Part shown: positions 1 to 64,000 of the stretch, one piece after another
How the letters are laid out: each line of letters starts with the position of its first letter
Numbering within the stretch: the first letter of the stretch is position 1
DNA from: Halomicronema sp. CCY15110
GTDB lineage: Bacteria > Cyanobacteriota > Cyanobacteriia > Phormidesmidales > Phormidesmidaceae
DNA length: 64,000 bases
NCBI RefSeq assembly: GCF_016888165.1
Contig: NZ_JACSWC010000320.1
Coordinates: forward strand, 1-64,000
Direction: 5' to 3'
The notes under the pieces: generated by a model
What the model was told of the DNA's origin: nothing
What the model saw: the letters and a program-made list of their open reading frames with translations, nothing else
Database searches by the model: none
Position numbers and translations under genes: made by a program

Positions 1-85
1 TTGAGTGGACGAGCCATCTTTTGTGCTTGAAATCAGTACTCCTATATTCTGCTTCACCTCATAGGGAATTGGTATCAGTTGTGAA

Positions 86-403
86 TTGTCAGAAGCGGAC
101 TTGACGGGCGCGGTGTTGATCGCGGCGCAACTCGACTGGGCTGATCTGTGGAATGCGGTATTGATGGGGGCGGATTTGCGTCAAGCCTCGCTTTACGGAG
201 CCAATTGCGAATCAGCGAACTTCAGTTTGGCGAATTTAAGCGGAGCCGATCTCCGTGAGGCGAACTTTGAACAGGCCCAATTCAATGGCGCTTGCTTTGA
301 TCAGGCGATCGTGCGCGGGGCTTTATTTACCGATGCCTCTGGTTTAGCGGATGAGCAAAAGCGGTGGTTGCGGCAGCAGGGCGCGCTGAATGTAGATCGG
401 TAG
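86..403 (+). CDS. Short pentapeptide-repeat protein
   Basis: About 105 residues, mostly consecutive A(D/N)LXX-type pentapeptides (for example GADLR, ASLYG, ANLSG, ADLRE) that would fold as a right-handed quadrilateral beta-helix, followed by a short charged tail (residues 82-105). No signal peptide or enzymatic domain is visible. The start is uncertain: the only usable start in the open frame after the stop at 62-64 is TTG at 86, with no clear ribosome binding site. It may therefore be a 5'-truncated copy of a longer gene. Pentapeptide proteins are numerous in cyanobacteria and mostly of unknown role, so no function is assigned. Confidence 0.6.
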   Translation: MSEADLTGAVLIAAQLDWADLWNAVLMGADLRQASLYGANCESANFSLANLSGADLREANFEQAQFNGACFDQAIVRGALFTDASGLADEQKRWLRQQGALNVDR

Positions 404-423
404 AGTGATGGAGTAGTCAGGGC

Positions 424-455
424 GTTGGGTCGCAGGGTAGTTGGGTCGCAGGGTG
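424..455. repeat. Two copies of a G-rich 16-bp tandem repeat
   Basis: GTTGGGTCGCAGGGTA at 424-439 is followed directly by a near-identical copy at 440-455. Similar G-rich repeats with the same 16-bp period occur just downstream of other genes at 9741-9772 and 20615-20660. Nothing else is visible in the 404-592 gap. Confidence 0.7.
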
Positions 456-592
456 GGTGAGTATTGGCCCTGGCCTTGTGATGGGATAAGTCAGGTTTTA
501 CCCTCCCGTTTGGATAGCGGTTTCGGCGGTCCATGACTTGATCAGAGGACACGCCTCGCCATCCCAAAGCTTGGGGATGCCACCTTTGCAAG

Positions 593-1471
593 CTACTCGC
601 TGTACCAGAAGGCGTCGGCGATCGCGCCCCCTTCTTCTTCAAAAAAGTTGATGGGATTGAGTACCACGATGTGCTGAGTCAAGTCATCGCCCAGGCGGCG
701 CTGCACGCGATCGGGAATGCCGTGACCGTAGATGACGTGTCCATTACCTGCCAACACCACCACCTGCGTATTGGGATTGGCGGTTTTGAAGTCTGCGATC
801 GTCATCGCCATGGTTTCATCCCAGGTCACTTGGGCGGCAAAAAAGTTGTCGAGATTGAAGTCGCCGTGAGCCCCGTGAGCCCCAAAGGCGGCAGCGACAA
901 AGTCTCGATAGTCTTCATTGCTGGTGTCGATGTCCGCTAGCGGGGGAATGTAGCGAAAGTCGTCCCCCGCCAGGCTCGCCAAGCCTTCCCGCGCAATTTG
1001 CCGGGTGATTTCTGCTGGGGCATTCAAGGCCAGCACGGGCAGGTCATTCGCTTGGGCAAAACGCAGAAAGGGGGCATAAAATTCCCAGGGAAAGCCCCAC
1101 CGTTCCAGATATTCCGTTTGGGCTACCAGTTCCGCTTCAGTGATTTCGCCCGCCAAGTAGCGATCGATCGCGGGCTGAAACGGCCGCTGAAACATCTCTA
1201 GGGCGATCGCAAGATCGGGATTTTCGGCGTGCAGTGCCTCAATAATTTCTAGCTGGGCAGCATGATCGGCGGCGCTATCGTGACGCTCACCCAAGTACAC
1301 CACATCGGCTGTTCGCAACGCGGCAAAGGTGTCGTCTTGCACGCTGGAAATCGCGGCAGGTTGTTCAGTTGACGTAAGGGCGTCATCTGCGGAACAGGCC
1401 AAAGGAGACGTGATAAACACGGCCCCCAAGATGGCCCAGCCAAAGCCCCATTGCCGAAAACGTCGTGTCAT
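593..1471 (-). CDS. ChaN-like (DUF399) heme-binding lipoprotein
   Basis: 292 residues, matching the ChaN family in length. The N-terminus is a lipoprotein signal with lipobox SPLAC (Cys26), so it is probably anchored at a membrane facing the periplasm or lumen. Recognisable family blocks include VVYLGERHDS, ALEMFQRPFQ and VVVLAGNGHVIYGHGIPDR. ChaN of Campylobacter binds stacked hemes between subunits and is linked to iron and heme uptake; the exact substrate here is not shown. It lies at the edge of a cluster rich in heme proteins, which fits heme handling. The fold assignment is firm; the biological role is inferred. Confidence 0.85.
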   Translation of the reverse strand: MTRRFRQWGFGWAILGAVFITSPLACSADDALTSTEQPAAISSVQDDTFAALRTADVVYLGERHDSAADHAAQLEIIEALHAENPDLAIALEMFQRPFQPAIDRYLAGEITEAELVAQTEYLERWGFPWEFYAPFLRFAQANDLPVLALNAPAEITRQIAREGLASLAGDDFRYIPPLADIDTSNEDYRDFVAAAFGAHGAHGDFNLDNFFAAQVTWDETMAMTIADFKTANPNTQVVVLAGNGHVIYGHGIPDRVQRRLGDDLTQHIVVLNPINFFEEEGGAIADAFWYSE

Positions 1472-1482
1472 GATGCCAGAAA

Positions 1483-1710
1483 TTAATAAGTTGGCCGATT
1501 CATTGTGCAGTATAGAGTCAGTGCTGCCGTACTCGCCAAAATCGTGGCCGTGGTGACATCACACCCCATCAGGGCAAAGGCTTGATAGCTCAGTAAGCAA
1601 AAGATGCCAATGGTGCCGACGGGGGTGGTTAAAAATTCGCTAAATGCAACCAGTTCTTCCAGCAGTTTCAACAGGTTTAGCAAGCGATTGAGAATGGCCA
1701 TAATCGTCAA
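1483..1710 (-). CDS. Small hydrophobic protein, unknown function
   Basis: 75 residues starting MTIMAILNRLL, with an amphipathic leucine-rich N-terminal helix and one or two hydrophobic segments (about residues 32-50 and 53-66). Its start codon overlaps the stop of the upstream small ORF (ATGA arrangement at 1707-1710), which suggests translational coupling. It sits 11 bp upstream of the ChaN-like gene. I do not recognise the family. Its standing as a gene rests on the overlap and the membrane-protein-like composition. Confidence 0.5.
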   Translation of the reverse strand: MTIMAILNRLLNLLKLLEELVAFSEFLTTPVGTIGIFCLLSYQAFALMGCDVTTATILASTAALTLYCTMNRPTY

Positions 1711-1940
1711 CCCTCGGATGAAGAAAAATTGGCAAGATAGCGAGAGTACTGGGTTTCGTGGCGGACTAAGCCAGCGTTACTGGCAGTCTGTCGCCACGGT
1801 TGGGCCGTTTGCACCATGTGGTGATGCAGTCCTGAGACATAGCGGCTAATCTGTGCGCCTGTGGGTATAGAGTCTGGGGGAGCGGTGCGATCGCGGTGTT
1901 GCCGATTCATCAATCGATGAGACATGATGCAGTTCCTCAA
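1707..1940 (-). CDS. Small hypothetical protein, unknown function
   Basis: Up to 77 residues; a start at the internal Met (MSHRLMNRQ, 1925) is equally possible. It is basic and polar with several His residues (GLHHHMVQ) and no membrane segment. Its last bases overlap the start of the next small ORF. I do not recognise it and it could be a chance ORF; the only support is the coupled arrangement on the same strand as its neighbours. Confidence 0.35.
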   Translation of the reverse strand: MRNCIMSHRLMNRQHRDRTAPPDSIPTGAQISRYVSGLHHHMVQTAQPWRQTASNAGLVRHETQYSRYLANFSSSEG

Positions 1941-1980
1941 TAACGGTCATTAGGGTGGAATAACGCGGTTGCTCAGTTGC

Positions 1981-2460
1981 CTAAAACAGGGGCTGTAGAC
2001 TTTGAGTAAGAACTGATTTGGGCACTTTGCCGACAAAGGTTTCGGCCACCTCCCCTACGCCTTTGCGTAGCACCAGATGCGGCACCCCCGTCACGTTGAA
2101 CGCCTGCACTTGGGCGCGCCATTGGGGGTCGTCGATATTCAACATGACGAAGTTTAGAGACGCCCCATAGTCTTGATGGATGGCTTGCAAGGTGGGGGCC
2201 ATGCTCTGACAGGTGGTACACCAGTCGGCATAAAACTCGATCAAGGTGGGTCGGCCATTGGCGATCGCGGACTCGTAGGGCATCGCCGCTTGAGCGCTCG
2301 CTTTCAGCGTCATCAGGCCCGATACGGGGGAAAGGCTCTGGGCACCGGTCACCGGACGGGTGAGCCAAAAGGCCGCGATCGCAAACGTCGCGATCAGTGC
2401 GATCGCCCACAGGCTGCGGCGATTCACATCGGAAGTAGCAGAAATACGATTCACGGTCAT
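1981..2460 (-). CDS. Membrane-anchored thioredoxin-like protein (TxlA/HCF164 type)
   Basis: 159 residues: an N-terminal membrane anchor (about residues 17-34) followed by a thioredoxin fold. The active site is WCTTC (Cys81 and Cys84) and the cis-proline loop reads GVPHLV (about residue 126). The arrangement matches TxlA/HCF164, a thylakoid thioredoxin that reduces disulfides on the lumenal or periplasmic side and is needed for assembly of c-type cytochromes. That role fits the neighbouring multiheme cytochromes, whose CXXCH cysteines must be kept reduced before heme attachment. A CTTC centre is not the commonest HCF164 sequence. This is probably a dedicated paralogue (inference). Confidence 0.8.
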   Translation of the reverse strand: MTVNRISATSDVNRRSLWAIALIATFAIAAFWLTRPVTGAQSLSPVSGLMTLKASAQAAMPYESAIANGRPTLIEFYADWCTTCQSMAPTLQAIHQDYGASLNFVMLNIDDPQWRAQVQAFNVTGVPHLVLRKGVGEVAETFVGKVPKSVLTQSLQPLF

Positions 2461-2490
2461 AGTGGGATGGGAATGATGAATTTCAGGATT

Positions 2491-2592
2491 TCAGCAGGGA
2501 GCGATCGCGGGTCGCTGACCATTAGAAAACGCCATCGCCTCGGGCTTGACCTTGGCAAAGCTATCTTCCAGCAAACGAATCTGGTCAGTCAT
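2491..2592 (-). pseudogene. Decayed N-terminal fragment of a globin gene
   Basis: A 33-codon ORF whose N-terminal half reads MTDQIRLLEDSFAKVKPEAM. This matches the start of both globin domains encoded at 6116-7117 (LQVELLESSFEKAKPQAK and LKIQLLEESFGKVAPQAS). After residue 22 or so the similarity ends and a stop follows, so the heme-binding helices are missing. I read it as the remnant of a third globin lost by deletion. The sequence just upstream resembles the 3' end of the cytochrome b gene, which supports a duplication-deletion event. A short expressed peptide cannot be excluded. Confidence 0.6.
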
Positions 2593-2597
2593 GGGAT

Positions 2598-2675
2598 TTA
2601 GTCGTAATACGCCAGGATGATTTGCGATACCCACCGCTCAACGCGGTTGCCCAACCACTGGAATAAAGCTGTCAT
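2598..2675 (-). pseudogene. Short ORF ending in a copy of the cytochrome b C-terminus
   Basis: A 25-codon ORF starts nine bases beyond the cytochrome b stop and ends VSQIILAYYD-stop. The real cytochrome b ends VFHIALAYYY-stop. The two 33-nt 3' ends agree at about 26 positions by eye. It lies between cytochrome b and the globin fragment, so it looks like the scar of a duplicated cytochrome b end rather than an independent gene. It could still be translated as a small amphipathic peptide (MTALFQWLGNRVERW). Confidence 0.4.
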
Positions 2676-2683
2676 GGCAACGA

Positions 2684-3415
2684 TTAGTAGTAATACGCCA
2701 GAGCGATGTGAAATACGAGCATGACGGCAAAGACCGCCACAAAAAAGATGTGGCTAGTGAGCCACAGAGCCCGTAAGCCACGGATGAGAGGGCCTTTGGT
2801 TAGCACGGTGCTAGACCCTGGTAACTTGCCAAAATAACTGCGGGTAGATTCTAAGACGCCGGTTTCGGCCACGACCCCGACCAACGCCGTCAGCGTAGTG
2901 GCAAAAAAGACCCAAAGAAACACCGCGTTAAAGTTCAGGCCATTGGCCCCCAAGGTGTGAATCAGCACGACCCCCAGCAGGGCGACCCCCGCAAAGATGT
3001 GGAGGCTGCGCCAAAACATCATTGATCCCGGTAGTTTGATGCTGGCAATCCACCCGCGTCCCCGCTTCCGGACAGTCAACAACATTTCCAGAACCACAAA
3101 CAGGAGGGTGGCATAGCCTGTGCTCTGCTTATAAAGCTCACCGCGAATAAACTGATGCAGATCGAACGATTGCGATCGCAACCAATCAAAATAGGCATCG
3201 CTTAGGGCAAACGGCACCAGCAAGAGCGCCGTTAACAGCGTTAACCCGATTAAGACTTTGAACCCAGGCTGAATACCCCGAGGCCGCATCGGTTTCCGGC
3301 GCTGCGGCGCGATCGCCGCAGCTGGCGTAACCAGGTCATCCCCAGCACTAGAGTTGGTCGCTGCCGACAGTTGGGTCGTATCGGTAATATCGCGGGAGTG
3401 AAAAGGCTTGCTCAT
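2684..3415 (-). CDS. Di-heme cytochrome b-type membrane protein
   Basis: 243 residues with a polar N-terminal tail of about 50 residues and five predicted membrane helices (about 52-72, 99-115, 133-153, 162-183, 215-238). Two helices carry His pairs spaced HX13H: His139/His153 and His222/His236. This is the ligand pattern of ferric-reductase-like and cytochrome-b-type proteins that hold two stacked b-hemes across a membrane. No flavin or NAD domain is present, so it would pass electrons between a quinol or cytosolic donor and partners on the other side. The neighbouring multiheme cytochromes c are the obvious candidates (inference). I do not recognise a named subfamily. Confidence 0.75.
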   Translation of the reverse strand: MSKPFHSRDITDTTQLSAATNSSAGDDLVTPAAAIAPQRRKPMRPRGIQPGFKVLIGLTLLTALLLVPFALSDAYFDWLRSQSFDLHQFIRGELYKQSTGYATLLFVVLEMLLTVRKRGRGWIASIKLPGSMMFWRSLHIFAGVALLGVVLIHTLGANGLNFNAVFLWVFFATTLTALVGVVAETGVLESTRSYFGKLPGSSTVLTKGPLIRGLRALWLTSHIFFVAVFAVMLVFHIALAYYY

Positions 3416-3867
3416 GACTTAAGAAAAATGCAATAGAAAAACAGGAAGGCGAGGTTACCAGTCCGTGGTCAATGCCTCAGGGGGCTGACTCCCAGGGAAA
3501 AACTCAAGCAAACCTTAAGTCCCTTGGGGACTATAGCGACAGGTGGCAACCTGAATTGCTAACTGTGAACCTCGGGCCGATCCGTTGTGGTCATAAAAAG
3601 TCATGTCTCAAGAGCAGTGGTAACTGCTAACTGACCCAGGGAGCTAGAGAAGGGAGATGGTGTCACTCCCCCCTCTAGTTGGCTTCACTAGGAGACGTGA
3701 AGTGCTAGTTACCTGGGAACTAGCGTTAGCGGTGATTCACACTGGGTAAACGTCAATCACCATTAGCATTTAGGGAATGACTGAACGACCACCTAGCATC
3801 GTCCAGTCCTGGCCAAAACTTGAATACAAGGTTCCGATTCCCTAAGATCCCGATTGGAAATTAGCGC
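3416..3867. other. Hairpin-rich intergenic region, possible structured RNA
   Basis: No plausible gene in 452 bases. Consecutive inverted repeats are readable: 3518-3532 (AGTCCC/GGGACT), 3613-3628 (AGCAG/CTGCT), 3644-3678 (CTAGAG plus GGGAG pairing with CTCCC plus CTCTAG), 3683-3702 (CTTCAC/GTGAAG), 3704-3724 (GCTAGTT/AACTAGC) and 3725-3767 (GGTGATT/AATCACC core). The stretch 3644-3767 is almost wholly base-paired on paper. It separates the Tll0287-like gene from cytochrome b on the same strand, so it could be a processing or attenuation element or a separate small RNA. Confidence 0.5.
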
Positions 3868-4521
3868 TTAAGCTCCTTCCAGGGGAATGTTGATCACCAC
3901 GCCGCCCATGACGTCATCCACCACAAACTGCTTGTCGGGATAACGTTCCATGTGAACGGGGTGAGTGTTATGACAGGAGGCGCAAGCTTCTGCGACCGCA
4001 ATATCGGGATATAGCGCCGAGAAGAACTGCTGACCGCCGACTTCCTGGTAATCCTTATAAGATTCGCCAGTTTCAATTACCGCATCCATCGCCGTTTGCT
4101 CAAAGTCATTCTTCGGCGCGTGGCTGTCGTTGATATACCAGGGAGAAATCAAGTTATAGGTGAAATACCCTTTCTCGTTGGCAATCTCAGAACCCAGTCG
4201 GAACATTTGGGCTGGTAGGGGAATGCCTGAACCTTGCTGCCAGGCTTCTGTGGCCTCAACGGGCACTACCCCATCAGGGTTTTCTTTACCTTCCAACATG
4301 TTCACTCGGCTCACCACGTGGCGAGTATATGCAGTCCGGTCAGCTTCCATCACCGTGTGAATGTAGTCAGCCACGAGCTCAGGCGAAATGCCTGGCGTCG
4401 CGGTGGCGGTAGTACCGCCGCCCCCGCAAGCAACAGCCGTGACCGAAACGGCCATAATGATCGCAATGAAAGCCACTGTGCGAGTGCGCAGGGTATTCAT
4501 CCATTTTTCTACAAGTGCCAT
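3868..4521 (-). CDS. Tll0287-like (DUF3365) c-heme lipoprotein
   Basis: 217 residues. A lipoprotein signal ends in VTAVAC (Cys32), followed by a Gly/Thr/Ala-rich linker and a domain with one heme c site, CASCH, at residues 180-184. The layout matches the DUF3365/Tll0287 family, whose Thermosynechococcus member is a single-heme c protein with a PAS-like fold suspected of redox sensing or gas binding. The ATG at 4521 has a good Shine-Dalgarno (AGAGGAGAC) about 8 bases upstream, so the long start is preferred over Met8. It lies between the cytochrome b and multiheme cytochrome genes and is probably part of the same redox module. Confidence 0.85.
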   Translation of the reverse strand: MALVEKWMNTLRTRTVAFIAIIMAVSVTAVACGGGGTTATATPGISPELVADYIHTVMEADRTAYTRHVVSRVNMLEGKENPDGVVPVEATEAWQQGSGIPLPAQMFRLGSEIANEKGYFTYNLISPWYINDSHAPKNDFEQTAMDAVIETGESYKDYQEVGGQQFFSALYPDIAVAEACASCHNTHPVHMERYPDKQFVVDDVMGGVVINIPLEGA

Positions 4522-4634
4522 TGGGCTTGTCTCCTCTGTTTAGAAATCAGCAAACGAAGTTGCAAAAGTTACGTGATCGTGATGTGTGGGGTGAAATTGT
4601 TCGTAGGATACGAACGCTGGATTTGACGATCGCC

Positions 4635-5447
4635 CTAACCATCCCCTTGATCGGTGCGACGCGCCTCAAAGTCGCGCACCAACTCAAAGGTTTCGAGGGC
4701 CAGGGTCGGCGGGGCATCAAAGTTAGCCTCCACCAAGTCATCGTCAAAAATGCTGTTGTAGCTGTACTCCATGCCGTGGCAGTTCATGCACACGTCTTTG
4801 ACCATGCGATCGCGAGGCAACAACGTGTAGGTGTTGTTGTGGTTGACCAGCGTTATCGCGTTATCGCCTGAGCCCGTTTCATGGCGCGGTAGGTGACAGG
4901 TAGCACAACTGACCGAGTTCGCTGAGGGGCGAGGCAAATTGCGATCGACCGCAAAGAGGTCAGCATGGCGGGAGTTGCCATAATTCAACGAATGATTGTC
5001 GCTATGGCAGCTCAAGCAAGAATCCACTGCCGCTTGCATCGTGTTGACCGAATGGACGTCATGGCAGCTATTACACGTCATTTGTCGATTCATCGCATCC
5101 GGTTGCATCGGGAGTCGAGCCATTGCGGGCGTGAGGGGTGTCTCCCCTTCCAACATCCGAATGCCGTGCTGACCGAGTAAGAAGGTATCAACATCCTGCT
5201 CGTGGCAGGTTTGACAACTTTCCACACCGGGCTGCGCCACAAATTCCTTCGTCTCCTTTGACTCATGACAGCTGGAACAATTGATTTCATTAAAAGCGTG
5301 GGCACTAGTTTGCCAAAGCTGGGTGGCTTCATCGATCTGAGCTTGGTCAACCGGGCTCGCTAAAGCCGAGTCTATATCGCCCCAGGTGAGCCCTAGCAGA
5401 ATACCGACGATGACGACGAGGCGGCCCAATGAACGAATCAGAGTCAT
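4635..5447 (-). CDS. Hexaheme cytochrome c
   Basis: 270 residues with a signal peptide or anchor (about 8-30) and six CXXCH motifs: residues 57-61, 78-82, 125-129, 144-148, 181-185 and 220-224. Extra His residues (for example QHGIRM, DVHSVN, DNHSLN, NSRHAD) are available as distal ligands, so bis-His low-potential hemes are likely. The block around motifs 3-4 resembles cytochromes from the NrfB, c554 and hydroxylamine-oxidoreductase-like families, but I cannot place it firmly. Its first four bases overlap the stop of the upstream pentaheme gene (ATGA), so the two are co-translated and probably form a complex. Confidence 0.85.
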   Translation of the reverse strand: MTLIRSLGRLVVIVGILLGLTWGDIDSALASPVDQAQIDEATQLWQTSAHAFNEINCSSCHESKETKEFVAQPGVESCQTCHEQDVDTFLLGQHGIRMLEGETPLTPAMARLPMQPDAMNRQMTCNSCHDVHSVNTMQAAVDSCLSCHSDNHSLNYGNSRHADLFAVDRNLPRPSANSVSCATCHLPRHETGSGDNAITLVNHNNTYTLLPRDRMVKDVCMNCHGMEYSYNSIFDDDLVEANFDAPPTLALETFELVRDFEARRTDQGDG

Positions 5448-6088
5448 GTCCCACCTCCCAAAAACTCTTGCGTGAGATCAGGATTCGGGGCGGTTTCCAC
5501 CTTGGTGAACACCGAGCGATCGGGCAGTTGCTGTACGGGTAGCATCGGCGGCTGATCGATGTTTTCAATCAAAAAGCCAGTCGAGATCGAACGATGATCG
5601 TGATAGTTGTGGCAACCCGCAGTCCAGCAGCCATCGGCCGCAAACCCGTCATGACTCTTGAGGCCGCCCTCAATAATGCCTTGGTGGCAATTCATGCACA
5701 GGTCGGGTTGCAAATGCACCCCCCGCCCAAACATATGGACATGCTCGTTATGACAGGTGGTGCAGGTCAGGGCTTCAATTTTTTCCAACTCCCCGGCCCA
5801 ACGGGGATCCCGAAACTTGCTCGGCCCATGCTTGTCTTCCGCCATTTCGGCCTCGTGACAGCGCATACAAGTTTCGTTACTCACTGGCTTAAATCCCTCA
5901 TGGCAAGAGGCACAAGAGGTTTCAAATATGTAGTGACCCACAGAGGTCTCTCCTGGCAAAAAGACTTGCTTGTTATCTAAAGCAAAGGCTGCTCCAAACC
6001 AGGCCACTAAGGCAATACACGCCAGGACGATCGCGGTCTTTAGGTTAAAAAAAGATCGCCATCTTAATGCTTGGCCTCTCAACGCCAT
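5444..6088 (-). CDS. Membrane-anchored pentaheme cytochrome c with a CX4CH site
   Basis: 214 residues from the ATG at 6088, which has GGAG 9 bases upstream; a TTG at 6106 would add six residues. One membrane anchor (about 17-37) is followed by four standard heme sites, CASCH (59-63), CMRCH (74-78), CTTCH (109-113) and CMNCH (131-135), and one atypical site, CWTAGCH (154-160, CX4CH). CX4CH sites are known in a few tetraheme c3-type and related cytochromes and are still matured. The arrangement suggests a NapC/c3-like electron conduit held at the membrane. It is translationally coupled to the hexaheme gene and lies 27 bp after the tandem globin gene. Confidence 0.85.
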   Translation of the reverse strand: MALRGQALRWRSFFNLKTAIVLACIALVAWFGAAFALDNKQVFLPGETSVGHYIFETSCASCHEGFKPVSNETCMRCHEAEMAEDKHGPSKFRDPRWAGELEKIEALTCTTCHNEHVHMFGRGVHLQPDLCMNCHQGIIEGGLKSHDGFAADGCWTAGCHNYHDHRSISTGFLIENIDQPPMLPVQQLPDRSVFTKVETAPNPDLTQEFLGGGT

Positions 6089-6115
6089 CGATCTTGCTCC
6101 GTGCAATCCTCCGCG

Positions 6116-7117
6116 TTAAACCAACAAGAACAGGACAATCAGAGCGATGACGCCGCCGCCAATGACGCCGGCTGCCGCCCCAGTGCTGATATTGCTGTCC
6201 GGTGCTTCTACAGCGGCGGTCGTCCCCAGTTGCACGTCCGCTTGGTCATAGTCGGCCCCCTTCAGCATGACTGTAGTGATTAGCCCATAGGCCTCCACCC
6301 AAGCCTGCTTAACTTCATCTGTCCAATCACTACCCAAAAACTGTTCAAAGGTTTTGATCAATGAATTACCCACTAGCGGATAATGCGCTGGCAAGGCGCC
6401 ATACTTGACATGGCGAGCGCCCAACCCTTCTAAGGCCCCGGTCAAGGCTCCTGGCTGGCGCAGGTTCTCCACCACAAACACCAAAGACTCCAGCAGCATT
6501 TTTTCCTGCTTCGCCATATTGGTATGGGTAAACAAAGGCTTAGCCGCCGGATAGTCAGTGAACAGGTTGTTATAAAAGCGGCTGGCAAACTCGCTAGCCT
6601 GGGGAGCGACTTTGCCGAAGCTCTCTTCTAGCAGTTGAATCTTTAACCCGGTCGCTTCATCCACCTCGGCGGCAGACGGTGGCTCTAACTGAACGTCCTC
6701 TTTGGAGTAATCAGCGCCTTCGAGCATAATTGTCGTGATGGCTCCGTAGGCATCGGTCCAGGCCTGTTGAGTCTCTGGAGTCCAGTCATCGCCTAAGTAC
6801 TGGCCGAAGGTTTTTAGCAAAGAGTTGCCGACCAATGGGTAATGCTCGGGCAAGGCACCGTACTTCATGTGCCGTGCCCCTAAACCCTTGAGCGCCTTAC
6901 TCAAAGACTCTGGTTGGCGCAAGTTCTCCACTACAAAGACTAGGGACTCCAACAGCATCGTTTCCTGCTTAGCCATATTGGTATGGGTAAACAAGGGCTT
7001 AGCAGCCGGATAATCAGTAAATAAATTTTCGTAGAAACTGGCAACAAACTCCTTCGCTTGGGGTTTAGCCTTCTCAAAACTGCTTTCTAAGAGCTCAACC
7101 TGCAAATCAGAAGCCAT
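6116..7117 (-). CDS. Membrane-anchored tandem globin (two Vitreoscilla/flavohemoglobin-like domains)
   Basis: 333 residues with two near-identical globin domains (about 5-137 and 157-290) and one C-terminal membrane helix (about 314-333). Each domain has a proximal His (His83, His236), a B10 Tyr in FY (Tyr29, Tyr182) and an E7 Gln in MAKQ (Gln51, Gln204). Tyr/Gln distal pockets are typical of O2-binding and NO-dioxygenase globins. No reductase domain is present, so an external electron donor is needed; the adjacent cytochromes are candidates. Start ATG at 7117 follows GGAGAAC. The C-terminal tail anchor implies that the globins face the cytosol unless exported by another route. Internal similarity indicates recent domain duplication. 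Confidence 0.85.
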   Translation of the reverse strand: MASDLQVELLESSFEKAKPQAKEFVASFYENLFTDYPAAKPLFTHTNMAKQETMLLESLVFVVENLRQPESLSKALKGLGARHMKYGALPEHYPLVGNSLLKTFGQYLGDDWTPETQQAWTDAYGAITTIMLEGADYSKEDVQLEPPSAAEVDEATGLKIQLLEESFGKVAPQASEFASRFYNNLFTDYPAAKPLFTHTNMAKQEKMLLESLVFVVENLRQPGALTGALEGLGARHVKYGALPAHYPLVGNSLIKTFEQFLGSDWTDEVKQAWVEAYGLITTVMLKGADYDQADVQLGTTAAVEAPDSNISTGAAAGVIGGGVIALIVLFLLV

Positions 7118-7918
7118 AAACGTTCTCCAAATCTCCTAGCTTAAGCAAATTCACACAAACACCAAAAAAAGCAAAAATCAGAGAACCAATCTTGGCCGTT
7201 TCAAGACAAAAACTTGTGAAGCCTTTGGCCACCAAACCAGATTGGTTACTTGAGTTTTCTGAATCTTGATTTGCACGGCAATCACATTGCTGAATTGCTA
7301 GCAAATGCCGTCAGTCAAATCTTTGATTCGCATCAACCTGGAGGCAAATTGTCAGAGCTAATTAATTCGCCATTTGCTGATGATATTGATTTGATTGTGC
7401 TCAACGTAAGGGAAATGTAAAGGCTTTTTTTGTAACAAAAACGACTAAAAAACAATTGACCATTCGACTTTCGCATCAATTCGATGCGGTTCACTCATTC
7501 TCCTTGAAGTTCCTACCGTGATTTGATGAGGTTTATGGGAAGTGAGTGGCAAGGCCTATGTCATGAAGGCCCTCAACGGCATCGGTTTGACAAGCTGGCA
7601 TTGCTCCCTATTTTGAAAGGGGAGAGGGTTCAAGACCAGCCGCTTGCGATCGGCGCTGCTGGCCTTGAACCCAGAAGAGTTGTGCCTACGATGTGGTCTA
7701 ACTCAGGTCGAAAGCCTTTGGCCGGGGCGAAAAATCGGTTGCGAGATGACTTTTTCGCGATGATGCTCGCTTTTCTCTTATGCAGAAAACGCATGCTATT
7801 GATGCATAGAGAGAATTTGCAACTGTTTTTTGTAGTTGCTAATACAGAAGCGATCGCGGCCCTCGTCGAGTCTATTTACCAGCTTCTTTGTGATGGTTTT
7901 GCTCTGCTAGATTTTGCC
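7118..7918. promoter_or_regulatory. Divergent control region between the globin/cytochrome operon and ccs1
   Basis: About 800 bases separate the divergent genes. A dyad CGCATC-AATTC-GATGCG lies at 7472-7488, close to a TTGACC hexamer at 7456-7461; these could be operator and -35 elements. The reading frame of ccs1 stays open upstream to 7523, but the extra 132 codons show no ResB similarity, so I treat the stretch as leader. No RNA gene is recognised. Confidence 0.35.
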
Positions 7919-9736
7919 ATGGAATCCAAACTTGTCCGATTTTTAGGATCGATTCGCCTGGCAGTGCCGCTGTTAGTTGCGATCGCGGTTATTTTGATCG
8001 GGGCGACTTTTTACGAATCTGAAGTCGGTTCGCCAACAGTGCAGCGAGAGATTTATAAAAGCGCCTGGTTTGGAGCTTTGATGTTCCTACTGGCGGTGAA
8101 TTTAGGGATTTCAACCCTCAGTCGATTTCCCTGGAAAGGCCCGCGAAAAATCGGTTTCGCTTTGACCCATTGGGGACTCATTGTCATCATTGCCGGGTCA
8201 GCGGCAGTCATTCATCTCAGTACTGAAGGGATGTTGCTGGTGCGGACTGATAGTGCCCCTGGCAGCCAGATTCGGATCGAAGGCGATTTGCTAGAGGTTG
8301 TCGCCCCTGACCAGACGCGGCAACAAACCGACATTTTTATCAAGCCCGACGGTGCCGTTTATCCCCGTCAGTTTGGGGGCTTGTCCTTGCTGGGCTACAG
8401 CGATAACGCCATCAAGACGGTGCAGTTTACCAATGATGGCGTGGTGGACAATCTGGCCGTCAAGGTACAACTGCACAGCGATCGCATGGGGCAAACTTTA
8501 GAGCGTTGGCTTGCTGTCGCGCCGGCTGCCTACAGTCAGATGGACATTGGCCCAGCCCATTTGGAGCTGTTTGCCGCGTCCGACGAAGCGGAGTTACAGC
8601 AGCTGTTGCGGGCTCCTAGCCCAGAGCAAAATCCCATGGGAACGTTGGCAATTCGTCAAATTGCTGGCCAAAGCCGCGATCGCACGATTGATGTAGAGCC
8701 AACGGTCGGGCAAACGCTAGCGTTGAGTCCTGACTTGGCTTTAACGGTGGTCAACGTCTGGCCAGATTTTCGCCTCGGCAGCGACGGTCAGCCCACCTCA
8801 GCGTCCGACCAATTTCGGAATCCGGCAGTGCAGCTGTTGGTGACCCAGGGTGACGAGCAAGAGCGCTGGTTCGTATTTGGCAAAGCTGGACTGCCACCGG
8901 TGCGATCGAATGATCAGATTGCATTAGCCCTGACCTATGAACCGCCAGCGGCGACCCCGACCGACTATTTTCGCCTGGTGGCCGCTCCCGATCATCAGAT
9001 TTTCTACGCTGCCGCCTCTTCTAAGGGCTTTAAGTCGGGTGAGTTGCCGCCCGGACAATCGATATCGCCAGGCTGGGCTGATTTTCAGATTTCTCTGGTG
9101 GAGCAGCTAGATCACGCCCAAGTGCAGCGCCAAATTGTGCCCGTGATGCCAGTGGCTGCCGGTACGATGGCCGCCGAAGGCGCTCCCGCACTGCATGTAG
9201 CGACCCCCGATGGTCAAGATTTTTGGCTGCCCTGGGGCGAACCCACCGCATTGGCTACCGCTAACGGCGAGTATTTTGCGGCGTTCACCCCCAAGCTGCT
9301 GGAGCTCCCCTTCTACGTGAAGCTCAATGAGTTCATTGTGGAGCGTAACGAAGGAAGTGAATCGGTGGCGATGTGGACCAGCGACATTACGCTGTTTGAC
9401 CCCCAAACGGACACCGCCGCGCCGCGTTCCGTGTGGATGAACCATCCCACCTGGTTTCGGGGTTGGAAGCTGGCCCAAGCCTCTTGGAATCCCGGCGATC
9501 TGCAACAGTCCACCCTGCAACTCAAGCGCGAACCCTGGTGGGTGACCGCTCTGACCTGGACTGGGTCGTTGCTAGTCGTGCTGGGAATTGTCGTCATGTT
9601 CTACGGGCCAAGCCTGGTGAAACGGTGGCGACAGTGGACGCGATCGCCCCAAACCGAACCGGAGCCACCGATGGATGAAGGCTCTGAAGAAAAAGCCGTG
9701 GGGACGATTCCGATCTTGGCGGTGTTTGGCAAATAG
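7919..9736 (+). CDS. ccs1: Ccs1/ResB-type cytochrome c biogenesis protein
   Basis: 605 residues from the ATG at 7919. The N-terminus has ResB helices (SIRLAVPLLVAIAVILIG, then WFGALMFLLAVNLGI and LTHWGLIVIIAGSAAVIH with a conserved His), then a large extracytoplasmic domain of about 450 residues and a last helix (about 550-575). With CcsA it forms the System II synthetase that exports heme and attaches it to apocytochrome c. It is long compared with typical cyanobacterial Ccs1 and resembles the N-terminal half of CcsBA/NrfI proteins of non-phototrophs. It heads the operon divergent from the multiheme genes, so a dedicated role in maturing them is likely (inference). Confidence 0.85.
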   Translation: MESKLVRFLGSIRLAVPLLVAIAVILIGATFYESEVGSPTVQREIYKSAWFGALMFLLAVNLGISTLSRFPWKGPRKIGFALTHWGLIVIIAGSAAVIHLSTEGMLLVRTDSAPGSQIRIEGDLLEVVAPDQTRQQTDIFIKPDGAVYPRQFGGLSLLGYSDNAIKTVQFTNDGVVDNLAVKVQLHSDRMGQTLERWLAVAPAAYSQMDIGPAHLELFAASDEAELQQLLRAPSPEQNPMGTLAIRQIAGQSRDRTIDVEPTVGQTLALSPDLALTVVNVWPDFRLGSDGQPTSASDQFRNPAVQLLVTQGDEQERWFVFGKAGLPPVRSNDQIALALTYEPPAATPTDYFRLVAAPDHQIFYAAASSKGFKSGELPPGQSISPGWADFQISLVEQLDHAQVQRQIVPVMPVAAGTMAAEGAPALHVATPDGQDFWLPWGEPTALATANGEYFAAFTPKLLELPFYVKLNEFIVERNEGSESVAMWTSDITLFDPQTDTAAPRSVWMNHPTWFRGWKLAQASWNPGDLQQSTLQLKREPWWVTALTWTGSLLVVLGIVVMFYGPSLVKRWRQWTRSPQTEPEPPMDEGSEEKAVGTIPILAVFGK

Positions 9737-9740
9737 AGCG

Positions 9741-9772
9741 TAGCTGGGTGATTGGGTAGCTGGGTGGGGCGC
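9741..9772. repeat. G-rich 16-bp tandem repeat, two copies
   Basis: TAGCTGGGTGATTGGG (9741-9756) is followed by TAGCTGGGTGGGGCGC (9757-9772), just after the ccs1 stop. The period and composition match the repeats at 424-455 and 20615-20660. The rest of the 184-bp gap to ccsA holds nothing recognisable apart from short TCTGAACTT and TTCTGCATT repeats around 9877-9913. Confidence 0.6.
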
Positions 9773-9920
9773 GATTAGACCATCGCAGGCAAATGAGGTT
9801 GACCGGTGCCGCTTCCCCACAGTTCCCACTCCGTCCTTTGATGCTCCGGCTGCCGCACTCTGAACAACACATGTAACTTCTGCATTCTGAACTTTTGCAT
9901 TCTGAACTTCTGAGAGCGCT

Positions 9921-11615
9921 ATGAAACTGACGACATTTCTAATTGGTCTGGTGTTGGGAGCCCTGCTGCTGGTGTGGCCCATCAGTCAGTGGCAGCCCGA
10001 CGGGCTAGACTCGCTGCGATCGCTGACCGTACAGCTGGATGGGCGCAAAAAGCCTCTGGATACTGTGGCGCAGGAAACCGTGGCCAAAATTCACGGCTCC
10101 ACCACTTACCAATCGGCTGAGGGCACCCGAGAAGATGCGCTCAGCACGTACCTGGCTATGTGGTTCAACACCCGTAACTGGAACGAAGAGCCGTTTGTGC
10201 TGGTCAGCTATCGACCGCTGAAGGAAGCCGCTGGGCTGGATATCGAGCGCAAGCAGTTCACCTTTCAGGAACTGATGGCCAATCGGGAATTAGCCGCGAT
10301 CGTCGGTGAGGCCCATCGCAAAGAACTGAACGAGGTCGATCTCAGTCGCAATGAGCGTGAGGCCCTGACGATCGAAGGGCGGCTGAATTTGCTGTATCAG
10401 TCGGTGGGCGATCGCCAGTTGCCCATTGTGCCGCATCCCGACGATCGCAAGGGTAAATGGGGCAGCCTCGACGAAACCACCAAGCTTTATTCACCAGAGC
10501 AGGCGGCCCCGCTCTTGGCAGCTTTTGCCATGATGCAGCAGACCTTATTGCAAGGCGGCGCGACCCACATTCCCATGGTGGCCTCTTTGGCCGAGCAGCT
10601 CAAGGCCGGCCTCCAGCAGCTGAGCCCGGATATTTATCCTACCGATGCGGTGATGGGCCGGGAAGTGTATTTCAACCACTTCCACCCCTTTGCCAAGGCG
10701 TGGCAACTGTACGCGATCGCCTTCACCGTATTGCTCGTCAGCCAGTGGATCAAACGCTGGAATATTTACTGGACCGCGATCGGGCTATTCACGACCGGGA
10801 TTGTCGTCCAGACCTACGGTTTCTTCCTGCGGATGCAGATTGCCGATCGCCCTCCCGTCACCAACATGTATGAGTCGGTGGTCTGGGTCGGGTTTGGCAT
10901 TATGGCGATCGCCCTACTGCTGGAAGTTTTTTCCCAAAAGCGCTTTTACCTGTTGGCAGCAGCCCCCCTCTCGGTGGTGTGTCTGGTATTGGCCGATAGT
11001 TTGCCCGCCGTGCTCGACCCCAGCATTGCCCCCCTGGTGCCGGTCCTTCGCGACAATTTCTGGCTCAGCATCCATGTCCCCACCATCACCCTCAGCTACG
11101 CCAGTTTCGCCCTGGCCCTCGGCGTCGGTCACGTGGCCCTGTTCAACTATTTGTTTACCCCCCAAGCCAAGCAGCGCATCAAAACTCTGTCGCAGTTGAA
11201 CTATCGAGTCTTGCAAGTGGGCGTGCTGTTGCTGACCGCAGGCATCATCCTCGGTGGCATCTGGGCGCACTTTTCCTGGGGCCGCTTCTGGGGGTGGGAT
11301 CCCAAAGAAACCTGGGCGCTCATTGCGTTGCTCTGCTACCTTGCACCGCTCCACGGTCGGTTGGTCGGCTGGATTGGCGACTTCGGCATTCACGTGGCCA
11401 GTATCGTGTCGTTTAATGCAGTGTTAATGGCTTGGTACGGCGTAAACTTCGTGTTGGGTACGGGGCTTCACAGCTACGGCTTTGGCACCGGCGGTTCGGA
11501 ACTACTGATTGCCAGCGTCGTTGGCTTGGATCTGCTGATGGTACTTGCGACTGCGGCCCGCCATTACGGTTGGTTTAAGCGCTCCGAGCCGCTGACCACC
11601 GTCGAAAATCTGTAA
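9921..11615 (+). CDS. ccsA: CcsA-type heme channel of System II cytochrome c maturation
   Basis: 564 residues. The C-terminal half (about 255-550) is a multi-helix CcsA/CcmC/CcmF-type domain with the tryptophan-rich heme motif WGRFWGWDPKETW and NMYESVVW. The N-terminal half carries a helix and an extracytoplasmic segment with DGRKKPLDTVA, seen in large CcsBA/NrfI-type proteins. Typical cyanobacterial CcsA proteins are only about 320-350 residues, so this is the long type. Together with the upstream ccs1 it would present reduced heme to apocytochromes. Wolinella uses separate CcsBA isoenzymes for atypical heme sites, so a link to the CX4CH site nearby is plausible. Confidence 0.88.
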   Translation: MKLTTFLIGLVLGALLLVWPISQWQPDGLDSLRSLTVQLDGRKKPLDTVAQETVAKIHGSTTYQSAEGTREDALSTYLAMWFNTRNWNEEPFVLVSYRPLKEAAGLDIERKQFTFQELMANRELAAIVGEAHRKELNEVDLSRNEREALTIEGRLNLLYQSVGDRQLPIVPHPDDRKGKWGSLDETTKLYSPEQAAPLLAAFAMMQQTLLQGGATHIPMVASLAEQLKAGLQQLSPDIYPTDAVMGREVYFNHFHPFAKAWQLYAIAFTVLLVSQWIKRWNIYWTAIGLFTTGIVVQTYGFFLRMQIADRPPVTNMYESVVWVGFGIMAIALLLEVFSQKRFYLLAAAPLSVVCLVLADSLPAVLDPSIAPLVPVLRDNFWLSIHVPTITLSYASFALALGVGHVALFNYLFTPQAKQRIKTLSQLNYRVLQVGVLLLTAGIILGGIWAHFSWGRFWGWDPKETWALIALLCYLAPLHGRLVGWIGDFGIHVASIVSFNAVLMAWYGVNFVLGTGLHSYGFGTGGSELLIASVVGLDLLMVLATAARHYGWFKRSEPLTTVENL

Positions 11616-11792
11616 ACTGACAGCGTTAGAGTTTCAAGGTCGGCAAAAGGGTTTCTGGGTTGGAATAGCGGGGCGCAACCGCATGTCATTGACCTGAAAA
11701 TTGTGGCCAGTGCGCCCCCACGGCTGATCCTGACCTGACACCCAAAACCTGGCTACACTGTCATATCAAACCTTTGAGAGGAGAAAATTTCG

Positions 11793-12248
11793 ATGAATCG
11801 ACGTGAGTTTGTAAATTGGATGGGCGTAGGAGCCCTAGCAACGTCGCTGCCAGTCGCCTTAGCCGCTTGCGGTGGTACGGCTGAAGCCCCGGTTGAGGAA
11901 ACGGCTGACGAGACCGCCACCACTGATGCAGCCCCGACCGAAGATGGGTTTGAGGCCATTGGCACGGTTGCCGAATTAGATGAAGCTGGGGCGTTGGCCA
12001 GCAGCAATTTCCAGGGCACTCAGGTGGTTGTCACCCGTTCTCCGGATAATCCTGACACCCTGATTGCCGTCGATTCCCTCTGTACGCACCAGGGTTGCAC
12101 GGTCGATTGGGACGGCAGTGCGTTCGCTTGTCCTTGTCACGCCTCAATGTTCAGTACTGATGGCACTGTGGCTTCCGGGCCCGCAAGTTCCCCGCTCCCC
12201 GTTTATGAAGCCAAAATCGAAGGCGACCAAGTGTTGGTCAGAGTTTAG
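11793..12248 (+). CDS. Rieske [2Fe-2S] lipoprotein, copy 1
   Basis: 151 residues. The N-terminus MNRREFVNWMGVGAL looks like a Tat signal leading to a lipobox (ALAAC, Cys26). The Rieske domain has CTH (97-99) and CPCH (113-116), which bind the cluster, plus Cys102 and Cys115 forming the disulfide seen in bc-type Rieske proteins. The Glu/Thr/Ala-rich linker (30-50) would let it reach away from the membrane. It is much smaller than PetC and is not in a petCA operon, so it is a stand-alone electron carrier. Start ATG follows GAGAGGAGAAAA. Confidence 0.88.
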   Translation: MNRREFVNWMGVGALATSLPVALAACGGTAEAPVEETADETATTDAAPTEDGFEAIGTVAELDEAGALASSNFQGTQVVVTRSPDNPDTLIAVDSLCTHQGCTVDWDGSAFACPCHASMFSTDGTVASGPASSPLPVYEAKIEGDQVLVRV

Positions 12249-12326
12249 GCATGCCCCCTAATAACTCTGGGGCTAGCGAGTCCCAGCGCTGCTAGGCCGC
12301 GATCGCCACCAATGATCATGTGTCTG

Positions 12327-12366
12327 AATCACCTGTTCTGCCTCGCCGTGGGTGGGACAGGTGATT
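12327..12366 (+). terminator. Hairpin between the two Rieske genes
   Basis: AATCACCTGT (12327-12336) pairs perfectly with ACAGGTGATT (12357-12366) and is followed by TTAT. It could end the first Rieske transcript or attenuate read-through into the second. The T tract is short. Confidence 0.45.
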
Positions 12367-12542
12367 TTATATCGGCGTCGCCGAATTCGAGGAAACACCC
12401 TTATCCGAGGAGAAGGTTTGGGATGAGGGGGTTTCATCTCATTGCTCAGTGACGCCGCATAGAAAAGCGGCAATGCTTACAGTTTGTGGTCTGTGATTTG
12501 TGTTTGGATCACTGAACTAATCATCAAAAAGGGAACTGAGCA

Positions 12543-12989
12543 GTGAATCGACGTGAGTTTGCAAATTGGCTGGGCGTGGGGGCGCTTGCGAGTTCGCTAC
12601 CGATCGCGATCGCGGCTTGTCAGGGAGATACAGCAGACGCGCCGACGGATGCACCCGCAGACAGCGAAGCCACCGTTCGGGCGGATGGCTTTGCGGTCAT
12701 TGGCACCGTTGCCGACCTCGATGCGGCTGGATTCCTGGCTAACGTGCGATTCCAAGGAGCTCGGGTGATAGTAATTCGCGATCCGGCCACAGCGGACGCG
12801 GTGATCGCGTTCAACGCGGTGTGTCCCCATGCGGCCTGCACCGTTGAGTGGGGGGAAGGTGAATTGGTCTGCCCTTGCCACGACTCGTTCTTCAACCTGG
12901 ATGGCACAGTCGCCTCAGGCCCATCTGCGGAACCGTTAGCGCAGTTTGAGAGCAAAATTGAAGGGGATCAAATCTTGGTCAAAGTGTAA
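12543..12989 (+). CDS. Rieske [2Fe-2S] lipoprotein, copy 2
   Basis: 148 residues, a tandem paralogue of the preceding gene; the first 30 nucleotides are almost identical, except that this copy starts with GTG. It has the same Tat-like start (NRREFANWLGVGAL), lipobox AIAAC (Cys26), cluster ligands CPH (94-96) and CPCH (110-113), and disulfide cysteines 99 and 112. The residues next to the cluster differ (CPHAAC, CPCHDS versus CTHQGC, CPCHAS), which in this family tunes redox potential. The two copies may thus work at different potentials (inference). Confidence 0.87.
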   Translation: MNRREFANWLGVGALASSLPIAIAACQGDTADAPTDAPADSEATVRADGFAVIGTVADLDAAGFLANVRFQGARVIVIRDPATADAVIAFNAVCPHAACTVEWGEGELVCPCHDSFFNLDGTVASGPSAEPLAQFESKIEGDQILVKV

Positions 12990-13036
12990 GTCAAGTGGGA
13001 ACTAGCTCCCAGCATGGTCAGCAACAGCGCCATCGA

Positions 13037-14512
13037 TCAGAACTGGCGGCTCCACTCTTTGGGCCAGCGCTCAATCACCACCTTAGTCTGGGTGAAGAAC
13101 TCGACGGCATGGTGACTTTGCCCATGGAGATCGCCAAAGAAGCTGTCTTTCCAACCGCTGAAGGGGAAAAAGGCCATGGGCGCGGCCACCCCGATATTGA
13201 TGCCGATGTTGCCCGCTTCGGCCTCGGAGCGAAACTTGCGCGCGGCGGCCCCGCTGCTGGTAAACAGGCAGGCCATGTTGCCCCAGGGACTCCGATTCAC
13301 CAGAGCGATCGCGTCCTCTACCGTCTCCACATGCATCAGCCCCAACACCGGGCCAAAGATTTCTGTGTGGGCAATTGCGCCATCGGGCGGCACATCTTGC
13401 AGAATGGTAGGTTTGACAAAATGACCTTGCTCTAACCCGGCAATTTGTGGCTGGCGACCATCCACCAGGACTTTTGCGCCCTCATCGGCACCTTGTTGAA
13501 TCAGGGCCTCAATGCGATCGCGGCTCTGGGCGGTGATCACTGGCCCCATTTGCACCGCTGCATCCAAGCCATTGCCGGTGATGCGATGCGCGGCAGTTTC
13601 CGCGATCGCCGCCGTAAACGGTTCCCGTGCTGCGCCCACCGTGACTGCCAGCGAGGCCGCCAGACAGCGCTGCCCCGCACAGCCAAAAGCGCTGTCGGCG
13701 GCAATGCGAGTGGTCATGTCCATATCAGCATCGGGCAGCACAATGATCGGATTCTTCGCGCCACCCTGGCACTGCACCCGTTTGCCGTGGGCCGCCGCCT
13801 GGCTGTAGATGTAGCGGGCGACCGGCGAAGAGCCCACAAAGCTGATAGCGCGAATCTCGGGATGTTGCAAAATCGCATCCACCGTTTCCTTCGCCCCGTT
13901 AACCAGGTTCACTACTCCCGGTGGAAAACCCGCTTGGTCAATCAGTTCAAAGATTTTCTGCATCGTCAGGGGCACTTTTTCGGACGGCTTGACGAGGTAG
14001 GTATTGCCGCAGGCGATCGCATAGGGCAAAAACCAAAACGGAATCATCGCCGGAAAGTTGAAGGGGGCGATCGCCGCCGCGACTCCCAGCGGCTGGCGAA
14101 TCATAAACTCATCAATGCCGCGAGCAATATCTTCGGAAAACGTACCCTGCATGGCGGTGGGAATGCCGCAGGCCACCTCGACGTTCTCGATCGCCCGTTG
14201 CAATTCCCCTCGCGATTCCTTCAGAGTTTTGCCACATTCTTGGGTAATCAGTCGGGCGATTTCGTCGGCGTGCGATTCCAGCAGGCTCTTGAGCTTAAAC
14301 AAAGGCTGCACCCGTTCCACAGCAGGCACTCGCCGCCAAGTGGTAAAGGCTTGAGCAGCGGCGGCAGTCGCGTGATCAACCTCCGTGCCTGGGGAGAGCG
14401 GCACCTCGGCCAGCACGTCAGCTGTCGCCGGGTTGTACACGGCAAGGCGATCGCTCGCTTCAGAAAGTCGCCATTCACCGTTGATGTAGTTTTTGAGGAT
14501 AGCGTCAGACAT
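13037..14512 (-). CDS. mmsA: Methylmalonate-semialdehyde dehydrogenase (CoA-acylating) family
   Basis: 491 residues from the ATG at 14512 (a GTG at 14530 would add six). An aldehyde dehydrogenase with the MmsA pattern: [31 protein letters not shown] and the catalytic Cys in GCAGQRCLA. MmsA oxidises (methyl)malonate semialdehyde to acyl-CoA in valine, inositol or pyrimidine breakdown. No other gene of those pathways is adjacent, so the substrate here is unproven. It is convergent with the second Rieske gene. Confidence 0.85.
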
Positions 14513-14769
14513 CTTGGTATTTGTGAGCACCCTGCTCGCGTGAACAATGAATTGTCAAAAGTGGTTGCAGCCCGATCAGGTATCACTTTGTTGGGGACAC
14601 CTCGCATCACCCTTAGGAATTTCGCTGCCGGACTTAGCTCGGTGATTGTCGTGGGACGCAAACCAAGGCGTGATGCCAGCGGAAAATTGAGACTCTAACA
14701 AACGAACCCTGGAAGCATTGCGCTTCACAGGGTCTGTTGCGAATAATGGCGTGATTGCGGCTACGGCCC

Positions 14770-15012
14770 TTAGCCCGCCGGGGGCGTCAGCCAACCCGCG
14801 CTTAACACCACCGTCAGTCCCATAAACAATGCGGTCAATGTCCAGGTGACTCGATTTAAGGTCGTCTCAGCACTTTTGGTACTGGTAAATAATTGTGCCT
14901 GCCCGCCCAAAGCGCCCAAACCGTCACCCTTGGGGCTATGCAGCAACACTAACACCGACAAACCGATTGCCGATACCGTCCAGACTATTTGAATGATCGA
15001 AACTATAGCCAT
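14770..15012 (-). CDS. secG: SecG, preprotein translocase subunit
   Basis: 80 residues with two membrane helices (about 3-22 and 55-75) and the SecG loop between them: LLHSPKGDGLGALGGQAQLF. It is part of the SecYEG channel in the plasma and thylakoid membranes. It lies downstream of gpmI on the same strand with a 117-bp gap, a common cyanobacterial order. A weak hairpin (CCCTGGAAGC/GCTTCACAGGG, about 14708-14733) follows and may end the transcript. Confidence 0.93.
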   Translation of the reverse strand: MAIVSIIQIVWTVSAIGLSVLVLLHSPKGDGLGALGGQAQLFTSTKSAETTLNRVTWTLTALFMGLTVVLSAGWLTPPAG

Positions 15013-15129
15013 AGATTAATTGCGCCAAACATCACACTTAGGAAATGACCGTTCTGCCGAGCGGCACTTTCTCTAAACATACTAACTTGCGGCGTGTGTT
15101 TGCCCAAGCGGTGGGGCCAACAACGTCTT

Positions 15130-16731
15130 TTACAGCCCTACATGCACGGGCGTGCGGTTCGCCTTGATATCCACTGCAGAATTCAGCAGCATCGATCGCC
15201 CTGTCATCTCCTGAGGTTGGTCAATATTCAGGATATCCAGAATCGTCGGCGCAATGTCAGACAAACGACCATCCGTACGCAGCTCTACCTCTGTGCCGTG
15301 GCCAGGAATTGTGAGCTTTTCCCCTTCGACCAGGATGAAGGGCACCGGGTTAGTGGTGTGGGCCGTCCAGGGTTTGTGGTTTTCATCCCACATGTACTCG
15401 GCATTGCCGTGATCAGCGGTAATGATCGCCGTTCCACCGGCCTGACTAATGCCTTCTAGCAGCCGCCCCAGTTCCGTATCCACGGTTTGCAGCGCCGTCA
15501 CCGTGGCGTTTAAGTTACCCGTGTGGCCGACCATGTCCGGATTGGCATAATTGATCACAATCAGCGAATAAATGCCTTTCTGAATAGCGGTGAGCGCGGT
15601 ATTGGTTACGAGAGACGCCGACATGGGCGGAGCTTTGTCGTAGGTCGCCACTTGGGGACTCGGAATCAACTCCCGGTCTTCGCCCGCTAACGGCTCTTCT
15701 AACCCGCCATTAAAGAAGTAGGTAACGTGAGCATATTTTTCCGTCTCTGCGGTGCGGAATTGCTTTAACCCTTCATCGGCAATGACTTCTCCCAAAATAC
15801 GGTTGAGGTTTTGGGGCGAAAAGGCCGCCTGCGCTGCCGTCAACTGCGAGTCGTATTGCGTCATGGTGACAAAGCTGAGGGGCTCAATCAGCGATCGCTC
15901 AAACCCATCAAACTCATGGTCCAAAAAGGCGTGGGTCAACTGTCGCGCCCGGTCTGGACGGAAGTTGAAAAACAATACACCATCACCGGCTTCAATCGCC
16001 CCCGGCGCAATGCGGACGGGATCCATAAACTCATCCGTAATTTCCGCCGCGTAAGCGTCCTGCATCACTTCGACGGCGGCGCGACCGTCGCCATCGCCAT
16101 CAGTCACCATCACGTCATAGGCTTTTTTGATGCGATCCCAGCGGTGATCACGATCCATCGCATAGTAGCGACCACTCAGGGTCACAATACGACCAATCCC
16201 GTGCTGCTCGGTAAAGTCTTGAATGGCCTGCACTGAGCGGTAGCCATCAGTCGGCTTGGTATCCCGACCGTCGGTAATGACATGAATACAGACCTCAGAA
16301 ATGTCCTGAGCCTTAGCCATCTCTAGCAGGCCCAGCAGGTGATTGAGGTGAGAATGCACACCACCATCAGAACACAGCCCCACGAGATGCAGCTTGCTGT
16401 TGCGATAGCGCACCGTTTGGCACAGCTCTAAAATGGTCTCGTTTTCTTGAATGCTGCCATCTTCAATGGCATCGGAGATTCTGACCAGCTCTTGGGGAAC
16501 GACCCGACCGGCCCCGATATTGAGGTGACCCACTTCCGAATTCCCCATTTGCCCTTCGGGCAGACCAACATCTTTGCCCGATGTCCGAATCAGGGTATGG
16601 GGATAGGCGTGCCAGAGACTGTCCATCACCGGAGTTTCGGCAACACTCACAGCGTTGCCGTCAGCCTCTTCTCGATATCCCCACCCGTCTAGGATAATGA
16701 GCACCATCGGTGGAATAGGCGCTTGAGTCAT
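15130..16731 (-). CDS. gpmI: 2,3-bisphosphoglycerate-independent phosphoglycerate mutase
   Basis: 533 residues from the ATG at 16731 (AGGA lies upstream; a TTG at 16752 is a weaker start). It interconverts 3- and 2-phosphoglycerate using two Mn2+ ions. The family motifs are DGWGYRE near the N-terminus, the nucleophilic Ser in MGNSEVGHLNIGAGR, DGRDTKPTDG, and metal ligands in NYANPDMVGHTG and TADHGNAEYM. The length matches the family. A housekeeping enzyme of glycolysis and carbon fixation output. Confidence 0.95.
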   Translation of the reverse strand: MTQAPIPPMVLIILDGWGYREEADGNAVSVAETPVMDSLWHAYPHTLIRTSGKDVGLPEGQMGNSEVGHLNIGAGRVVPQELVRISDAIEDGSIQENETILELCQTVRYRNSKLHLVGLCSDGGVHSHLNHLLGLLEMAKAQDISEVCIHVITDGRDTKPTDGYRSVQAIQDFTEQHGIGRIVTLSGRYYAMDRDHRWDRIKKAYDVMVTDGDGDGRAAVEVMQDAYAAEITDEFMDPVRIAPGAIEAGDGVLFFNFRPDRARQLTHAFLDHEFDGFERSLIEPLSFVTMTQYDSQLTAAQAAFSPQNLNRILGEVIADEGLKQFRTAETEKYAHVTYFFNGGLEEPLAGEDRELIPSPQVATYDKAPPMSASLVTNTALTAIQKGIYSLIVINYANPDMVGHTGNLNATVTALQTVDTELGRLLEGISQAGGTAIITADHGNAEYMWDENHKPWTAHTTNPVPFILVEGEKLTIPGHGTEVELRTDGRLSDIAPTILDILNIDQPQEMTGRSMLLNSAVDIKANRTPVHVGL

Positions 16732-16752
16732 TGGCTTATAGGGTTCCTGCAA

Positions 16753-17870
16753 CTACTAGACAATTTCTGAAGAAATCATACCATCAGGTTTTTAGGTATA
16801 ATCACCTGCGGAAATAAGCAATTTTTATGTTTGCAACAGAAAACGATAGTCGATTTGAGAATTGAATCTTATTTTTCAGAGCTTATCAGCTCTTGTCTAA
16901 TTTGCAAGCAGGACTAATTCTGAGAAACGCTCAATGAGCCTGATTTGAAAGCAGTTTCCGTCAACTTTATCAACGATTTCTCAGGAAAACCCTGTCGAGA
17001 GAGAAAAAATTAGTCGTTGGTGATTTTTATGCTCATTTTTGACCACAAGGTCGCAAAATCTCAAGGGCACGGCGACTGCGTAAATTTGTCTGTTTTTGGC
17101 CCACTCTTCATATCTCACTTCCGCAGGGCAAAGAGGTTAGCGCCGGTCAATGCTGAGGCAGTTGACCGGGTAAGCGGCTCGGCCGTATGACGCATGCCGT
17201 AGTGGTTTAGAGCACATGATGCTTTGGCGATGCCCCCTTAATCCAGCGCGCCGGAGGGCGGGGCCAATGACTGGATGGTCAGGGTCTGAAATGATGTCCA
17301 GATGCCGCCTTCGCCGCCTAGTTCACAATAGTTGGTGAGGCAAATGTGCATCCCGGTTTGCAAATAGCCGTCATTTTTGGGGTGGGGTAATTTGAGGGTG
17401 GCCACGCAAATTTAGGGAGCAGGTTATTGGGGGTTGGCGGGGCGGCGTCGGATGAAATTCATCAGTCGCGATCGCCATGACGATCGCCATGACGATGGGG
17501 TGACGGGTGGGGCATACAGGGTCATGATGGGCTCAACATCGCCTCCTGAGCTGAGCGCGTGACCCACCTAAGCTCCCCGACATCATCGATTGCGCAGGTA
17601 ACTGAGAGCCCCCGATCCACTGCCCCTGTCAATTTCGCCCTCGATATCCCAAGGCCCCACCGGAGCAGACGCTGCCATCATCGCGATCGCCTCACTTCGC
17701 TGCCCTCATCGGGCACATTGACCTGCTGGAAAACTAGCGCCCTGGCTAACCGCTCCCTGACTGCGGGCTACTGGCTGACTCGCGATTATTCACCGGAATT
17801 AACCATTGAATCGGCACTGAATCTACCGCTCCATTCGCTGCCACCTGGCAGTTTCTACGGGATCGCTTGA
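16753..17870. other. About 1.1 kb without a convincing gene
   Basis: The first 300 bases upstream of gpmI are AT-rich and probably hold its promoter. From 17100 the sequence is G-rich, with a short repeat of GATCGCCATGAC near 17469-17495. A 103-codon plus-strand frame (17559-17870) has an odd Pro/Arg/Ser-rich composition and no family resemblance, so I do not call it. No RNA gene recognised. Confidence 0.5.
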
Positions 17871-18305
17871 TTACAGGTCTAGCAGGGTGGAGGCGTTGTT
17901 GTAGTAACGCGCCCAGTATTGCGCGTCGGGACGCCATTCCCACTCGCTGCGGGTGACGGCAATTTCCATCACGGGGAGGGCCAGACCTTGATTTTCGCCC
18001 ACCATAGTGAGCACAACTTCAGAGGTTAACGGATCGGCATCAAAGCTGCGCTGGATGCCTGCGCGGGCGATCGCTTCACACCGCCGCAAAAAGGTTGCGT
18101 AACTTTCGCCTTGGTCGCGGGTCAGGAATAGGGTCACTCTGGCGGTATAAGCTTGGGCCACTAGTGGCGTGCTCACGACGGTGGCTAACGCGATCGCAGT
18201 AATGCTGCCCAGCTTGAGGCGAAATCGCCAGCGGGCCGCGAGGCAGTTAATTAATAGTTGTCGGCTATTCAGCATTAAGGCTCGACGCCAAGATTGCATG
18301 GTCAT
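17871..18305 (-). CDS. Secreted cyanobacterial protein of unknown function
   Basis: 144 residues. A long basic N-terminus leads to a signal peptide (hydrophobic about 33-50) with a likely cleavage after AQA at residue 52. The mature part is about 92 residues and has one Cys (RRCEAIARAG). I recognise no enzymatic motif. It is divergent from the caspase-like gene at 18592. A shorter start at the second or third Met (MLNSRQ) is possible. Confidence 0.7.
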   Translation of the reverse strand: MTMQSWRRALMLNSRQLLINCLAARWRFRLKLGSITAIALATVVSTPLVAQAYTARVTLFLTRDQGESYATFLRRCEAIARAGIQRSFDADPLTSEVVLTMVGENQGLALPVMEIAVTRSEWEWRPDAQYWARYYNNASTLLDL

Positions 18306-18591
18306 GAGTTCCCCCTGCGCGGCAATAATTAAGGCATGAAGGCTGATGCAGCACCGCCCAAAGCGCCTTAAATCTAGCCATTGTCTGAAGTCTCGTCAAT
18401 CTTATCGCGTCAAAATTATTTTTTTGTCTTAATCTTTGGCGGTAGCAGCGCCGAAACTGAGACTCGTCGCTAGAATGGGCATCGTCTCAGCTCGTTTCTG
18501 GTAGACGCTAGCGCTGACAAGTGTTTTGTTAGCCGTCTTAGAGGCTGGGGCGATCGCACTGTTCATAACGAGTCAAGGTGAAGGGCAAGTC

Positions 18592-20583
18592 ATGGCAAAT
18601 CAATGGGCTCTCCTCATCGGCATTAACCAGTACAAAGCGCTGCAACCGTTGATGTACGCGCAGCCTGACGCCGTGGGACTCCGCAATTTTTTTGTGGACG
18701 AGGTGGGGGTGCCGGTCAACCAATGCACCCTGTTGACCGATGTGTCAGCGGCGATTGAGCCCCACGCCTACATGCCGCTGCGCCAAGAAATTGAACACCA
18801 ACTGGAAACGCTCTGCCGCGATCAGGTACAGCCAGGCGATTTGCTCTGGGTCTTTTTTAGCGGTTGTGCCCTGACGGAAGCCGGTCAAGACTATTGGATG
18901 ACGCTGGATTCGGAACCCACCAATTTGTCGGAAACGGCGATCCCGGTCTCGCAAATTTTCAAGATTTTAAGTCAGGCGCAGACCGATCAGATTGTCTTGG
19001 CGATGGACATGAATCGGAGTCAGGGCGCGGTCGGCCATCGCGATATTGGCGCTCAAACCCTTACCCTGGCTAAGGACTACGGCATTACGACGTTCCTGTC
19101 CTGCCAGCCTGAGCAGTTCTCCCACGAGACGATGTATGTCCGCCATGGCCTATTTACCAAGGCCATGCTGGAGGGGCTGCGGTATCACGGCTGCGTGACC
19201 GCCTCGCAGCTGGGGGAATATTTAGGCGATCGCGTCCCCGAACTCTGCGAACACCACTGTCGCCCGGTGCAAAATCCGGTGATGGTGGTGCCACAAACGC
19301 AAAAATTCATGATGGTGGTGCCTGCGGACGGGCTGGCGAACCTCTCGCCGACGGAAAATCTGACGGCGATCGACGACGGGGCAATGGTGGCCGGACTCGG
19401 TGCGAATGCTGCGACCCCACCGCCGCCGACACCCTCGTTCGCAGAAGATCAACCATCCACCGAGGATGCTTCACCCACACCTCCTCAGGAGGATGAACCA
19501 TTCCCCACACCGCCAACCCATAACCAAGAACCCGTAACTGCGGCGTCAGAGGACTCGGCGGCTGGCGGTTTGAGTGGCCTGTGGAAATGGGGGGCGTTGG
19601 CGGCAGCGATCGCGTTTTTAGCCGGGATGTTCTTCCGGTTTCAGCCATTGCTCTTTGGGGACGGCGAACCGACGGCTAGCGATGCGCCCGCTGATGTGAT
19701 GGATGATGCCCCCGAAGGTCCCGCCGAGCCCGCAGGGGAAACTGCGCCCCCAGATGGCGAGCCCGCAGCAGATCCCCCCCCCGTTGAAGGTGATCCCGCT
19801 GCGGTCTCCACCGCACCGCCTCCAGAGCAAGAAGACCCGATTGAGCGCGGGAATACGGCCCTCCAGCGAGCTGAGGAGGCGCTGGCTGAGCAGCGCTATG
19901 GCGAGGCGCGGGCTTGGCTGGGTCAAGTGCCCCCCGAAGTGCAAAACAATCGCTATCAGGATCTGCTGCAAGCAGCCAATAGCGAAGTGGCAGAAGCGGC
20001 AGTCCGCAACCAGACCATTCTCAACAGTGCGCGTCAGGTACTACAGCCCACGTCGGCGTCGATGTTTAACGACGCGATCGAACAGGCGCGTCAGGTGCCG
20101 CCAGAAGACCCTTACTACGAGCAGGCTCAAGCCGATATTCAGCGCTGGGGCGGCGTCATTCTCGACTTGGCGGAAGGCCGCGCTGCCAGTGGCAACATTG
20201 TCGGCGCGATCGCGGCGGCGCGGCTGGTGCCCGACGATCAGCCCGAACTCACCACTCTGGCCGCGCAGCGCATCCAAGGCTGGGAGCAGCAGATCGCCAA
20301 TCAAGAACTGATTCAACAGACCCAAAATTCGCTACAGCCGGGACAAGCCAGCAGCTATAACGACGCCGTGCGCACCCTGGAGCAAATCGAACCGGGCCAA
20401 CCGGGCTATGAAGATGCCCGCGCCCGCATGCAGCAATGGGGCCAGGATATTCTCGCGATCGCCCGGGCGCGGGCGGCGCAGGGCGACTTGGGGGGCGCGA
20501 TCGGGGCGGCGCGACTGGTGCCCGAAAGTACCGACGCCTATGGGCCAGCGCAAGAAGAAATTCAACGGTGGCAGGCCCAGTAA
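18592..20583 (+). CDS. Caspase-like (peptidase C14/orthocaspase) protein lacking both catalytic residues
   Basis: 663 residues from the ATG at 18592 (MANQWALLIGINQYK, the canonical p20-domain start). Residues 1-260 form a caspase-like domain, but the catalytic His of FSGHG is replaced (FSGCA, Cys92) and the catalytic Cys of DxC is replaced (DMN, Asn141). It should be proteolytically dead. After a Pro/Glu/Thr linker comes one membrane helix (about 333-352), another acidic Pro/Ala-rich linker, and a C-terminal helical region with three repeats containing GDLGGAIGAARLVP-like sequences. Pseudo-variants are documented in cyanobacterial orthocaspases. It probably acts as a scaffold or regulator; partner unknown. 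Confidence 0.85.
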   Translation: MANQWALLIGINQYKALQPLMYAQPDAVGLRNFFVDEVGVPVNQCTLLTDVSAAIEPHAYMPLRQEIEHQLETLCRDQVQPGDLLWVFFSGCALTEAGQDYWMTLDSEPTNLSETAIPVSQIFKILSQAQTDQIVLAMDMNRSQGAVGHRDIGAQTLTLAKDYGITTFLSCQPEQFSHETMYVRHGLFTKAMLEGLRYHGCVTASQLGEYLGDRVPELCEHHCRPVQNPVMVVPQTQKFMMVVPADGLANLSPTENLTAIDDGAMVAGLGANAATPPPPTPSFAEDQPSTEDASPTPPQEDEPFPTPPTHNQEPVTAASEDSAAGGLSGLWKWGALAAAIAFLAGMFFRFQPLLFGDGEPTASDAPADVMDDAPEGPAEPAGETAPPDGEPAADPPPVEGDPAAVSTAPPPEQEDPIERGNTALQRAEEALAEQRYGEARAWLGQVPPEVQNNRYQDLLQAANSEVAEAAVRNQTILNSARQVLQPTSASMFNDAIEQARQVPPEDPYYEQAQADIQRWGGVILDLAEGRAASGNIVGAIAAARLVPDDQPELTTLAAQRIQGWEQQIANQELIQQTQNSLQPGQASSYNDAVRTLEQIEPGQPGYEDARARMQQWGQDILAIARARAAQGDLGGAIGAARLVPESTDAYGPAQEEIQRWQAQ

Positions 20584-21006
20584 GGGGCGGTAAAAGTTGC
20601 ATTCTGGGTGAGTGGGGTGGATGGGTGGCAGGGTGGATGGGTGGCAGGGTGGATGGGTGCGGCCTGTGTTCCTGCACCGCCGCTAACGGATGAGGAACTG
20701 CTGGCGGGCGATCGCGATCGCGGGTGACTGTTTTTCCGCTCCGCCACGCTGCATAATAGGGTGACGCTAAGACACCGTCCAGACCCCACCACCCATTTTT
20801 GTCTTGTCAGCGGTTGCTAACGAGACAGATTGCCCGGCTGGCATGCTGCTATTGGTAAGGTCTGCAGCGAAACTTGTCCAACGTCACAGCGCCCTATTTG
20901 ACGCCCATCGCCTCCCCCATCTAAAAGTCGTGAGGGTTGTCAAGTGGGCGGGTGACTGCGATTGGGCAACTGACGGCGTCAGTCAATGTATGGGAGCGAT
21001 GCGACG
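20584..21006. other. Gene-free gap upstream of gltA
   Basis: About 420 bases. The first 80 contain the G-rich 16-bp repeats annotated separately. The rest presumably holds the gltA promoter; I see no convincing RNA or protein gene. Confidence 0.5.
20615..20660. repeat. G-rich 16-bp tandem repeat, almost three copies
   Basis: GGGTGGATGGGTGGCA at 20615-20630 and 20631-20646, with a partial third copy at 20647-20660. It lies just downstream of the caspase-like gene and belongs with the similar repeats at 424-455 and 9741-9772. Confidence 0.8.
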
Positions 21007-22185
21007 ATGACAGTTTGTGACTACAAACCCGGTCTGGAGGGAATTCCAGCAACTCAGTCAGCGATTAGCCACGTCGATGGCCAGCAAGGCATCTTAGAGT
21101 ATCGCGGCATCCGCATTGAGGATTTAGCCCAACACGGCACGTTTTTAGAAACCGCCTATTTGCTGATTTGGGGCGGTTTGCCCACGAAGATCGAACTCGA
21201 CGAATTTGAGTATGGCATCCGCCACCATCGGCGACTTAAATACCGCATTCGCGACATGATGAAGTGCTTTCCCGAAGGCGGGCACCCGATGGATGCGCTA
21301 CAGGCTTGTGCCGCCGCCCTCGGGCTGTTCTATTCCAAACGGGCGCTAAACGATCCGCTCTACATTCAAAATGCGGTGGTGCGGCTGATGGCGAAGATCC
21401 CCACGATGGTGGCGGCGTTTCAGCTCATGCGCAAGGGGAATGATCCGGTGCAGCCCCGCGACGACTTGGATTATGCGGCGAACTTTCTCTACATGCTGAA
21501 TGAGCAAGAGCCTGACCCGTTGGCCGCGCGGATTTTTGACATTTGCCTGACCTTACATGCCGAGCACACGATCAATGCGTCAACCTTTTCGGCGATGGTG
21601 ACTGCCTCGACCCTGACCGACCCCTATGCGGTCGTGGCGTCGGCGGTGGGCACGTTGGCGGGGCCGCTGCATGGGGGGGCCAATGAAGAAGTCATCGACA
21701 TGCTGGAAGCGATCGGCAGTGTGGAAAATGTCCGCCCCTACATTGATCAGTGCATCAAAGAGAAACGCCGGATCATGGGGTTCGGCCATCGAGTCTATAA
21801 GGTGAAAGACCCACGGGCCAACATTCTGCAAAAGCTGGCCGAGCAGCTCTTTGAAAAGTTTGGGGCCGATGACTATTACGAAATTGCCCTAGAGCTGGAA
21901 CAGGTCGTCACGGAGCGCTTGGGTGAGAAGGGCGTCTATCCCAACGTGGACTTTTATTCCGGGCTGGTCTATCGCCGCTTGGGCATTCCCACGGATTTGT
22001 TTACGCCAGTATTTGCGATCGCCCGGGTGGCGGGCTGGCTGGCCCATTGGAAGGAGCAGATTCGCGAAAACCGGATTTTTCGTCCGACGCAGATTTACAC
22101 GGGCAGCCACGATCAAAAATATGTGGCCCTGCATGAGCGGCCGCAAATCTGGGACCGCGATGTGATGGGTGGCAAACGCCCCTAA
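21007..22185 (+). CDS. gltA: Citrate synthase
   Basis: 392 residues from the ATG at 21007 (MTVCDYKPGLEG, with GGAG 10 bases upstream). It condenses acetyl-CoA and oxaloacetate to citrate, the entry step of the TCA cycle. Active-site blocks are present: GPLHGGANEEV with the catalytic His, and MGFGHRVYK with the second His. The length fits the short bacterial type. It stands alone and is followed by a strong terminator. Confidence 0.95.
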   Translation: MTVCDYKPGLEGIPATQSAISHVDGQQGILEYRGIRIEDLAQHGTFLETAYLLIWGGLPTKIELDEFEYGIRHHRRLKYRIRDMMKCFPEGGHPMDALQACAAALGLFYSKRALNDPLYIQNAVVRLMAKIPTMVAAFQLMRKGNDPVQPRDDLDYAANFLYMLNEQEPDPLAARIFDICLTLHAEHTINASTFSAMVTASTLTDPYAVVASAVGTLAGPLHGGANEEVIDMLEAIGSVENVRPYIDQCIKEKRRIMGFGHRVYKVKDPRANILQKLAEQLFEKFGADDYYEIALELEQVVTERLGEKGVYPNVDFYSGLVYRRLGIPTDLFTPVFAIARVAGWLAHWKEQIRENRIFRPTQIYTGSHDQKYVALHERPQIWDRDVMGGKRP

Positions 22186-22258
22186 GGGGTCTCTCCCCCC
22201 TGGGCACGGTGGGAATGAGGGCGCATATTATATCCAGTGACGATTTTCAGGAACTCCG

Positions 22259-22293
22259 ATCCCTTCACAGACGTGGAGGGATTTTTATTTTTT
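22259..22293 (+). terminator. Rho-independent terminator of gltA
   Basis: ATCCCTTCAC (22259-22268), loop AGAC, then GTGGAGGGAT (22273-22282), with one G-T pair, followed by TTTTATTTTTTT. Confidence 0.85.
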
Positions 22294-22370
22294 TGCTGTT
22301 TGCACCCTGTCAAATATCAGGTCAGCGGCGCTTAGGGATCTGCAACTAAATAAAGTACCCGTTCAATCCG

Positions 22371-22421
22371 GTTTCGACTTCGCTCAACCTACCATTATCG
22401 AGAGTTGAGCGGAGTCGAAAC
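22371..22421. repeat. Long inverted repeat between gltA and ubiD
   Basis: GTTTCGACTTCGCTCAAC (22371-22388) pairs with GTTGAGCGGAGTCGAAAC (22404-22421): an 18-bp stem with a single G-T pair and a 15-base loop. It sits between convergent genes. The wording resembles dispersed intergenic palindromes of cyanobacterial genomes rather than a simple terminator, as no T tract follows directly. Confidence 0.7.
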
Positions 22422-22456
22422 TCGGTTCATGGGGATCTTTTTTACGCGCAAGTCCC

Positions 22457-23968
22457 TTACCGAATGTCATACCCAAATAAATTGGGATCGACATCTTGCA
22501 AGTTCAAGTCGGCCAAACCATATTCAGCCCAGCGGCGATCAACTAGCGCAACGGTGTCAGGGTCAGGCACCAACTCATCACTCCAGGGGCGATCGGTTTC
22601 GGGATAGACCTTGGTGGTGGCGTCGATGCCCATGCGACTGCCCAAGCCCGGCTTTTCCGTGGCAAAGTCGAGACTATCAAACGGATTGTCCGGCAGGATA
22701 AAGACATCCCGCGCCGGATCCACCTTGGACGTGACCGCCCACATCACCTGGCGCGGATCGCGAATGTTGATCGACTTGTCCACCACGATGACGAATTTCG
22801 TGTAAGTGAACTGGGGCAACGCCGTCCAAAAGGCAAAGGCGGCTCGTCGCGCTTGTCCCGGATAGCTTTTATCAATCGACAGGACAGCGGCTTTGTAGCT
22901 CAGCCCTTCCATCGGCAAAAAGAAATCGATGATTTCCGGCACTTGCATCCGCAAAATGGGCGTGTAAATGCGGTTCAGCGCCAGCGCCATCATGGCATCT
23001 TCCTTCGGGGGACGACCGCTAAACGCCGTCATGTAAATCGGCTGTTTGCGCTGGGTCATGCAGTGAAATCGCAGCAGGGGAGCACTGTCGCGCTGGGGGC
23101 CGTAATAGCCAATGTGGTCGCCAGCGGGGCCATCGACCTCCGTTTCACCAGGCGTGATGGTACCTTCCAGTACCACTTCGGACAGAGCCGGTACTTCCAG
23201 GTCAACGGTTTTGCATTTCGCCAGATTTACCCCTTTGCCACTGTAGAGTCCGGCAAAGAGCCACTCTGACAGGTCAATGGGCAGCGGGGTCGCCGCCGCG
23301 AGAATCAACAGCGGATCAACGCCGAGGGCGACGGCGACTTCCAACTTTTCGCCGCGCTCGGCAGCTTTGCGCAAATGGCGGCTGGGGCCGCGCACCGACA
23401 GCCACTGCACCGTCGCCGTATTTTTTGACTGCATTTGCAGGCGATAGACGCCCACATTGGGAATTTTGCTTTCGGGGTCTTTGGTCACCATGAGGCCCAA
23501 GGTGATCACTTTGCCCGCATCGCCGGGGTAGACGCGGAGCAGGGGCAGTTTGTTGAGATCCACCTCATCGCCTTTCAGCACCACTTGATGACAGGGGGGA
23601 AACAGGTCGCGATCGGGCTTGGCTTTCACCACGTCGAACAGGGCCTTGCCCATTTCCACTGCCTGGGAAAACTTTTTGGGCGGGCGCGGTTGATACAGCA
23701 GCGCCAGCTTCTCGCCGATCGCTTCCAATTCCTGCGGCGACTCCAGGCCAAAACTCCAGCAGACCCGCTCCAGCGTCCCCAGCACGTTGATCGCCAATGG
23801 CATCTCCGCGCCCTTCACGTTTTCAAACAGCAGCGCCGGACCGCCGGATAACAGCAGTCGATTCGCGATTTCAGCGATTTCCAAATCCGGATCGACCGGG
23901 GCCGTAATGCGTCGCAGTTGTCCGCGTGCTTCCAGTAGCTTCAAAAACGCTTGCAGGTCTTTTGCCAT
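22457..23968 (-). CDS. ubiD: UbiD-family decarboxylase
   Basis: 503 residues, typical of UbiD (4-hydroxy-3-polyprenylbenzoate decarboxylase), which uses prenylated FMN made by UbiX. Conserved stretches include MAKDLQAFLKLLEARGQLRR, DGPAGDHIGYYG, FSGRPPKEDAMM and the C-terminal VDPARDVFILPDNPFDSLDFA. In cyanobacteria a UbiD homologue probably acts on the plastoquinone headgroup pathway (inference). No ubiX is nearby. Confidence 0.92.
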   Translation of the reverse strand: MAKDLQAFLKLLEARGQLRRITAPVDPDLEIAEIANRLLLSGGPALLFENVKGAEMPLAINVLGTLERVCWSFGLESPQELEAIGEKLALLYQPRPPKKFSQAVEMGKALFDVVKAKPDRDLFPPCHQVVLKGDEVDLNKLPLLRVYPGDAGKVITLGLMVTKDPESKIPNVGVYRLQMQSKNTATVQWLSVRGPSRHLRKAAERGEKLEVAVALGVDPLLILAAATPLPIDLSEWLFAGLYSGKGVNLAKCKTVDLEVPALSEVVLEGTITPGETEVDGPAGDHIGYYGPQRDSAPLLRFHCMTQRKQPIYMTAFSGRPPKEDAMMALALNRIYTPILRMQVPEIIDFFLPMEGLSYKAAVLSIDKSYPGQARRAAFAFWTALPQFTYTKFVIVVDKSINIRDPRQVMWAVTSKVDPARDVFILPDNPFDSLDFATEKPGLGSRMGIDATTKVYPETDRPWSDELVPDPDTVALVDRRWAEYGLADLNLQDVDPNLFGYDIR

Positions 23969-24115
23969 GATTTAAAGAAATGTAAAGCTATCCTGATTTC
24001 ATTATGGGGGAAATCGACCGTTGCTCCCGGAAAACCGTTAACGGGATCTTTACCCTGGGCTCGCGAAGACTCCGTATAGTAGGAGAAAATTATGTTGTCG
24101 GACAGATAGAGACAG

Positions 24116-24739
24116 ATGCGATCAATGATTCGCGGCATCGTGCTGCTAGGCAGTTGTTTGACGCTGACGGGCTGCTTTAATCGGCTCGACACGATCGCCA
24201 TTGGACAAGAAATTGAGGCGGAAATTGAAAGCCAGAGTCGGCGACTGTCCCTGGCCGAAGTCCGCTGTCCAACCAATGTCGCGAAACAGTCGGGGGCATA
24301 TTTTCGCTGTGTGGGCTATTTGCGGCCCGAAGGCGAATTCACCATCAATGTCGTGCAGCAAGATGCCCAGGGCAGCATCGCCTGGGATGTGCCGAGTTCT
24401 GCCGTAATTTTGAATATGGCCAAAGTGGAAGACACCCTCCAGCAAGACTTTGCCCAAGCCTTTGCGAAACGCGCCAACGTGGACTGTGGAGCGCTGTATC
24501 GGCTGAATCAGCCGGGGACAGAATTTGAGTGCGAGGTGGTGGGCGGCGTGGTGCTGGATGCAGAACAGATCATGACGCTGGTGGTGAAGGTCGATCCCGA
24601 CGGCAACTTGAACTGGTACGAGGTGCGCGAGGCGATCGCCCCAGCTACCAATGTGAGCAACCCGACCGAGGCCACCGACTCGGCCACCGCTGCCACCCCG
24701 TCAGCGACTCCAACTGATGCCGCTCCGGCCCAACGGTGA
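24116..24739 (+). CDS. Lipoprotein with two DUF4333-like domains
   Basis: 207 residues. A lipoprotein signal ends in LTLTGC (Cys20). Two similar segments follow, each with a Cys pair: VRCPTNVA...YFRCVGYL (about 50-70) and VDCGALY...FECEVVGG (about 122-143). Each pair probably forms a disulfide as in DUF4333 domains. A Thr/Ala/Pro-rich tail ends the protein. It probably sits in the periplasm on a lipid anchor. Function unknown. Confidence 0.7.
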   Translation: MRSMIRGIVLLGSCLTLTGCFNRLDTIAIGQEIEAEIESQSRRLSLAEVRCPTNVAKQSGAYFRCVGYLRPEGEFTINVVQQDAQGSIAWDVPSSAVILNMAKVEDTLQQDFAQAFAKRANVDCGALYRLNQPGTEFECEVVGGVVLDAEQIMTLVVKVDPDGNLNWYEVREAIAPATNVSNPTEATDSATAATPSATPTDAAPAQR

Positions 24740-24759
24740 AGCCGCCCATTCCAGCCAAT

Positions 24760-25644
24760 TTAGTCGGTTTCAGGCTCAATCAACTGCGATGGGCGAGCGG
24801 GAGACATGAGGGTGCAGCAGAGCCCGATGAAGACGAGCAGCGACCCCATCATTTCCCACTGGCTTAAGCTGTCGCCCAGCAGCAACACCGAAAACGCCAT
24901 GCCAAAAATCGGCACCAGCAGCGAAAAGGGGGCCACGCGGTTGGGCGAATAATGCTGGACTAAATAGGCCCAAAAGCCGAAACAGAGCAGGGAGGCGATC
25001 AGTCCCGTGTACAAAATTGCGCCGATGCCCAAGGGGGTGAGCGATCTCAACGCGGCCCACTGACCAGACTCAAACTGCATCGATAATCCCAGCAGCGGCA
25101 ATGGCGGCACCACCGCCATCCACACAAACAGGCGAAAGCCATTGCTCACCTGCGCTAACTTGATACAGATATTGCCGACGGCCCACGATGCCGCTGCCCC
25201 AACCACCAGCAGCAGCCCCAGAGAGGACGCATGGCCGCTGCGATCGAAGGCGATCGCCCCCATGCCCGCCAGCGCCAACCCGACCCCCAGCCACTGCTGA
25301 CGGCGGGGCACATCCTGCAACACCCAGCTCGAAAACACCAGGGTAAACAACGCCTGCGACTGAATTACCAGGGACGACAGGCTGGCGGGCATCCCATTTT
25401 CCATGCCGACATACAGCAAGCCATATTGGCAAGTCCCCATCGCCAACCCCACCGCCACAATCCACCGCCACGCAATGCCCGTACGCGGCACAAACAAGAT
25501 GGCGGGAAACGCCACCACCACAAACCGCAGCGCGGCAAACAGCAGTGGCGGAAATTCTCCTAGTCCCACTTTGATGGCGACAAACGTAAAGCCCCATAGT
25601 GAGGCCGCCACAATCGCTAACAGCGTGTGCCGCAAACTCATCAT
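24760..25644 (-). CDS. EamA/DMT-family transporter
   Basis: 294 residues with ten predicted membrane helices in two EamA repeats (about 5-135 and 145-285). Recognisable features are ASLWGFTFVAIKVGLGEFPP near the start and the second-repeat block IASLLCFGFWAYLVQHYSP. Members export amino acids or other metabolites; the RhtA/YdcZ-like substrate cannot be told from sequence. It overlaps nothing and is convergent with the DUF4333 lipoprotein gene (20-bp gap). Confidence 0.88.
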   Translation of the reverse strand: MMSLRHTLLAIVAASLWGFTFVAIKVGLGEFPPLLFAALRFVVVAFPAILFVPRTGIAWRWIVAVGLAMGTCQYGLLYVGMENGMPASLSSLVIQSQALFTLVFSSWVLQDVPRRQQWLGVGLALAGMGAIAFDRSGHASSLGLLLVVGAAASWAVGNICIKLAQVSNGFRLFVWMAVVPPLPLLGLSMQFESGQWAALRSLTPLGIGAILYTGLIASLLCFGFWAYLVQHYSPNRVAPFSLLVPIFGMAFSVLLLGDSLSQWEMMGSLLVFIGLCCTLMSPARPSQLIEPETD

Positions 25645-25771
25645 CGGTCTCCTGAATGACTCAAAAGTCAGCTTCTTAAGTAAAAATTGTGCTCAACGAC
25701 GTCGCCAACGACGCGATCAAGACGGCGGTAATGGCTACCAGACAACGGCTTGCGTCCTGATGCCGGATCCG

Positions 25772-26389
25772 TTAACTGAGTTTTTGGCGTTGGACATAGC
25801 GCGTCTTGATGTCAGCGATCGCAAATAACGCCTCAAACTTCAGTCCCTTCGATTCATAGAACTCACGACCGCCCTGCTGACGATCCACCAGCGCCAGGAT
25901 GGTATCGACGGTGTAGCCTGCCCCCCGCAGCCGCTCCACCGCTTTCCACGCGGACTGGCCCGTAGTCACCACATCTTCCAGCACGATGACGGACGCGCCA
26001 GCGGGCAACGTGGGGCCTTCGATATAGGCTTGAGTACCATGCCCCTTGGCTTCTTTACGCACAATTAATGGGGTAATGGGGCGATCGCTGTAAGCTCCCA
26101 CAATGCTGACCCCGCTCACCATCGGGTCGGCCCCTAGCGTCAACCCGGCAACAGCCGCGACTTCCCGGGGAATAAGATCGAGCAGTAATCGGCCCATCAT
26201 CATCCCGCCCGCCGGATGCAGCGTCACCTGCTTGCCATTGATGTAGTAAGTACTTTTTTGGCCAGAGGATAGGGTGAAATCGCCCTCCTTGTAGGCCACC
26301 TCGCAAAAGAGATCGAGCAGGCGATCGCGCACCGCCGCTAGCGGCAACGTTGTCAGGCCCAAAACTGAAGGGGGATTGCTCAAAGTCAT
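25772..26389 (-). CDS. pyrE: Orotate phosphoribosyltransferase
   Basis: 205 residues. It transfers the PRPP ribose phosphate to orotate, giving OMP in pyrimidine synthesis. The PRPP-binding motif VIVLEDVVTTGQSA is intact, and the active-site loop region (VRKEAKGHGTQAYIEG) and N-terminal FTLSSGQKSTYYINGK match the family. The length is normal. Confidence 0.94.
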   Translation of the reverse strand: MTLSNPPSVLGLTTLPLAAVRDRLLDLFCEVAYKEGDFTLSSGQKSTYYINGKQVTLHPAGGMMMGRLLLDLIPREVAAVAGLTLGADPMVSGVSIVGAYSDRPITPLIVRKEAKGHGTQAYIEGPTLPAGASVIVLEDVVTTGQSAWKAVERLRGAGYTVDTILALVDRQQGGREFYESKGLKFEALFAIADIKTRYVQRQKLS

Positions 26390-26567
26390 AGATTCAAAGT
26401 TAATAAAAATGCGCCGTTTTTAGCAGGCTGCGCTATAAATGACGTGCGTACAGGCGGATCTAGTTAGGCGAACACCCAACATAGTTTACGCCTCAAAATG
26501 CTCATCAAGCGCAGCAAAACTTTCCCGAATGCTGACGCCGTCGATTTACTGGAGTGAGGAAAGCGAC

Positions 26568-26972
26568 ATGGCCAACTTTATCGTCCGAACCTTGACTGTG
26601 ACTGTAGCTGCGATGTCGGCAGTCGCGATCGCCTCCGTAGCCAAAGCTGACGAGCCTCCCACGACTCGCTCCGCCTACATTCCTGAGGCCGCGAATGAAA
26701 TTTTCTTCAACAATTCGCCTTCGTTTAATCAGCGTCGCTCCTTAGGTGGTCAGTTGAGCACGATGTTTGGTGTGGGCGGCTTTCCTGAGCAAAACATCAT
26801 GCAGGACGGGTATGACGTATTTAACGCTTACAATTACATGCTGGAACTCCAGACACAATCCGACCCGACCCTGCGCGTGCCTGATTTGATGAGTCCTTAC
26901 AACACGTCCGTGCAATTTTTGCCCACCACTACGGGAGGGGCGGTTTCCGGTAGTGAGTTTATTTTTGAATAA
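26568..26972 (+). CDS. Secreted protein of unknown function
   Basis: 134 residues from the ATG at 26568, which has a GTGAGGA ribosome binding site; the frame is open further upstream, but without signs of coding. A signal peptide ends after AKA (about residue 24). The mature protein is rich in Asn, Phe, Thr and Ser, and has no Cys. I do not recognise it. It is divergent from pyrE. Similar small exported proteins of unknown role occur in filamentous cyanobacteria (general knowledge, no specific match). Confidence 0.65.
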   Translation: MANFIVRTLTVTVAAMSAVAIASVAKADEPPTTRSAYIPEAANEIFFNNSPSFNQRRSLGGQLSTMFGVGGFPEQNIMQDGYDVFNAYNYMLELQTQSDPTLRVPDLMSPYNTSVQFLPTTTGGAVSGSEFIFE

Positions 26973-27132
26973 ACCATTACCTAGCAGGTATGACTTCAGC
27001 CGCAGCGACCGGGAATCGCTCGCTTTGTCCACTAGGCTGAGTTGATCAGGTAGATTGAGACCTGCGGCCTGCCTTTACAGCGATGATTGCTGGGCCTGTG
27101 GAAAGGAATTTGATTTGGCTGAATCGTTGCCC

Positions 27133-27657
27133 ATGACCGTCAACCGTTCCGCGATCGCGCTCGGCAGCAACCTCGGGGACTCTTTGGCGATTTTGCAGGG
27201 AGCGATCGCAGCGCTAGAGCGTCATCCTGATGTCACCGTCCTGCGTAGCTCCAGCATTTATCAAACCGCGCCTGTGGGGCCACCCCAGCCCGACTATTTC
27301 AACGCCTGTGCATTATTGGCGAGTTCCCTCGCACCAGAGTCACTGCTGCAATTGTTGTTAGCGATCGAAGGGCAATTTGGCCGAGTCCGGCGAGAGCGTT
27401 GGGGCGCACGTCGCCTCGACTTGGATTTACTGCTGGTGGAAGATCAGCAGCTCCAAACCCCGAGTTTAGAACTGCCCCATCCCCGGATGTGGGAGCGGGC
27501 CTTTGTGATGGTGCCCCTGGCAGAAATCGCGCCCGACTGGCGACATCCCCAATCGGGACAAACGATCGCCGAGATTTGCGCCACCCTCCCGGCGGACGGC
27601 ATTCACCGCCTGCCCGATGCCCAAATTTGCCTCCAGGCCTCCTCTGGGGGACTGTGA
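27133..27657 (+). CDS. folK: HPPK, 2-amino-4-hydroxy-6-hydroxymethyldihydropteridine pyrophosphokinase
   Basis: 174 residues from the ATG at 27133 (MTVNRSAIALGSNLGDS); the open frame upstream lacks family similarity. It transfers pyrophosphate from ATP to the pterin precursor of folate. The signature blocks are ALGSNLGD, VRRERWGARRLDLDLLLVED and LPHPRMWERAFVMVPL. The NUDIX gene follows 77 bp downstream on the same strand. Confidence 0.93.
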   Translation: MTVNRSAIALGSNLGDSLAILQGAIAALERHPDVTVLRSSSIYQTAPVGPPQPDYFNACALLASSLAPESLLQLLLAIEGQFGRVRRERWGARRLDLDLLLVEDQQLQTPSLELPHPRMWERAFVMVPLAEIAPDWRHPQSGQTIAEICATLPADGIHRLPDAQICLQASSGGL

Positions 27658-27734
27658 TAGTCTATTCCTCACAACACGCGGCCCAGCTTTGTCGGCTAGG
27701 GCTACGGTCATTTACTTTACCTTAGCCACCCTCT

Positions 27735-28286
27735 ATGCCACTCGGTAACGAACCGCCCCAACTGCTCAAACAGCGTCTGTTGATTAAAGGACGCAAGTTT
27801 AACTTTGAAATTAACAGCCTCCGCTTGCCCAACAAGGCCGAAGGCGAATGGGAGTGCATTCGTCATCCCGGTGGGGCGCTGGCGATTCCGGTGACAGCCG
27901 AGGGGCAATTGGTATTGGTGCGGCAGTATCGTTTTGCCGTGCAGGGTCGCCTGCTAGAGTTTCCCGCCGGGACAGTCGAAGTGAATGAAACGCCGTTGCA
28001 AACCATTCAGCGCGAAATTCAGGAAGAAGTCGGCTACAGCGCCAAATCCTGGCAGTCTTTGGGCAACTTTCCCCTGGCTCCGGGATATTCTGACGAATTT
28101 ATTTATGCCTTTTTGGCCACTGACCTGGAGAAAATCGAGCAGCCGCCAGCGGGTGATGCGGACGAAGACATTGAGGTCGTCTATCTCACGCCAGCCGAGT
28201 TTGAGCAGGCAGTGACTAATGGCGAAGGCGTCGATGCTAAATCCATCGCTAGCTATATGTTGGCGAAAGCGTTATTAGCGGCATAG
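27735..28286 (+). CDS. NUDIX hydrolase, ADP-ribose pyrophosphatase type
   Basis: 183 residues. The complete NUDIX box runs from GTVEVNETPLQTIQ to REIQEEVGY (about residues 78-100), with the metal-binding glutamates in REIQEE. The upstream strand with LVLVRQYRFAVQGRLLEFPAG is typical of ADP-ribose pyrophosphatases of the NudF kind. It follows folK and may be co-transcribed. Confidence 0.88.
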   Translation: MPLGNEPPQLLKQRLLIKGRKFNFEINSLRLPNKAEGEWECIRHPGGALAIPVTAEGQLVLVRQYRFAVQGRLLEFPAGTVEVNETPLQTIQREIQEEVGYSAKSWQSLGNFPLAPGYSDEFIYAFLATDLEKIEQPPAGDADEDIEVVYLTPAEFEQAVTNGEGVDAKSIASYMLAKALLAA

Positions 28287-28309
28287 TCTTGCCGTCATGT
28301 CGCGGCGGG

Positions 28310-31300
28310 TCAGTGCTGAGAGGGACGGGGTGACGATTGGGGTACCCGATCTTTATAGGGATGGGGAATTTTGAGTAAGTCGTCGATCTTCGGGGCCGGC
28401 AGCGGCTGGCTGAAATAAAAGCCCTGACTATACTCACAGCCGACTTGGCGCAATCGCTCCAGCTGCTCTAAGGTTTCGCCGCCTTCAGCGATCGCAAACA
28501 TCCCTAAGCGATCGCTCAGCGCCACGATCGTTTCCACAATCTCTTGGTTGACCTTGGCTAACCGCATATTGGACGTAAACGCCTGGTCAATCTTTAACGC
28601 ACTGAGGGGAAAGCGGTGCAAATAACTGAGCGATGAATAGCCCGTGCCAAAATCATCGATCGCCAACTGCACTGACAGAGCTTGAATCTGAGTCACTAGC
28701 TGCAATAGCTGGGGCGAGTCCCCCACCAAAAGGCTTTCCGTGATTTCTAACACCAGATATTGACCCGCTAGCCCTGATCCCTCAAGCGCCTGCCTCAGAT
28801 TGTCAACCAAGTTGGGCGTTTGCAAATCCTGGGCCGATAAATTCACACTCACCTTCAGGTTTTGAGCAGTGGCATAGCGAGTTTGCCACTGCTTCACCTG
28901 ATGACACGCGCTGTTGATGGCCCATTGGTCAATCTCCACAATCAGTCCCGTTTCTTCGGCAATGGGGATAAATTCGCTGGGGGCAATCAGGCCGCGCTCT
29001 GGATGCGGCCAACGGGCCAAGGCTTCCAGACCGTAAATGGTGCCATCACTGAGATTGACAATGGGCTGATAGTACAGCTCTAGCTGCTGGTTCGCGATCG
29101 CCTGCCGCAGATCTTGTTCGAGTTGCAGACGGTCGGTCACCTGCGCATGCAACATCGGGTCAAACATGGCGTAACTGTTTTTGCCATTCGCTTTCGCCCG
29201 ATACATGGCAATATCGGCGTCGCGGAGTAGCTCCATGGCGCTGCGGTAAGCCAAGGAACCCATGACGATGCCAATGCTCGCTGTGACCAACACTTCTCGC
29301 CGCGCAATGGGAAACGGACGCCGCAACAGATCCAGCAGCCGCTGGGCCACGATCAGGACTTCTGAGGTGCCGTTGACCGCTTCCAGCAAAATGACAAACT
29401 CGTCCCCGCCGAGGCGAGCCACTAAGTCACCGGGGCGGACGAGGCGACTCAGCGCGTGAGCCACCAGGGTCAACAATTGGTCACCAACGACATGCCCCAG
29501 CGAGTCATTCACCAACTTAAAGCGATCGAGGTCCAGAAACAGCACCGCAAATTCTTGATGGGGAGGCCGCTTTACCCGTTCTAGCGATCGCTCTAGCTGA
29601 GTCATCAGCAGATTACGATTCGGCAGTTGGGTTAGGGCATCGTGCAAAGCGTTGTGGCGCAGTTGAGCTTCTGCCTGCTGTCGCTCCACTTCGAGCTGTT
29701 TGCGATCGCTAATGTCTTGAATGATGGCGGCCAGCACCTCAAAATTGCCTTGCTCATCCCGAATCACCGATGCCGTTAAATTCACCCAGAGCACCGACTG
29801 ATCACGACACACAAAGCGCGTATCCAGGGTGAACCCTGACTTTTTCGAGCAATCGATGGGGGATAAAAGTTCCTGGTACAAACCTTGGTCGTCGGGGTGA
29901 ATCAGCTGACTCAGCGAGATGGCTTGCAACTCCTGCTCGCCGTAGCCGGTCATGGCACAGTACTTGGCATTGGCCTGCACAATTTGGCCGTCAGACTGAC
30001 AAAACGCAATTCCCAAGGTGACTTGCTCATACAGTGACGTGAAAAAAGACTGCTGATCCCGGAGCGCCTGTTCCGTAGCCTGACGTTTTTGCAGTTCGGC
30101 TTGGGCCGCGTGAAACAGCTCTGATTGATGAATCGCGATCGCCAGTTGATCGGCAATGCGGGAACTCAGGCCGACCGCTTCGGGCACCCACTTGGGGCAG
30201 ATTTTTCTGAGGGTTAAGCTGCCCCAAGTCCGCTGGTTAATCTGCAAGGGAACCATCAGCCAGGCACCGGGAAATTGCTTTGCCAGCTGTCGGTGTAAGT
30301 TGTCTGCCAGCGTTTTACTATCGTCAATACAAATCGCATCGCCTTGTTTAAGAACCGCAGACACAGGATTTTCAGCATCCGGTATCCGTAAGCCTAAACA
30401 GGTCGGGGCCGTGTCGCTGGCTCGATATTCCGCCATGTGCAGCCAACTTTGTTTCCCTGCTTCGTAGCGAGCGATCGCGCCATGATCGGCGTCTAGCAGG
30501 GTGCAAATGTCTTCTAACACATAGGGAAACAGGGACTCGATCTCAAATGACTGACGCATCAGTTTGATCACGTCGTTGACCGCCCGCTCTTGCTGGGCCT
30601 GACGGTGCAAGGTCTCTTGGGCCAGCTGCAGGTCAGTCATATCGCGTGAGGTGGCAACCACCCCAGAAATTTTGCCATCATCGCCGACAAAGGGGGCGTA
30701 AGTGACCCCAACAAAGCGCCGATTGGCACCTGGGAAGGTAAACCAGTCGCTGTATTGCACGACTTGGCCCTGCAAGCACTGGTCTAATTGGGGCTTGATC
30801 ACGGTCTGAAAGGTCTCTAATCCTAGTAAATCAGCGACCGAGTGGCCAATGATGTCCTGGCGAGAGATTTGATTCCAATCTAAATAGACCTGGTTTACCA
30901 CCTGATAGACATAGTTGCAGTCCAATAAAGCCAGGCCGTCTTGGGTGGCCGAGACGATATGTTCGTATTGTTGCAAGCGTTCTTCATTCGCCTGCCGAAT
31001 GCCGAGTTCTTGCTGGAGCTGCTGGTAGGTTTCGGCTTGCTCGATCGCGATCGCCAGTTGAGCCGCGACGCCCTGGGCAATGTGAATATCTTCCGCTGAC
31101 CAGTTGACATACTGGTGCAGCCGTCCCAGGGTCAGGCTGCCCCACACTTTTTCGCCAATACTAATGGGCGTCAATAGCCAAGCTCCTGGGTCGGTCTGAG
31201 CCAGTTGGCTGTTGACGGGATCCTGGATTGAGCGCGTATCGTTGACTTGCACCACCTCTAATCGCTTCAGCCGTTCGGCAAAAGGATTATCTTGATCAGG

Positions 31301-31951
31301 AATCACATCGTGGGCTTTAGTCACCGGTTCCTGATCGGCATTAAAAACAATGCGGTGTATCCAACATTGACGTTCCGGCAAATACTGCACGATGCTCACT
31401 TGGGCCTTCAACAGCTCGGCAATGTGAGCAGCCGAAACTGCAAAGATCGTATCAAGATCTAGGGATTGGTGAATGGCATCAATCACCCGGCTCAACGCCT
31501 CGGCTTGCTGGGTCTGCTGGGTGAGTTGGGCTTGAGTTGCTTTTAACTCACTGATATCGGAGGAAACCCCAATTAGACCCAGCAAATTTTCTTCCGCATC
31601 GTAAACCGGAGCAGTATGGACTAACGCCATAAACTCGCGGTTGTGGCGATCGCGCACTGGAAACTCCCCCGACCAAGTTTGGCCCTGTCGTAGCTTAGCC
31701 AACACCTCTGACGATCGCTGCTGAGCACTGACAGCTGGCGTCACTGCTGAGATGGGCTGACCTAAAACTTCGCGTTGCGTCCACCCATAAAGGCTCTCAG
31801 CGGCCCGATTCCAAAAGCGAATGTAGCCTGCGGCATCCGTGGCAATGACGGCTTGGTTAATGGCGTTCAGCAGTCGCGCTGATAACTGACTTGAGCAAAT
31901 TTGACTCCAATCATTGCCCGCTTGTTCAAAAGAGGGGGGGTAGCCTGGCAT
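28310..31951 (-). CDS. PAS/GAF sensor with GGDEF and EAL domains (c-di-GMP turnover)
   Basis: 1213 residues. Order by eye: PAS (about 25-140), GAF (150-315), PAS (330-450), GAF (455-610), PAS/PAC (625-750), GGDEF (755-920) and EAL (935-1190). The diguanylate cyclase signature GGDEF is intact at 848-852 and the phosphodiesterase EAL at 976-978, with further EAL-domain residues IDDFGTGYSSL present. No membrane segment is seen, so it is a soluble sensor that could both make and break c-di-GMP. The GAF domains lack an obvious bilin-binding Cys, but this is not certain. Monocistronic. Confidence 0.92.
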   Translation of the reverse strand: MPGYPPSFEQAGNDWSQICSSQLSARLLNAINQAVIATDAAGYIRFWNRAAESLYGWTQREVLGQPISAVTPAVSAQQRSSEVLAKLRQGQTWSGEFPVRDRHNREFMALVHTAPVYDAEENLLGLIGVSSDISELKATQAQLTQQTQQAEALSRVIDAIHQSLDLDTIFAVSAAHIAELLKAQVSIVQYLPERQCWIHRIVFNADQEPVTKAHDVIPDQDNPFAERLKRLEVVQVNDTRSIQDPVNSQLAQTDPGAWLLTPISIGEKVWGSLTLGRLHQYVNWSAEDIHIAQGVAAQLAIAIEQAETYQQLQQELGIRQANEERLQQYEHIVSATQDGLALLDCNYVYQVVNQVYLDWNQISRQDIIGHSVADLLGLETFQTVIKPQLDQCLQGQVVQYSDWFTFPGANRRFVGVTYAPFVGDDGKISGVVATSRDMTDLQLAQETLHRQAQQERAVNDVIKLMRQSFEIESLFPYVLEDICTLLDADHGAIARYEAGKQSWLHMAEYRASDTAPTCLGLRIPDAENPVSAVLKQGDAICIDDSKTLADNLHRQLAKQFPGAWLMVPLQINQRTWGSLTLRKICPKWVPEAVGLSSRIADQLAIAIHQSELFHAAQAELQKRQATEQALRDQQSFFTSLYEQVTLGIAFCQSDGQIVQANAKYCAMTGYGEQELQAISLSQLIHPDDQGLYQELLSPIDCSKKSGFTLDTRFVCRDQSVLWVNLTASVIRDEQGNFEVLAAIIQDISDRKQLEVERQQAEAQLRHNALHDALTQLPNRNLLMTQLERSLERVKRPPHQEFAVLFLDLDRFKLVNDSLGHVVGDQLLTLVAHALSRLVRPGDLVARLGGDEFVILLEAVNGTSEVLIVAQRLLDLLRRPFPIARREVLVTASIGIVMGSLAYRSAMELLRDADIAMYRAKANGKNSYAMFDPMLHAQVTDRLQLEQDLRQAIANQQLELYYQPIVNLSDGTIYGLEALARWPHPERGLIAPSEFIPIAEETGLIVEIDQWAINSACHQVKQWQTRYATAQNLKVSVNLSAQDLQTPNLVDNLRQALEGSGLAGQYLVLEITESLLVGDSPQLLQLVTQIQALSVQLAIDDFGTGYSSLSYLHRFPLSALKIDQAFTSNMRLAKVNQEIVETIVALSDRLGMFAIAEGGETLEQLERLRQVGCEYSQGFYFSQPLPAPKIDDLLKIPHPYKDRVPQSSPRPSQH

Positions 31952-32250
31952 ATCTTCATTTAGCGATTAAACGCTGCTACTGTGACATTCATGCAGTGGC
32001 GATGACAGGAAACCGAGCGAACTGCTTGCGAATCCAGGCTTTAGCAAAGATTGAGCTCAGGCATTGCGAGCACATGTTTGCTCTTAACAACTTTCTTTGG
32101 TCATAGCATACTCATCAGAGTTGCCAAAACTTAAGGTTTTGACATGAAAGTAAATAATTTTTCTCTGACTACAGTGATTATACTGAGCCGACCGCCAGCG
32201 ATCGCCTCAACCTGTTTGCCCAGCTAGCGACGTGAAATTAAGAACCTGAT

Positions 32251-33792
32251 CTAAATCTTCATGCCATGCACGGGCATTTGGCCGGTCTGCAACCGTTGCC
32301 AATAGTCTTTGAGGGCGACTGCCACCTGGTTAGACAGGAGCATACAGCCCAGCAGGTTGGGCAGGGCGATCGCAAACAGCATCATGTCACTAAAGGCCAG
32401 AACCGCGCTGGGCTGAGTGACTGTACCGACGAAGGTAGCGGCAACATAAATGACCCGATAGGCCACCAACCAGCGATCGCCCGTCAGGTAGCGCCAGCAC
32501 TGCTCGCCGTAATAGCCCCAAGAAATAATGGTGGAAAAGGCAAAGAGACAGACCGCCACGGTCAGCATGATGGAGAAGCCGGAAACTGCTTGTCCAAAGG
32601 CGATCGCCACCAGCTCAAAGCCCAACGCCGCGTCGGGTGCCGTTTGATACGCATTGGTCACGACACAGACCAGGGCCGTCAGGTTGCAAATCACAATGGT
32701 GTCGATAAACGGTTCGAGGGAGGCGACAATCCCTTCGCGCACGGGCTCTTTGGTGCGGGTGGCCGCATGGGCGATCGCCGCTGACCCCACCCCCGCCGAG
32801 TTAGAAAACAGCCCCCGGCGCAACCCCTGCACCATGACCGCAATCATGCCGCCTTCGATCGCTTGAGGGCTAAATGCCTCATGGGTAATCAGGGCGATCG
32901 CCCCCGGCACCGCTGGCAAATTCGCCAACAGCACCCAGACGCCTGACAGCACGTACAACCCCGCCATCGTCGGCACAATGGTCCCCGCTACCGTGCCAAT
33001 GCGCTGAATGCCGCCGACAATGACGACCCCCACGAGGGCCGTCAAGATCAAGCCATAGGCCCAGGGATAGTGATCCACCAGCGGAAAAATTTGAGCGATC
33101 GCGGATTGAGTCTGGTTGGCCTGAAACATGTTGCCCCCGCCCAGAGCTCCGACCGCGCAGAGCAAGGCAAAGGCCAGCGCTAAAAACCGACCCAGTGATG
33201 GCAACCCCAATTTGTCCAGCCCTTGGGAGAGGTAATACATCGGCCCCCCCGCAATCGTGCCGTCTTCGCGGACTGTGCGATATTGCTGCGCCAGGGTGCA
33301 TTCCACAAACTTACTCGACATGCCCAAAAAGCCCGCCAAAGTCATCCACACCACCGCCCCCGGCCCGCCGAGTTGAATGCCGATCGCCACCCCGGCAATG
33401 TTGCCTAATCCCACCGTGGCGGAGAGGGCCGTCGCGATCGCTTGAAAATGGCTCACTTCTCCCGGTTCGTTCGGGTCATCGTAGCGGCCCAGGGTGACCG
33501 CGATCGCATGGCGAAAGGCCCGAATGTTGATCAGCCCCATTCTCAGGGTGAAATAGGTGGCTCCGATTAACAGCCACAAAATGACGAGAGGCAAACCGCC
33601 AATACTGAAAAACAGCGTCCGTTCTAAGACATTGACACTGAAATTGAGCGCTTGATCAAGACTATTCGCGATGGCATCCAAGAAGAGCGTGACATCAAAA
33701 GGCAACGACTTCAGCAAGAATCTCTCCAATGTCAATATATTCAGATTATCAAGACTAAGATGGCTTCGCTGAGCAGACGTATTGCATAGCAA
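32251..33792 (-). CDS. Alanine or glycine:cation symporter (AGCS family)
   Basis: Up to 513 residues with about 10-11 membrane helices. AGCS hallmarks include the block starting GLGNIAGVAIG (near residue 125), GGPMYYL and GMSSKFVECTLAQQYR. It imports alanine, glycine or similar amino acids with Na+ or H+. The start is uncertain: the frame opens with TTG at 33792, while a TTG at 33717 has GGAGAG five bases upstream and gives a more usual N-terminus. Standing alone; no riboswitch seen upstream. Confidence 0.9.
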   Translation of the reverse strand: MLCNTSAQRSHLSLDNLNILTLERFLLKSLPFDVTLFLDAIANSLDQALNFSVNVLERTLFFSIGGLPLVILWLLIGATYFTLRMGLINIRAFRHAIAVTLGRYDDPNEPGEVSHFQAIATALSATVGLGNIAGVAIGIQLGGPGAVVWMTLAGFLGMSSKFVECTLAQQYRTVREDGTIAGGPMYYLSQGLDKLGLPSLGRFLALAFALLCAVGALGGGNMFQANQTQSAIAQIFPLVDHYPWAYGLILTALVGVVIVGGIQRIGTVAGTIVPTMAGLYVLSGVWVLLANLPAVPGAIALITHEAFSPQAIEGGMIAVMVQGLRRGLFSNSAGVGSAAIAHAATRTKEPVREGIVASLEPFIDTIVICNLTALVCVVTNAYQTAPDAALGFELVAIAFGQAVSGFSIMLTVAVCLFAFSTIISWGYYGEQCWRYLTGDRWLVAYRVIYVAATFVGTVTQPSAVLAFSDMMLFAIALPNLLGCMLLSNQVAVALKDYWQRLQTGQMPVHGMKI

Positions 33793-33906
33793 GTCGAGTT
33801 CGAACCCTTAGGTCAGCCCTTTCTTTGTCAGCTTCTGGACTTACACCAATCCTCATTCTGTTCAACTTCATAACGATTTGGCATTGCTGGGAAATCCCCC
33901 AAAAAT

Positions 33907-33943
33907 ACGCCCCTCATGCCCATAGCAAAACGATGAGGGGCGT
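33907..33943 (-). terminator. Strong minus-strand terminator-like hairpin
   Basis: ACGCCCCTCAT (33907-33917) pairs perfectly with ATGAGGGGCGT (33933-33943). Read on the minus strand the stem is followed by ATTTTTGGGGG, a T5 tail. It would stop transcripts entering from the right, for example from a small minus-strand RNA or ORF in 34.0-34.8 kb. Confidence 0.65.
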
Positions 33944-34216
33944 GACACGAGGATGCGAGTCCAAAGTGAAACGCTCTTCATATAGACGCCTTAGTTTCTG
34001 GATTTGGCACCCGCAATGTCTTGCTTGGCCATTAGGTAGTTTTTGGGAATGAGTCAAGCTATAGTTGTCGGCCTTTTCAATTTTCTGCTCAGCTACCGGC
34101 TTAATAAAACCACCTGTTAGAGCAGACTTCAACTCGCCCAGGGCTGTTTTTCTAGGGCGAGCTATCCATAAATTCGAGACACCTTTGAGGTCAAGCCTTA
34201 CCGCGTCCTCATTCAC
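33914..34216 (-). CDS. Doubtful small ORF, unknown
   Basis: 100 codons, basic (LWIARPRKTALGELKSALTG) with a Cys pair (HCGCQ). It has an AGGG just upstream of its ATG and ends inside the strong minus-strand hairpin at 33907-33943, which could be its terminator. I recognise no family, and it may be a chance frame or a gene remnant at the island edge. Confidence 0.25.
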   Translation of the reverse strand: MNEDAVRLDLKGVSNLWIARPRKTALGELKSALTGGFIKPVAEQKIEKADNYSLTHSQKLPNGQARHCGCQIQKLRRLYEERFTLDSHPRVTPLIVLLWA

Positions 34217-34511
34217 CCTAAAGACTAGTGAGCGTCAGACTAAAAATCAGGTCTTGCTCCCGCAGGGAGCCACTGCGGGAACGACAGGCTCAGCCCGCAA
34301 GTACGGATCCTGCTCATCCTGAGCTTTTCGTAGGCCGTGCCTTCCCGAAGGGAATCGGATATTAGCGAGTATGCCTAACCCAAAAGTCAAGAACTGACAG
34401 AGCACTAGAGGCTGCCGCCTTTTTACGACAAGGAGCTAACGGCAAAATAGGCAACCGCCTCTGAGAAATCATTGCGATCTGGTCATGGGTGGCAATTAAA
34501 CCATGCCTGAT

Positions 34512-34542
34512 GTTTTCTTAAGGTTTTCTTAAGGTTTTCTCG
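34512..34542. promoter_or_regulatory. Phased 11-bp direct repeats, possible response-regulator site
   Basis: GTTTTCTTAAG is repeated at 34512-34522 and 34523-34533, and degenerately at 34534-34542. Read another way, CTTAAGGT boxes are separated by TTT with an 11-bp period. PhoB/OmpR-type regulators bind such phased direct repeats (cyanobacterial Pho boxes are CTTAACCT-like), but the match is only 6 of 8. It lies about 350 bp upstream of the gene at 34891. Confidence 0.35.
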
Positions 34543-34795
34543 TGTAAAACATTTGACCTATGCGCTGAGTGTCTATGACTTTGGAGGAAAAACGATATCT
34601 AGTGTCTGTTTATTAAGCTGCTTATCTGGAATCGCTGTATTTAGATCGCCGGAGGTAAATTCACAAAATAGCTTCAAAGGTTTGAAACTTTATTTTTTCT
34701 TCATGTTTGAATGTCGGTTTGTGGGGTGTCGCCCTCGACATAAGGGGGTGAGACCTCATGTTTTAGGGGTGGGACCCCTGGCATCTGTATGGTGT

Positions 34796-34815
34796 CCCAC
34801 CAGCTTTGTGGTGGG
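34796..34815. repeat. Small hairpin upstream of the 34891 gene
   Basis: CCCACCA, loop GCTTTG, TGGTGGG: a perfect 7-bp stem in the leader region of the next gene, followed by a pyrimidine tract. Confidence 0.5.
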
Positions 34816-34890
34816 TCTCTCCCTCTTTTGCCGCCAGCGGAAATAATTTAACTATGAATGGCATCAGTTTCATTGAGGAAGGATGCATCA

Positions 34891-35928
34891 ATGACGGAAG
34901 ATGTCAGAAACAAGGTCAATATTGACGTTTATTTCTCGGATTTTGAGACTCCAGAAGTGGTTATTTCTGAAGTGATTCCTGCTGATAAGGAAAACAAAGT
35001 AAAGCCCAAAGCGTTGCCCCAGGTTGATTTTGCTAGACCGTCCCGCAGAAAAGAGCCTAGTCAGGAAGAATTGAGCGAAGCCGCGCATGAATTGAAGCAG
35101 CTCCGCTGGCAAATAGATGAATTGCCCGGTCACTTAGCAAAACGACGAGTGATGCGAAAAGAGTCCGCACAAACCCTGCGACTACTGCTAGCTGGCATTT
35201 GTGTCTCAATCGTGGCGTCTGGCAGTTTTTTGGCCCTGCGCCAATGCCAAAAAGGACAGATTTGTGAACAGTGGGGACAGTTGACTGACTCGCTTCACGT
35301 TTCGGTGGTGTCGCAATTAACTTCGTTTCGCCAAAGTCTCAATGCTCATAAAGACCTGTTAAGCGACTTCACCATGCTCAGGTTCAGAAAACCTGAGTTG
35401 CTAGAAGAATCCAATCAACTACAAACACCTGCACAATCCCAAGACGTCTTCCAGCGGGGTGTGGACGAGGCCGAAACGGCTATGGCATTACAGCAAGAAG
35501 CCATTGCGCCCGATGAGTGGCAAAAAGTTGTACGCCACTGGGAAATGGCGATCGCTCATCTGGCAGAGGCTTCATCGGATGATCAACTGGCAGCAGAAGC
35601 TCGGGAAAAGAGTGCCGTTTACCAACTCAATCTAGAGTATGCACGCTCTGAGGTGGATTCTTTCCGTGAAGCTGTCAATGCGGCCATGGCAGCGGCTGTG
35701 CTAACTCAATCGGCCAGTACTGAGGCCGATTGGCAGCAAGTGGCACAAACATGGCTAGAAGCGATTTCCTTGATGGACAGCGTGACTCCGGAAAGTGAGC
35801 ACTATCAAATGGCCCAGCGAAAAATACTAGAGTACTCTAGTAACTTGCTCTATGCCCAAACCGAAGTCCTGATGGCAGCCCGAGCTAAAGATCAACTGCT
35901 ATCGGTTCACGGCATCGCTACTGAGTAA
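34891..35928 (+). CDS. Single-pass membrane protein with helical repeats, unknown function
   Basis: 345 residues from the ATG at 34891, which has GAGGAAGG about 8 bases upstream. The N-terminal 90 residues are polar and charged, followed by one membrane helix (about 95-116) and a helical C-terminal part. That part contains two related units: EWQKVVRHWEMAIAHLAEA (near 208-226) and DWQQVAQTWLEAISLMDSV (near 288-306). Such W..V...W..AI repeats recur in cyanobacterial envelope proteins of unknown role. It is convergent with the XRE regulator, the two genes overlapping by 11 bp at their 3' ends. Confidence 0.7.
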   Translation: MTEDVRNKVNIDVYFSDFETPEVVISEVIPADKENKVKPKALPQVDFARPSRRKEPSQEELSEAAHELKQLRWQIDELPGHLAKRRVMRKESAQTLRLLLAGICVSIVASGSFLALRQCQKGQICEQWGQLTDSLHVSVVSQLTSFRQSLNAHKDLLSDFTMLRFRKPELLEESNQLQTPAQSQDVFQRGVDEAETAMALQQEAIAPDEWQKVVRHWEMAIAHLAEASSDDQLAAEAREKSAVYQLNLEYARSEVDSFREAVNAAMAAAVLTQSASTEADWQQVAQTWLEAISLMDSVTPESEHYQMAQRKILEYSSNLLYAQTEVLMAARAKDQLLSVHGIATE

Positions 35929-36559
35929 AGTTATCTAACGCACGATGATATTCTGGCGGAGTTTTTGGCCCAGTCAGTCTCAATACCTCATAGTCTTCTG
36001 CGTCATAGCTTTGACTTTGGTAGTACAGCACCACGGCGGCCAACTCAGGGCGAGTACGCTCCACCGCTGCGTGACATCCAGGATCAGATAGAGTCTTCTG
36101 TTCGACATATGCGATCTGAAGTCCCTCATCAGCATCCGTGACCACGACTGCTCCTGGGCCAAATTGCCGATAGCCTCGCCAAGAAAGTGCCAGTATCTGC
36201 GGGTAAAACTCATTGAGTCGCTGTAAGGCTGCTTTTGACATTGCACTATAGCTATCCACTTGGCTGCGCTCAACTAAAACCGCTGAAGGTGAATCAGAGA
36301 TTGTGCTGCTGGCAGCGTCGACCAACCTGGGGATGGACTGTACCTGTTGGCTGGCAGGTTGCACCCATTCCAGTAACTCTCCTGGCTGACATTGCAACGC
36401 TAAGCAAATTCCCTCGAGTCGATCAGGCGTAAGCCTGGGCATCTCTTCAGATTTCCTGAGTCGATAGACGGAATTCTCCGTAATGTCTAGCGCAAGCGCT
36501 AACTCCTTATTCCGCACTCCTCGAGCTGACATGACTTCGTTCAGCTTCCACAGAATCAC
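35918..36559 (-). CDS. XRE-family HTH transcriptional regulator
   Basis: 213 residues. The N-terminal Cro/C1-type HTH spans about 3-65 (RNKELALALDITENSVYRLR, then MPRLTPDRLEGICLALQC, a PGELLEW ending). The C-terminal 130 residues are not recognised and may sense a signal. It is divergent from the four-gene operon starting at 36745, and the shared 185-bp region carries a sigma70 promoter with an overlapping dyad, so it probably represses that operon. It overlaps the 3' end of the membrane-protein gene by 11 bp. Confidence 0.85.
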   Translation of the reverse strand: MILWKLNEVMSARGVRNKELALALDITENSVYRLRKSEEMPRLTPDRLEGICLALQCQPGELLEWVQPASQQVQSIPRLVDAASSTISDSPSAVLVERSQVDSYSAMSKAALQRLNEFYPQILALSWRGYRQFGPGAVVVTDADEGLQIAYVEQKTLSDPGCHAAVERTRPELAAVVLYYQSQSYDAEDYEVLRLTGPKTPPEYHRALDNFTQ

Positions 36560-36657
36560 GACTTACCCTCCAGGGAAATGGAAGACCCCACTGACATTGC
36601 AATCGTAGTTCAAAGGCGCGTTTATTCGTCACGCGTAGATTTATTTTGCTTCTCGTG

Positions 36658-36686
36658 TTGACTTTTTTCTACGTCTCATGTAGATT
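36658..36686 (+). promoter_or_regulatory. Sigma70-type promoter of the SepF/NACHT operon
   Basis: TTGACT (-35, 36658-36663), a 17-base spacer, then TAGATT (-10, 36681-36686), about 58 bases before the first gene's ATG. It is the best consensus promoter I see in the island. Confidence 0.7.
36669..36683. promoter_or_regulatory. Candidate operator overlapping the -10 element
   Basis: CTACGTCTCATGTAG is an imperfect dyad with CTAC/GTAG ends. A similar half-site, GCGTAGATTTAT, occurs at about 36634-36645 on the side of the divergent regulator. The position between -35 and -10 is ideal for repression by the adjacent XRE protein (inference). Confidence 0.45.
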
Positions 36687-36744
36687 AATGGTGTCGATGT
36701 TCCCCGTGGGTGACATCTAAGAAGTCTCAAAACAGGAACGCCTT

Positions 36745-37311
36745 ATGTTGAAGCAGGTAAAGACTCCACGTCAGTTCATCAACTCCAGTCAACGCCAATC
36801 TGAGCAGACCAAATCAGATCATCGGCAGGGCCTAGTGGCAGACGGCACGCGTTTTCTCAAAGATGGTCACTGGTGGGAGATTGACGCCCATGTGTCTGGT
36901 AAGTATGGTCCCTACTACCGCTGTCACCCTGTTTGTAATATCGAAAGCCGCTTTTTCGCCCATCACGAAATTAGCCAAGCCTTGACTGAGGAAAAGACCA
37001 TGCTGGCATCGAGTATGAAACCGCCTTCGAGAGACGTTCCTACGTGTTCTGGCGATCGTGGGTCTGGCCGGTTGGGGGAATTGGTTCCCATTTCACAGGC
37101 CCACGTTAAGTTAAGCCACACGAAGAGAAAAACTGTGAAAAATGGCAACTCTGAGTGCAAGTTGCTCGCGATCGGCACCCCAGCAGGTATCAAAGCTACG
37201 ATTCAAAATCTTCATAATCTGGGATTTGCCCACACCACTGATTGGAGTTCAGTGCAAAGAAAACCTCGATCTGATGAATTTATGAGCATCTTCACAGGGC
37301 GCAAGGTATAA
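36745..37311 (+). CDS. Conserved cyanobacterial-type protein, unknown function
   Basis: 188 residues in two parts. Residues 30-70 read GTRFLKDGHWWEIDAHVSGKY and continue through a Cys/His pair (CHPVC). The C-terminal 50 residues (LLAIGTPAGIKATIQNLHNLGFAH, then FMSIFTGRKV) resemble short stand-alone cyanobacterial proteins of unknown role. It may be a fusion of two such families, or nucleic-acid binding (weak inference). AGGAA precedes the ATG. First gene of a four-gene operon with gaps of only 23-39 bp. Confidence 0.65.
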   Translation: MLKQVKTPRQFINSSQRQSEQTKSDHRQGLVADGTRFLKDGHWWEIDAHVSGKYGPYYRCHPVCNIESRFFAHHEISQALTEEKTMLASSMKPPSRDVPTCSGDRGSGRLGELVPISQAHVKLSHTKRKTVKNGNSECKLLAIGTPAGIKATIQNLHNLGFAHTTDWSSVQRKPRSDEFMSIFTGRKV

Positions 37312-37346
37312 GCCTGCAGTACTTATTTATGTCAGAAAGGTGAGCC

Positions 37347-37814
37347 ATGAAAAAAGATCCGGCCTTAACTACCGCCATTATGCTGACTCACTATGGGTTC
37401 GACTTGAACGGTGGATCATTACCTTTAGTGATTAAGGAATGGCTAGATTTATATCCCAACAAGTGGGTTCTAGCTGCAGTCGTAGAAGCTTTATATCAAG
37501 GTCGATATAAAGCTAGTTCAGTAAATCGAATCCTTGATAACTGGTGTTCTCGAGGAAAAGCGTTGCCAAACTTTGATCACGACTTTGCGGACTACTTCTG
37601 CAGAAAAATAGTCAAAGCCTTGCTCGCAGAACTTGAACTTTACGAAAACCGCAAGAATGTACCCGAATTAGCCAATCAGCAGCCCGCATCAAGCCATCGA
37701 ACAGCTAGTGATTCTGAGTTAGAGCGAGACTTGAAATTCACCAAGATAACTACTCGAAAGCATTCCCCAAATCCAAATATTGCCGCATGTGCCAAACTTG
37801 TCAGTCAACTTTGA
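37347..37814 (+). CDS. Cyanobacterial hypothetical protein with DnaD-like helical look
   Basis: 155 residues. The core (20-95) reads GGSLPLVIKEWLDLYPNKWV, then AAVVEALYQGRYKASSVNRI and LDNWCSRGKALPNFDHDF. This pattern recurs in small cyanobacterial proteins and resembles DnaD/DnaB-type replication-initiation helices; the resemblance is by eye only. The C-terminal 50 residues are polar and probably disordered. A good ribosome binding site (AGGTGAG) precedes the ATG. Second gene of the XRE-controlled operon. Confidence 0.6.
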   Translation: MKKDPALTTAIMLTHYGFDLNGGSLPLVIKEWLDLYPNKWVLAAVVEALYQGRYKASSVNRILDNWCSRGKALPNFDHDFADYFCRKIVKALLAELELYENRKNVPELANQQPASSHRTASDSELERDLKFTKITTRKHSPNPNIAACAKLVSQL

Positions 37815-37853
37815 CTGATGCCAAGCCTAATCTAATCTACTCAAGGAGGCAGC

Positions 37854-38507
37854 ATGAAAAGGATGATTTTAGGCGTACTAGATGCGCTTGGCTGGTTAGA
37901 ACCAGAGGATAAAGATGCTAACTATAATGATCTTTGGCTCCAAGAAAATGAAGAGATTGTCAGAACGAGTCGGCATCCTAGACTTTCTGAAGAACCGACG
38001 TTTTTTCCTGATAATGATGACCGTGTAAGCCCTCAGGGTAGTTCCATGAGTCAGGTTCCATTCCCTGCTCAGATCGTTGACTTTCAGCGTAACCATCGCA
38101 ATGTCAGCCCTCCACTTCCTAAGCGAACTCAGGCATCCACTATTCCACTGCCGCAAACAAGTTTTAAGAATTTTACTGGTCTGGAAAAACAGCCATGTGA
38201 AGTCGCCATTATTAACCTGACAACCTTCGACGAAGTTGGAAAGGCCCTAAAAGAATTAGGCGAAAGAAAGCTCGTTATCGTCAATTTACTTTGCACGGCA
38301 GTTAGAGAAAAGCAGAGAGTTCTAGATGTCATTTCTGGTGGCACCAGCATTATTGATGGATCTGCTGAGAGAGTGGGCGAAGATACTTTTCTATTTGCCC
38401 CTAACACAATTCGAATCACCAATGAAGAATTAGAGACTGGTGATTTGACCGAACATTATGCAAACGATCTCCCACTTCAAGATCATTTGCTGGTGGAGGC
38501 TTGCTAA
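37854..38507 (+). CDS. SepF-like cell-division protein paralogue
   Basis: 217 residues with the SepF layout. An N-terminal amphipathic helix (MKRMILGVLDALGWLEP) is suited to membrane binding. A disordered linker (20-112) follows, then a SepF core (113-195): CEVAIINLTTFDEVGKALKE, KLVIVNLL and ERVGEDTFLFAPNTIRI. SepF tethers FtsZ to the membrane and is essential for division in cyanobacteria (Cdv2). The core is divergent (for example IISGGTSIIDGSAERVG), and the gene lies in an accessory operon, so I take it as a paralogue and not the housekeeping copy. The start has a strong AAGGAGG. Confidence 0.78.
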   Translation: MKRMILGVLDALGWLEPEDKDANYNDLWLQENEEIVRTSRHPRLSEEPTFFPDNDDRVSPQGSSMSQVPFPAQIVDFQRNHRNVSPPLPKRTQASTIPLPQTSFKNFTGLEKQPCEVAIINLTTFDEVGKALKELGERKLVIVNLLCTAVREKQRVLDVISGGTSIIDGSAERVGEDTFLFAPNTIRITNEELETGDLTEHYANDLPLQDHLLVEAC

Positions 38508-38530
38508 GCCTAGTCCAGTATTTTTAGCTC

Positions 38531-40633
38531 ATGGCAGTGGAGAGTAATAAAGTGTTTACCGCTGAATTGATTTCAAAGCTACTACTAATCTCATTCTCCT
38601 GTGCCTGGGACAACAAAATATGGGAAAAGGTTGACTTAAAAATTCGACAACTTATCTATGAAACCTCCAAGCAATATCAGAACAACTTCAAATCAAGATA
38701 CGGTAAGGTGAGATTGTCTGGAAGCAACACTGAGCGGGAACTGAGTGAGATCTACGTTCCAATTCCTTGCTCAGACTGTCATCATAAGCCCACTGCAGAG
38801 GAAAGTTATCGGTCTAAAGTCTTCAAACCAGAGTTGGCTATTGATGACACAGTCTGCTACAGATCAATTTTTGATCGTGTAAATGAAAATCAGTATCTAA
38901 TCTTAGTTGGAAAAGTCGGTTCAGGTAAGACATTAACCCTCAAATACATTGCTTTAGAAGCATTGAGCCAAGATGAGAACTGTCTTTATATTCACAATAA
39001 GATTCCTGTTTATCTAGATTTGAACAGTCACTTATATTCGGACAGAGAAATTCATGAAATAATTGTTGAAGAATTTGAAATCGCTGGAGTTCCAGATGCT
39101 CACAATTTTGCGGAAACCACTCTCAAGAGGGGAGACTTATTACTGCTGATTGACAGTGTTGATGATTTAAGTCAGTCTCAGCAATCAATTCGCCTAAGTG
39201 AAGTGAGTGCATTAGTAGAGAGATTTCCCAGCAATAGATATATCCTCGCAAGAAAAGAGGAAATTCCTTTCGGAAATTTACTGGGCTTTAATTCTTCTTA
39301 TGTACATCCCTTTGGAGAGTCTGAGATATTATCTTTCATTAACAAATGGTTTGATTGTCAAGATGATTCATTTGGGAAGCTCTTATTGAAAGTTTTTAGG
39401 GAGAGGGCCTTATTTCCGCTTGATTTCTTGAGGAGCCCACTGCTGCTCACAATTACGTGTAGCTCTTTCTCAAAAGCGAATGCGTCGTCTTCGAATGTTT
39501 TAGTGCTCTATGAAAATGCATTAAAAACGCTACTGATTGACTGGTCTAGAGAGAAAGGAATTGACACTTCTGATAATGTTGCCCACCTCAAAGAAGAAAT
39601 TTTGTCGAGACTGGCATTAAAGGCATCACAAAACCTAGACAATGCATCTCTGAAGATAGAGGTTATAGAAACTTTCAGTATTCCAGAAACGCGAAATTTA
39701 GATAGTACTGACTCTACTAATCCGAGTCAACTGCTGCATGAATTTCAATATAAGCATGGCATTTTAGAGCAGAACTCTGATGGCAGCTATCGTTTTGCAT
39801 TTCGAAGTATCCAAGAATATTTGACAGCTTACTCCATTATTTTCTTGAATCATTATTTAAATATCTTTTTGGAGAGTCATATTTCAGATCGTCAATGGAG
39901 AAACATATTTATCCTTGCTGCAGGGATTAAAAACTCGGATTTTTTGATTTCTTCTATGCTCAATCACATGAATTTTTTATTGATGACGCCTCGACTAAGA
40001 AAGTTAGCAAACCGAATTGAGGAAATGACAAGTACCACACAAAATACTGTCAGAGATAGCAGAAAAACAGGATTGATACTTTCTGTGTTGATCGACATCA
40101 TTATCACTTACCAAGATAACTGTAAATTCAGGAAAACTCTATTCTCCTGCAATAGTCAGATCAACAACATTCTCTCGAAAAGACAGAAAATCTCTATTGA
40201 AACCTATACGATAGACCCCAAGCTACTTAGATATTTAGATGAATTGGCTCTGATTAATATCTCAAATAGCCTGGCGAAGAAGCTTTTAAATTCAAATGCT
40301 CTCAAAGACACTGAAAAGATTCAAAAATTCAGTGATAAGCTTGAAAATATTTTGATCTTCTTAAGGGATAAATCAAAACATGAACTCACAGCTCGCCTGA
40401 GCCGTCAAAAAATCTCTGATTATCTTTATCAGTACTGGTTGACTTTACTTGACTTGAAGCCTGGCGATCTTGAATTTGAAACTGAAGACATTGAAGCCTT
40501 GAAAGACTACTTGTATGCGTATGATTTGATCTTCAAGTGTAAAGATTATTCGAGACAAATATCGCCCCAGATAGTCGATAAAATAGGCAAATCTTTTATG
40601 CCAATTAAACACGAATTTAAACCATCACAATAA
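38531..40633 (+). CDS. NACHT-type STAND ATPase
   Basis: 700 residues. The central NTPase has a Walker A motif GKVGSGKT (about 127-134), Walker B LLLLIDSVDDL (about 203-212), the sensor region YILARKEE, FLRSPLLLTITC and the NACHT-associated helical motif FRSIQEYLTAY (about 424). The N-terminal 110 residues and the C-terminal 270 helical residues are not recognised; no LRR, TPR or WD repeats are visible. NACHT proteins are NLR-like switches, and many bacterial ones sense phage and trigger dormancy or death. Fourth gene of the operon, 23 bp after the SepF-like gene. AT-rich compared with the chromosome. Confidence 0.8.
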   Translation: MAVESNKVFTAELISKLLLISFSCAWDNKIWEKVDLKIRQLIYETSKQYQNNFKSRYGKVRLSGSNTERELSEIYVPIPCSDCHHKPTAEESYRSKVFKPELAIDDTVCYRSIFDRVNENQYLILVGKVGSGKTLTLKYIALEALSQDENCLYIHNKIPVYLDLNSHLYSDREIHEIIVEEFEIAGVPDAHNFAETTLKRGDLLLLIDSVDDLSQSQQSIRLSEVSALVERFPSNRYILARKEEIPFGNLLGFNSSYVHPFGESEILSFINKWFDCQDDSFGKLLLKVFRERALFPLDFLRSPLLLTITCSSFSKANASSSNVLVLYENALKTLLIDWSREKGIDTSDNVAHLKEEILSRLALKASQNLDNASLKIEVIETFSIPETRNLDSTDSTNPSQLLHEFQYKHGILEQNSDGSYRFAFRSIQEYLTAYSIIFLNHYLNIFLESHISDRQWRNIFILAAGIKNSDFLISSMLNHMNFLLMTPRLRKLANRIEEMTSTTQNTVRDSRKTGLILSVLIDIIITYQDNCKFRKTLFSCNSQINNILSKRQKISIETYTIDPKLLRYLDELALINISNSLAKKLLNSNALKDTEKIQKFSDKLENILIFLRDKSKHELTARLSRQKISDYLYQYWLTLLDLKPGDLEFETEDIEALKDYLYAYDLIFKCKDYSRQISPQIVDKIGKSFMPIKHEFKPSQ

Positions 40634-40728
40634 TTTCAGAGAATCTGTGAATCCAAGCGCATCTACTGCCATAATAGTTTCTTGTTCTTTCAATAAAGAA
40701 TGTTTGCACGATTTCATGTTGGTCTTCT

Positions 40729-41649
40729 TTAATACTTAGGGCCAACCGTCAGGTTCAAAATCCTCGATTCACCATTTTCGCTGTGATACTTATTCGCCCA
40801 ATCAAGGAGAAAAACATCTAGTTCTTTATAAGCTTCTTCCTGATCTTCGGGTCTAATTTGCAGCATTTCAAGTGCCCTAAAAACATTTCGACTCTTCTGA
40901 GCCCATAGCCTCATGCTCTTAAAGAAGTCTAATGTATCTCGAATAACTTCTCCAACCCTGGAGCTATATTGATTGGGAGAATAGGTTGTTTTTGCTAACA
41001 AAAAAACGGATTCGTTCGTTTGTTCAAGCTTAACTCTCAGTACCGTCCCAGAACTTAATAAACAGTATTTCATGTGCTCTGCCATCGCATCGCTAAGAAC
41101 AGAGGCTTGATTGTTCACTTTTTCACTTATATAGCAAGAATGCATCTCTTCTAAGACTTCCATAAACTGATGATTGCTGAGCACTAAGGCCGAAGGTGTT
41201 GCCTGGGGCAACATATTTTCAAGATAGGTCAACTCTCTTCTAGTGATCTCGTAGTTCTTAAATCTAGGCCCACTTACGTATGGGTACTTTTTTATCCACA
41301 TATGGGGGAACCCAATCAAATAGCGTGGTTCTTTTGAACCAAATGACTTTAGCTCATCTCCATCTATGATCGCCGATTCGACTTCCCTGACAATTGCTTT
41401 AACTCGCTTTGTCTCAACGTGGTGAATCAGACCAGTCCGGCGCAACTTTCTATCTTGTTCCAGGTATGTAGTGTATATGGCAAGCTTCGCTGCAGTAGTC
41501 GCCGCATCCAAGAAAGAGCCATAGCGATGGCCTGAAAACTTCATCGATGCTACAGCGATATAAAGCAGCAGATGATCTATGTCATCAGACAACACAGATT
41601 CTACAAGCTTGTAATGGCTATTGCCGAGCAACTCATTTATTTTATTCAT
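40729..41649 (-). CDS. Unrecognised 306-residue protein
   Basis: 306 residues, soluble and mostly helical by composition, with charged stretches (KLRRTGLIHHVETKRVKAIV, EVESAIIDGDELKSF). No motif that I recognise. It is convergent with the NACHT gene (95-bp gap) and equally AT-rich. The normal codon use, full-length frame and strong hairpin terminators around it suggest a real gene. It could be part of the NACHT system or an independent cargo gene. Confidence 0.6.
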   Translation of the reverse strand: MNKINELLGNSHYKLVESVLSDDIDHLLLYIAVASMKFSGHRYGSFLDAATTAAKLAIYTTYLEQDRKLRRTGLIHHVETKRVKAIVREVESAIIDGDELKSFGSKEPRYLIGFPHMWIKKYPYVSGPRFKNYEITRRELTYLENMLPQATPSALVLSNHQFMEVLEEMHSCYISEKVNNQASVLSDAMAEHMKYCLLSSGTVLRVKLEQTNESVFLLAKTTYSPNQYSSRVGEVIRDTLDFFKSMRLWAQKSRNVFRALEMLQIRPEDQEEAYKELDVFLLDWANKYHSENGESRILNLTVGPKY

Positions 41650-41823
41650 TCTAAATTTGATTTATTGAAAATTTATTAAACAGGTTTTTGATAAAAAAAT
41701 TATACTCTAAGCTAAGTCGTTGTAGATAAACTCTGCCTAGATATAAGCCTGATGAATTTCGAATCGGCAAAGCAACACTCTTGTTTGATTACGAATCTCT
41801 ATGCGACCACAAAGACACTCGCT

Positions 41824-41882
41824 AAATTGGCCTCTCAAGATCTCAGTCACTATCTGATGATCTTGAGAGGCCAATTTTTAAG
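41824..41882. terminator. Very strong bidirectional hairpin
   Basis: AAATTGGCCTCTCAAGATC (41824-41842) pairs perfectly with its complement at 41859-41877 (19 bp), and the loop adds a further TCAG/CTGA stem. It is followed by TTTAA on the plus side and preceded by A-rich sequence, so it can stop transcripts either way. No plus-strand gene ends nearby, which is odd. The rest of 41650-42252 holds the MITE-like element and the terminator of the gene at 42253. Confidence 0.7.
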
Positions 41883-42020
41883 CTTATTATTTTTCTCTAG
41901 TTTCTATTTCTAAGGTTGGGATGGCGATTATATGTAGAAATGCAATAGTAGACTTTTGGCAAACAACTGTTGATTGTGCCTTGGAAGTGGTAAAAACGTA
42001 TTTAGTGAGTTAAATACTCA

Positions 42021-42151
42021 TGATACAGCTTATCTATTGGAACTACAGCGTTTCTCCGCTGGATGAGGTACAAGTCTAGATCTAAAACTCAAGCGTGACA
42101 AGGACTTCAGGGATTACGTTGTACCTCACGGGCTCAGGAACTGCTGTATCA
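42021..42151. mobile_element. MITE-like foldback element, about 131 bp
   Basis: Ends TGATACAGC (42021-42029) and GCTGTATCA (42143-42151) are perfect inverted repeats. Inside, TGAGGTACAA (42064-42073) and TTGTACCTCA (42119-42128) are a second perfect pair. No ORF is present and no clear target-site duplication is seen. The nested palindromic design is that of a non-autonomous miniature transposon or a structured repeat. Confidence 0.5.
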
Positions 42152-42180
42152 GTTTATAAAATTGATATTTTTGGATAAAA

Positions 42181-42219
42181 ATTCACTTGGGCTATACTAA
42201 AGATATAGCCCAAGTGAAT
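42181..42219 (-). terminator. Rho-independent terminator of the 42253-43191 gene
   Basis: ATTCACTTGGGCTATA (42181-42196), a 7-base loop, and the perfect complement at 42204-42219 (16 bp). On the minus strand the stem is followed by a T-rich run. It begins 33 bp beyond the stop codon. Confidence 0.8.
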
Positions 42220-42252
42220 GATTTTACGTTTGGCCAGAGATTTTTTATTATG

Positions 42253-43191
42253 CTACAGCGTAAAAAATACTCCCGGCTCTGTCAACCCTGACTTTGATCT
42301 GCCAGATCCGCGATTACTGTCATTTAACCGCTTAGCTTGTTGGCCGCTGTTGTGATCTCTCGATGAGTTTGAAGAACTTTGAGGTCGCTTTGTCACCCAG
42401 AAACTGTCCAATTCACCCGTTGATGAAGTCTGCTGATTCGCAGGCTGAGAAGAACGAGCTATTTCCTTTGATTGCGGTTTCAAAGAGGGACTTGAAGCGC
42501 TTGGCTCAATTTCGAGGTCTGTGTCGCTAGTCCTTAAATATATTGTCTGTGTGGGAGAGTCTTCAGTATTCACTTCAGATTCTTGCCCAGATTTTGACTT
42601 CTCATCTGCTGTTGACTCACCAGTTAATCCTTTAGGTGTCTTATTGTTATCGCCTGACAAGGTAACTTCATGTTTTTCATCCTCAAGCAGTTGAGAGAGT
42701 TCTGTCTCGAAGGTGTCTACATCAAGGTTGCTTTCAGTGCATGCTGCTTCTGTCTCTTCTACTTCCTCTGGACTGCTTTCTTTACGCGCGAGCGTCGGTA
42801 CATGACCGTTGGTATGGAATGTATCAGCCTCAACGGTTTCTTGCTCTTGAATAGGATAAACACCGAGCTGCTGCCCATTAGCTGCTAAAACGTGTAACCT
42901 CGAAGTCTCTGTGAGCTTATTGGCAATTTCCAATAAAGGTTCTAGAAGTATTGTTTGAGATGCCGTCAACTTGATATCGCACAGGCATTCCATTGCTTTC
43001 AAGCTAATCCGTAAATCTAACTCAACCGCCTCATCCCAGTCTTCGCAGGGCTCGATGAGGTCGACAACAAAGGTAGATGAACTTTCTTCTAAATCTCCAG
43101 AAAGAATGGTGTATGCCTTGTGATAGCTAGGGTTTACGGTGCAACCACAGGCACTAAGGTTTATACACATCTGACATTGAGATAAGGCCAT
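42253..43191 (-). CDS. Unrecognised acidic protein with N-terminal Cys cluster
   Basis: 312 residues. The N-terminus MALSQCQMCINLSACGC holds four Cys (6, 9, 15, 17), a possible metal or Fe-S site. Residues 20-115 look folded (DLIEPCEDWDEAVELDLRIS). From 116 on the chain is acidic, Ser/Thr/Glu-rich and clearly disordered, ending in a basic Ser/Arg/Gly tail and GVFFTL. I know no such family. It ends at a strong terminator and lies between the MITE-like element and the IS. Confidence 0.6.
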   Translation of the reverse strand: MALSQCQMCINLSACGCTVNPSYHKAYTILSGDLEESSSTFVVDLIEPCEDWDEAVELDLRISLKAMECLCDIKLTASQTILLEPLLEIANKLTETSRLHVLAANGQQLGVYPIQEQETVEADTFHTNGHVPTLARKESSPEEVEETEAACTESNLDVDTFETELSQLLEDEKHEVTLSGDNNKTPKGLTGESTADEKSKSGQESEVNTEDSPTQTIYLRTSDTDLEIEPSASSPSLKPQSKEIARSSQPANQQTSSTGELDSFWVTKRPQSSSNSSRDHNSGQQAKRLNDSNRGSGRSKSGLTEPGVFFTL

Positions 43192-43830
43192 TTTGTTTTT
43201 TCCTTAAACGACAAACATGCCCTATGCTTGCTAGGGCAATGGCCCACAGAATAGAGGGTCTTTTCCGAATAAACACTTTCGGGGCATGATTTCTAGGATT
43301 TTTCTTGCATTTCTCAAAAAACGCAGTATAATGCAAAGCTTTGCGTGATTATAGGGCTGCTTATTAGGAACTGATGCATTCCCCAAGTGTCCCCAAAGTT
43401 GTCTTGGCTAATAGTTTTCAGGTCAATTTCAAAGCTGCTGGCAATGATGATGGTCCGTGTCTTGTGTGAATTAGCTTCACTTCAATAACTTATTTGGGGA
43501 TGAAGTGTTTTGTGGTCAATCTGGGACGATATTTTGGAGTCAATCGTGTTGACCACCGTTTTGCTGAGGATTGTTGTTAGAAACTTGACATGTAAGAGTA
43601 TTGCCTGCGGGCGCAGAGAGCAGATCAAAAGATTAGCTGCATAGGAAAATCTACTAAGCTATACAGCAGCTAGTCTTGCTATTGGAGCATCAGAGCAATA
43701 TTCCTAGAGACTCGGTTTCTGGGTTGACAAGTCCACCAGGTTGCATGGTTTCAGCTCAAGAAAATGTTTTTCTGTAACGAGCTTTTGGATCAAGCAGCCT
43801 ACAGAAATTAATGAAACGGGTGAAGAAGCT
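43192..43830. other. Gene-free AT-rich gap left of the IS element
   Basis: About 640 bases with no convincing ORF, tRNA or repeat. The part next to 43191 presumably carries the promoter of the acidic-protein gene. Confidence 0.5.
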
Positions 43831-43832
43831 TA

Positions 43833-44746
43833 GAGGGTGTTTTAAAAGTCGGGCAATGAGTAAAAAAGCTTTCTCAGTGTAGGCTGCGAGTATTGATTTA
43901 CGGAGCCCTGAGAAAGCCAATGGTTAAAGAATATCCCAGCAACCTGAGCCGTGACCAATTTGACTTGTTCAGTGACCTGCCGCCGCCGGCCAAACCTGGG
44001 GGACGACCGCGTACGGTGGATGTCTATGCGGTGATTAATGCCATTCTGTATGTGTTGGTCGAAGAGGTGCGGTGGCGTGCCCTGCCGGGTGACTTTCCCC
44101 ATGGCAGACGGTGTATACGTACTTTCGCAACTGGCGCAAAGATGGCACCTGGCAACACATTCATGACCGGATGCGCGAATGGTATCGCATCGAGCAAGGT
44201 CGGCAGACGAGCCCGTCGGAAGCCGTTATTGATAGTCAAAGTGTCAAGAGCGCCGCTGGGGTAAACGATGCCGTCGGCTACGATGCCGGGAAACAGATTA
44301 AAGGACGGAAGCGCTTCTTGGCGGTCGAGACCCTGGGCTTGGTGATGGCGGTATTCGTCACGGCCGCGAGTACCCCGGAACGGGATGGGGCAAAAACCTT
44401 ATTGCAGCGGGTCACAGCCTTGGAGCCGCGTAGTATTCAACGCCTAGTGACAATTTGGGCGGACGGGGGCTTTAGGGGCGAGAATTTCTTGCGATGGGTG
44501 ATGGATACCTGTCGTTGGGTCGTGCCGGTGATGTTGCGTCCGAAGCAGACGAAAGGCTTTCAGGTGCTAAAAAAGCGGTGGGTGGTGGAGCGCACCTTTG
44601 GCTGGTTGATGCATTGTCGACGCCTAGTCCGCGATTATGAGCAGTTGCCAGAGACTTCGGAGACCTTCATCTACCTCGCCATGATCCGCATCATGGTCAG
44701 GCGCTTGGCATAAAATTTGACCCGCCAAAACTTTTAAAACACCCTC
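43833..44746 (+). mobile_element. IS5-family (IS427-like) insertion sequence
   Basis: 914 bp. The 17-bp perfect terminal inverted repeats are GAGGGTGTTTTAAAAGT (43833-43849) and ACTTTTAAAACACCCTC (44730-44746). They are flanked by TA at 43831-43832 and 44747-44748, consistent with a 2-bp target duplication. The length and two overlapping transposase frames fit the IS427 group. The ends are intact, so insertion is recent or the element is still mobile. Confidence 0.88.
43920..44713 (+). CDS. IS5-family DDE transposase in two overlapping frames
   Basis: Frame 1 starts at 43920 (MVKEYPSNLSRDQFDLFSDL) and covers the N-terminal helix-turn-helix part up to about LPGDFP. The rest continues in the -1 frame (ORF 44111-44713: VYTYFRNWRKDGTWQHIHD). 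The DDE residues lie in VIDSQSVKSA, WADGGFRG and VERTFGWL. The switch falls near TTTCCCC at 44094-44100. IS427-group elements commonly make a fused transposase by -1 frameshifting, so this need not be a mutation. Confidence 0.85.
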
Positions 44747-44964
44747 TAAAATGTATTTCCTACGCTTGTGTAATAGTGAGGGGCTGTTAACCCCTTACCG
44801 ATGCGTTATTTACCTACACAGCACTGAGGAGTCTATTTAGATCAGAACGTATTTTCCTGTAAAAACTGAGTGCCCATAGCTTTCTGCTAAATGGACAAAC
44901 AGTTTACCCATAAAGCTTTTGAGAAAAATGGGTTACCCAGGGAAATGATAACAATCAAGAGGGC

Positions 44965-45918
44965 CTACATCAGGTCCAGATCGCCTTGCACATCCAGTCG
45001 TTTGTAAGGGCTCAGCATCATGAAGCTTTCGGCCAATTGCTCCGCCGTATCGGGCGACACCCACCCCAATTGCTTGAGCAGATGCACCGCTACCGCATGT
45101 TTAGCTCGCTTGCTGCCATCCCGCACCTTGATCGCCAGGCCCATGCCTTGCCCTACACGACCAATGCATTGAATGCCCTCGGCCCCCGATTTGCTCACCA
45201 GTTCGCCTTCGGTGAGGCGCATCAGTTCAGTATCAAAAGCGCCCGGACCCGCCACCATTTCTGGATGATGGGTCATCGCCCGCACGATGCGCTCCATTTC
45301 CAGATTGTCGCCAGAGGCCAGCTTGGCGAACAGAATGGCCATTTGTCGCAACGGCATGAGATAGGTGGGTGCGCCGCAATCGTCGTGCGCTCCGATGAAC
45401 TCATCAGCAGGCATACTCAACAGCTCGGCCACGGTGTTCAAAATGAATTGCTGTAAAGGATGGTTGCGCTGCAAATAGCTAGCCAAGGGCCAGTTACGCT
45501 GCTGGCAGAGGGCCAACATCCCCGCATGTTTGCCCGAACAGTTGTGCTCTAGCGAGCTTTGCTTGCCGGCGGGCACCGGACACTGCAATTGGTTGGGTTC
45601 TAACTCGGCTTTCCAGAGAATGTGGAAAGCTTGGCGCACTTGTTCAATCCGGCCCTGGTGGGAAGCGCACATGATGGCCAGGTCGCGATCGTCTAGCTCA
45701 TAGCGTTCGAGGGTGCCCGCAGCGGCCACCGCCAACGCCTGAAAAGGTTTTAACGAAGAGCGAATGAAGGTAGCAGCATCACCATCGCCCGCTACGGACA
45801 AGATGCGGCCCCGGCTGTCACAGACGACGGCATGACCGATATGCACCGACTCAATAATGCCTTCGCGAAGGAGCTGAACTTCGAGTTCAGGAGATTGATA
45901 ACGTTTGGCCCTAGTCAT
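44965..45918 (-). CDS. L-asparaginase (AnsA/type II Rhizobium-like, PF06089)
   Basis: 317 residues from the ATG at 45918 (a GTG at 45933 would add five). It hydrolyses asparagine to aspartate and ammonia. Family motifs with the catalytic residues are SSLKPFQALAV, ASHQG, NCSGKHAGMLALC and AHDDCGAPTYLMPL. It differs from the classic E. coli AnsA/B fold and matches the beta-lactamase-like ReAV type. It lies 40 bp downstream of the CGLD27 gene and is probably co-transcribed. Confidence 0.88.
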   Translation of the reverse strand: MTRAKRYQSPELEVQLLREGIIESVHIGHAVVCDSRGRILSVAGDGDAATFIRSSLKPFQALAVAAAGTLERYELDDRDLAIMCASHQGRIEQVRQAFHILWKAELEPNQLQCPVPAGKQSSLEHNCSGKHAGMLALCQQRNWPLASYLQRNHPLQQFILNTVAELLSMPADEFIGAHDDCGAPTYLMPLRQMAILFAKLASGDNLEMERIVRAMTHHPEMVAGPGAFDTELMRLTEGELVSKSGAEGIQCIGRVGQGMGLAIKVRDGSKRAKHAVAVHLLKQLGWVSPDTAEQLAESFMMLSPYKRLDVQGDLDLM

Positions 45919-45958
45919 GGCTAAGACTCTCACATACAGAGGTCATAAAGGCAATGAA

Positions 45959-46450
45959 TTACAGAACTTTCCAAGCTATGACCAATGCTACTGCAATCCC
46001 CAGCAGCAAAGCCAACGTATTACGAACTCGCTGCAAGATGGGTTTGACCTGGTAATCCATAATGAGGCGATCGCGATTGAGCACCTCTTCCGGTTTGGGC
46101 CAAACGTGACCGTCATACCAGCCCGACTCTTCGTAGGGCACGGTGGCTTGTTGGAGACGCTGACCGATGTGCAGCCAACCGACATACAGCTGCGAGAGCG
46201 ATAGCATCGGCAAGATGAACGCGCCCGCCGCCGCCAGCAAACCAAAGGGTAAGGGATAGCGCCCGGGGGCATAGCTCGCACCCACCATCGGCCCCGTCAC
46301 CACCCAGCTCAGCAACCACAGGATCACGATGGGCTTGAGATAGCCGGTCAACTCTCGACGGCCCCAGGCGTAGAACCAGGAGTCGCGCATGTCTTCGTAT
46401 TGGTTAATGGGCAACTGTTCTGGTGGAACCGGGCAACGAGACTTAATCAC
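45959..46450 (-). CDS. CGLD27-family (DUF1230) membrane protein
   Basis: 163 residues, conserved in cyanobacteria, algae and plants. It starts with the family hallmark CPVPPEQLPINQYEDMRDSWFY and has three membrane helices (about 40-58, 70-90, 143-162). In algae and plants the family is linked to iron-deficiency responses, but its biochemical role is unknown. It is upstream of the asparaginase gene. Confidence 0.9.
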   Translation of the reverse strand: MIKSRCPVPPEQLPINQYEDMRDSWFYAWGRRELTGYLKPIVILWLLSWVVTGPMVGASYAPGRYPLPFGLLAAAGAFILPMLSLSQLYVGWLHIGQRLQQATVPYEESGWYDGHVWPKPEEVLNRDRLIMDYQVKPILQRVRNTLALLLGIAVALVIAWKVL

Positions 46451-46693
46451 AGCGCCAGTGAGTGCGTAAGAGTTACTTCGCTACCTTAACGTGAATTTTC
46501 AATGGTGAAAATTACTCGCCACCAGGCGAGAGATTAAGCAATTTTGATTGCGGGCAGGGGACGGCTGGGACGGTCTGACCACCCCTTCGCAATGAGCGTT
46601 GGATAAGTTGGAATCGCCGTCTCGGCTGTCCCAAGGCAGGCAAGATACCTGCCCTAGCAATTTGGATGTTATTGGCTCCTCATTCCTGAGCCT

Positions 46694-47284
46694 TTAGTCA
46701 GAGGGGGGCGACTTCAGGGGGTGTCCGGCCTGGCCAAAGATGTCCGTTTCCGCCGCGATCGCCGCTTCCGCTGCATCCACGTAACCAGCCTGGGCTTGGG
46801 GAAAGGCATCGCAATAGGGTACATAGGGCTTGATGTCCAGCACGGGGGTGCGATCTAAAAAGTCAATGCCCGCGACATGAATCACATTGCCTTCGACGCG
46901 GAGAAGGCGCGTGGCACTGAGGCCAAGGGGATTGGGGCGATGGGGGGCGCGGGTGGCCAAAGTGCCCCGCCGCACCCGTGGCCCGCGCGGCGGCATCACG
47001 GTGGGATTCCAATGTTGATTCAGATGCAGCCAGGCTATGACCCAGAGATAGTCAAAGCCAGCCAAGTCTTTGAGGGCGATCGCGGGCACGACATCCTCAA
47101 ACAGCTCAATGCGGGCGATCGCGGGCTCGTAGTCGGCGGGGGGATGGGAGAGCTGCGACTGGCGCGGCGTACCGTGGCGCTCGGTATAGGGCGATCGCAC
47201 CCAGCCAATGGGCTGTAGGGTCACCGTCTGCGGCCAATCGACCGACTCGATATAGTCCTTGGGCGGTAGTTTGGGCATGGCCAT
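46694..47284 (-). CDS. trmO: TrmO-type tRNA (t6A37) N6-methyltransferase
   Basis: 196 residues of the TsaA/YaeB/VirR-like family, which methylates t6A37 in tRNA-Thr to m6t6A using SAM. The motifs are LQPIGWVRSPYTERHGTPRQ, GTLATRAPHRPNPLGLS and TPVLDIKPYVPY. The C-terminal extension is short. It is divergent from the two-component genes at 47407. Two small hairpins (46515-46530 and 46635-46653) follow downstream. Confidence 0.92.
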   Translation of the reverse strand: MAMPKLPPKDYIESVDWPQTVTLQPIGWVRSPYTERHGTPRQSQLSHPPADYEPAIARIELFEDVVPAIALKDLAGFDYLWVIAWLHLNQHWNPTVMPPRGPRVRRGTLATRAPHRPNPLGLSATRLLRVEGNVIHVAGIDFLDRTPVLDIKPYVPYCDAFPQAQAGYVDAAEAAIAAETDIFGQAGHPLKSPPSD

Positions 47285-47406
47285 CCACAGATCGACATCT
47301 GCCCTTTAGCATAGGGCTAGAATTGAGCCGACTGTGGCTGCACCGAGCGCCCACCCAGCCCCTGCGTCACTGCCCCGTTCAACGAGTTCTGGCTTGAGTA
47401 ACCCCC

Positions 47407-48120
47407 ATGGACATTCTGGTTGTCGAAGATGAACAAGAAATCGCCCATCTGATCCAGCTGTATTTGGAAAAAGAAGGCTTCACCGTCCACCTGTGTCACC
47501 ACGGTGCCCAAGCGGTGCACATGGCGCAGACGGTTCAGCCCGATGTGGTGGTGCTAGACCTGATGCTGCCAGGACTCGATGGCTTAGAGGTCTGTGCCCG
47601 CATCCGCCAACAGCCCGGCGAAAAAGATCCTTACATTATGATGGTGACCGCCAAAGGGGAAGAGCTCGATCGCATCATTGGCCTCTCCACCGGGGCCGAC
47701 GATTATTTAGTGAAGCCCTTCAGTCCCCGTGAACTGGTGGCGCGGGTGCGGGCGCTGCTGCGTCGCAGTCTCCGCCAGGGCGGCCAATCCCCCCAGTTGC
47801 AAAGTCCCCATTTCCAGATTGATCCCCAACAGCGGGAAGCGGTGCGATCGCAACCCGGCAGTGACCCCGAAATGCTTTCCCTCACCACGCTGGAATTTGA
47901 CCTGCTCGCTACGTTTGTCAGCTATCCGGGGCGGGTGTGGACCCGCCCACAACTCATTGAAAAACTCTGGGGTGACGACTTTTACGGCGACGAACGCATT
48001 GTCGATGCCCATGTGGCGCGCCTGCGCAAAAAGGTAGAGCCCGATGCGGCCCACCCGACGTTTATCAAAACCGTGATCGGCGTGGGCTACAAATTTGAAG
48101 ACGAGCCGGATGTCGTATGA
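47407..48120 (+). CDS. OmpR/PhoB-family response regulator
   Basis: 237 residues. The receiver domain (1-118) has the acidic pocket Glu7/Asp8, phosphoacceptor Asp51 (VVVLDLMLPG) and the conserved Lys in LVKPFSPRE. A winged-helix DNA-binding domain follows (about 135-233: LTTLEFDLLATFVSYPGRVW, then IVDAHVARLRKK and FIKTVIGVGYKF). Its last four bases overlap the start of the sensor kinase (ATGA), so the two are translated together and form a two-component pair. The target signal is not shown by the sequence. Confidence 0.94.
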   Translation: MDILVVEDEQEIAHLIQLYLEKEGFTVHLCHHGAQAVHMAQTVQPDVVVLDLMLPGLDGLEVCARIRQQPGEKDPYIMMVTAKGEELDRIIGLSTGADDYLVKPFSPRELVARVRALLRRSLRQGGQSPQLQSPHFQIDPQQREAVRSQPGSDPEMLSLTTLEFDLLATFVSYPGRVWTRPQLIEKLWGDDFYGDERIVDAHVARLRKKVEPDAAHPTFIKTVIGVGYKFEDEPDVV

Positions 48121-49259
48121 GTAAACCCAGCCTGCGCAGTCGCCTATTTCGTGCTCAGCTGATCGTACTGGCGATCGGCATGCTGACCCTGACGACTGTG
48201 GGCTGGCTATATACCCCGCGCATTTTTGTGTTGCGGCTGCGGCGAGTCGAAATGGGCAGTTTTCGGGCCGCACAAATTCAGGGCCAACTGGTCGATGTGT
48301 TTCAGTTCGCCTGGGGTCGGGGCATGTTGTGGGCGGCGTTAGTGGGGGGCATTTCAGCTAGTTCCCTGAGCTACTGGATGTCCAAACGCATCATCGAACC
48401 GCTGTTGGAAATGGAGGAAATTACGGGGGCGTTTGCGGCGGGTGATTTGGATCGGCGGCTACCCGAATATGAAATTCTGGAACTCACACGCCTGGCTCAC
48501 AGCGTTAACCACATGGCCGCTGATATTCAGAGCGTGGAGCAGCGACGGCGCGATTTAGTCAGCGACCTGTCCCACGAACTTCGCACCCCGTTGACGATTC
48601 TCAAGGGTTATTTAGAGGGGATGGCCGACGGCACGATCGCCCCGGATCCGGTGGTGTACGAACGCCTCGCGCGGGAAACCCAGCGGCTGCAACGGTTGGT
48701 CAACGACTTGCAGGAACTGTCGCAGCTAGAGTCGGGCTATTTACCGATTCATCCGCAGCCGACTGATCTGCGAGAGCTTCTGAATTACGTCGTGCGCCGA
48801 TTTGCCGACCAACAACTGCCCGACGCGCCTGTCCAGATTCAGCTCGATGTCCCGCCAAAGTTGCCGTTAGCCCAGGCTGATGCCGAACGCATTGAGCAAG
48901 TAATGGTGAATCTTTTGAGCAATGCTTTACGTCATACTCAGGAGGGCACGGTCAGGGTGAGTGCAAAAAGTGAGGCCAAACAACTGTGGGTCGAGATCGC
49001 CGACACCGGGCCGGGGATCGCCCCCGAAGATGTGCCCCACGTCTTCGATCGCTTTTGGCGGGCCGATCGCTCTCGAGATCGCGTCTCTGGCGGCACAGGC
49101 ATTGGACTCACCATTTGTCGTCGTTTGATCGAGCTACACGGCGGGCATATTGAGGTAGAAAGCGCGATCGGTCAGGGCAGCATCTTCCGGTTTAATTTGC
49201 CCATCGCCTCAGCGATCGCCGCGCCGACGGCTCCCCCACTTCACGAAGAAACCGTGTAA
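48117..49259 (+). CDS. Sensor histidine kinase
   Basis: 380 residues: two membrane helices (about 15-33 and 67-88) with a short outside loop of about 33 residues, HAMP (89-143), the dimerisation/phosphoacceptor helix with SHELRTP (His153) and an ATPase domain with N, G1 and G2 boxes (VNLLSNALRHT, DTGPGIAPED, GGTGIGLTI). The tiny sensor loop suggests sensing within the membrane or through a partner. Translationally coupled to the upstream regulator. Confidence 0.94.
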   Translation: MSKPSLRSRLFRAQLIVLAIGMLTLTTVGWLYTPRIFVLRLRRVEMGSFRAAQIQGQLVDVFQFAWGRGMLWAALVGGISASSLSYWMSKRIIEPLLEMEEITGAFAAGDLDRRLPEYEILELTRLAHSVNHMAADIQSVEQRRRDLVSDLSHELRTPLTILKGYLEGMADGTIAPDPVVYERLARETQRLQRLVNDLQELSQLESGYLPIHPQPTDLRELLNYVVRRFADQQLPDAPVQIQLDVPPKLPLAQADAERIEQVMVNLLSNALRHTQEGTVRVSAKSEAKQLWVEIADTGPGIAPEDVPHVFDRFWRADRSRDRVSGGTGIGLTICRRLIELHGGHIEVESAIGQGSIFRFNLPIASAIAAPTAPPLHEETV

Positions 49260-49310
49260 TCTGTGGAAGCCTACCCGGTGAGATAACCCAGACACCTTGG
49301 CCACTCCGAT

Positions 49311-50441
49311 ATGACTATCCAGGATTCACCACTGCAACTATCGGATTATCGAGGCGCTGCCCAGCGTTCCGCACGTCGTCGTCAGCTCCATAAGCCGGGA
49401 CATATGTTTCGGGAGCGTTACCGCATTGTCAAAGTGCTGGCAGCGGGCGGCTTTGGCGTCACCTATCTGGCCCAAGACGGCGGCATTCCGGGCAGTCCCC
49501 TCTGTGTCATCAAACAGCTCTGCCCCAAGGTCAGTAACCCCCTCTCGCTAGAGCGGGCCAAACGGCGCTTTCGCAAAGAGGCCAAAGTCTTAGCCAAGGT
49601 CGGCAGCCATTCCCAGATTCCCCGACTCCTGGACTATTTCACCATTAACGACGGCTTTTACCTGGTGCAGGAATATGTGCCAGGGCAGGTTTTGACGCGG
49701 GAAGTGCGCCGGGATGGCGTGCAGAGCGAACGGGAAGTTAAGCAGTTTTTGCGAGAAATTTTGCCCGTAGTGAAATTTATCCACCGCTGCAAGATCATTC
49801 ATCGCGATATCAAACCCCCGAATATTATTCGCTGCGTGGATGATGGCCGCCTCGTCCTGATCGACTTTGGCGCGGTGCGCGAATGCCTTGGCGATTTGGG
49901 TGAGGGCGGCTATCAGATTCCGATTACGCAGTTTGTCGGCACACCGGGGTTTGCTCCCCCCGAGCAGCAGGCTTTGCGGCCCACCTATGCCAGCGATATT
50001 TATGCCTTGGGCATGACCTGTCTCTTTCTATTAACTGGCAAAACACCGATCGAATTCGACTCTGATCCCAAAACGGGAGCCATTTTGTGGCGGCATCTCG
50101 TAGAGGTGAGCGACCATTTTGGGGCCGTTTTGACCAAGATGCTCTGTCCCGATGTGGCGGATCGCTATGAGTCGGTGGAGGCGGTCATGCGGGCGCTGCT
50201 CCTGGAGGAGCATTTTGACGACCTGGCTCCGGGGCTCAGCTATCAGCCGCGGACAACAACTGCCGCTGCTCCCCAAGATTCAGAGTTGGGGGCGGTAGAG
50301 GGATATTTAACGCCGATTCAACGGCAGGCGATCGCGATTCGCCGATGGCGCACCCGCCATCACAAAGCCGATTCTCAGGCGTTTCCCAACACGGGCTTTT
50401 CGATGAACACGAGTTCGGCCTCCCCCGGCCGCAACTTTTGA
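49311..50441 (+). CDS. Serine/threonine protein kinase
   Basis: 376 residues. The kinase domain (about 37-300) is intact: Gly-rich loop LAAGGFGVTYL, Lys68 (CVIKQL), catalytic HRDIKPPN (Asp166), IDFG (Asp185) and a GTPGFAPPEQ activation-loop end. The C-terminal 70 residues are basic and unstructured, and no repeat or membrane segment follows. The type is common in cyanobacteria (Spk/Pkn2 family). It lies 51 bp after the histidine kinase on the same strand and may be co-expressed. Confidence 0.93.
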   Translation: MTIQDSPLQLSDYRGAAQRSARRRQLHKPGHMFRERYRIVKVLAAGGFGVTYLAQDGGIPGSPLCVIKQLCPKVSNPLSLERAKRRFRKEAKVLAKVGSHSQIPRLLDYFTINDGFYLVQEYVPGQVLTREVRRDGVQSEREVKQFLREILPVVKFIHRCKIIHRDIKPPNIIRCVDDGRLVLIDFGAVRECLGDLGEGGYQIPITQFVGTPGFAPPEQQALRPTYASDIYALGMTCLFLLTGKTPIEFDSDPKTGAILWRHLVEVSDHFGAVLTKMLCPDVADRYESVEAVMRALLLEEHFDDLAPGLSYQPRTTTAAAPQDSELGAVEGYLTPIQRQAIAIRRWRTRHHKADSQAFPNTGFSMNTSSASPGRNF

Positions 50442-50459
50442 GGCTGGATGCGGCAACCT

Positions 50460-50488
50460 GGGTGTAGTCAATCGGGGTGTAGTCAATC
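50460..50488. repeat. Short direct repeat, two copies
   Basis: GGGTGTAGTCAATC at 50460-50473 and 50475-50488, with a partial third start (AGGGTGATCAA). It lies between the convergent kinase and hydrolase genes and overlaps the hydrolase 3' end. Confidence 0.6.
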
Positions 50489-51421
50489 AGGGTGATCAAC
50501 AGCGGTCGCAGGGGACGTTGGTGAAGCCGTTAACCAGGCTAAGATGAGCCGATTGATGAGCGCCGGATCTTCGTCATAGGCACAATGCCCGAGGTTGGGA
50601 ATGACTTGTAGGGTCACCTGGGAATTGAGGGGCGCAAGTTGCCGCCCCCAGGCGAGGGGAATCACCCGATCTGCCTCACCCCACAGCAGCAGGGTGGGCA
50701 TTGTGAGCTGCGGCACCAATTGCTTGGTTTCCGGAGTGAATTGGATTTCCGTGCGCGATCGCACCAAATAACACAGGGTGCGGGCCGCGCCCCGGTCTGC
50801 CGTCGGCTGCACAAACTGCTGCACCAGCGCCTCATCCACGCGATCGCGTTCTTGATAGATCCCCCGCAAAGCGCCCCGAATCACCCCCGGACGGCGAAAG
50901 ATTTGAAAAATGGGGCGAATCAGTAACGGCGTCGAAAAGAGCCGTTCCGCCCCGCGCGAAACCGCTTCAATCCAACCTGATAGCAACTCTTCGCGGGCGG
51001 CGGGCAAAGTGAGCAACACCAACCGCTCCACCATCTCTGGCGTTTTGACCGCCGTGTGCAAGGCCACCAACGCCCCCAAAGAGTGTCCCACCAGGGCCAC
51101 AGGTTGCCCAATCCAGGCTTGCCAAAAGGCTTGCACCTGGGCACTCCACAGGTCGGTATTAAAGATCGTGGCCGCCTTTTGAGAATCGCCAAACCCCAGC
51201 AGATCCAGGGCATACACAGTACGGTTTTGGGCCAGCTCAGGCAGATTGTCGCGCCACTGGGCCAGACTTGCCCCAAACCCGTGGAGCAGCAGCAGCGGGG
51301 GTAACTCTACCTGGGGCGATCGCGCGGGCATGACCAAATAGCGAATGCGCCAGCCCCGCCAATACCAATAGCGGTGCTGGGCCATGGGGGGTTCTGTGAA
51401 AGTTGGGACTGCTAGAGTCAT
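50483..51421 (-). CDS. Alpha/beta-hydrolase fold protein
   Basis: 312 residues. Oxyanion motif LLLHGFGAS (about 44-52), nucleophile elbow GHSLG (Ser114), acid in LLLWGEADRVIP and catalytic His in NLGHCAYDE (about 281). A cap of helices lies between about 140 and 225. The family is widespread in cyanobacteria and plastids, and the substrate is unknown. It is 29 bp downstream of the MscS gene on the same strand. Confidence 0.88.
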   Translation of the reverse strand: MTLAVPTFTEPPMAQHRYWYWRGWRIRYLVMPARSPQVELPPLLLLHGFGASLAQWRDNLPELAQNRTVYALDLLGFGDSQKAATIFNTDLWSAQVQAFWQAWIGQPVALVGHSLGALVALHTAVKTPEMVERLVLLTLPAAREELLSGWIEAVSRGAERLFSTPLLIRPIFQIFRRPGVIRGALRGIYQERDRVDEALVQQFVQPTADRGAARTLCYLVRSRTEIQFTPETKQLVPQLTMPTLLLWGEADRVIPLAWGRQLAPLNSQVTLQVIPNLGHCAYDEDPALINRLILAWLTASPTSPATAVDHPD

Positions 51422-51450
51422 AGTGGCTACCTGAGGGAGCGGGGATACTT

Positions 51451-53361
51451 TTAGCCGTCGGCGGCGACATCAATGGCACTGTCAGCGGTCGTTGGGCCAG
51501 CGATCGCCGTGTGCTCGTGGCCATTCATCATGACTCGGCTGGGGGCCAGGGGGCCCGACAATTGCACCACCTGTTGGGGCACTCCCAAAGGAATCTCGGC
51601 AGTTTCAAACGCTAATTTCAAGCGGCGACGATATTCTCGCGCCACATCCCACTGTTTCAGCGGTTGCGTCTTGATCCAAATGCGAATGGTGGCCCCAGCG
51701 TGGGTCAAATCATCCACCCCCAACAACAACGGCGGCTCTAAAATCAGCGACCCCCAAATCTCATCCTGCTTCATCAAGATCGCTTCATCTTCCACCAGTT
51801 GCAAAGCCTGATTAATATCAGCAGTCAATCCCACGGGAATCATCAAGTCAACCTGTGACCATTCCTTGGACAGATTTTGCACGACGGTAATCTGACTGTT
51901 GGGAATGGTAATGAGTTGCCCATCCGTGGCCCGCAATTGCGTGATGCGCAGGTTCATCGTTTCGACAAACCCCGACATCGCCCCCACCGTAATCACATCG
52001 CCGACACCATACTGGTCTTCGACCAAGACTAAAAAGCCGTTGATGATGTCTTTGATCAAGCTCTGGGAGGCAAACGAGATCGCAAAACCAATCAAACCAG
52101 CACCAGCTACCAAGGGACCGATGCGCACACCCAGCCAGCTCAAAATGATTAAGGCTGCAATACCCACAATGACCACCGCCACCACGCCTTTAATCACTTG
52201 AGAAAAGGTCGATAGTCGCAAAATTAAGCGCTGCGATCGCTCCAAATGCGCCTCGGTGCGGCCTTGGAACATTAAAAAGAGTCGGTCAATCCACAGACTG
52301 GCTAACTGAATCATGACGTAGGCCAACACCCCCGCCAACACCAATCGCATCGGTAACCGCATCAAATCCACAATGAGCGGTTGCAACCAGCGAGTGTAAG
52401 GAAAAAAGCCCAGCACCACCAGCCCACTGGTAATCCACAGAAACACCTGGGAAATCTGGAGCGCTTCGCGGATAATCCCGAGACTACTAATTCGCTGCTT
52501 GGTCAATAGCGTGGTGCGCATGTGATTCACATTGCCCAACGCCGCTAATGACCTGGCTTCGGAGTCGGGCGATCGCCCCGGGGATGAGGCTCCCTGCTTG
52601 AGCGCTCGCCGCCGCCCGTTCACCTGACGGGCAAAATGACTAATGGCAAAACTCGCCAGCAGCGTCAGCAACAACGTCGCCAGCGCCCAGCGCACCTGCC
52701 GCCACAAAAATTCGGGCTGACGCTGCTGAAAATAGCGAGTTAGTGCCTCCTCGACGTCATTCATGATTTGTCGAGCCCGCAAGGTCAGACTATTCGCCCC
52801 GTTCAGACGCGCATCCAGGTAGGTCACCGTCATCAGCATTTGCCCATTGACGTAAATGACCGGTTGATTGCTCTCTTGATCAATTTCGTAAGACACCGTT
52901 AAGGCATCAGGATTATCGGCCCGCAAAAAATCCGCGGCGATCTGTTCCAACTCATTTTCAATGGCGGTTGCCCGCTCCAGGGCACTCAGAGTTTCTTCAT
53001 TATTAATGGGGGCCGCCACCTGAAATAAAGTGCGGCCGTCAAGGTGAATAGACGCAATATCAGACTGCTCAGCTTGACTATCCGTAAACCATCCCCGGAT
53101 TTGATGTGGCGTCCACGTTTGCAGAGGGTTAATGACCGGATTTTGCGATGGCGGCACGAGAAGCGGATCTGTAGCCGCCGGGGGAGCTTCGGGGGCGGTC
53201 TCCGGCGGTGCTGCGGTCTCGCCAGGGGCAGCAACCTCATTCGGTACCGCGATGGGCATGGCGATCGTCCAACACCCCAGTCCTAAGAGCAAGCCTGCAA
53301 GGCCCTGTATCAGGCGTCGGCGCAGCGATCGCAGCCGAATTAATCGACGGAAATTCTTCAA
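51451..53361 (-). CDS. MscS-family mechanosensitive ion channel
   Basis: 636 residues with a TTG start (MKNFRRLIRLRSLRRR) and a signal or anchor helix (18-40), a periplasmic domain of about 170 residues, then five membrane helices (about 225 to 440). The MscS pore-lining helix and neck read GLIGFAISFASQSLIKDIIN, followed by GVGDVI and a beta-rich cytoplasmic domain. It releases osmolytes or ions on osmotic downshock. The long N-terminal periplasmic part makes it a YnaI/plant-like larger member. Confidence 0.9.
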   Translation of the reverse strand: MKNFRRLIRLRSLRRRLIQGLAGLLLGLGCWTIAMPIAVPNEVAAPGETAAPPETAPEAPPAATDPLLVPPSQNPVINPLQTWTPHQIRGWFTDSQAEQSDIASIHLDGRTLFQVAAPINNEETLSALERATAIENELEQIAADFLRADNPDALTVSYEIDQESNQPVIYVNGQMLMTVTYLDARLNGANSLTLRARQIMNDVEEALTRYFQQRQPEFLWRQVRWALATLLLTLLASFAISHFARQVNGRRRALKQGASSPGRSPDSEARSLAALGNVNHMRTTLLTKQRISSLGIIREALQISQVFLWITSGLVVLGFFPYTRWLQPLIVDLMRLPMRLVLAGVLAYVMIQLASLWIDRLFLMFQGRTEAHLERSQRLILRLSTFSQVIKGVVAVVIVGIAALIILSWLGVRIGPLVAGAGLIGFAISFASQSLIKDIINGFLVLVEDQYGVGDVITVGAMSGFVETMNLRITQLRATDGQLITIPNSQITVVQNLSKEWSQVDLMIPVGLTADINQALQLVEDEAILMKQDEIWGSLILEPPLLLGVDDLTHAGATIRIWIKTQPLKQWDVAREYRRRLKLAFETAEIPLGVPQQVVQLSGPLAPSRVMMNGHEHTAIAGPTTADSAIDVAADG

Positions 53362-53443
53362 GATTCTGCCACCTCCTCACACACTCCCCTTTACAATATC
53401 GATACAACTCTAAACTGCATGTTACTCACGACGGACTTTAGCT

Positions 53444-54049
53444 ATGGAAGCGATGGATTTCTTTCAGATGAGTGAAGGTCGCTGGATTTCCCAACGCACG
53501 ACCCACCATCTCGCCATGCGCCGCACGGAACTCGGCCAGCTCGAAATCACCGCTTCTGTGCTCGAAGCTACCGATCCGAAAGTGGTGGAAATTTGTCAAA
53601 TGCACGATGTTGATCCCGCCCGAGCCATCGGCGGCGCGGCAGTGAGCTGGCAAGGCTCCATGCAGTGGGATGAAGCAGGCCAAACCCAAGAAGGGGCCAC
53701 CGTACTCGTCCTAGTCCCGGACTCCGACGCCGCGCAATCCGGGCAACTGCTACGCGAAAAGGGCTACGCTGAAACCTCGCCAGTTGTAGGCCATTATCAG
53801 GTCGATGACCAAGATGGCCTAATTTTGACGACGGACTACTCCACGATGAGTTCAGTCGAACGGTTTTGGTTCCCCAACGCCACCACGCGCATCCGCACCA
53901 GTACGGTCATTGGCTTGTCGAACACCGCTTCATTTTGTGTCGAAACCCGGATCGATGTTCCCAGTGAGTCCAGCCCGGTCTCAAGTCCTGAGAGTGCGCC
54001 CGAAGCGATCGCCATTCCAGCCGCTCAGTATTCCGCCCTCGGCTGGTAA
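53444..54049 (+). CDS. cpcS: Phycobiliprotein lyase, CpcS/CpeS family
   Basis: 201 residues, lipocalin-like fold. Family landmarks are MDFFQMSEGRWISQRTTHHL, GSMQWDE and the C-terminal ERFWFPNATTRIRTSTV block. These lyases attach phycocyanobilin to Cys84-type positions of phycobiliproteins. The last 30 residues are a Ser/Pro-rich extension. It is followed by a terminator, so cpcG downstream has its own promoter. Confidence 0.92.
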   Translation: MEAMDFFQMSEGRWISQRTTHHLAMRRTELGQLEITASVLEATDPKVVEICQMHDVDPARAIGGAAVSWQGSMQWDEAGQTQEGATVLVLVPDSDAAQSGQLLREKGYAETSPVVGHYQVDDQDGLILTTDYSTMSSVERFWFPNATTRIRTSTVIGLSNTASFCVETRIDVPSESSPVSSPESAPEAIAIPAAQYSALGW

Positions 54050-54078
54050 AGAAACATTGCCAAACATCAAGCTCGCCG

Positions 54079-54105
54079 CACCGCATCCCCAGATGCGGTG
54101 TTTTT
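54079..54105 (+). terminator. Rho-independent terminator of cpcS
   Basis: CACCGCAT (54079-54086), loop CCCCAG, ATGCGGTG (54093-54100), then TTTTT. Confidence 0.9.
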
Positions 54106-54275
54106 AATTCACCCATCCAGCCATCATAGAACCTTGAAATCAATGCCCCGCCTAGGTTCGACAGAATGTTAAGCTCTGTGATGATTTCCTCAGGATTGCC
54201 AGGGTGGCTGACCGCCATCCCCTATGATTGGCACTAACGATTGTAAAAAACTCTACAGATATCGGAGATTCAGAC

Positions 54276-55037
54276 GTGGCGCTTCCATTGTTGAATTATT
54301 CCCCTTCCAGTCAAAACCCCCGTGTCGAAGGGTACGACGTTGGCGGTGACGAGCAAGCACGCACTTTTAGCACCGACGACCTTTTAGACTCTACCGATAT
54401 GGATGCCTTGATTGAGGCAGCTTATCGTCAGATTTTCTTCTACGCCTTCAAGTGGGATCGTGAAGCCTTTCTCGAGTCCCAGTTGCGCAACGGGCAAATC
54501 ACTGTTCGTGATTTCATCCGGGGCCTGCTTTTGTCGAAGACCTTTTATAACAGCTTCTACGAAAAGAACAATAACTATCGCTTTGTTGAGCATTGCGTAG
54601 AGCGTGTCTTAGGCCGCCGGGTTTACAGCGAGCGCGAAAAAATCGCTTGGTCTATCGTTGTCGCGACCAAAGGCATTCAAGGGTTCGTTGATGAGCTGCT
54701 CGACAGTGAAGAATACATCAGCAACTTTGGGTTTAACGCGGTGCCGTATCAGCGCCGTCGCGTGTTGGCGAGCCGCCAGGAAGGCGAAATGCCCACCAAC
54801 TTGAAGCTGCCCCGCTACGACGAGTACTACCGCTCTATCCTCGGTTTTCCGCAGTCGATTTGGCAGTCTCAAGTTCGTCGCTTCGTCCCTCAGGACAAGC
54901 GCCCCAGTGCGGGCAATCCGCAGCTATTTTTGGATATGGCTCGCAAAATCCAGCCCAACTCCAAGGCTCCGGCTCGGGTGACTACCGCCGACATCAACAT
55001 TGCAACTGCGGTGCCTTACCGCAAGGTGGCTTCTTAG
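54276..55037 (+). CDS. cpcG: Phycobilisome rod-core linker polypeptide CpcG
   Basis: 253 residues from GTG at 54276 ([19 protein letters not shown], the standard CpcG N-terminus), with CGGAGA a few bases upstream. The frame opens earlier at 54228, but those residues do not fit the family. The Pfam linker domain spans about 20-170 ([33 protein letters not shown]). CpcG attaches phycocyanin rods to the allophycocyanin core. No C-terminal hydrophobic tail is seen, so it is the CpcG1-like core linker and not the membrane type CpcG2/CpcL. Confidence 0.93.
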
Positions 55038-55069
55038 CCTCTCTAGATTTGCTTCAAGGGAACTCGTTT

Positions 55070-55093
55070 GGGGGGCGTTTGCCCCCTTTTTTT
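55070..55093 (+). terminator. Rho-independent terminator of cpcG
   Basis: GGGGGC (55071-55076), loop GTTT, GCCCCC (55081-55086), then TTTTTTT. Confidence 0.92.
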
Positions 55094-55334
55094 GTGCTTT
55101 TTTGCAATCCCCATTGCACAGTTCTAGAGTCAGTTATGGTCACAAGCAGCAGACGTGCGCCCACCTTGCAGATATGATTGGCGGTAGACAGCCGGAAAAG
55201 TGTCTGCATTTATCTGCTGATTTAAGGTTTTGCGGGTAATCTGCAGGCAACGCATATCGTTGCATATATTTAATTGCAGTTTTAGCTAGTCGCTTGATCG
55301 CTGTCCCCGTCGCTAAATTGGGTAGTCTGCCAGC

Positions 55335-56591
55335 ATGAGCCCTATGGATTCCTACGAATCGTGGTCTAGCCACCAAAATGCCTCCACCGCTGAGCTTGAG
55401 AATCGTCTTTATCGTTTCTTGCAGCAATGTCGTCAGCAGCAAGATGCCGATGAGGTTTTGCAACAGTTCCATCAATTGTTCATTCAGGCGGACTATTGCC
55501 CGGATGAAACGATTTGGGACATCGTTGTGGAACTGGCCCATCGCCCCTATGCAGAACGCGAGTTTAAGTACACGCTGAACCGCTGTAGCTATACGCTCGC
55601 CAATCCCTGGTCAACTGACCCACGTAATCACTGGGCGGTGCCAGCTTTAGTGCAGATGTTTGAGCAAGTACCGACGACTCCAGCCGCCATGGCTGAAACC
55701 CAAACCATCCGTAAGCTGAGTCGTCTCTTTACACAAACTGAGCAGTACGATGCCCTACGACGGTTTGCCAACTTAATCGACGACCCAGCCGCAGGCGCGC
55801 CGATCGCCATTGACGAGCAGCCGGTAGGCAAGCAGCTCAAGCGTTATCCCTTTTTGTATGACAGCAGTTTGTTAACGAAAGATAGCGACCAGCAGCAGAA
55901 AAATCAGGTCGGCAAGCTGCGACAGGAAGCTGAGGCCAAGCTAGGGGTGCAACTCGCGCGTTACTGCGACCAACAAAAGCGGGAGGGCAGCAAAACGGTG
56001 CAAAACCCAACGCAATTGCCTTCAGATGAGTTTGCTCAAGCCTTGAGCTATTACACCGGCAAGGTCGAGGGAAATCGCAGCCATCGCGATTTAGCCCAGA
56101 TGTTTCGTACTTACAGCAAAACCGTGCGCTCTTTCCGCGATTTCAAAGAAGAGTTTTTGGAGTACTTACTGTCGCCGCTGGCAGACGCTGATCCCCGGTA
56201 TGTGAATAACCATTTTCGGCGATCGCTGCGGCAGTATCTGCGCGAGACGCTGAGTGATTTTGATGATCAGCGACTGACGGACTTTATTGTGATCACGACC
56301 TGTCAAAAGTTGCTCAATTTCCTCGTCGTCCAGGGGCGTCAGCAGCCGGTCTTTCGCCGCTTTTGGCAGTTACTCCATGACGCTGGCCAGACTTTGACGG
56401 TTGGATTGCTCTTGCGCGTAGTGTTGTTTTGCTCTGCGGTGAAGCCCTGGCTAGAAAATCGGTTAACTGTTTTGTTTAACCATCACGAAAAGTACGTTTG
56501 TAAAGACGTGCCCTGGCTAGTCAATACGCTGGAGCATACCAACATTGCCCTGCTGACCAATTTTGGCAAGTTTGGCTATTCTTTCGCATAA
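55335..56591 (+). CDS. Conserved cyanobacterial protein, unknown function
   Basis: 418 residues, soluble and helical with no recognised motif; long runs such as FNHHEKYVCKDVPWLVNTLE at the C-terminus look conserved. No signal peptide or membrane helix. The glycosyltransferase gene begins inside its last codons, which suggests co-expression. I recall similar full-length hypothetical proteins in many cyanobacteria, but know no function. Confidence 0.75.
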   Translation: MSPMDSYESWSSHQNASTAELENRLYRFLQQCRQQQDADEVLQQFHQLFIQADYCPDETIWDIVVELAHRPYAEREFKYTLNRCSYTLANPWSTDPRNHWAVPALVQMFEQVPTTPAAMAETQTIRKLSRLFTQTEQYDALRRFANLIDDPAAGAPIAIDEQPVGKQLKRYPFLYDSSLLTKDSDQQQKNQVGKLRQEAEAKLGVQLARYCDQQKREGSKTVQNPTQLPSDEFAQALSYYTGKVEGNRSHRDLAQMFRTYSKTVRSFRDFKEEFLEYLLSPLADADPRYVNNHFRRSLRQYLRETLSDFDDQRLTDFIVITTCQKLLNFLVVQGRQQPVFRRFWQLLHDAGQTLTVGLLLRVVLFCSAVKPWLENRLTVLFNHHEKYVCKDVPWLVNTLEHTNIALLTNFGKFGYSFA

Positions 56592-58137
56592 GCTGAAACA
56601 GCAATTATGGAAAGCGCGATCGCCTTGGTTCGGGGCGATCGCGCTCTGTCTTTTAATCGGTTTAGCTTTGCGGTGGTGGCAGTTAGACCGAATGGTGTTT
56701 TGGCACGATGAGGTCTTCACCGCTTTGCGGGTGACCGGACACCTCGGCGAACAAGTGGAGGCCCAACTGTTTAGTGGTGAGCCGACCACTACTAGCACCG
56801 TTCTGCAATATCAGACCTTTGCCCCGGGCAGTACATTTGCCAATACTTGGCGATCGCTCATCGACCATCCCGAACATCCACCCCTGTTTTATCTGCTCTG
56901 CTGGCTGTGGGTTAACGTCTTTGGCACTTCAGTCACGGCCTTCCGGAGCTTGTCAGTTCTGGCGAGCACGATTACCTTCTTCGCCTTGCCAGCTTTGGCC
57001 TGGGAACTCTTTGCCGTCTGGGAAGCCGCGATCATAGCGCCCTTATTGTGGGCCGCCTCGCCCGTGCATCTGCTCTATGCCCAAGAGGCGCGCCAGTACG
57101 CCCTGTGGTCATTGGTCACCGTACTCGCGACTTGGGCCTTGCGCCGGGCCGTGCGATTGCACCATTGGCGGGCTTGGGGCCTCTATGCCGGATGCCTAAG
57201 CCTGACATTTTACACATCAGTCCTATCTCTACTCATCGTTCTGGCCCATGGGGTTTACGGTCTGTTAGCCCTGTCTCAACACCAATGGCGCAAACTGGCG
57301 ATCGCGATCGCGGCGGCGGGAGGGCTCTTTTCACCATGGTTGCTAGTAATGTGGCGTGATCGCCAAGCGTGGCAATCAGCTACAGATTGGACCACAGCAG
57401 TGAGTTACCCCATCGACGTCATGAGCAAACTTTGGGGCTTACACTTCGCATCAGTATTTATCGACCCGAATTTGCCGCTAGAGCATCCTTATTCTTGGCT
57501 GGTGCCACCCGTTTTACTGCTGCTATTGGTGGGAATCTTGCTCTCTTTATCCAAAGATTTGCCCAAGGAGTCTAGTTTGTTAGTGCTGGCGCTGGTGTTA
57601 GTGCCGACGGCAGCCCTGATCGGGGGCGATTGGGTACGGGGCAGCGTGCTGTCCAGCCACACCCGCTACTTTATGCCCGCACTGGTCGGCACACTGGTGG
57701 CGGTAGCGGGGTGGTTGGGACGGCAATATCGGCACCGCCGCCAGCTGGCTATTGTGGGCGTGGCGTTACTTTTAGGCATGGGGTTTACCAGTTCGTGGGC
57801 CATGGCCCAAGCACCGACTTGGTGGAGCAAAGGCTTTAACTATCACAATCGCACTATCGCTGCGGCCATTAATGAGTGGCCGCAGCCAGCGATCTTGACT
57901 CAGGCCCAAGGCACCACGCTAGGGAATGTGATTTCGCTCAGCCATTACTTGGCCCCCGCAACGACCTGGGTGGTGACCCAGCCCCCTGAACTGCCTCTAG
58001 TGCCGACTTTTAGCAAAACAGTGCTGCTGTTTGAACCCACTGAGCAACTGCTCAATCACTTTGCCTGTGAACCTGAAGCCTTACCCGTTCCCGGCGGACT
58101 GTTTTGGGTCAGTTGCGAGTCGAGCGATCGCCGTTGA
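56563..58137 (+). CDS. Membrane glycosyltransferase (GT39/ArnT-like, GT-C fold)
   Basis: 524 residues with about 11-12 membrane helices. After the first helix comes the GT-C signature with the acidic pair (VFWHDEVFTALRV, near 45-57), and HPEHPPLFYLL a little later, typical of dolichol- or polyprenyl-phosphate-sugar transferases of the PMT/ArnT kind. The TTG start at 56563 overlaps the upstream gene by 29 bp; a later start would remove part of helix 1. It probably glycosylates lipids or proteins on the periplasmic side. Confidence 0.85.
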   Translation: MASLAILSHKLKQQLWKARSPWFGAIALCLLIGLALRWWQLDRMVFWHDEVFTALRVTGHLGEQVEAQLFSGEPTTTSTVLQYQTFAPGSTFANTWRSLIDHPEHPPLFYLLCWLWVNVFGTSVTAFRSLSVLASTITFFALPALAWELFAVWEAAIIAPLLWAASPVHLLYAQEARQYALWSLVTVLATWALRRAVRLHHWRAWGLYAGCLSLTFYTSVLSLLIVLAHGVYGLLALSQHQWRKLAIAIAAAGGLFSPWLLVMWRDRQAWQSATDWTTAVSYPIDVMSKLWGLHFASVFIDPNLPLEHPYSWLVPPVLLLLLVGILLSLSKDLPKESSLLVLALVLVPTAALIGGDWVRGSVLSSHTRYFMPALVGTLVAVAGWLGRQYRHRRQLAIVGVALLLGMGFTSSWAMAQAPTWWSKGFNYHNRTIAAAINEWPQPAILTQAQGTTLGNVISLSHYLAPATTWVVTQPPELPLVPTFSKTVLLFEPTEQLLNHFACEPEALPVPGGLFWVSCESSDRR

Positions 58138-58219
58138 ATGATCGCGTGCTGATTCAACGGTGACTAACAAAGCGTTAAATTAAGTAAAGGAGTTGCCCAT
58201 TCTATCCAGGCTTGATTTT

Positions 58220-59425
58220 ATGACTATCCAGTGCATGAGTTGGCAAGACCTTGAATCGCTCACTGACTTTGAGATCGACCGCGTCAACGGCCCCACCAAT
58301 GCCCAAGCTAAACTTCGCCTTTTTGGACATTCGGAAGCGGATGTTCGGGTCACGCTGTACCGCGATAATCATGCTTGGTGTCCCTACTGTCAAAAAGTTT
58401 GGCTCTGGCTAGAAGAGCAGCGGATTCCCTACCGCATCGACAAGATCACGATGTTTTGCTACGGGCAAAAAGAAGCCTGGTATAAGCGCAAAGTGCCTTC
58501 GGGGATGCTGCCCGCGCTGGAGCTCGATGGTCAGTTAATCACTGAGAGCGACGACATTTTGATGGCGTTGGAACGAGCCTTTGGCCCCGTGGCGTGGGGC
58601 TTACAATCTCCCCAGGTGATGCCACTGCGTAAGCTGGAACGGTTACTGTTCCAGGCTTGGTGCGGGTGGCTGTGCTATCCGGCGCGATCGCCGCGCGAAG
58701 AAGACTATCACCGCGAACAGTTCCTGCGCGTGGTGGAAGAGGTAGAAGCCGCCCTCAGCCAAACGCCAGGGCCATTTTTCCTTGACACCTTCAGCGCCGC
58801 TGACATCATTTTTGTGCCCTATGTCGAGCGGATGAACGCCAGCCTCTATTACTACAAAGGCTACTCTCTGCGAGAGGTCAACCCACGCTTGTCGGATTGG
58901 TTTGATGGGTTAGAAAGCCGTTCAACCTATCGGGGTACCCAAAGCGACTTCCATACCCACGTCCACGATTTGCCGCCACAAATGGGGGGCTGCTACGAGA
59001 ACGGAACGCCCGAGGCGCGTCGTCACCAGCAACAAGTTGACCAGGGGCCTTGGTTGGGCCTGCCGGATGTCCGCTATCCTGAACCGAAAACGTCGCGAGC
59101 TGAGGCGTTACAGCGAGTTTTGCAGCACCGGAGCAACCTTATTCGGGTAAACCCAGCGCGCGACCAACGCTTTGATGAAGCGCTACGCTGCGCCCTCACA
59201 CATTTGATGACTGGAGAATCTTGCCCGCCCCCCAAGGGAACGGACGTGGGCCTGCGATATTTGCGCGATCGCATCAATGTGCCCCGTGACATGTCAATCT
59301 ACGCGGCCAAGCGGCTCCGAGCGTCATTGGAACAGACCGCAGCACTGGTCGGTGACCGGCAGGGGCCAGCGATTCCCGTACGCCATCGTCGCGACCAAAA
59401 CCCGGTGGAATTTGCCCCGGTTTAA
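58220..59425 (+). CDS. Glutathione S-transferase-like protein
   Basis: 401 residues from the ATG at 58220; an internal Met at 58235 is possible. A thioredoxin-fold N-terminal domain has a glutaredoxin-like CPYC (Cys54-Cys57) in [17 protein letters not shown] and a conserved cis-Pro ([10 protein letters not shown]). A helical GST C-terminal domain follows (about 130-260). The last 140 residues form an extra extension with no recognised motif. The CPYC indicates Omega- or EcGST-like thiol chemistry and not classical conjugation (inference). Confidence 0.85.
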
Positions 59426-59444
59426 CGGTAATCCGCCAATCGGG

Positions 59445-60200
59445 TTATTCACCAAGTGCAGGAGCCACTTGATCGGGATACGGAGCCGGCACCACAATGT
59501 AGCCGCCAGCAGCATCCCCCAGCACCCAGTTGCGCGCCAAACCCCACCACCACCAATGGGCTCCGGCATAGGCACAGGTCAGGCTATCTAGCTGATCTTC
59601 AGCCGCCTTCAGGGCTTTGCCACCCGTGGGCAACTTGGGGAGATCACTATCCCGCAGCGCCAGGCTGGGTGTCAGCTTGGCAAGCCGGTCTAGTTGCAAG
59701 GTACGCAATTGGGCGAGGGCTTGTCGGCGCTCGGCAATACGTCCTTTTTTATATTTCAAAATTTTGGACAGCCGAAATAAATGGATCGTGGCGGGATGGG
59801 GAAACAGCTCAATTTGGTAACGCCCGGCTTGTTGGGGCATGATCTGCGGCGCGTGACGAAAGCCTCGGGATTCCAGCTCCAGGCCAAATTCTAGTAAGGC
59901 GGGGGCAAAGGGGCGTCCCCGGTTGGCGGGATAACAGCCCGCGTCATACTTGCCAAAATATCGGTGAGCGAGGCGATCGCATTCCCGCATCCCGGTTTCA
60001 TTCGGAATCAGGGTGGGGGCATCGACGGCAATCAACGCGGGTGCCGTCGGCGAAATGAGCTGATCCAACAATGTCAACACTGCTGCTCGGCTGTCGCAGT
60101 GATGGAAACTCAGCAACTGTAGTCTTTCCTGCTGCGCTTGCAGCAGACACACGCCACTGCCGCCAGACTGCCAACCCAAATCAATCCCGACAAAATACAT
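59445..60200 (-). CDS. DUF429-family protein
   Basis: 251 residues from the ATG at 60200 (MYFVGIDLGWQSGGSGVCLL); a longer start at 60218 is possible. It has an RNase H-like start (Asp in GIDLGW), IAVDAPTLIPNETGMRECD, HRYFGKYDAGCYPANR and a C-terminal DQLDSLTCAYAGAHWWWWG. These DUF429 blocks suggest a nuclease-like fold, but no activity is established. It is convergent with the GST-like gene. Confidence 0.85.
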   Translation of the reverse strand: MYFVGIDLGWQSGGSGVCLLQAQQERLQLLSFHHCDSRAAVLTLLDQLISPTAPALIAVDAPTLIPNETGMRECDRLAHRYFGKYDAGCYPANRGRPFAPALLEFGLELESRGFRHAPQIMPQQAGRYQIELFPHPATIHLFRLSKILKYKKGRIAERRQALAQLRTLQLDRLAKLTPSLALRDSDLPKLPTGGKALKAAEDQLDSLTCAYAGAHWWWWGLARNWVLGDAAGGYIVVPAPYPDQVAPALGE

Positions 60201-60405
60201 GATGCACCTTGGGTTCACCCGATCAGCTCGACTATTGACCCTTGTATTGTGGACGATGGCGACGGGTCAGAGGCTTTGGAGCAGCTTCCAGATTTACGGA
60301 TATCGGCAACCTCACTCACTCGGCTGATGAGATCGGCAACCCCGATCGCTGATATTTTGGAATCATACATGGAGAGCGATCGCAGACCATAGGGCATCTT
60401 AAATA

Positions 60406-60651
60406 ATGGCCAAAAAGCAAAAGTACCCACACCTTATAGGGTCGAAATGGACAGCCCAGGAAAAGACCTTTGGTTGGCGACACTTTCGCGTGGTGACTCG
60501 CAAAAATGAGCACGGCATAGTGTTCGCGGAGATGGTGGCGGCGTGTGATCCCGACGTACGATTTTGGATTAATGCGAAGGGACTGAAAAATCGCCACGCC
60601 TGGCAAGCGGGCTGGCAATCGCTGCAAGAGCAGCAAAGCAGTCAACGGTAA
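60406..60651 (+). CDS. TIGR02450-family Trp-rich small protein
   Basis: 81 residues with conserved Trp positions (GSKWTAQEKTFGWRHFRV, FWINAKGL and AWQAGWQSL). The family is widespread in cyanobacteria and some proteobacteria, and its function is unknown. It is soluble and basic, and precedes the DUF2605/DUF2973 pair on the same strand. Confidence 0.88.
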   Translation: MAKKQKYPHLIGSKWTAQEKTFGWRHFRVVTRKNEHGIVFAEMVAACDPDVRFWINAKGLKNRHAWQAGWQSLQEQQSSQR

Positions 60652-60696
60652 AAGATTGTTACGCTGACAATAGGTGCTTTGAGATTACGAGTCACG

Positions 60697-61038
60697 ATGT
60701 CAGCAACTGAGCCTTCCAACCAACCCGACCAACCCATCGTCCAGGCAGTTTTAGAACCTTTGCTGGCAGACTTTCAGTACTGGTTTGGCGAAACTCAAAC
60801 GCTGTTAAAGTCTTCCCGAGCGAATTGTTTGGCCGCCAGCGATCGCCAAACCTTAGAACAAGAGTTGGCTACGGCGCAACAGGCGGTCGCCACCGCCAAG
60901 ACGCTGCTGTTAGCGACTGATGGTCGCGCTGGCGTCGATATGGCGGTGGTGGGGCAGTGGCATCAGCTGGTGAGTAAATGCTGGCAGACATCACGCTTTA
61001 TCCGAGAGCACAATGCAGACAGCCCAGACTCAAATTAA
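60697..61038 (+). CDS. DUF2605-family protein
   Basis: 113 residues from the ATG at 60697 (MSATEPSNQPDQ); the frame opens six codons earlier with no family match. The core VLEPLLADFQYWFGETQTLL and the later WHQLVSKCWQTSRFIREHN are typical of DUF2605. It is helical and cyanobacteria-specific. It is followed by a DUF2973 gene, a pairing common in cyanobacteria; no function is known. Confidence 0.88.
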   Translation: MSATEPSNQPDQPIVQAVLEPLLADFQYWFGETQTLLKSSRANCLAASDRQTLEQELATAQQAVATAKTLLLATDGRAGVDMAVVGQWHQLVSKCWQTSRFIREHNADSPDSN

Positions 61039-61233
61039 TTGATGTCATTGACCAAGACCAGGATCACAAGCATTTGTTGCTCAACGAGTGACAACAAGCA
61101 TCAAGGTTTTCGGCGATCGTCTGAAAATCACCCTCGACCTTCGATACACTGAGTACAGAAGACGAATCGCCCGCAATCACGCTGGTATTTGTCCACCCTT
61201 ATCAAAGCCTTTAGGAGCCACCTCACAGAAATC

Positions 61234-61539
61234 ATGCTGCACGCTCTTTACATCATTGCATTCGCAGTTCTATCGGTGTTGGCTGTCAGTAACTTGATCC
61301 GCAACATCATCATGTTTGGCACCGACGCCCGTCGTGCCCCTCGCAACCGGGGCTTTGGCAATGTTCCCGAGAACGATGGCATGCGCTCAGCCCCTCACCC
61401 TGAAATGCTGGACAACACCGGACGAGTTTTGGATGAACCCTTATTGGTGATGAAATCCATCTCCTTAGAAGATGCCCGAGAGCAGTTAGATGCCCTTTAT
61501 GAAGGCAGTTCTGAGAACACTGCCGATGATGATGTATAA
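61234..61539 (+). CDS. DUF2973-family small membrane protein
   Basis: 101 residues from the ATG at 61234 (MLHALYIIAFAVLSVLAVSN). A TTG at 61189 would add 15 residues, but the family starts at MLH. One N-terminal membrane helix (about 3-25) is followed by a soluble tail containing PHPEMLDNTGRVLDEPLLVM, a conserved block of the family. It forms a conserved pair with the upstream DUF2605 gene. Function unknown. Confidence 0.88.
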   Translation: MLHALYIIAFAVLSVLAVSNLIRNIIMFGTDARRAPRNRGFGNVPENDGMRSAPHPEMLDNTGRVLDEPLLVMKSISLEDAREQLDALYEGSSENTADDDV

Positions 61540-61910
61540 CCCTTGGCACAGAAGCGCGCTACGTCATCTCAAAGCAATTCAGCTAATCTGAATTTGAGTG
61601 ATGCAACAATATTGAGTCGGTGTATCACTCGCTCTGCTGCCGACAGTTGAATGGTCTACAGCAGCAAGGGATAACGCTTCAGCGTTGCAAAGCGTCACGG
61701 TATGACTGTGAATTTCGGCACTTAATTTTCAAGATAAACCGAAGGATTCCCATACACTTATCACAGATACAACTGGCACATCTACAGCAATGTGACGTCG
61801 ATCAAACACGGTAAGCTTCAAGAGTACTGAGGCATGACCGCTGTGACTCCCGATATGCTTAAGTTTTTGAGTGACGATAGAGTAGCGCGATAACCCTGGA
61901 AGGTAGGCAT
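61540..61910. other. Gene-free gap of 371 bases
   Basis: One small palindrome is visible (AACGCT-TC-AGCGTT, 61673-61686) and a loose GCTGC/GCAGC pair around it. No ORF or RNA gene recognised. The right end carries the promoter of the MinD-like gene. Confidence 0.5.
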
Positions 61911-62672
61911 ATGGTCAAGGTGGTGTCTGTCCACTCCTTTCGAGGAGGCACCGGCAAGTCAAATACAACGGCGAATCTAGCTGCCTCCGTGGCCCGCACT
62001 GGCAAGCGAGTCGGCATTGTGGATACTGACATTCAGTCTCCTGGGATTCATGTGTTGTTTGGCTTTGACGAAAGTGACATGAATTTGGCCCTCAATGACT
62101 ATTTATGGGGGCGCTGTGCGGTGGAAGATGCCGCCTATGACGTGACCCATAAGCTTCAAGGTCAGGGCGGCAGCAATAGCGCAATTTATTTAATTCCCTC
62201 CAGTCTGAAGGCAGGGGAAATTGCTCGGGTGCTACGTGAAGGCTATGATGTCGGGCTACTGAACGATGGCTTCCAGGGGTTAATTCAGCAGCTCAATTTA
62301 GACTATCTGTTTATCGACACCCATCCGGGTCTGAACGAAGAGACGCTGCTATCCATTACTATTTCGGACATCTTATTGTTGATATTGCGTCCTGATCGCC
62401 AAGATTTTCAGGGCACTGCCGTCACGGTCGATATTGCTCGACGGCTAGAAGTGCCCAAAATGCTGCTGCTGGTCAATAAGGCGCTGTCTTCTTTTGACTT
62501 TGTCGCCTTAAAGAAGGAAGTGGAAGAAACTTATGGTGCTCCGGTGGCATCGGTGGTGCCGCTGACGGAAGAGATGATGCAGCTGGGCAGTAGTGATATT
62601 TTTAGCCTCCGGTTTCCCGATCATCCGCTGACTCAGATTTATACCGACATTGCTGAGTTGCTACTTGAGTAG
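61911..62672 (+). CDS. MinD/ParA-like P-loop ATPase with altered deviant Walker motif
   Basis: 253 residues. The P-loop reads FRGGTGKSNTTANLA: the usual signature Lys of KGGxGK is Arg11, while the second Lys (Lys16) is kept. Switch I/A' IVDTDIQSPG and Walker B DYLFIDTHPG are present. There is no C-terminal amphipathic membrane-targeting helix like that of MinD. Members of this cyanobacterial subgroup lack a known role. It is followed, with a 94-bp gap, by a TPR protein. Confidence 0.87.
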   Translation: MVKVVSVHSFRGGTGKSNTTANLAASVARTGKRVGIVDTDIQSPGIHVLFGFDESDMNLALNDYLWGRCAVEDAAYDVTHKLQGQGGSNSAIYLIPSSLKAGEIARVLREGYDVGLLNDGFQGLIQQLNLDYLFIDTHPGLNEETLLSITISDILLLILRPDRQDFQGTAVTVDIARRLEVPKMLLLVNKALSSFDFVALKKEVEETYGAPVASVVPLTEEMMQLGSSDIFSLRFPDHPLTQIYTDIAELLLE

Positions 62673-62766
62673 GGAGCTGGTAGTCGCCGCTCCGCTATTT
62701 ACCTTGAGCGATCGCTCAATGGCGAAAGTAATCGGATAAGCTAAGCTGACAAATGGCAAGCGCTAG

Positions 62767-63636
62767 GTGCGAATTCAAGGACTCATTGTGCTGATACGGA
62801 CATCTTTACTCTCTGCATTGACGGCGGTTGGGCTCTGGACAGTGGCGGTGCCCGTCCGGGCGCAGGCTCTTTTACCTTATGTCTTGCCCTTAGAGGCTGA
62901 GCGCCTAGAGGAGCAGGGGTTGGCTTTGGCCCAAGAGGCCGCCCAATTAGCCCAGCTGCAGCAATATGAGTTGGCCCTGGCACAGGCTCAACTGGCCGCT
63001 CAACTAGTGCCGACCAGTGCTGCCGTGTGGGGTCTCTTGGGCAGCCTCTATCTGCAAGTCGAAGAGTTTGATGAGGCGATCGCTGCCCTTAGTCGAGCCA
63101 AAATTTTAGAAGCTGATAATACGGCGGTACTTTTTGCCCTGGGGACGGCGCATTTTCGGAAAGGTGATTATGAAAAGGCGTCGGATTTTCTGGAATCAGG
63201 CTTAGCGATTGAGCCCGATAATCCCGGAGCGCTCTTTGATTTAGGCAACACCTATTTCAAGCTGAATGATTTTGATACGGCGATCGCGCAATACGAGCGC
63301 TCGGTGGGTTTGGACCCTGAGTTTTGGCCGTCGGTCAACAACATTGGCCTGGTGGAGTACGAGCAGGACAAGGTGGAATCGGCGATCGCTCGCTGGGAAG
63401 AATCCCTGGAAATTGCGCCGATGGAACCCGAGCCGGAGCTGGCGATCGCGGTGGCCAAGTTTGCCCAAGGGGATGTCGCCGCAGCGCTAGCGATCGGCAT
63501 TCCAGCGCTGGAAAAAGACAGTCGCTATGCCGATGTGCAGTTCTTAGTGGATAACCTGTGGGGACCCAAGCTGATTGCTGACACGGACGCTTTTTTCAAC
63601 CATCCAGACGTACAAGCTGTCTTGGCGCAGCTTTAG
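62767..63636 (+). CDS. Secreted TPR-repeat protein
   Basis: 289 residues from GTG at 62767. A signal peptide ends after VRAQA (about residue 33). Four to five TPR units follow (about 45-270), for example AAVWGLLGSLYLQVEEFDEA, ALFDLGNTYFKLNDFDTAIA and SVNNIGLVEYEQDKVESAIA. They form a periplasmic or lumenal protein-interaction scaffold. Partners are not evident. The methyltransferase gene starts 9 bp downstream, so the two are probably co-transcribed. Confidence 0.88.
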   Translation: MRIQGLIVLIRTSLLSALTAVGLWTVAVPVRAQALLPYVLPLEAERLEEQGLALAQEAAQLAQLQQYELALAQAQLAAQLVPTSAAVWGLLGSLYLQVEEFDEAIAALSRAKILEADNTAVLFALGTAHFRKGDYEKASDFLESGLAIEPDNPGALFDLGNTYFKLNDFDTAIAQYERSVGLDPEFWPSVNNIGLVEYEQDKVESAIARWEESLEIAPMEPEPELAIAVAKFAQGDVAAALAIGIPALEKDSRYADVQFLVDNLWGPKLIADTDAFFNHPDVQAVLAQL

Positions 63637-63645
63637 CCTGTGACC

Positions 63646-64000
63646 ATGGCCGTCTCCCTGGGTAAGCCCGAACTCTGTGCGGTAATTCGCGATCGCATTC
63701 AGCGATCGCCCCAACAGCAGATCCCCTTTGCCGACTTTATGGCGCTGGCCCTCTATCATCCTGAGCATGGTTACTACACCAGCAAGACCGAGCCTTTAGG
63801 CATGGGCGGCGACTTTGCCACCTCCGTGCATTTGGGGCCAGATTTTGGGGAGCTCCTGGCCGAGCAATGGGTGGAGATGTGGCACCACCTCGGTCAGCCT
63901 GAACCGTTTCATCTGGTGGAGATGGGGCCAGGGCAAGGACTGCTCGCTAACACCATCCTGACTTATCTGCAGCGGCAATATCCCAACTGTTTTGCGGCTG
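63646..64000 (+). CDS. MidA/NDUFAF7-like SAM-dependent methyltransferase, partial
   Basis: Only the first 118 residues are in the window; the frame runs off the end. ATG at 63646 gives MAVSLGKPELCAVIRD, and an in-frame GTG at 63640 would add two residues. The family pattern is clear: PFADFMALALYHPEHGYYTS, GGDFATSVHLGPDFGELLA and the SAM-binding VEMGPGQGLLA (DUF185). The mitochondrial homologue dimethylates an arginine of complex I; in cyanobacteria the NDH-1 target is conjectural. Confidence 0.88.
   Translation, partial: MAVSLGKPELCAVIRDRIQRSPQQQIPFADFMALALYHPEHGYYTSKTEPLGMGGDFATSVHLGPDFGELLAEQWVEMWHHLGQPEPFHLVEMGPGQGLLANTILTYLQRQYPNCFAA

Follow-up and report, generated by a model that had tools for sequence, protein, structure and literature searches.

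Descriptions of cyanobacterial electron transport draw largely on a handful of model strains. System II synthases of the CcsBA type also operate in nitrite ammonifiers. How bacterial single-domain globins, having no flavin domain, return to the reduced state has long been asked. NO scavenging would be within reach of any globin that had a way to re-reduce its heme (PMC2323109). Heme-Cache domains act as NO sensors when joined to signalling modules, whereas stand-alone Tll0287/heme-Cache proteins look more like redox carriers than like sensors of NO (PMC12889525). Here we compare with these systems a locus in a 64,000-nt stretch of DNA from the cyanobacterium Halomicronema sp. CCY15110 (the window). 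The locus very likely encodes a conserved electron-transfer module that is under NtcA control and has a maturation system of its own. No description of this module turned up in the literature searched, and it offers a concrete candidate answer to the question of globin re-reduction.

The genes are arranged in two divergent arms. On the minus strand lie genes for a tail-anchored globin of two domains without a signal peptide (6116..7117; Pfam Globin 6e-37, two stretches), a membrane-anchored pentaheme cytochrome c with a TM helix near its N-terminus (5444..6088, the frame being open to 6106), a soluble hexaheme cytochrome c (4635..5447), a Tll0287-like (heme-Cache) single-heme c lipoprotein (3868..4521; Pfam Tll0287-like 5.7e-19), a diheme cytochrome b of about five TM helices (2684..3415) and a syntenic thioredoxin with the motif WCTTC, anchored in the membrane by an N-terminal TM helix (1981..2460; Pfam Thioredoxin 1.1e-18). 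The plus strand carries a second Ccs1/ResB of System II (7919..9736; ResB 2e-16), a second, long CcsA with an extra N-terminal domain as in CcsBA synthases (9921..11615; Cytochrom_C_asm 4e-33), a Tat-type Rieske [2Fe-2S] lipoprotein (11793..12248; Rieske 1.6e-12) and a second Rieske lipoprotein with 56% identity to the first (12543..12989; Rieske 1.4e-12). The first-pass annotation had named these genes, and all are present as open frames in their places with matching Pfam matches. The pentaheme and hexaheme genes share 4 nt, and the former probably starts at the conserved ATG at 6088; Ccs1 starts at the conserved ATG at 7919, not with the long TTG frame. An Rfam scan of the first 20 kb of the window returned no RNA families.

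The order globin, pentaheme, hexaheme, Tll0287-like protein, diheme cytochrome b and thioredoxin recurs at about 45 cyanobacterial loci from at least seven families, and at these syntenic loci Ccs1, long CcsA and Rieske adjoin the cytochrome/globin arm. Among 390 cyanobacterial genomes, the pentaheme was found in 35, the hexaheme in 37 and the long CcsA in 35. Every genome with the pentaheme also had the hexaheme (35/35), and 32 of the 35 had the long CcsA, a co-occurrence with a hypergeometric probability of 5e-40 when relatedness is ignored. The exceptions were fragmented drafts and one IS-eroded relic (G163). In the relic, transposase genes occupy the expected cytochrome position, CcsA is broken by a stop codon and neither pentaheme nor hexaheme was found in the genome. 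Such decay would be expected of a CcsA dedicated to those cytochromes. Trees of the two arms have 14 of 17 splits in common, against a random maximum of 2. Homologues scattered without synteny were looked for, and that pattern was not seen. The first-pass idea of a single module is thus backed by synteny, co-occurrence, congruent arm trees and a common NtcA promoter signature, which argue strongly that the genes form one inherited unit. The same annotation had called multiheme cytochromes rare in cyanobacteria, and this fits: these two occur in about 9% of sampled species, about nine tenths of which lack the module.

An exact NtcA box, GTAGTTGCTAATAC (7832..7845, plus strand), stands 74 nt upstream of the Ccs1 start. 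Boxes of the form GTAN8TAC occur in 30 of 37 module promoter regions, where 2.5 would be expected and none of 200 shuffles reached the count; among regions of non-module genes, 20 of 163 have one (Fisher 5e-16). The GTA/TAC palindrome is enriched at a spacing of 8 only, other spacings occurring in 0–4 regions. Of 35 sites, 16 have a TAN3T element exactly 22 nt downstream of the box, and any other offset is seen mostly 0–1 times and never more than 4. A box with TAN3T at 22 nt matches the canonical NtcA promoter (PMC3898017), suggesting that the module is very probably nitrogen-controlled, with NtcA as its activator, through these predicted promoters; FNR, CRP and HcpR-like sites upstream were at or near background. 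The link to NtcA is new relative to the earlier reading of the sequence. In the window, TAN3T (TACGTT, 23 nt downstream) accompanies only a relaxed NtcA-like site read by eye, GTCGTTTTTGTTAC (7432..7445, minus strand), about 315 nt upstream of the globin gene. This relaxed site occupies the same region as the exact sites of relatives.

All twelve heme-c sites claimed for the locus were recovered: six CXXCH in the hexaheme, four CXXCH and one CX4CH (CWTAGCH) in the pentaheme, and one in the Tll0287-like protein. A stretch of 2 kb contains eleven of the CXXCH motifs, and the full window holds 14 against 5.6 expected from shuffles. Every heme-site motif is invariant among homologues, the pentaheme CX4CH included, and both multiheme proteins have enough invariant histidines for bis-His wiring of every heme. 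The hexaheme has six further invariant histidines for its six hemes and no CXXCK, and bis-His ligation of all its hemes is plausible; because its AlphaFold model was unusable (pLDDT 51), ligation was read from the conserved histidines. In the Tll0287-like protein, the CXXCH (in complete homologues) and the lipobox Cys32 are invariant. No other cysteine is invariant in the mature part of the alignment, so that, judged by sequence, His/Cys ligation is not retained.

The two HX13H pairs described earlier in the cytochrome b, H139/H153 and H222/H236, are invariant across 29 homologues. These b-heme histidines lie near opposite ends of two TM helices in a protein whose N-terminus is placed inside, membrane sides being assigned from hydropathy and charge only. 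The AlphaFold model (pLDDT 74) consists of helices, and a Foldseek search of it against the PDB returned nothing at E<=0.001. Matches to DUF4405/cyt b561 were sub-threshold only, no bc-type Pfam or NCBIfam profile matched, and the combination of a bc/b6f Qo-site motif with a family profile was not found. The Rieske proteins keep RR, the lipobox Cys26, CXH and CXXH invariant. Both Rieske genes of the first-pass annotation exist here, but other loci mostly have one, so the second is probably a local duplicate.

The same genome encodes a canonical CcsA on contig C328 and a canonical Ccs1 on contig C70; the pair in the module is therefore an additional System II, belonging to the CcsBA type found in Helicobacter. 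Its Ccs1 is divergent from the canonical one, with His87, His102 and His512 invariant. Residues 32–548 of the long CcsA align to residues 404–929 of H. hepaticus CcsBA (PDB 7s9y; 8e-63), and its WWD-type region, WGRFWGWDPKETWA, is invariant together with five histidines. The thioredoxin keeps WCXXC in 29 of 30 homologues and probably reduces apocytochrome cysteines for heme attachment. Its labelling as thylakoid-type found no support, the best NCBIfam match being a generic thioredoxin below cut-off and the slr1796 family scoring far below.

In the globin, Tyr B10, Phe CD1, Gln E7 and His F8 are conserved, as in a flavohemoglobin-type pocket, and the nearest solved relative is HGb-I. A C-terminal TM helix, the tail anchor, is present at most loci and missing at some (L023, L036, L039, L048 and L049). 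The protein had been described as a tandem globin; two domains are indeed found here, but the repeat number runs from 1 to 5 across loci, which rules out tandem repeats as a defining feature. NO synthase was found in only 2 of the 28 module genomes tested.

We propose that the module's Ccs1, CcsBA-type long CcsA and thioredoxin would build a periplasmic or lumenal set of twelve hemes, comprising the pentaheme on its membrane anchor, the soluble hexaheme and the single-heme lipoprotein. The cytochrome b may stack two hemes across the membrane and thereby join the outer c-hemes to the cytoplasmic side in one electron path; the tail-anchored globin would sit on that side. This wire would re-reduce the ferric globin heme in place of the flavin domain of flavohemoglobins, and the globin could then keep destroying NO or reduce bound O2. 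The Rieske lipoprotein would connect the wire at high potential with the quinol/c-cytochrome pool. Control by NtcA suits a function in ammonium-poor conditions, with nitrate/nitrite or N2 as the nitrogen source. The direction of electron flow and the substrate are inferred, as are the NO detoxification and extracellular electron transfer suggested in the first-pass annotation. The whole chain, in which diheme b and multiheme c hemes re-reduce a cytosolic tail-anchored globin, is a serious possibility somewhat short of even. The fuller picture of a flavin-free, membrane-wired, repeat-expanded globin re-reduced under nitrogen control, with a private heme-attachment system, is put forward more tentatively.

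With low-potential bis-His hemes, electron flow towards the outside is equally conceivable. Under nitrogen limitation, surplus electrons would then run from the cytoplasm or quinol pool through the multihemes to an acceptor in the periplasm or outside the cell (Fe(III), O2 or a surface), the globin merely buffering or sensing O2 or NO. The membrane-spanning diheme b and the sufficiency of invariant histidines in both multihemes suit such a valve, and NtcA would switch on the sink once nitrogen assimilation stops using electrons. We nevertheless consider it rather unlikely, as the conserved gene set contains no porin, outer-membrane or surface-exposed cytochrome and the globin's invariable, repeat-expanded place in the operon would go unexplained. 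The hexaheme might instead be an HAO/NrfA-like periplasmic enzyme for nitrite, NO or hydroxylamine, fed by the cytochrome b and pentaheme while the globin removes escaping NO. Its best profile match is to the HAO-like protein 6h5l (E 1.1e-8), with NrfA and octaheme nitrite reductase weaker, all partial matches among multiheme proteins that cross-match easily. It shares CATCH...R.M..VC.nCH-type motifs with the HAO/NrfA superfamily, and both NtcA control and the resemblance of CcsA to the CcsBA type agree with this role. Yet HAO/NrfA are about twice as large as the hexaheme, which lacks a CXXCK heme, and six invariant histidines matching six CXXCH suggest no open catalytic heme, which leaves a reductase unlikely.

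NtcA also controls nitrogen fixation genes. Of 28 module genomes, 16 carry nifH, compared with 6 among 21 relatives that lack the module. This partial association would suit an O2-scavenging respiratory branch guarding nitrogenase in non-heterocystous diazotrophs, but nifH above cut-off is absent from 12 module genomes, the window's own included, and such a role seems improbable. It is very improbable that the assembly senses redox state or gases, with the Tll0287-like protein and globin as sensors and the cytochromes as relays, rather than forming a metabolic chain. Signalling-fused heme-Cache domains do sense NO, but stand-alone ones act as redox proteins (PMC12889525), and the conserved gene set has no kinase, MCP or cyclic-nucleotide domain. 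Were the proposed globin wire real, it would be a novel kind of globin reductase and would add a new branch, for respiration or detoxification, to those of oxygenic phototrophs. If the inferred function holds, many filamentous, mat-forming and marine cyanobacteria would possess a nitrogen-controlled electron branch not described so far. Not counting the globin hemes, this branch would have at least 14 heme centres (12 c, 2 b), and a second assembly line for cytochrome c would be reserved for it.

Plasmid-borne relatives of the pentaheme, hexaheme and cytochrome b were not found. Diheme membrane subunits of the cytochrome b561/DUF4405-like kind, paired with multiheme c cytochromes, are among the nearest known arrangements. 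One example, a plasmid cluster in Emticicia, also places CcsA, a diheme b with two HX13H helices, c3-type cytochromes and Rieske neighbours together, but in place of the cyanobacterial globin it encodes a cytosolic NAD(P)/FeS flavoprotein; it was rejected as a homologous system, its cytochromes giving only a weak heme-motif profile match and its cytochrome b being weakly related.

Compared with H. hepaticus CcsBA, the module CcsA aligns over its whole length with functional histidines conserved, including the N-terminal domain that canonical cyanobacterial CcsA lacks. Unlike CcsBA, however, Ccs1 and CcsA are separate adjacent genes rather than a single fused chain, and the host also keeps a canonical pair. 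The module Rieske shares CXH...CXXH and the disulfide cysteines with that of bc/b6f complexes, whereas its cytochrome b lacks the bc family profile. The heme-Cache protein belongs to the same Pfam family as Tll0287 and has a single CXXCH, but is a lipoprotein encoded inside an operon. Finally, the globin has the TyrB10, PheCD1, GlnE7 and HisF8 pocket of flavohemoglobin (Hmp) and single-domain HGb-I/VHb. In contrast to flavohemoglobin it has no C-terminal FAD/NAD reductase domain, only globin domains and a TM tail, and it differs from all three in its 1 to 5 domains per chain, its C-terminal membrane anchor and its co-encoding with a cytochrome b and multiheme cytochromes.

Every gene that the first-pass annotation named in the heme-protein cluster at 1981-12989 is an open reading frame with the expected domain match. 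The pentaheme cytochrome (5444-6088, minus strand) probably starts at 6088 and Ccs1 (7919-9736, plus strand) probably at 7919. All 12 proposed heme-c sites are present: six in the hexaheme cytochrome, four CXXCH and one CX4CH in the pentaheme, and one in the Tll0287-like protein. These motif counts are identical across all complete homologues collected, and the cytochrome b has the two HX13H helices described for it, with all four histidines invariant in 29 sequences. The label 'thylakoid-type' for the thioredoxin is unsupported, and while both Rieske genes are real, the second looks like a local duplicate.

The suggested co-occurrence of these genes is borne out among 390 genomes of the class. 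Full-length pentaheme is found in 35 and hexaheme in 37, and 35 encode the CcsA N-terminal domain. All 35 pentaheme genomes carry the hexaheme and 32 the long CcsA (hypergeometric 5e-40, uncorrected for relatedness). The three pentaheme genomes without CcsA (G002, G210 and G218) are all fragmented drafts. Long CcsA occurs without pentaheme in two drafts and in the nearly complete genome G163; in the draft G008 it is accompanied by a hexaheme fragment, and in the draft G197 the contig that holds it terminates in a globin. Within a given family or genus the distribution is patchy, and therefore gain, loss or both occurred.

G163 holds a decaying copy (L094; G163:C1:1385000-1404000, 9600-18900) in which thioredoxin remnants and a cytochrome b truncated at its start are flanked by transposase genes (8418-9452, 15184-16385 and 17732-18871). 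Both multiheme cytochromes are lost from this genome, the globin and Tll0287-like genes are also absent from the copy, and CcsA is broken by one in-frame stop codon; Ccs1, Rieske and ChaN are intact. Decay of CcsA after loss of its clients is what a dedicated maturation system predicts, and this single case is suggestive only.

A close-relative scan taking one genome per species, which together with plasmids sets our phylum-level scope, recovered 38 pentaheme loci, all cyanobacterial (Leptolyngbya, Halomicronema, Geitlerinema, Acaryochloris, Coleofasciculus, Moorena, Symploca, Spirulina, Roseofilum and others), and we do not claim restriction to cyanobacteria. Almost all loci with sufficient sequence keep the order globin, pentaheme, hexaheme, Tll0287-like, cytochrome b, thioredoxin. 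In these loci Ccs1, long CcsA and Rieske adjoin that gene run, divergently in the window and some others, or upstream or downstream in other orientations. Trees built from the left arm (pentaheme, hexaheme, Tll0287-like, cytochrome b) agree with those of the right arm (Ccs1, CcsA) on 14 of 17 splits over 20 loci, against at most two after label shuffling; on this phylogenetic evidence the arms are co-inherited, including at loci that orient them differently to one another. When all neighbouring genes were clustered, the module families came out as the conserved core, with a pentapeptide-repeat gene, a 72-residue membrane protein and ChaN as frequent neighbours. The ChaN-family lipoprotein (heme-binding uptake, Tiki superfamily), at 593-1471 in the window and beside the module in at least eight other loci, may be a member. 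The membrane protein (72-79 residues, family unknown, no Pfam match) follows thioredoxin in 15 loci (for example L017:8083-8301, L018:4841-5059, L020:13869-14108 and L021:13580-13798).

To the first-pass observations we add a regulatory signature. In the globin-Ccs1 interval, or within 900 nt upstream of globin, exact GTAN8TAC occurs in 30 of 37 loci, which are related and so not independent counts (2.5 expected and at most 7 in dinucleotide shuffles). Half-sites spaced 5-7 or 9-11 occur in only 0-4 loci, and the rate at 163 non-module genes of the same loci is 12% (Fisher 5e-16). The site is retained though its eight central bases and flanks vary. TAN3T lies exactly 22 nt downstream of 16 of 35 sites (other offsets mostly 0-1, maximum 4), a combination that, as outlined in PMC3898017, marks the canonical NtcA-activated promoter. 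Judged by its sequence, the module promoter is of this type. The window has an exact site at 7832-7845, 74 nt before Ccs1, and a relaxed one at 7432-7445, upstream of globin, followed by TACGTT 23 nt downstream.

According to hydropathy, charge and helix prediction, the cytochrome b has about five transmembrane helices and its N-terminus inside. H139 and H222 would then be close to the cytoplasmic side and H153 and H236 close to the outer one, an arrangement known from other membrane-spanning diheme b cytochromes. The pentaheme is membrane-anchored at its N-terminus, the hexaheme carries a signal peptide, and the Tll0287-like and Rieske proteins bear lipoboxes. Since further invariant histidines at least equal the hemes in each multiheme, all hemes may be bis-His, which would make these proteins wires rather than enzymes. 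A carrier role would fit the Tll0287-like protein, as stand-alone Tll0287 proteins act as redox proteins (PMC12889525).

The globin (6116-7117, minus strand), whose closest solved structure is Hell's Gate globin I, has no signal peptide and keeps a flavohemoglobin-type pocket. It should sit at the cytoplasmic face because in most loci it ends in a single transmembrane tail. Globins generally can dioxygenate NO if re-reduced, the usual missing piece being a reductase (PMC2323109); for this reason we favour the diheme-b/multiheme wire as the globin's putative electron partner, a proposal that assigns neither flow direction nor substrate. Five loci encode three or five globin domains per chain, each chain ending in just one membrane tail at the C-terminus (L041:7433-9787, L028:983-2584, L029:6857-8605, L038:8477-9958 and L040:2205-3671), and elsewhere there are one or two. 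Some genomes have a second, diverged single-domain globin beside thioredoxin in the operon, with a conserved C-terminal extension (GELTFYEWLDLYGE...; L014:13319-13849, L016:4132-4659, L036:14302-14928, L039:7066-7608, L051:4072-4599 and L093); no counterpart was seen in the window.

The same proteins could be read as an outward electron valve or a sensing assembly, or, the hexaheme being HAO-like, as a nitrogen-oxide reductase built on it. Few module genomes have NO synthase. Nitrogenase protection would agree with the presence of nifH in 16 of 28 module versus 6 of 21 module-free genomes, but the window's own genome has no nifH above cut-off.

The window's genome encodes canonical cyanobacterial CcsA and Ccs1 on other contigs (C328 and C70, respectively). 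Candidate reasons for a second system might be the pentaheme's invariant CX4CH, heme number or a different membrane. Module CcsA (9921-11615, plus strand) aligns over residues 32-548 with Helicobacter hepaticus CcsBA, including an N-terminal domain that canonical cyanobacterial CcsA lacks, and by this domain make-up is a distinct type. Its plasmid-borne full-length relatives are Bacteroidota CcsA proteins. A Bacteroidota cluster of similar make-up, on Emticicia oligotrophica pEMTOL02 (L105, 7204-23996), combines a fused ResB-CcsA, a diheme b with two HX13H helices, an FeS/NAD(P) flavoprotein and a Rieske protein with c3-type cytochromes bearing 23 and 40 CXXCH motifs.

Follow-up and report, generated by a model that had tools for sequence, protein, structure and literature searches.

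Gene content and conservation of the locus

The window analysed here is a 64,000-nucleotide stretch of Halomicronema sp. CCY15110 DNA, in which four co-directional genes encode an RGSGR protein (A188), a DnaD-like protein, a SepF-like protein and a NACHT ATPase, separated by intergenic gaps of 35, 39 and 23 bp, while an XRE-type regulator is encoded divergently (Table 1). An ORF check reproduced the strands and coordinates given for these genes in a preliminary description of this DNA, and the divergent arrangement is both real and conserved. Co-occurrence of the four operon genes, the check proposed in that description, was also found, with all four present in 12 of 13 loci and only the NACHT gene missing from the remaining one (G001). 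The four genes form a real operon, but an incomplete unit, as the neighbouring genes at 34858-35928 (a membrane protein) and 40729-43191 (a HetR paralogue and the Cys-rich protein g312) belong to the same set.

Table 1. Features of the cluster in window coordinates
Feature	Position	Strand	Basis
Array of HetR-type boxes upstream of membrane gene	34724..34823		GGGN5CCC enrichment
HetR-type box GGGTGTCGCCC	34724		Array upstream of membrane gene
HetR-type box GGGTGAGACCT	34746		Array upstream of membrane gene
HetR-type box GGGTGGGACCC	34767		Array upstream of membrane gene
HetR-type box GGGTCTCTCCC	34813		Array upstream of membrane gene
Membrane-protein gene, 356 aa	34858..35928	+	Homologue in 13/13 loci
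XRE/Cro-type regulator, 213 aa	35918..36559	-	HTH_26 1.8e-16; alignment
Putative distal, degenerate operator copy	36622..36640		Second-copy spacing in most loci
Predicted promoter TTGACT (36658)-17 bp-TAGATT (36681)	36658..36686	+	Sequence inspection and comparison
Putative operator palindrome/dyad TTCTACGTCTCATGTAGAT in promoter spacer	36667-36685		Conserved across loci
A188, RGSGR protein, 188 aa	36745..37311	+	RG[ST]GR in 13/13 homologues
DnaD-like protein, 155 aa	37347..37814	+	PF07261 0.008, below cut-off; alignment
SepF-like protein, 217 aa	37854..38507	+	PF04472 9.8e-15; SepF structures 5.5e-21
NACHT STAND ATPase, 700 aa, NLR-like architecture	38531..40633	+	PF05729 9.6e-8; NLRC4-like model
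HetR paralogue, 306 aa, convergent with operon	40729..41649	-	PF03574 1.2e-46; HetR_C (PF18460) 2e-16
g312, second RGSGR protein, 312 aa, Cys-rich N terminus	42253..43191	-	RG[ST]GR in 8/8 homologues

Together these genes make up a conserved module of 7-10 genes that is patchily distributed, occurring in 11 of 65 family genomes and in two outside the family. Full-length XRE is found in the same 11 family genomes as the short DnaD-like protein. Cluster-type HetR is present in nine of these 11 and in none of the 54 other family genomes; none lies near the cluster in G052, and none was seen in G009, whose contig ends there. The cluster is complete in G461 and rearranged in the distant G553, where the A188, SepF, DnaD, membrane, NACHT and HetR genes all run in one direction, with 16 bp between the end of NACHT and the start of HetR. 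Pairwise distances of six module proteins correlate (r 0.85-0.99), and these sequence comparisons show a gene set that travels together. Short XREs of Nostocales (HTH 71-76% identical) resembled members but were rejected, as several lie beside TnsB/TnsC/TniQ- and MerR-like transposon-type genes with no A188, SepF, DnaD or HetR alongside. Loci L199-L204, which have NACHT matches without the cluster, were likewise rejected. None of the papers covered by the literature searches, which did not include the 2018 paper on PatX, connects this gene set with HetR or SepF, although prior mention is possible.

A putative double operator and an array of HetR-type boxes

A promoter with an overlapping dyad had been described upstream of the operon, and comparison across loci bore this out: the 17-bp spacer contains the dyad CTACN7GTAG. 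In the 251 kb of cluster loci scanned, all 15 occurrences of this dyad fall between the XRE and A188 genes (eleven loci), and it is present again in the same region of L197 and L198. A second copy, usually weaker, lies 44-45 bp upstream of the proximal one in most loci. The comparison shows that this intergenic region contains a conserved, predicted double operator with one copy between the -35 and -10 elements. The XRE protein combines its HTH_26 domain (Pfam) with a conserved C-terminal domain of no recognised type, and it may repress the operon until a signal lifts repression, probably via this C-terminal domain.

HetR binds GGGN5CCC and is released from DNA by PatS6 (PMC4649674). Candidate boxes of this hetP type were shown to cluster upstream of the module's membrane gene, where GGGN5CCC is present in nine of 11 loci compared with 10% of 165 control genes, and where six of the eight exact GGGTNNNACCC occurrences in 280 kb are located. 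No HetR box was found before the HetR paralogue or in the XRE/A188 promoter region, and one precedes g312 in one of seven loci. The membrane protein has a single predicted transmembrane segment (residues 109-127) and a C terminus of repeated helical units containing W, and its gene lies within the operon in G553. The HetR paralogue would bind the boxes upstream of this gene.

A HetR paralogue and two families of RG(S/T)GR proteins

The protein encoded at 40729-41649 has the Peptidase_S48 and HetR_C hood domains of HetR (Pfam) and matches HetR structures (9.7e-71). Its score against the NCBIfam equivalog PRK13245 is 265.6 bits, below the cut-off of 489, so it was assigned as a paralogue and not as an orthologue of the heterocyst regulator. 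Canonical patX-hetR is found at another site of the same genome (C202), with a PatX-like ORF of 116 aa and four motifs upstream of hetR, and the cluster therefore appears to be a second HetR/RGSGR circuit.

Contact residues were compared with those reported for HetR with DNA and PatS6 (PMC4649674; R223 from PMC7476756), among which R223, E253, D270 and D278 form the core of the peptide pocket and E254 and D256 contact the hexapeptide N terminus. All of the DNA contacts (R62, H69, E71, K73, R74 and K76) are kept in the window paralogue; across the cluster HetRs, R62, H69, E71 and R74 are present in 11 of 11 and K73 is K or R. Of the PatS6 contacts, the window protein keeps R223, E253 and D270, with D278 replaced by N, E254 by M and D256 by Q, while E253, D270 and R223 are found in all 11 cluster HetRs and D278 in ten. 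The alignments show that the predicted DNA-contact residues and most of those expected to hold the two PatS arginines are retained.

RG[ST]GR is a peptide that inhibits HetR. Within 72,598 residues of neighbouring ORFs it has 19 matches, all in the A188 and Cys-rich g312 families, every homologue of which carries it (Table 1), and it is also present in members of these families from G461 and G553. In A188 it occupies residues 105-109 (window 37057-37071), within a linker that joins two folded domains and is predicted to be disordered; a fold search with A188 gave no significant match in the PDB. In g312 it occupies residues 294-298. The g312 gene lies on the opposite strand from the operon in the window and switches flank between genomes.

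Like the patX-hetR circuit (with patS and hetN) of filamentous cyanobacteria, the cluster pairs a HetR-family regulator that keeps its DNA-contact and most of its core peptide-pocket residues with RG(S/T)GR proteins, and has hetP-type boxes nearby. Unlike patX-hetR, its HetR is a paralogue, linked to XRE, DnaD-like, SepF-like and NACHT genes, and its RGSGR motifs sit in larger proteins (188 and 312 aa) with no signal peptide evident by inspection; neither is a short exported precursor adjoining canonical hetR, as PatX is. Whole or cleaved, these proteins may bind the hood domain of the HetR paralogue and so control how active it is, in the way that PatS, HetN and PatX act on HetR.

SepF-like, DnaD-like and NACHT proteins

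The earlier assignments of the SepF-like and NACHT proteins were both confirmed. As in SepF, the core of the SepF-like protein scores above the Pfam cut-off (55 bits versus 27), and its family profile matches solved SepF structures, placing it in their fold family. It differs in being a divergent second copy, 33% identical over the core to the genome's canonical SepF (G000:C245) and sharing 21-31% identity with the equivalent proteins of other clusters. A candidate N-terminal amphipathic helix is present in the window protein, with no clear one in the homologues of several related genomes. The DnaD-like protein, which has close relatives in ten other genomes of the family, scores 16.3 bits with DnaB_2/DnaD against a gathering threshold of 22 and is called DnaD-like only.

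The NACHT domain scores 32.5 bits against a Pfam cut-off of 26.7 and is accompanied by NCH2 (1.8e-5), a Walker A motif (GKVGSGKT) and, by alignment, an acidic Walker B. As in bacterial NACHT/NLR-related proteins, the ATPase is joined to a C-terminal helical region, and the model matches NLRC4 (E 5.7e-11) and resembles NLRC4/NOD2. It differs from them in that no toxic effector domain was recognised and its context is HetR/SepF rather than defence. A pattern scan of the genome contigs for the NACHT protein found nothing, because this protein diverges fast. The Anabaena PCC 7120 gene alr2242, a HetR ChIP target that is derepressed without hetR (PMC4192349), offers a parallel in being a NACHT-family gene influenced by HetR, although no such cluster has been reported in that strain.

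A proposed HetR-gated module acting on division and replication

We lean, by a little, towards the locus being a second HetR/RG(S/T)GR regulatory module, repressed by XRE, gated by HetR and RGSGR, and acting on division and replication with an NLR-like ATPase, apart from patX-hetR. Its regulatory anatomy is supported by the comparisons above; the cellular output (division, replication, necridia) is inferred from homology. The preliminary description was right about an XRE-controlled SepF-like/DnaD-like/NACHT operon but did not recognise the HetR paralogue or the two RG[ST]GR proteins, whose presence suggests regulation of development or cell fate rather than defence. Its proposal that sensing brings division to a halt is plausible.

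Phage defence is possible but unsupported. In an abortive-infection system, phage sensing would fall to the NACHT protein, with the SepF-like and DnaD-like proteins as effectors that stop division or replication, XRE silencing the operon and HetR co-opted as a regulator. An NLR-like NACHT model, a partial 54-bit PADLOC match to the candidate defence family PDC-S60, XRE control and patchy distribution, both common in defence loci, and the enrichment of conflict systems in multicellular bacteria (PMC7159879) would fit, but PADLOC gave no further family hit, and no other defence genes were recognised beside the operon. There are no phage relatives, viral-contig matches being confined to the HTH at no more than 42% identity; no effector domain was recognised, and NACHT alone says little, as 224 of 390 genomes from the class have related genes, many of these lying outside any such cluster. 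The HetR paralogue and the pair of conserved RGSGR proteins also go unexplained, and we consider this explanation unlikely.

Much less probable is a mobile-element accessory module, in which the DnaD-like and SepF-like proteins would manage an integrated or former element with XRE as its repressor. DnaD-like and XRE genes, patchy occurrence and the presence of a related short XRE on plasmids and transposons elsewhere among cyanobacteria are in keeping with this, but the conserved set has no integrase, relaxase or partition ATPase, its genes are co-inherited, cluster HetR has no match in 72,556 plasmids, the XRE plasmid matches span only the HTH, and the cluster is chromosomal in G039, lying at 746-757 kb. 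Chance proximity of an XRE-NACHT operon to unrelated HetR-paralogue and RGSGR-protein genes, as the opposite strand of HetR and g312 in the window and the variable flank of g312 might suggest, is the least credible, given that A188, the operon's first protein, itself bears the invariant motif, that HetR follows NACHT so closely in G553 and that within the family cluster HetR is confined to cluster genomes.

In the favoured HetR-gated module, the SepF-like protein might compete with or modify the FtsZ-SepF ring, the DnaD-like protein act at replication and the NACHT ATPase provide a switch with a threshold. Single cells within the filament would then be arrested or committed, and necridia or patterned fragmentation might result. 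Necridia form on loss of RG(S/T)GR inhibitors, and the ancestral role of HetR has been conjectured to be non-random fragmentation (PMC7761841), while the functions of HetR and RGSGR inhibitors in heterocyst-less filamentous cyanobacteria have been called 'a mystery' (PMC11298460). With division, replication and NLR-like genes beside its HetR paralogue and its two new RG(S/T)GR families, the cluster suggests a concrete, testable output.

A more specific and distinctly tentative proposal is a second, PatX-independent morphogen circuit of non-heterocystous filaments, in which the HetR paralogue, gated by non-exported RG(S/T)GR proteins, would drive the NLR-like ATPase, along with dedicated SepF-like and DnaD-like proteins, so that selected cells are arrested or killed. 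If true, this would give bacteria an equivalent of NLR cell death tied to development. The cluster would also correct the view of PatX as the sole ancient RG(S/T)GR partner of HetR, and it might help to account for PatX effects in BL0902 that depend little on the deleted hetR. The Halomicronema genome has one NifH match of ~365 bits, the same score as in nif-less BL0902, which was read as ChlL; it therefore gives no sign of nitrogen fixation. The carrier G039 appears to be Leptolyngbya sp. BL0902, in which gene deletion works and for which RNA-seq data (PRJNA1087288) from the wild type and from hetR, patX and double mutants exist.

Conservation of the cluster

The preliminary description named an XRE gene divergent from a four-gene operon encoding A188 (188 aa) and DnaD-like, SepF-like and NACHT proteins; all five genes were found as stated, with operon gaps of 35, 39 and 23 bp. 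Pfam analysis of these proteins gave matches to HTH_26, SepF and NACHT and a sub-threshold DnaB_2/DnaD match, while A188 matched nothing in Pfam, NCBIfam or PADLOC. In a search of 65 Phormidesmidaceae genomes, the DnaD-like protein had close relatives in ten others, and around these the layout was repeated: a membrane-protein gene, XRE, A188, DnaD-like, SepF-like and NACHT, mostly with a convergent HetR-family gene. The four-gene set therefore recurs as proposed, except in G001, which has no NACHT gene, but the unit had been drawn too small, as the flanking genes are conserved with it. Other exceptions are G052, without HetR, and G009, whose contig stops at the HetR position.

Among the 65 genomes, full-length XRE is confined to these eleven (the source genome and the ten others). 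The cluster-type HetR occurs in 9 of the 11 and in none of the remaining 54, most of which have one or two other HetRs. Outside the family, G461 carries the whole cluster (L197) and G553, from a different family, a rearranged version (L198) in which A188, SepF-like, DnaD-like, membrane-protein, NACHT and HetR genes are co-directional, XRE is divergent and HetR starts 16 bp past NACHT. Pairwise distances of the six cluster proteins were correlated between genomes (r 0.85-0.99; p ≤ 0.001 in permutation tests), as expected for co-inherited parts, with shared species history also contributing.

Several neighbourhoods additionally have genes for a sigma-70-type factor and for a ~250-aa protein with no family assignment. 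A conserved 236-289-aa protein of no Pfam family, often with a sigma-70 factor after it, lies between NACHT (or SepF) and HetR in some cluster genomes and is absent from the window. IS4/5-type transposase ORFs lie near the gene for g312, a 312-aa Cys-rich protein adjoining HetR.

Coordinates of features in the window and in compared loci
Feature	Location	Strand
Membrane-protein gene	34858-35928	+
XRE gene	35918-36559	-
XRE/A188 intergenic promoter	36658-36686	
A188 gene	36745-37311	+
Operon	36745-40633	+
HetR paralogue (306 aa)	40729-41649	-
g312 gene	42253-43191	-
IS4/5-type transposase ORFs	43893-44713	
236-289-aa protein	L039:6706-7473; L037:10849-11718; L036:7994-8704	
G022 tandem duplication	L041:10675-11575	
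PatX-like ORF	L133:755-1105	
LEVFD-type HetR paralogue	G000:C60:155-1036 (L134)	
Nostocales short XREs	L049-L056, around 10001	
Nostocales short-XRE locus L054	L054:773-961	

A HetR paralogue beside RG(S/T)GR proteins

In heterocyst formers, HetR is inhibited by RG(S/T)GR peptides of PatS, HetN and PatX (PMC7761841, PMC12756182). The motif RG[ST]GR is present in 13/13 A188 homologues, despite a mere 22-42% identity to the window protein, and in 8/8 g312 homologues; all 19 occurrences in 72,598 residues (ORFs of the window and cluster loci) fall in these two families. The A188 model has two well-predicted domains joined by a disordered linker (residues 98-132) that contains RGSGR. By inspection, neither A188 nor g312 has an evident signal peptide, unlike PatX, so both more likely act intracellularly and are not exported.

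The HetR paralogue can be aligned over its full length with solved structures of HetR (E 9.7e-71). In the DNA-binding domain, all 11 cluster HetRs keep R62, H69, E71 and R74 and have either K or R in place of K73; R223, E253 and D270 are likewise kept in all 11 and D278 in 10 (N in the window protein). In the HetR-PatS6 complex, E253, D270 and D278 bind two arginines and E254 and D256 the N-terminal amino group (PMC4649674). E254 and D256 are changed in the paralogue, so the core pentapeptide pocket appears largely kept and the hexapeptide-specific part lost.

The source genome has two further HetR genes. Directly upstream of the canonical one is a PatX-like ORF (116 aa, four RG(S/T)GR motifs), and the cluster circuit is therefore an additional one. 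The other, with motif LEVFD, is of a type that most family genomes have as well as canonical HetR; no RGSGR ORF was found in the flanks examined. Leptolyngbya sp. BL0902 has three hetR-like ORFs without heterocysts or a nif cluster (PMC11298460). In the literature searched, neither HetR nor SepF is linked to this gene set; the nearest statement is that, of the RG(S/T)GR proteins, PatX alone has an association with HetR that predates heterocysts (PMC7761841).

Control sites

Control-site patterns were picked after inspection, so the following statistics are descriptive. The XRE/A188 intergenic promoter, TTGACT-17 bp-TAGATT, contains the palindrome TTCTACGTCTCATGTAGAT within its spacer. All 15 occurrences of CTACN7GTAG in 251 kb fall in this intergenic region at the eleven loci, where another copy, often a weaker one, is found 44-45 bp upstream; L197 and L198 also have the motif there. 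It is the expected candidate for an XRE operator overlapping the promoter. In G022, the XRE promoter and the 5' end of XRE are duplicated in tandem (~223 bp).

At 9/11 loci, the 400 bp preceding the membrane gene contain the HetR recognition core GGGN5CCC; the figure for 165 control genes is 10%. Six of the eight exact hetP-type sites, GGGTNNNACCC, in 280 kb are also upstream of this gene; a seventh, in L198, lies between SepF-like and the point where the DnaD-membrane-NACHT-HetR genes probably start. The window has four HetR-type boxes there (three with the full core), spaced by about two or four helical turns. Upstream of the HetR paralogue, HetR boxes are absent.

Possible functions

The SepF-like protein, the second SepF of the genome (canonical SepF on C245), conserves the core fold; its N-terminal helix is membrane-anchor-like in some members and missing from others. 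The predicted NACHT structure (pLDDT 74; ten-sequence alignment) resembles NLRC4, NAIP5 and NOD2, with no effector domain recognised, and the membrane gene product of the window has one predicted TM segment. The preliminary reading, phage sensing leading to a division block, is possible: a phage-defence system would fit the NACHT gene, XRE control and patchy distribution, but searches including PADLOC, plasmids and viral contigs found no phage, plasmid or defence-island evidence. In the proposed HetR/RGSGR circuit, XRE would most likely hold the operon off; upon induction, RGSGR proteins would modulate the HetR paralogue, and the SepF-like, DnaD-like and NACHT proteins would alter division, replication or survival of single cells. 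By analogy, necridium formation would be an attractive output, because Anabaena forms necridia when RG(S/T)GR inhibitors are lost, fragmentation is the conjectured ancestral role of HetR (PMC7761841) and an Anabaena NACHT gene is among HetR targets (PMC4192349).

Look-alike XRE loci

Nostocales encode short XREs (84-86 aa) that are ~71-76% identical in the HTH, several of them in a type V-K CAST-like setting beside TnsB/TnsC/TniQ-like and MerR-like genes. One of these short-XRE loci, L054, encodes a protein that has the A188 C-terminal domain but no RGSGR, and similar CTACG/CGTAG motifs are present there.
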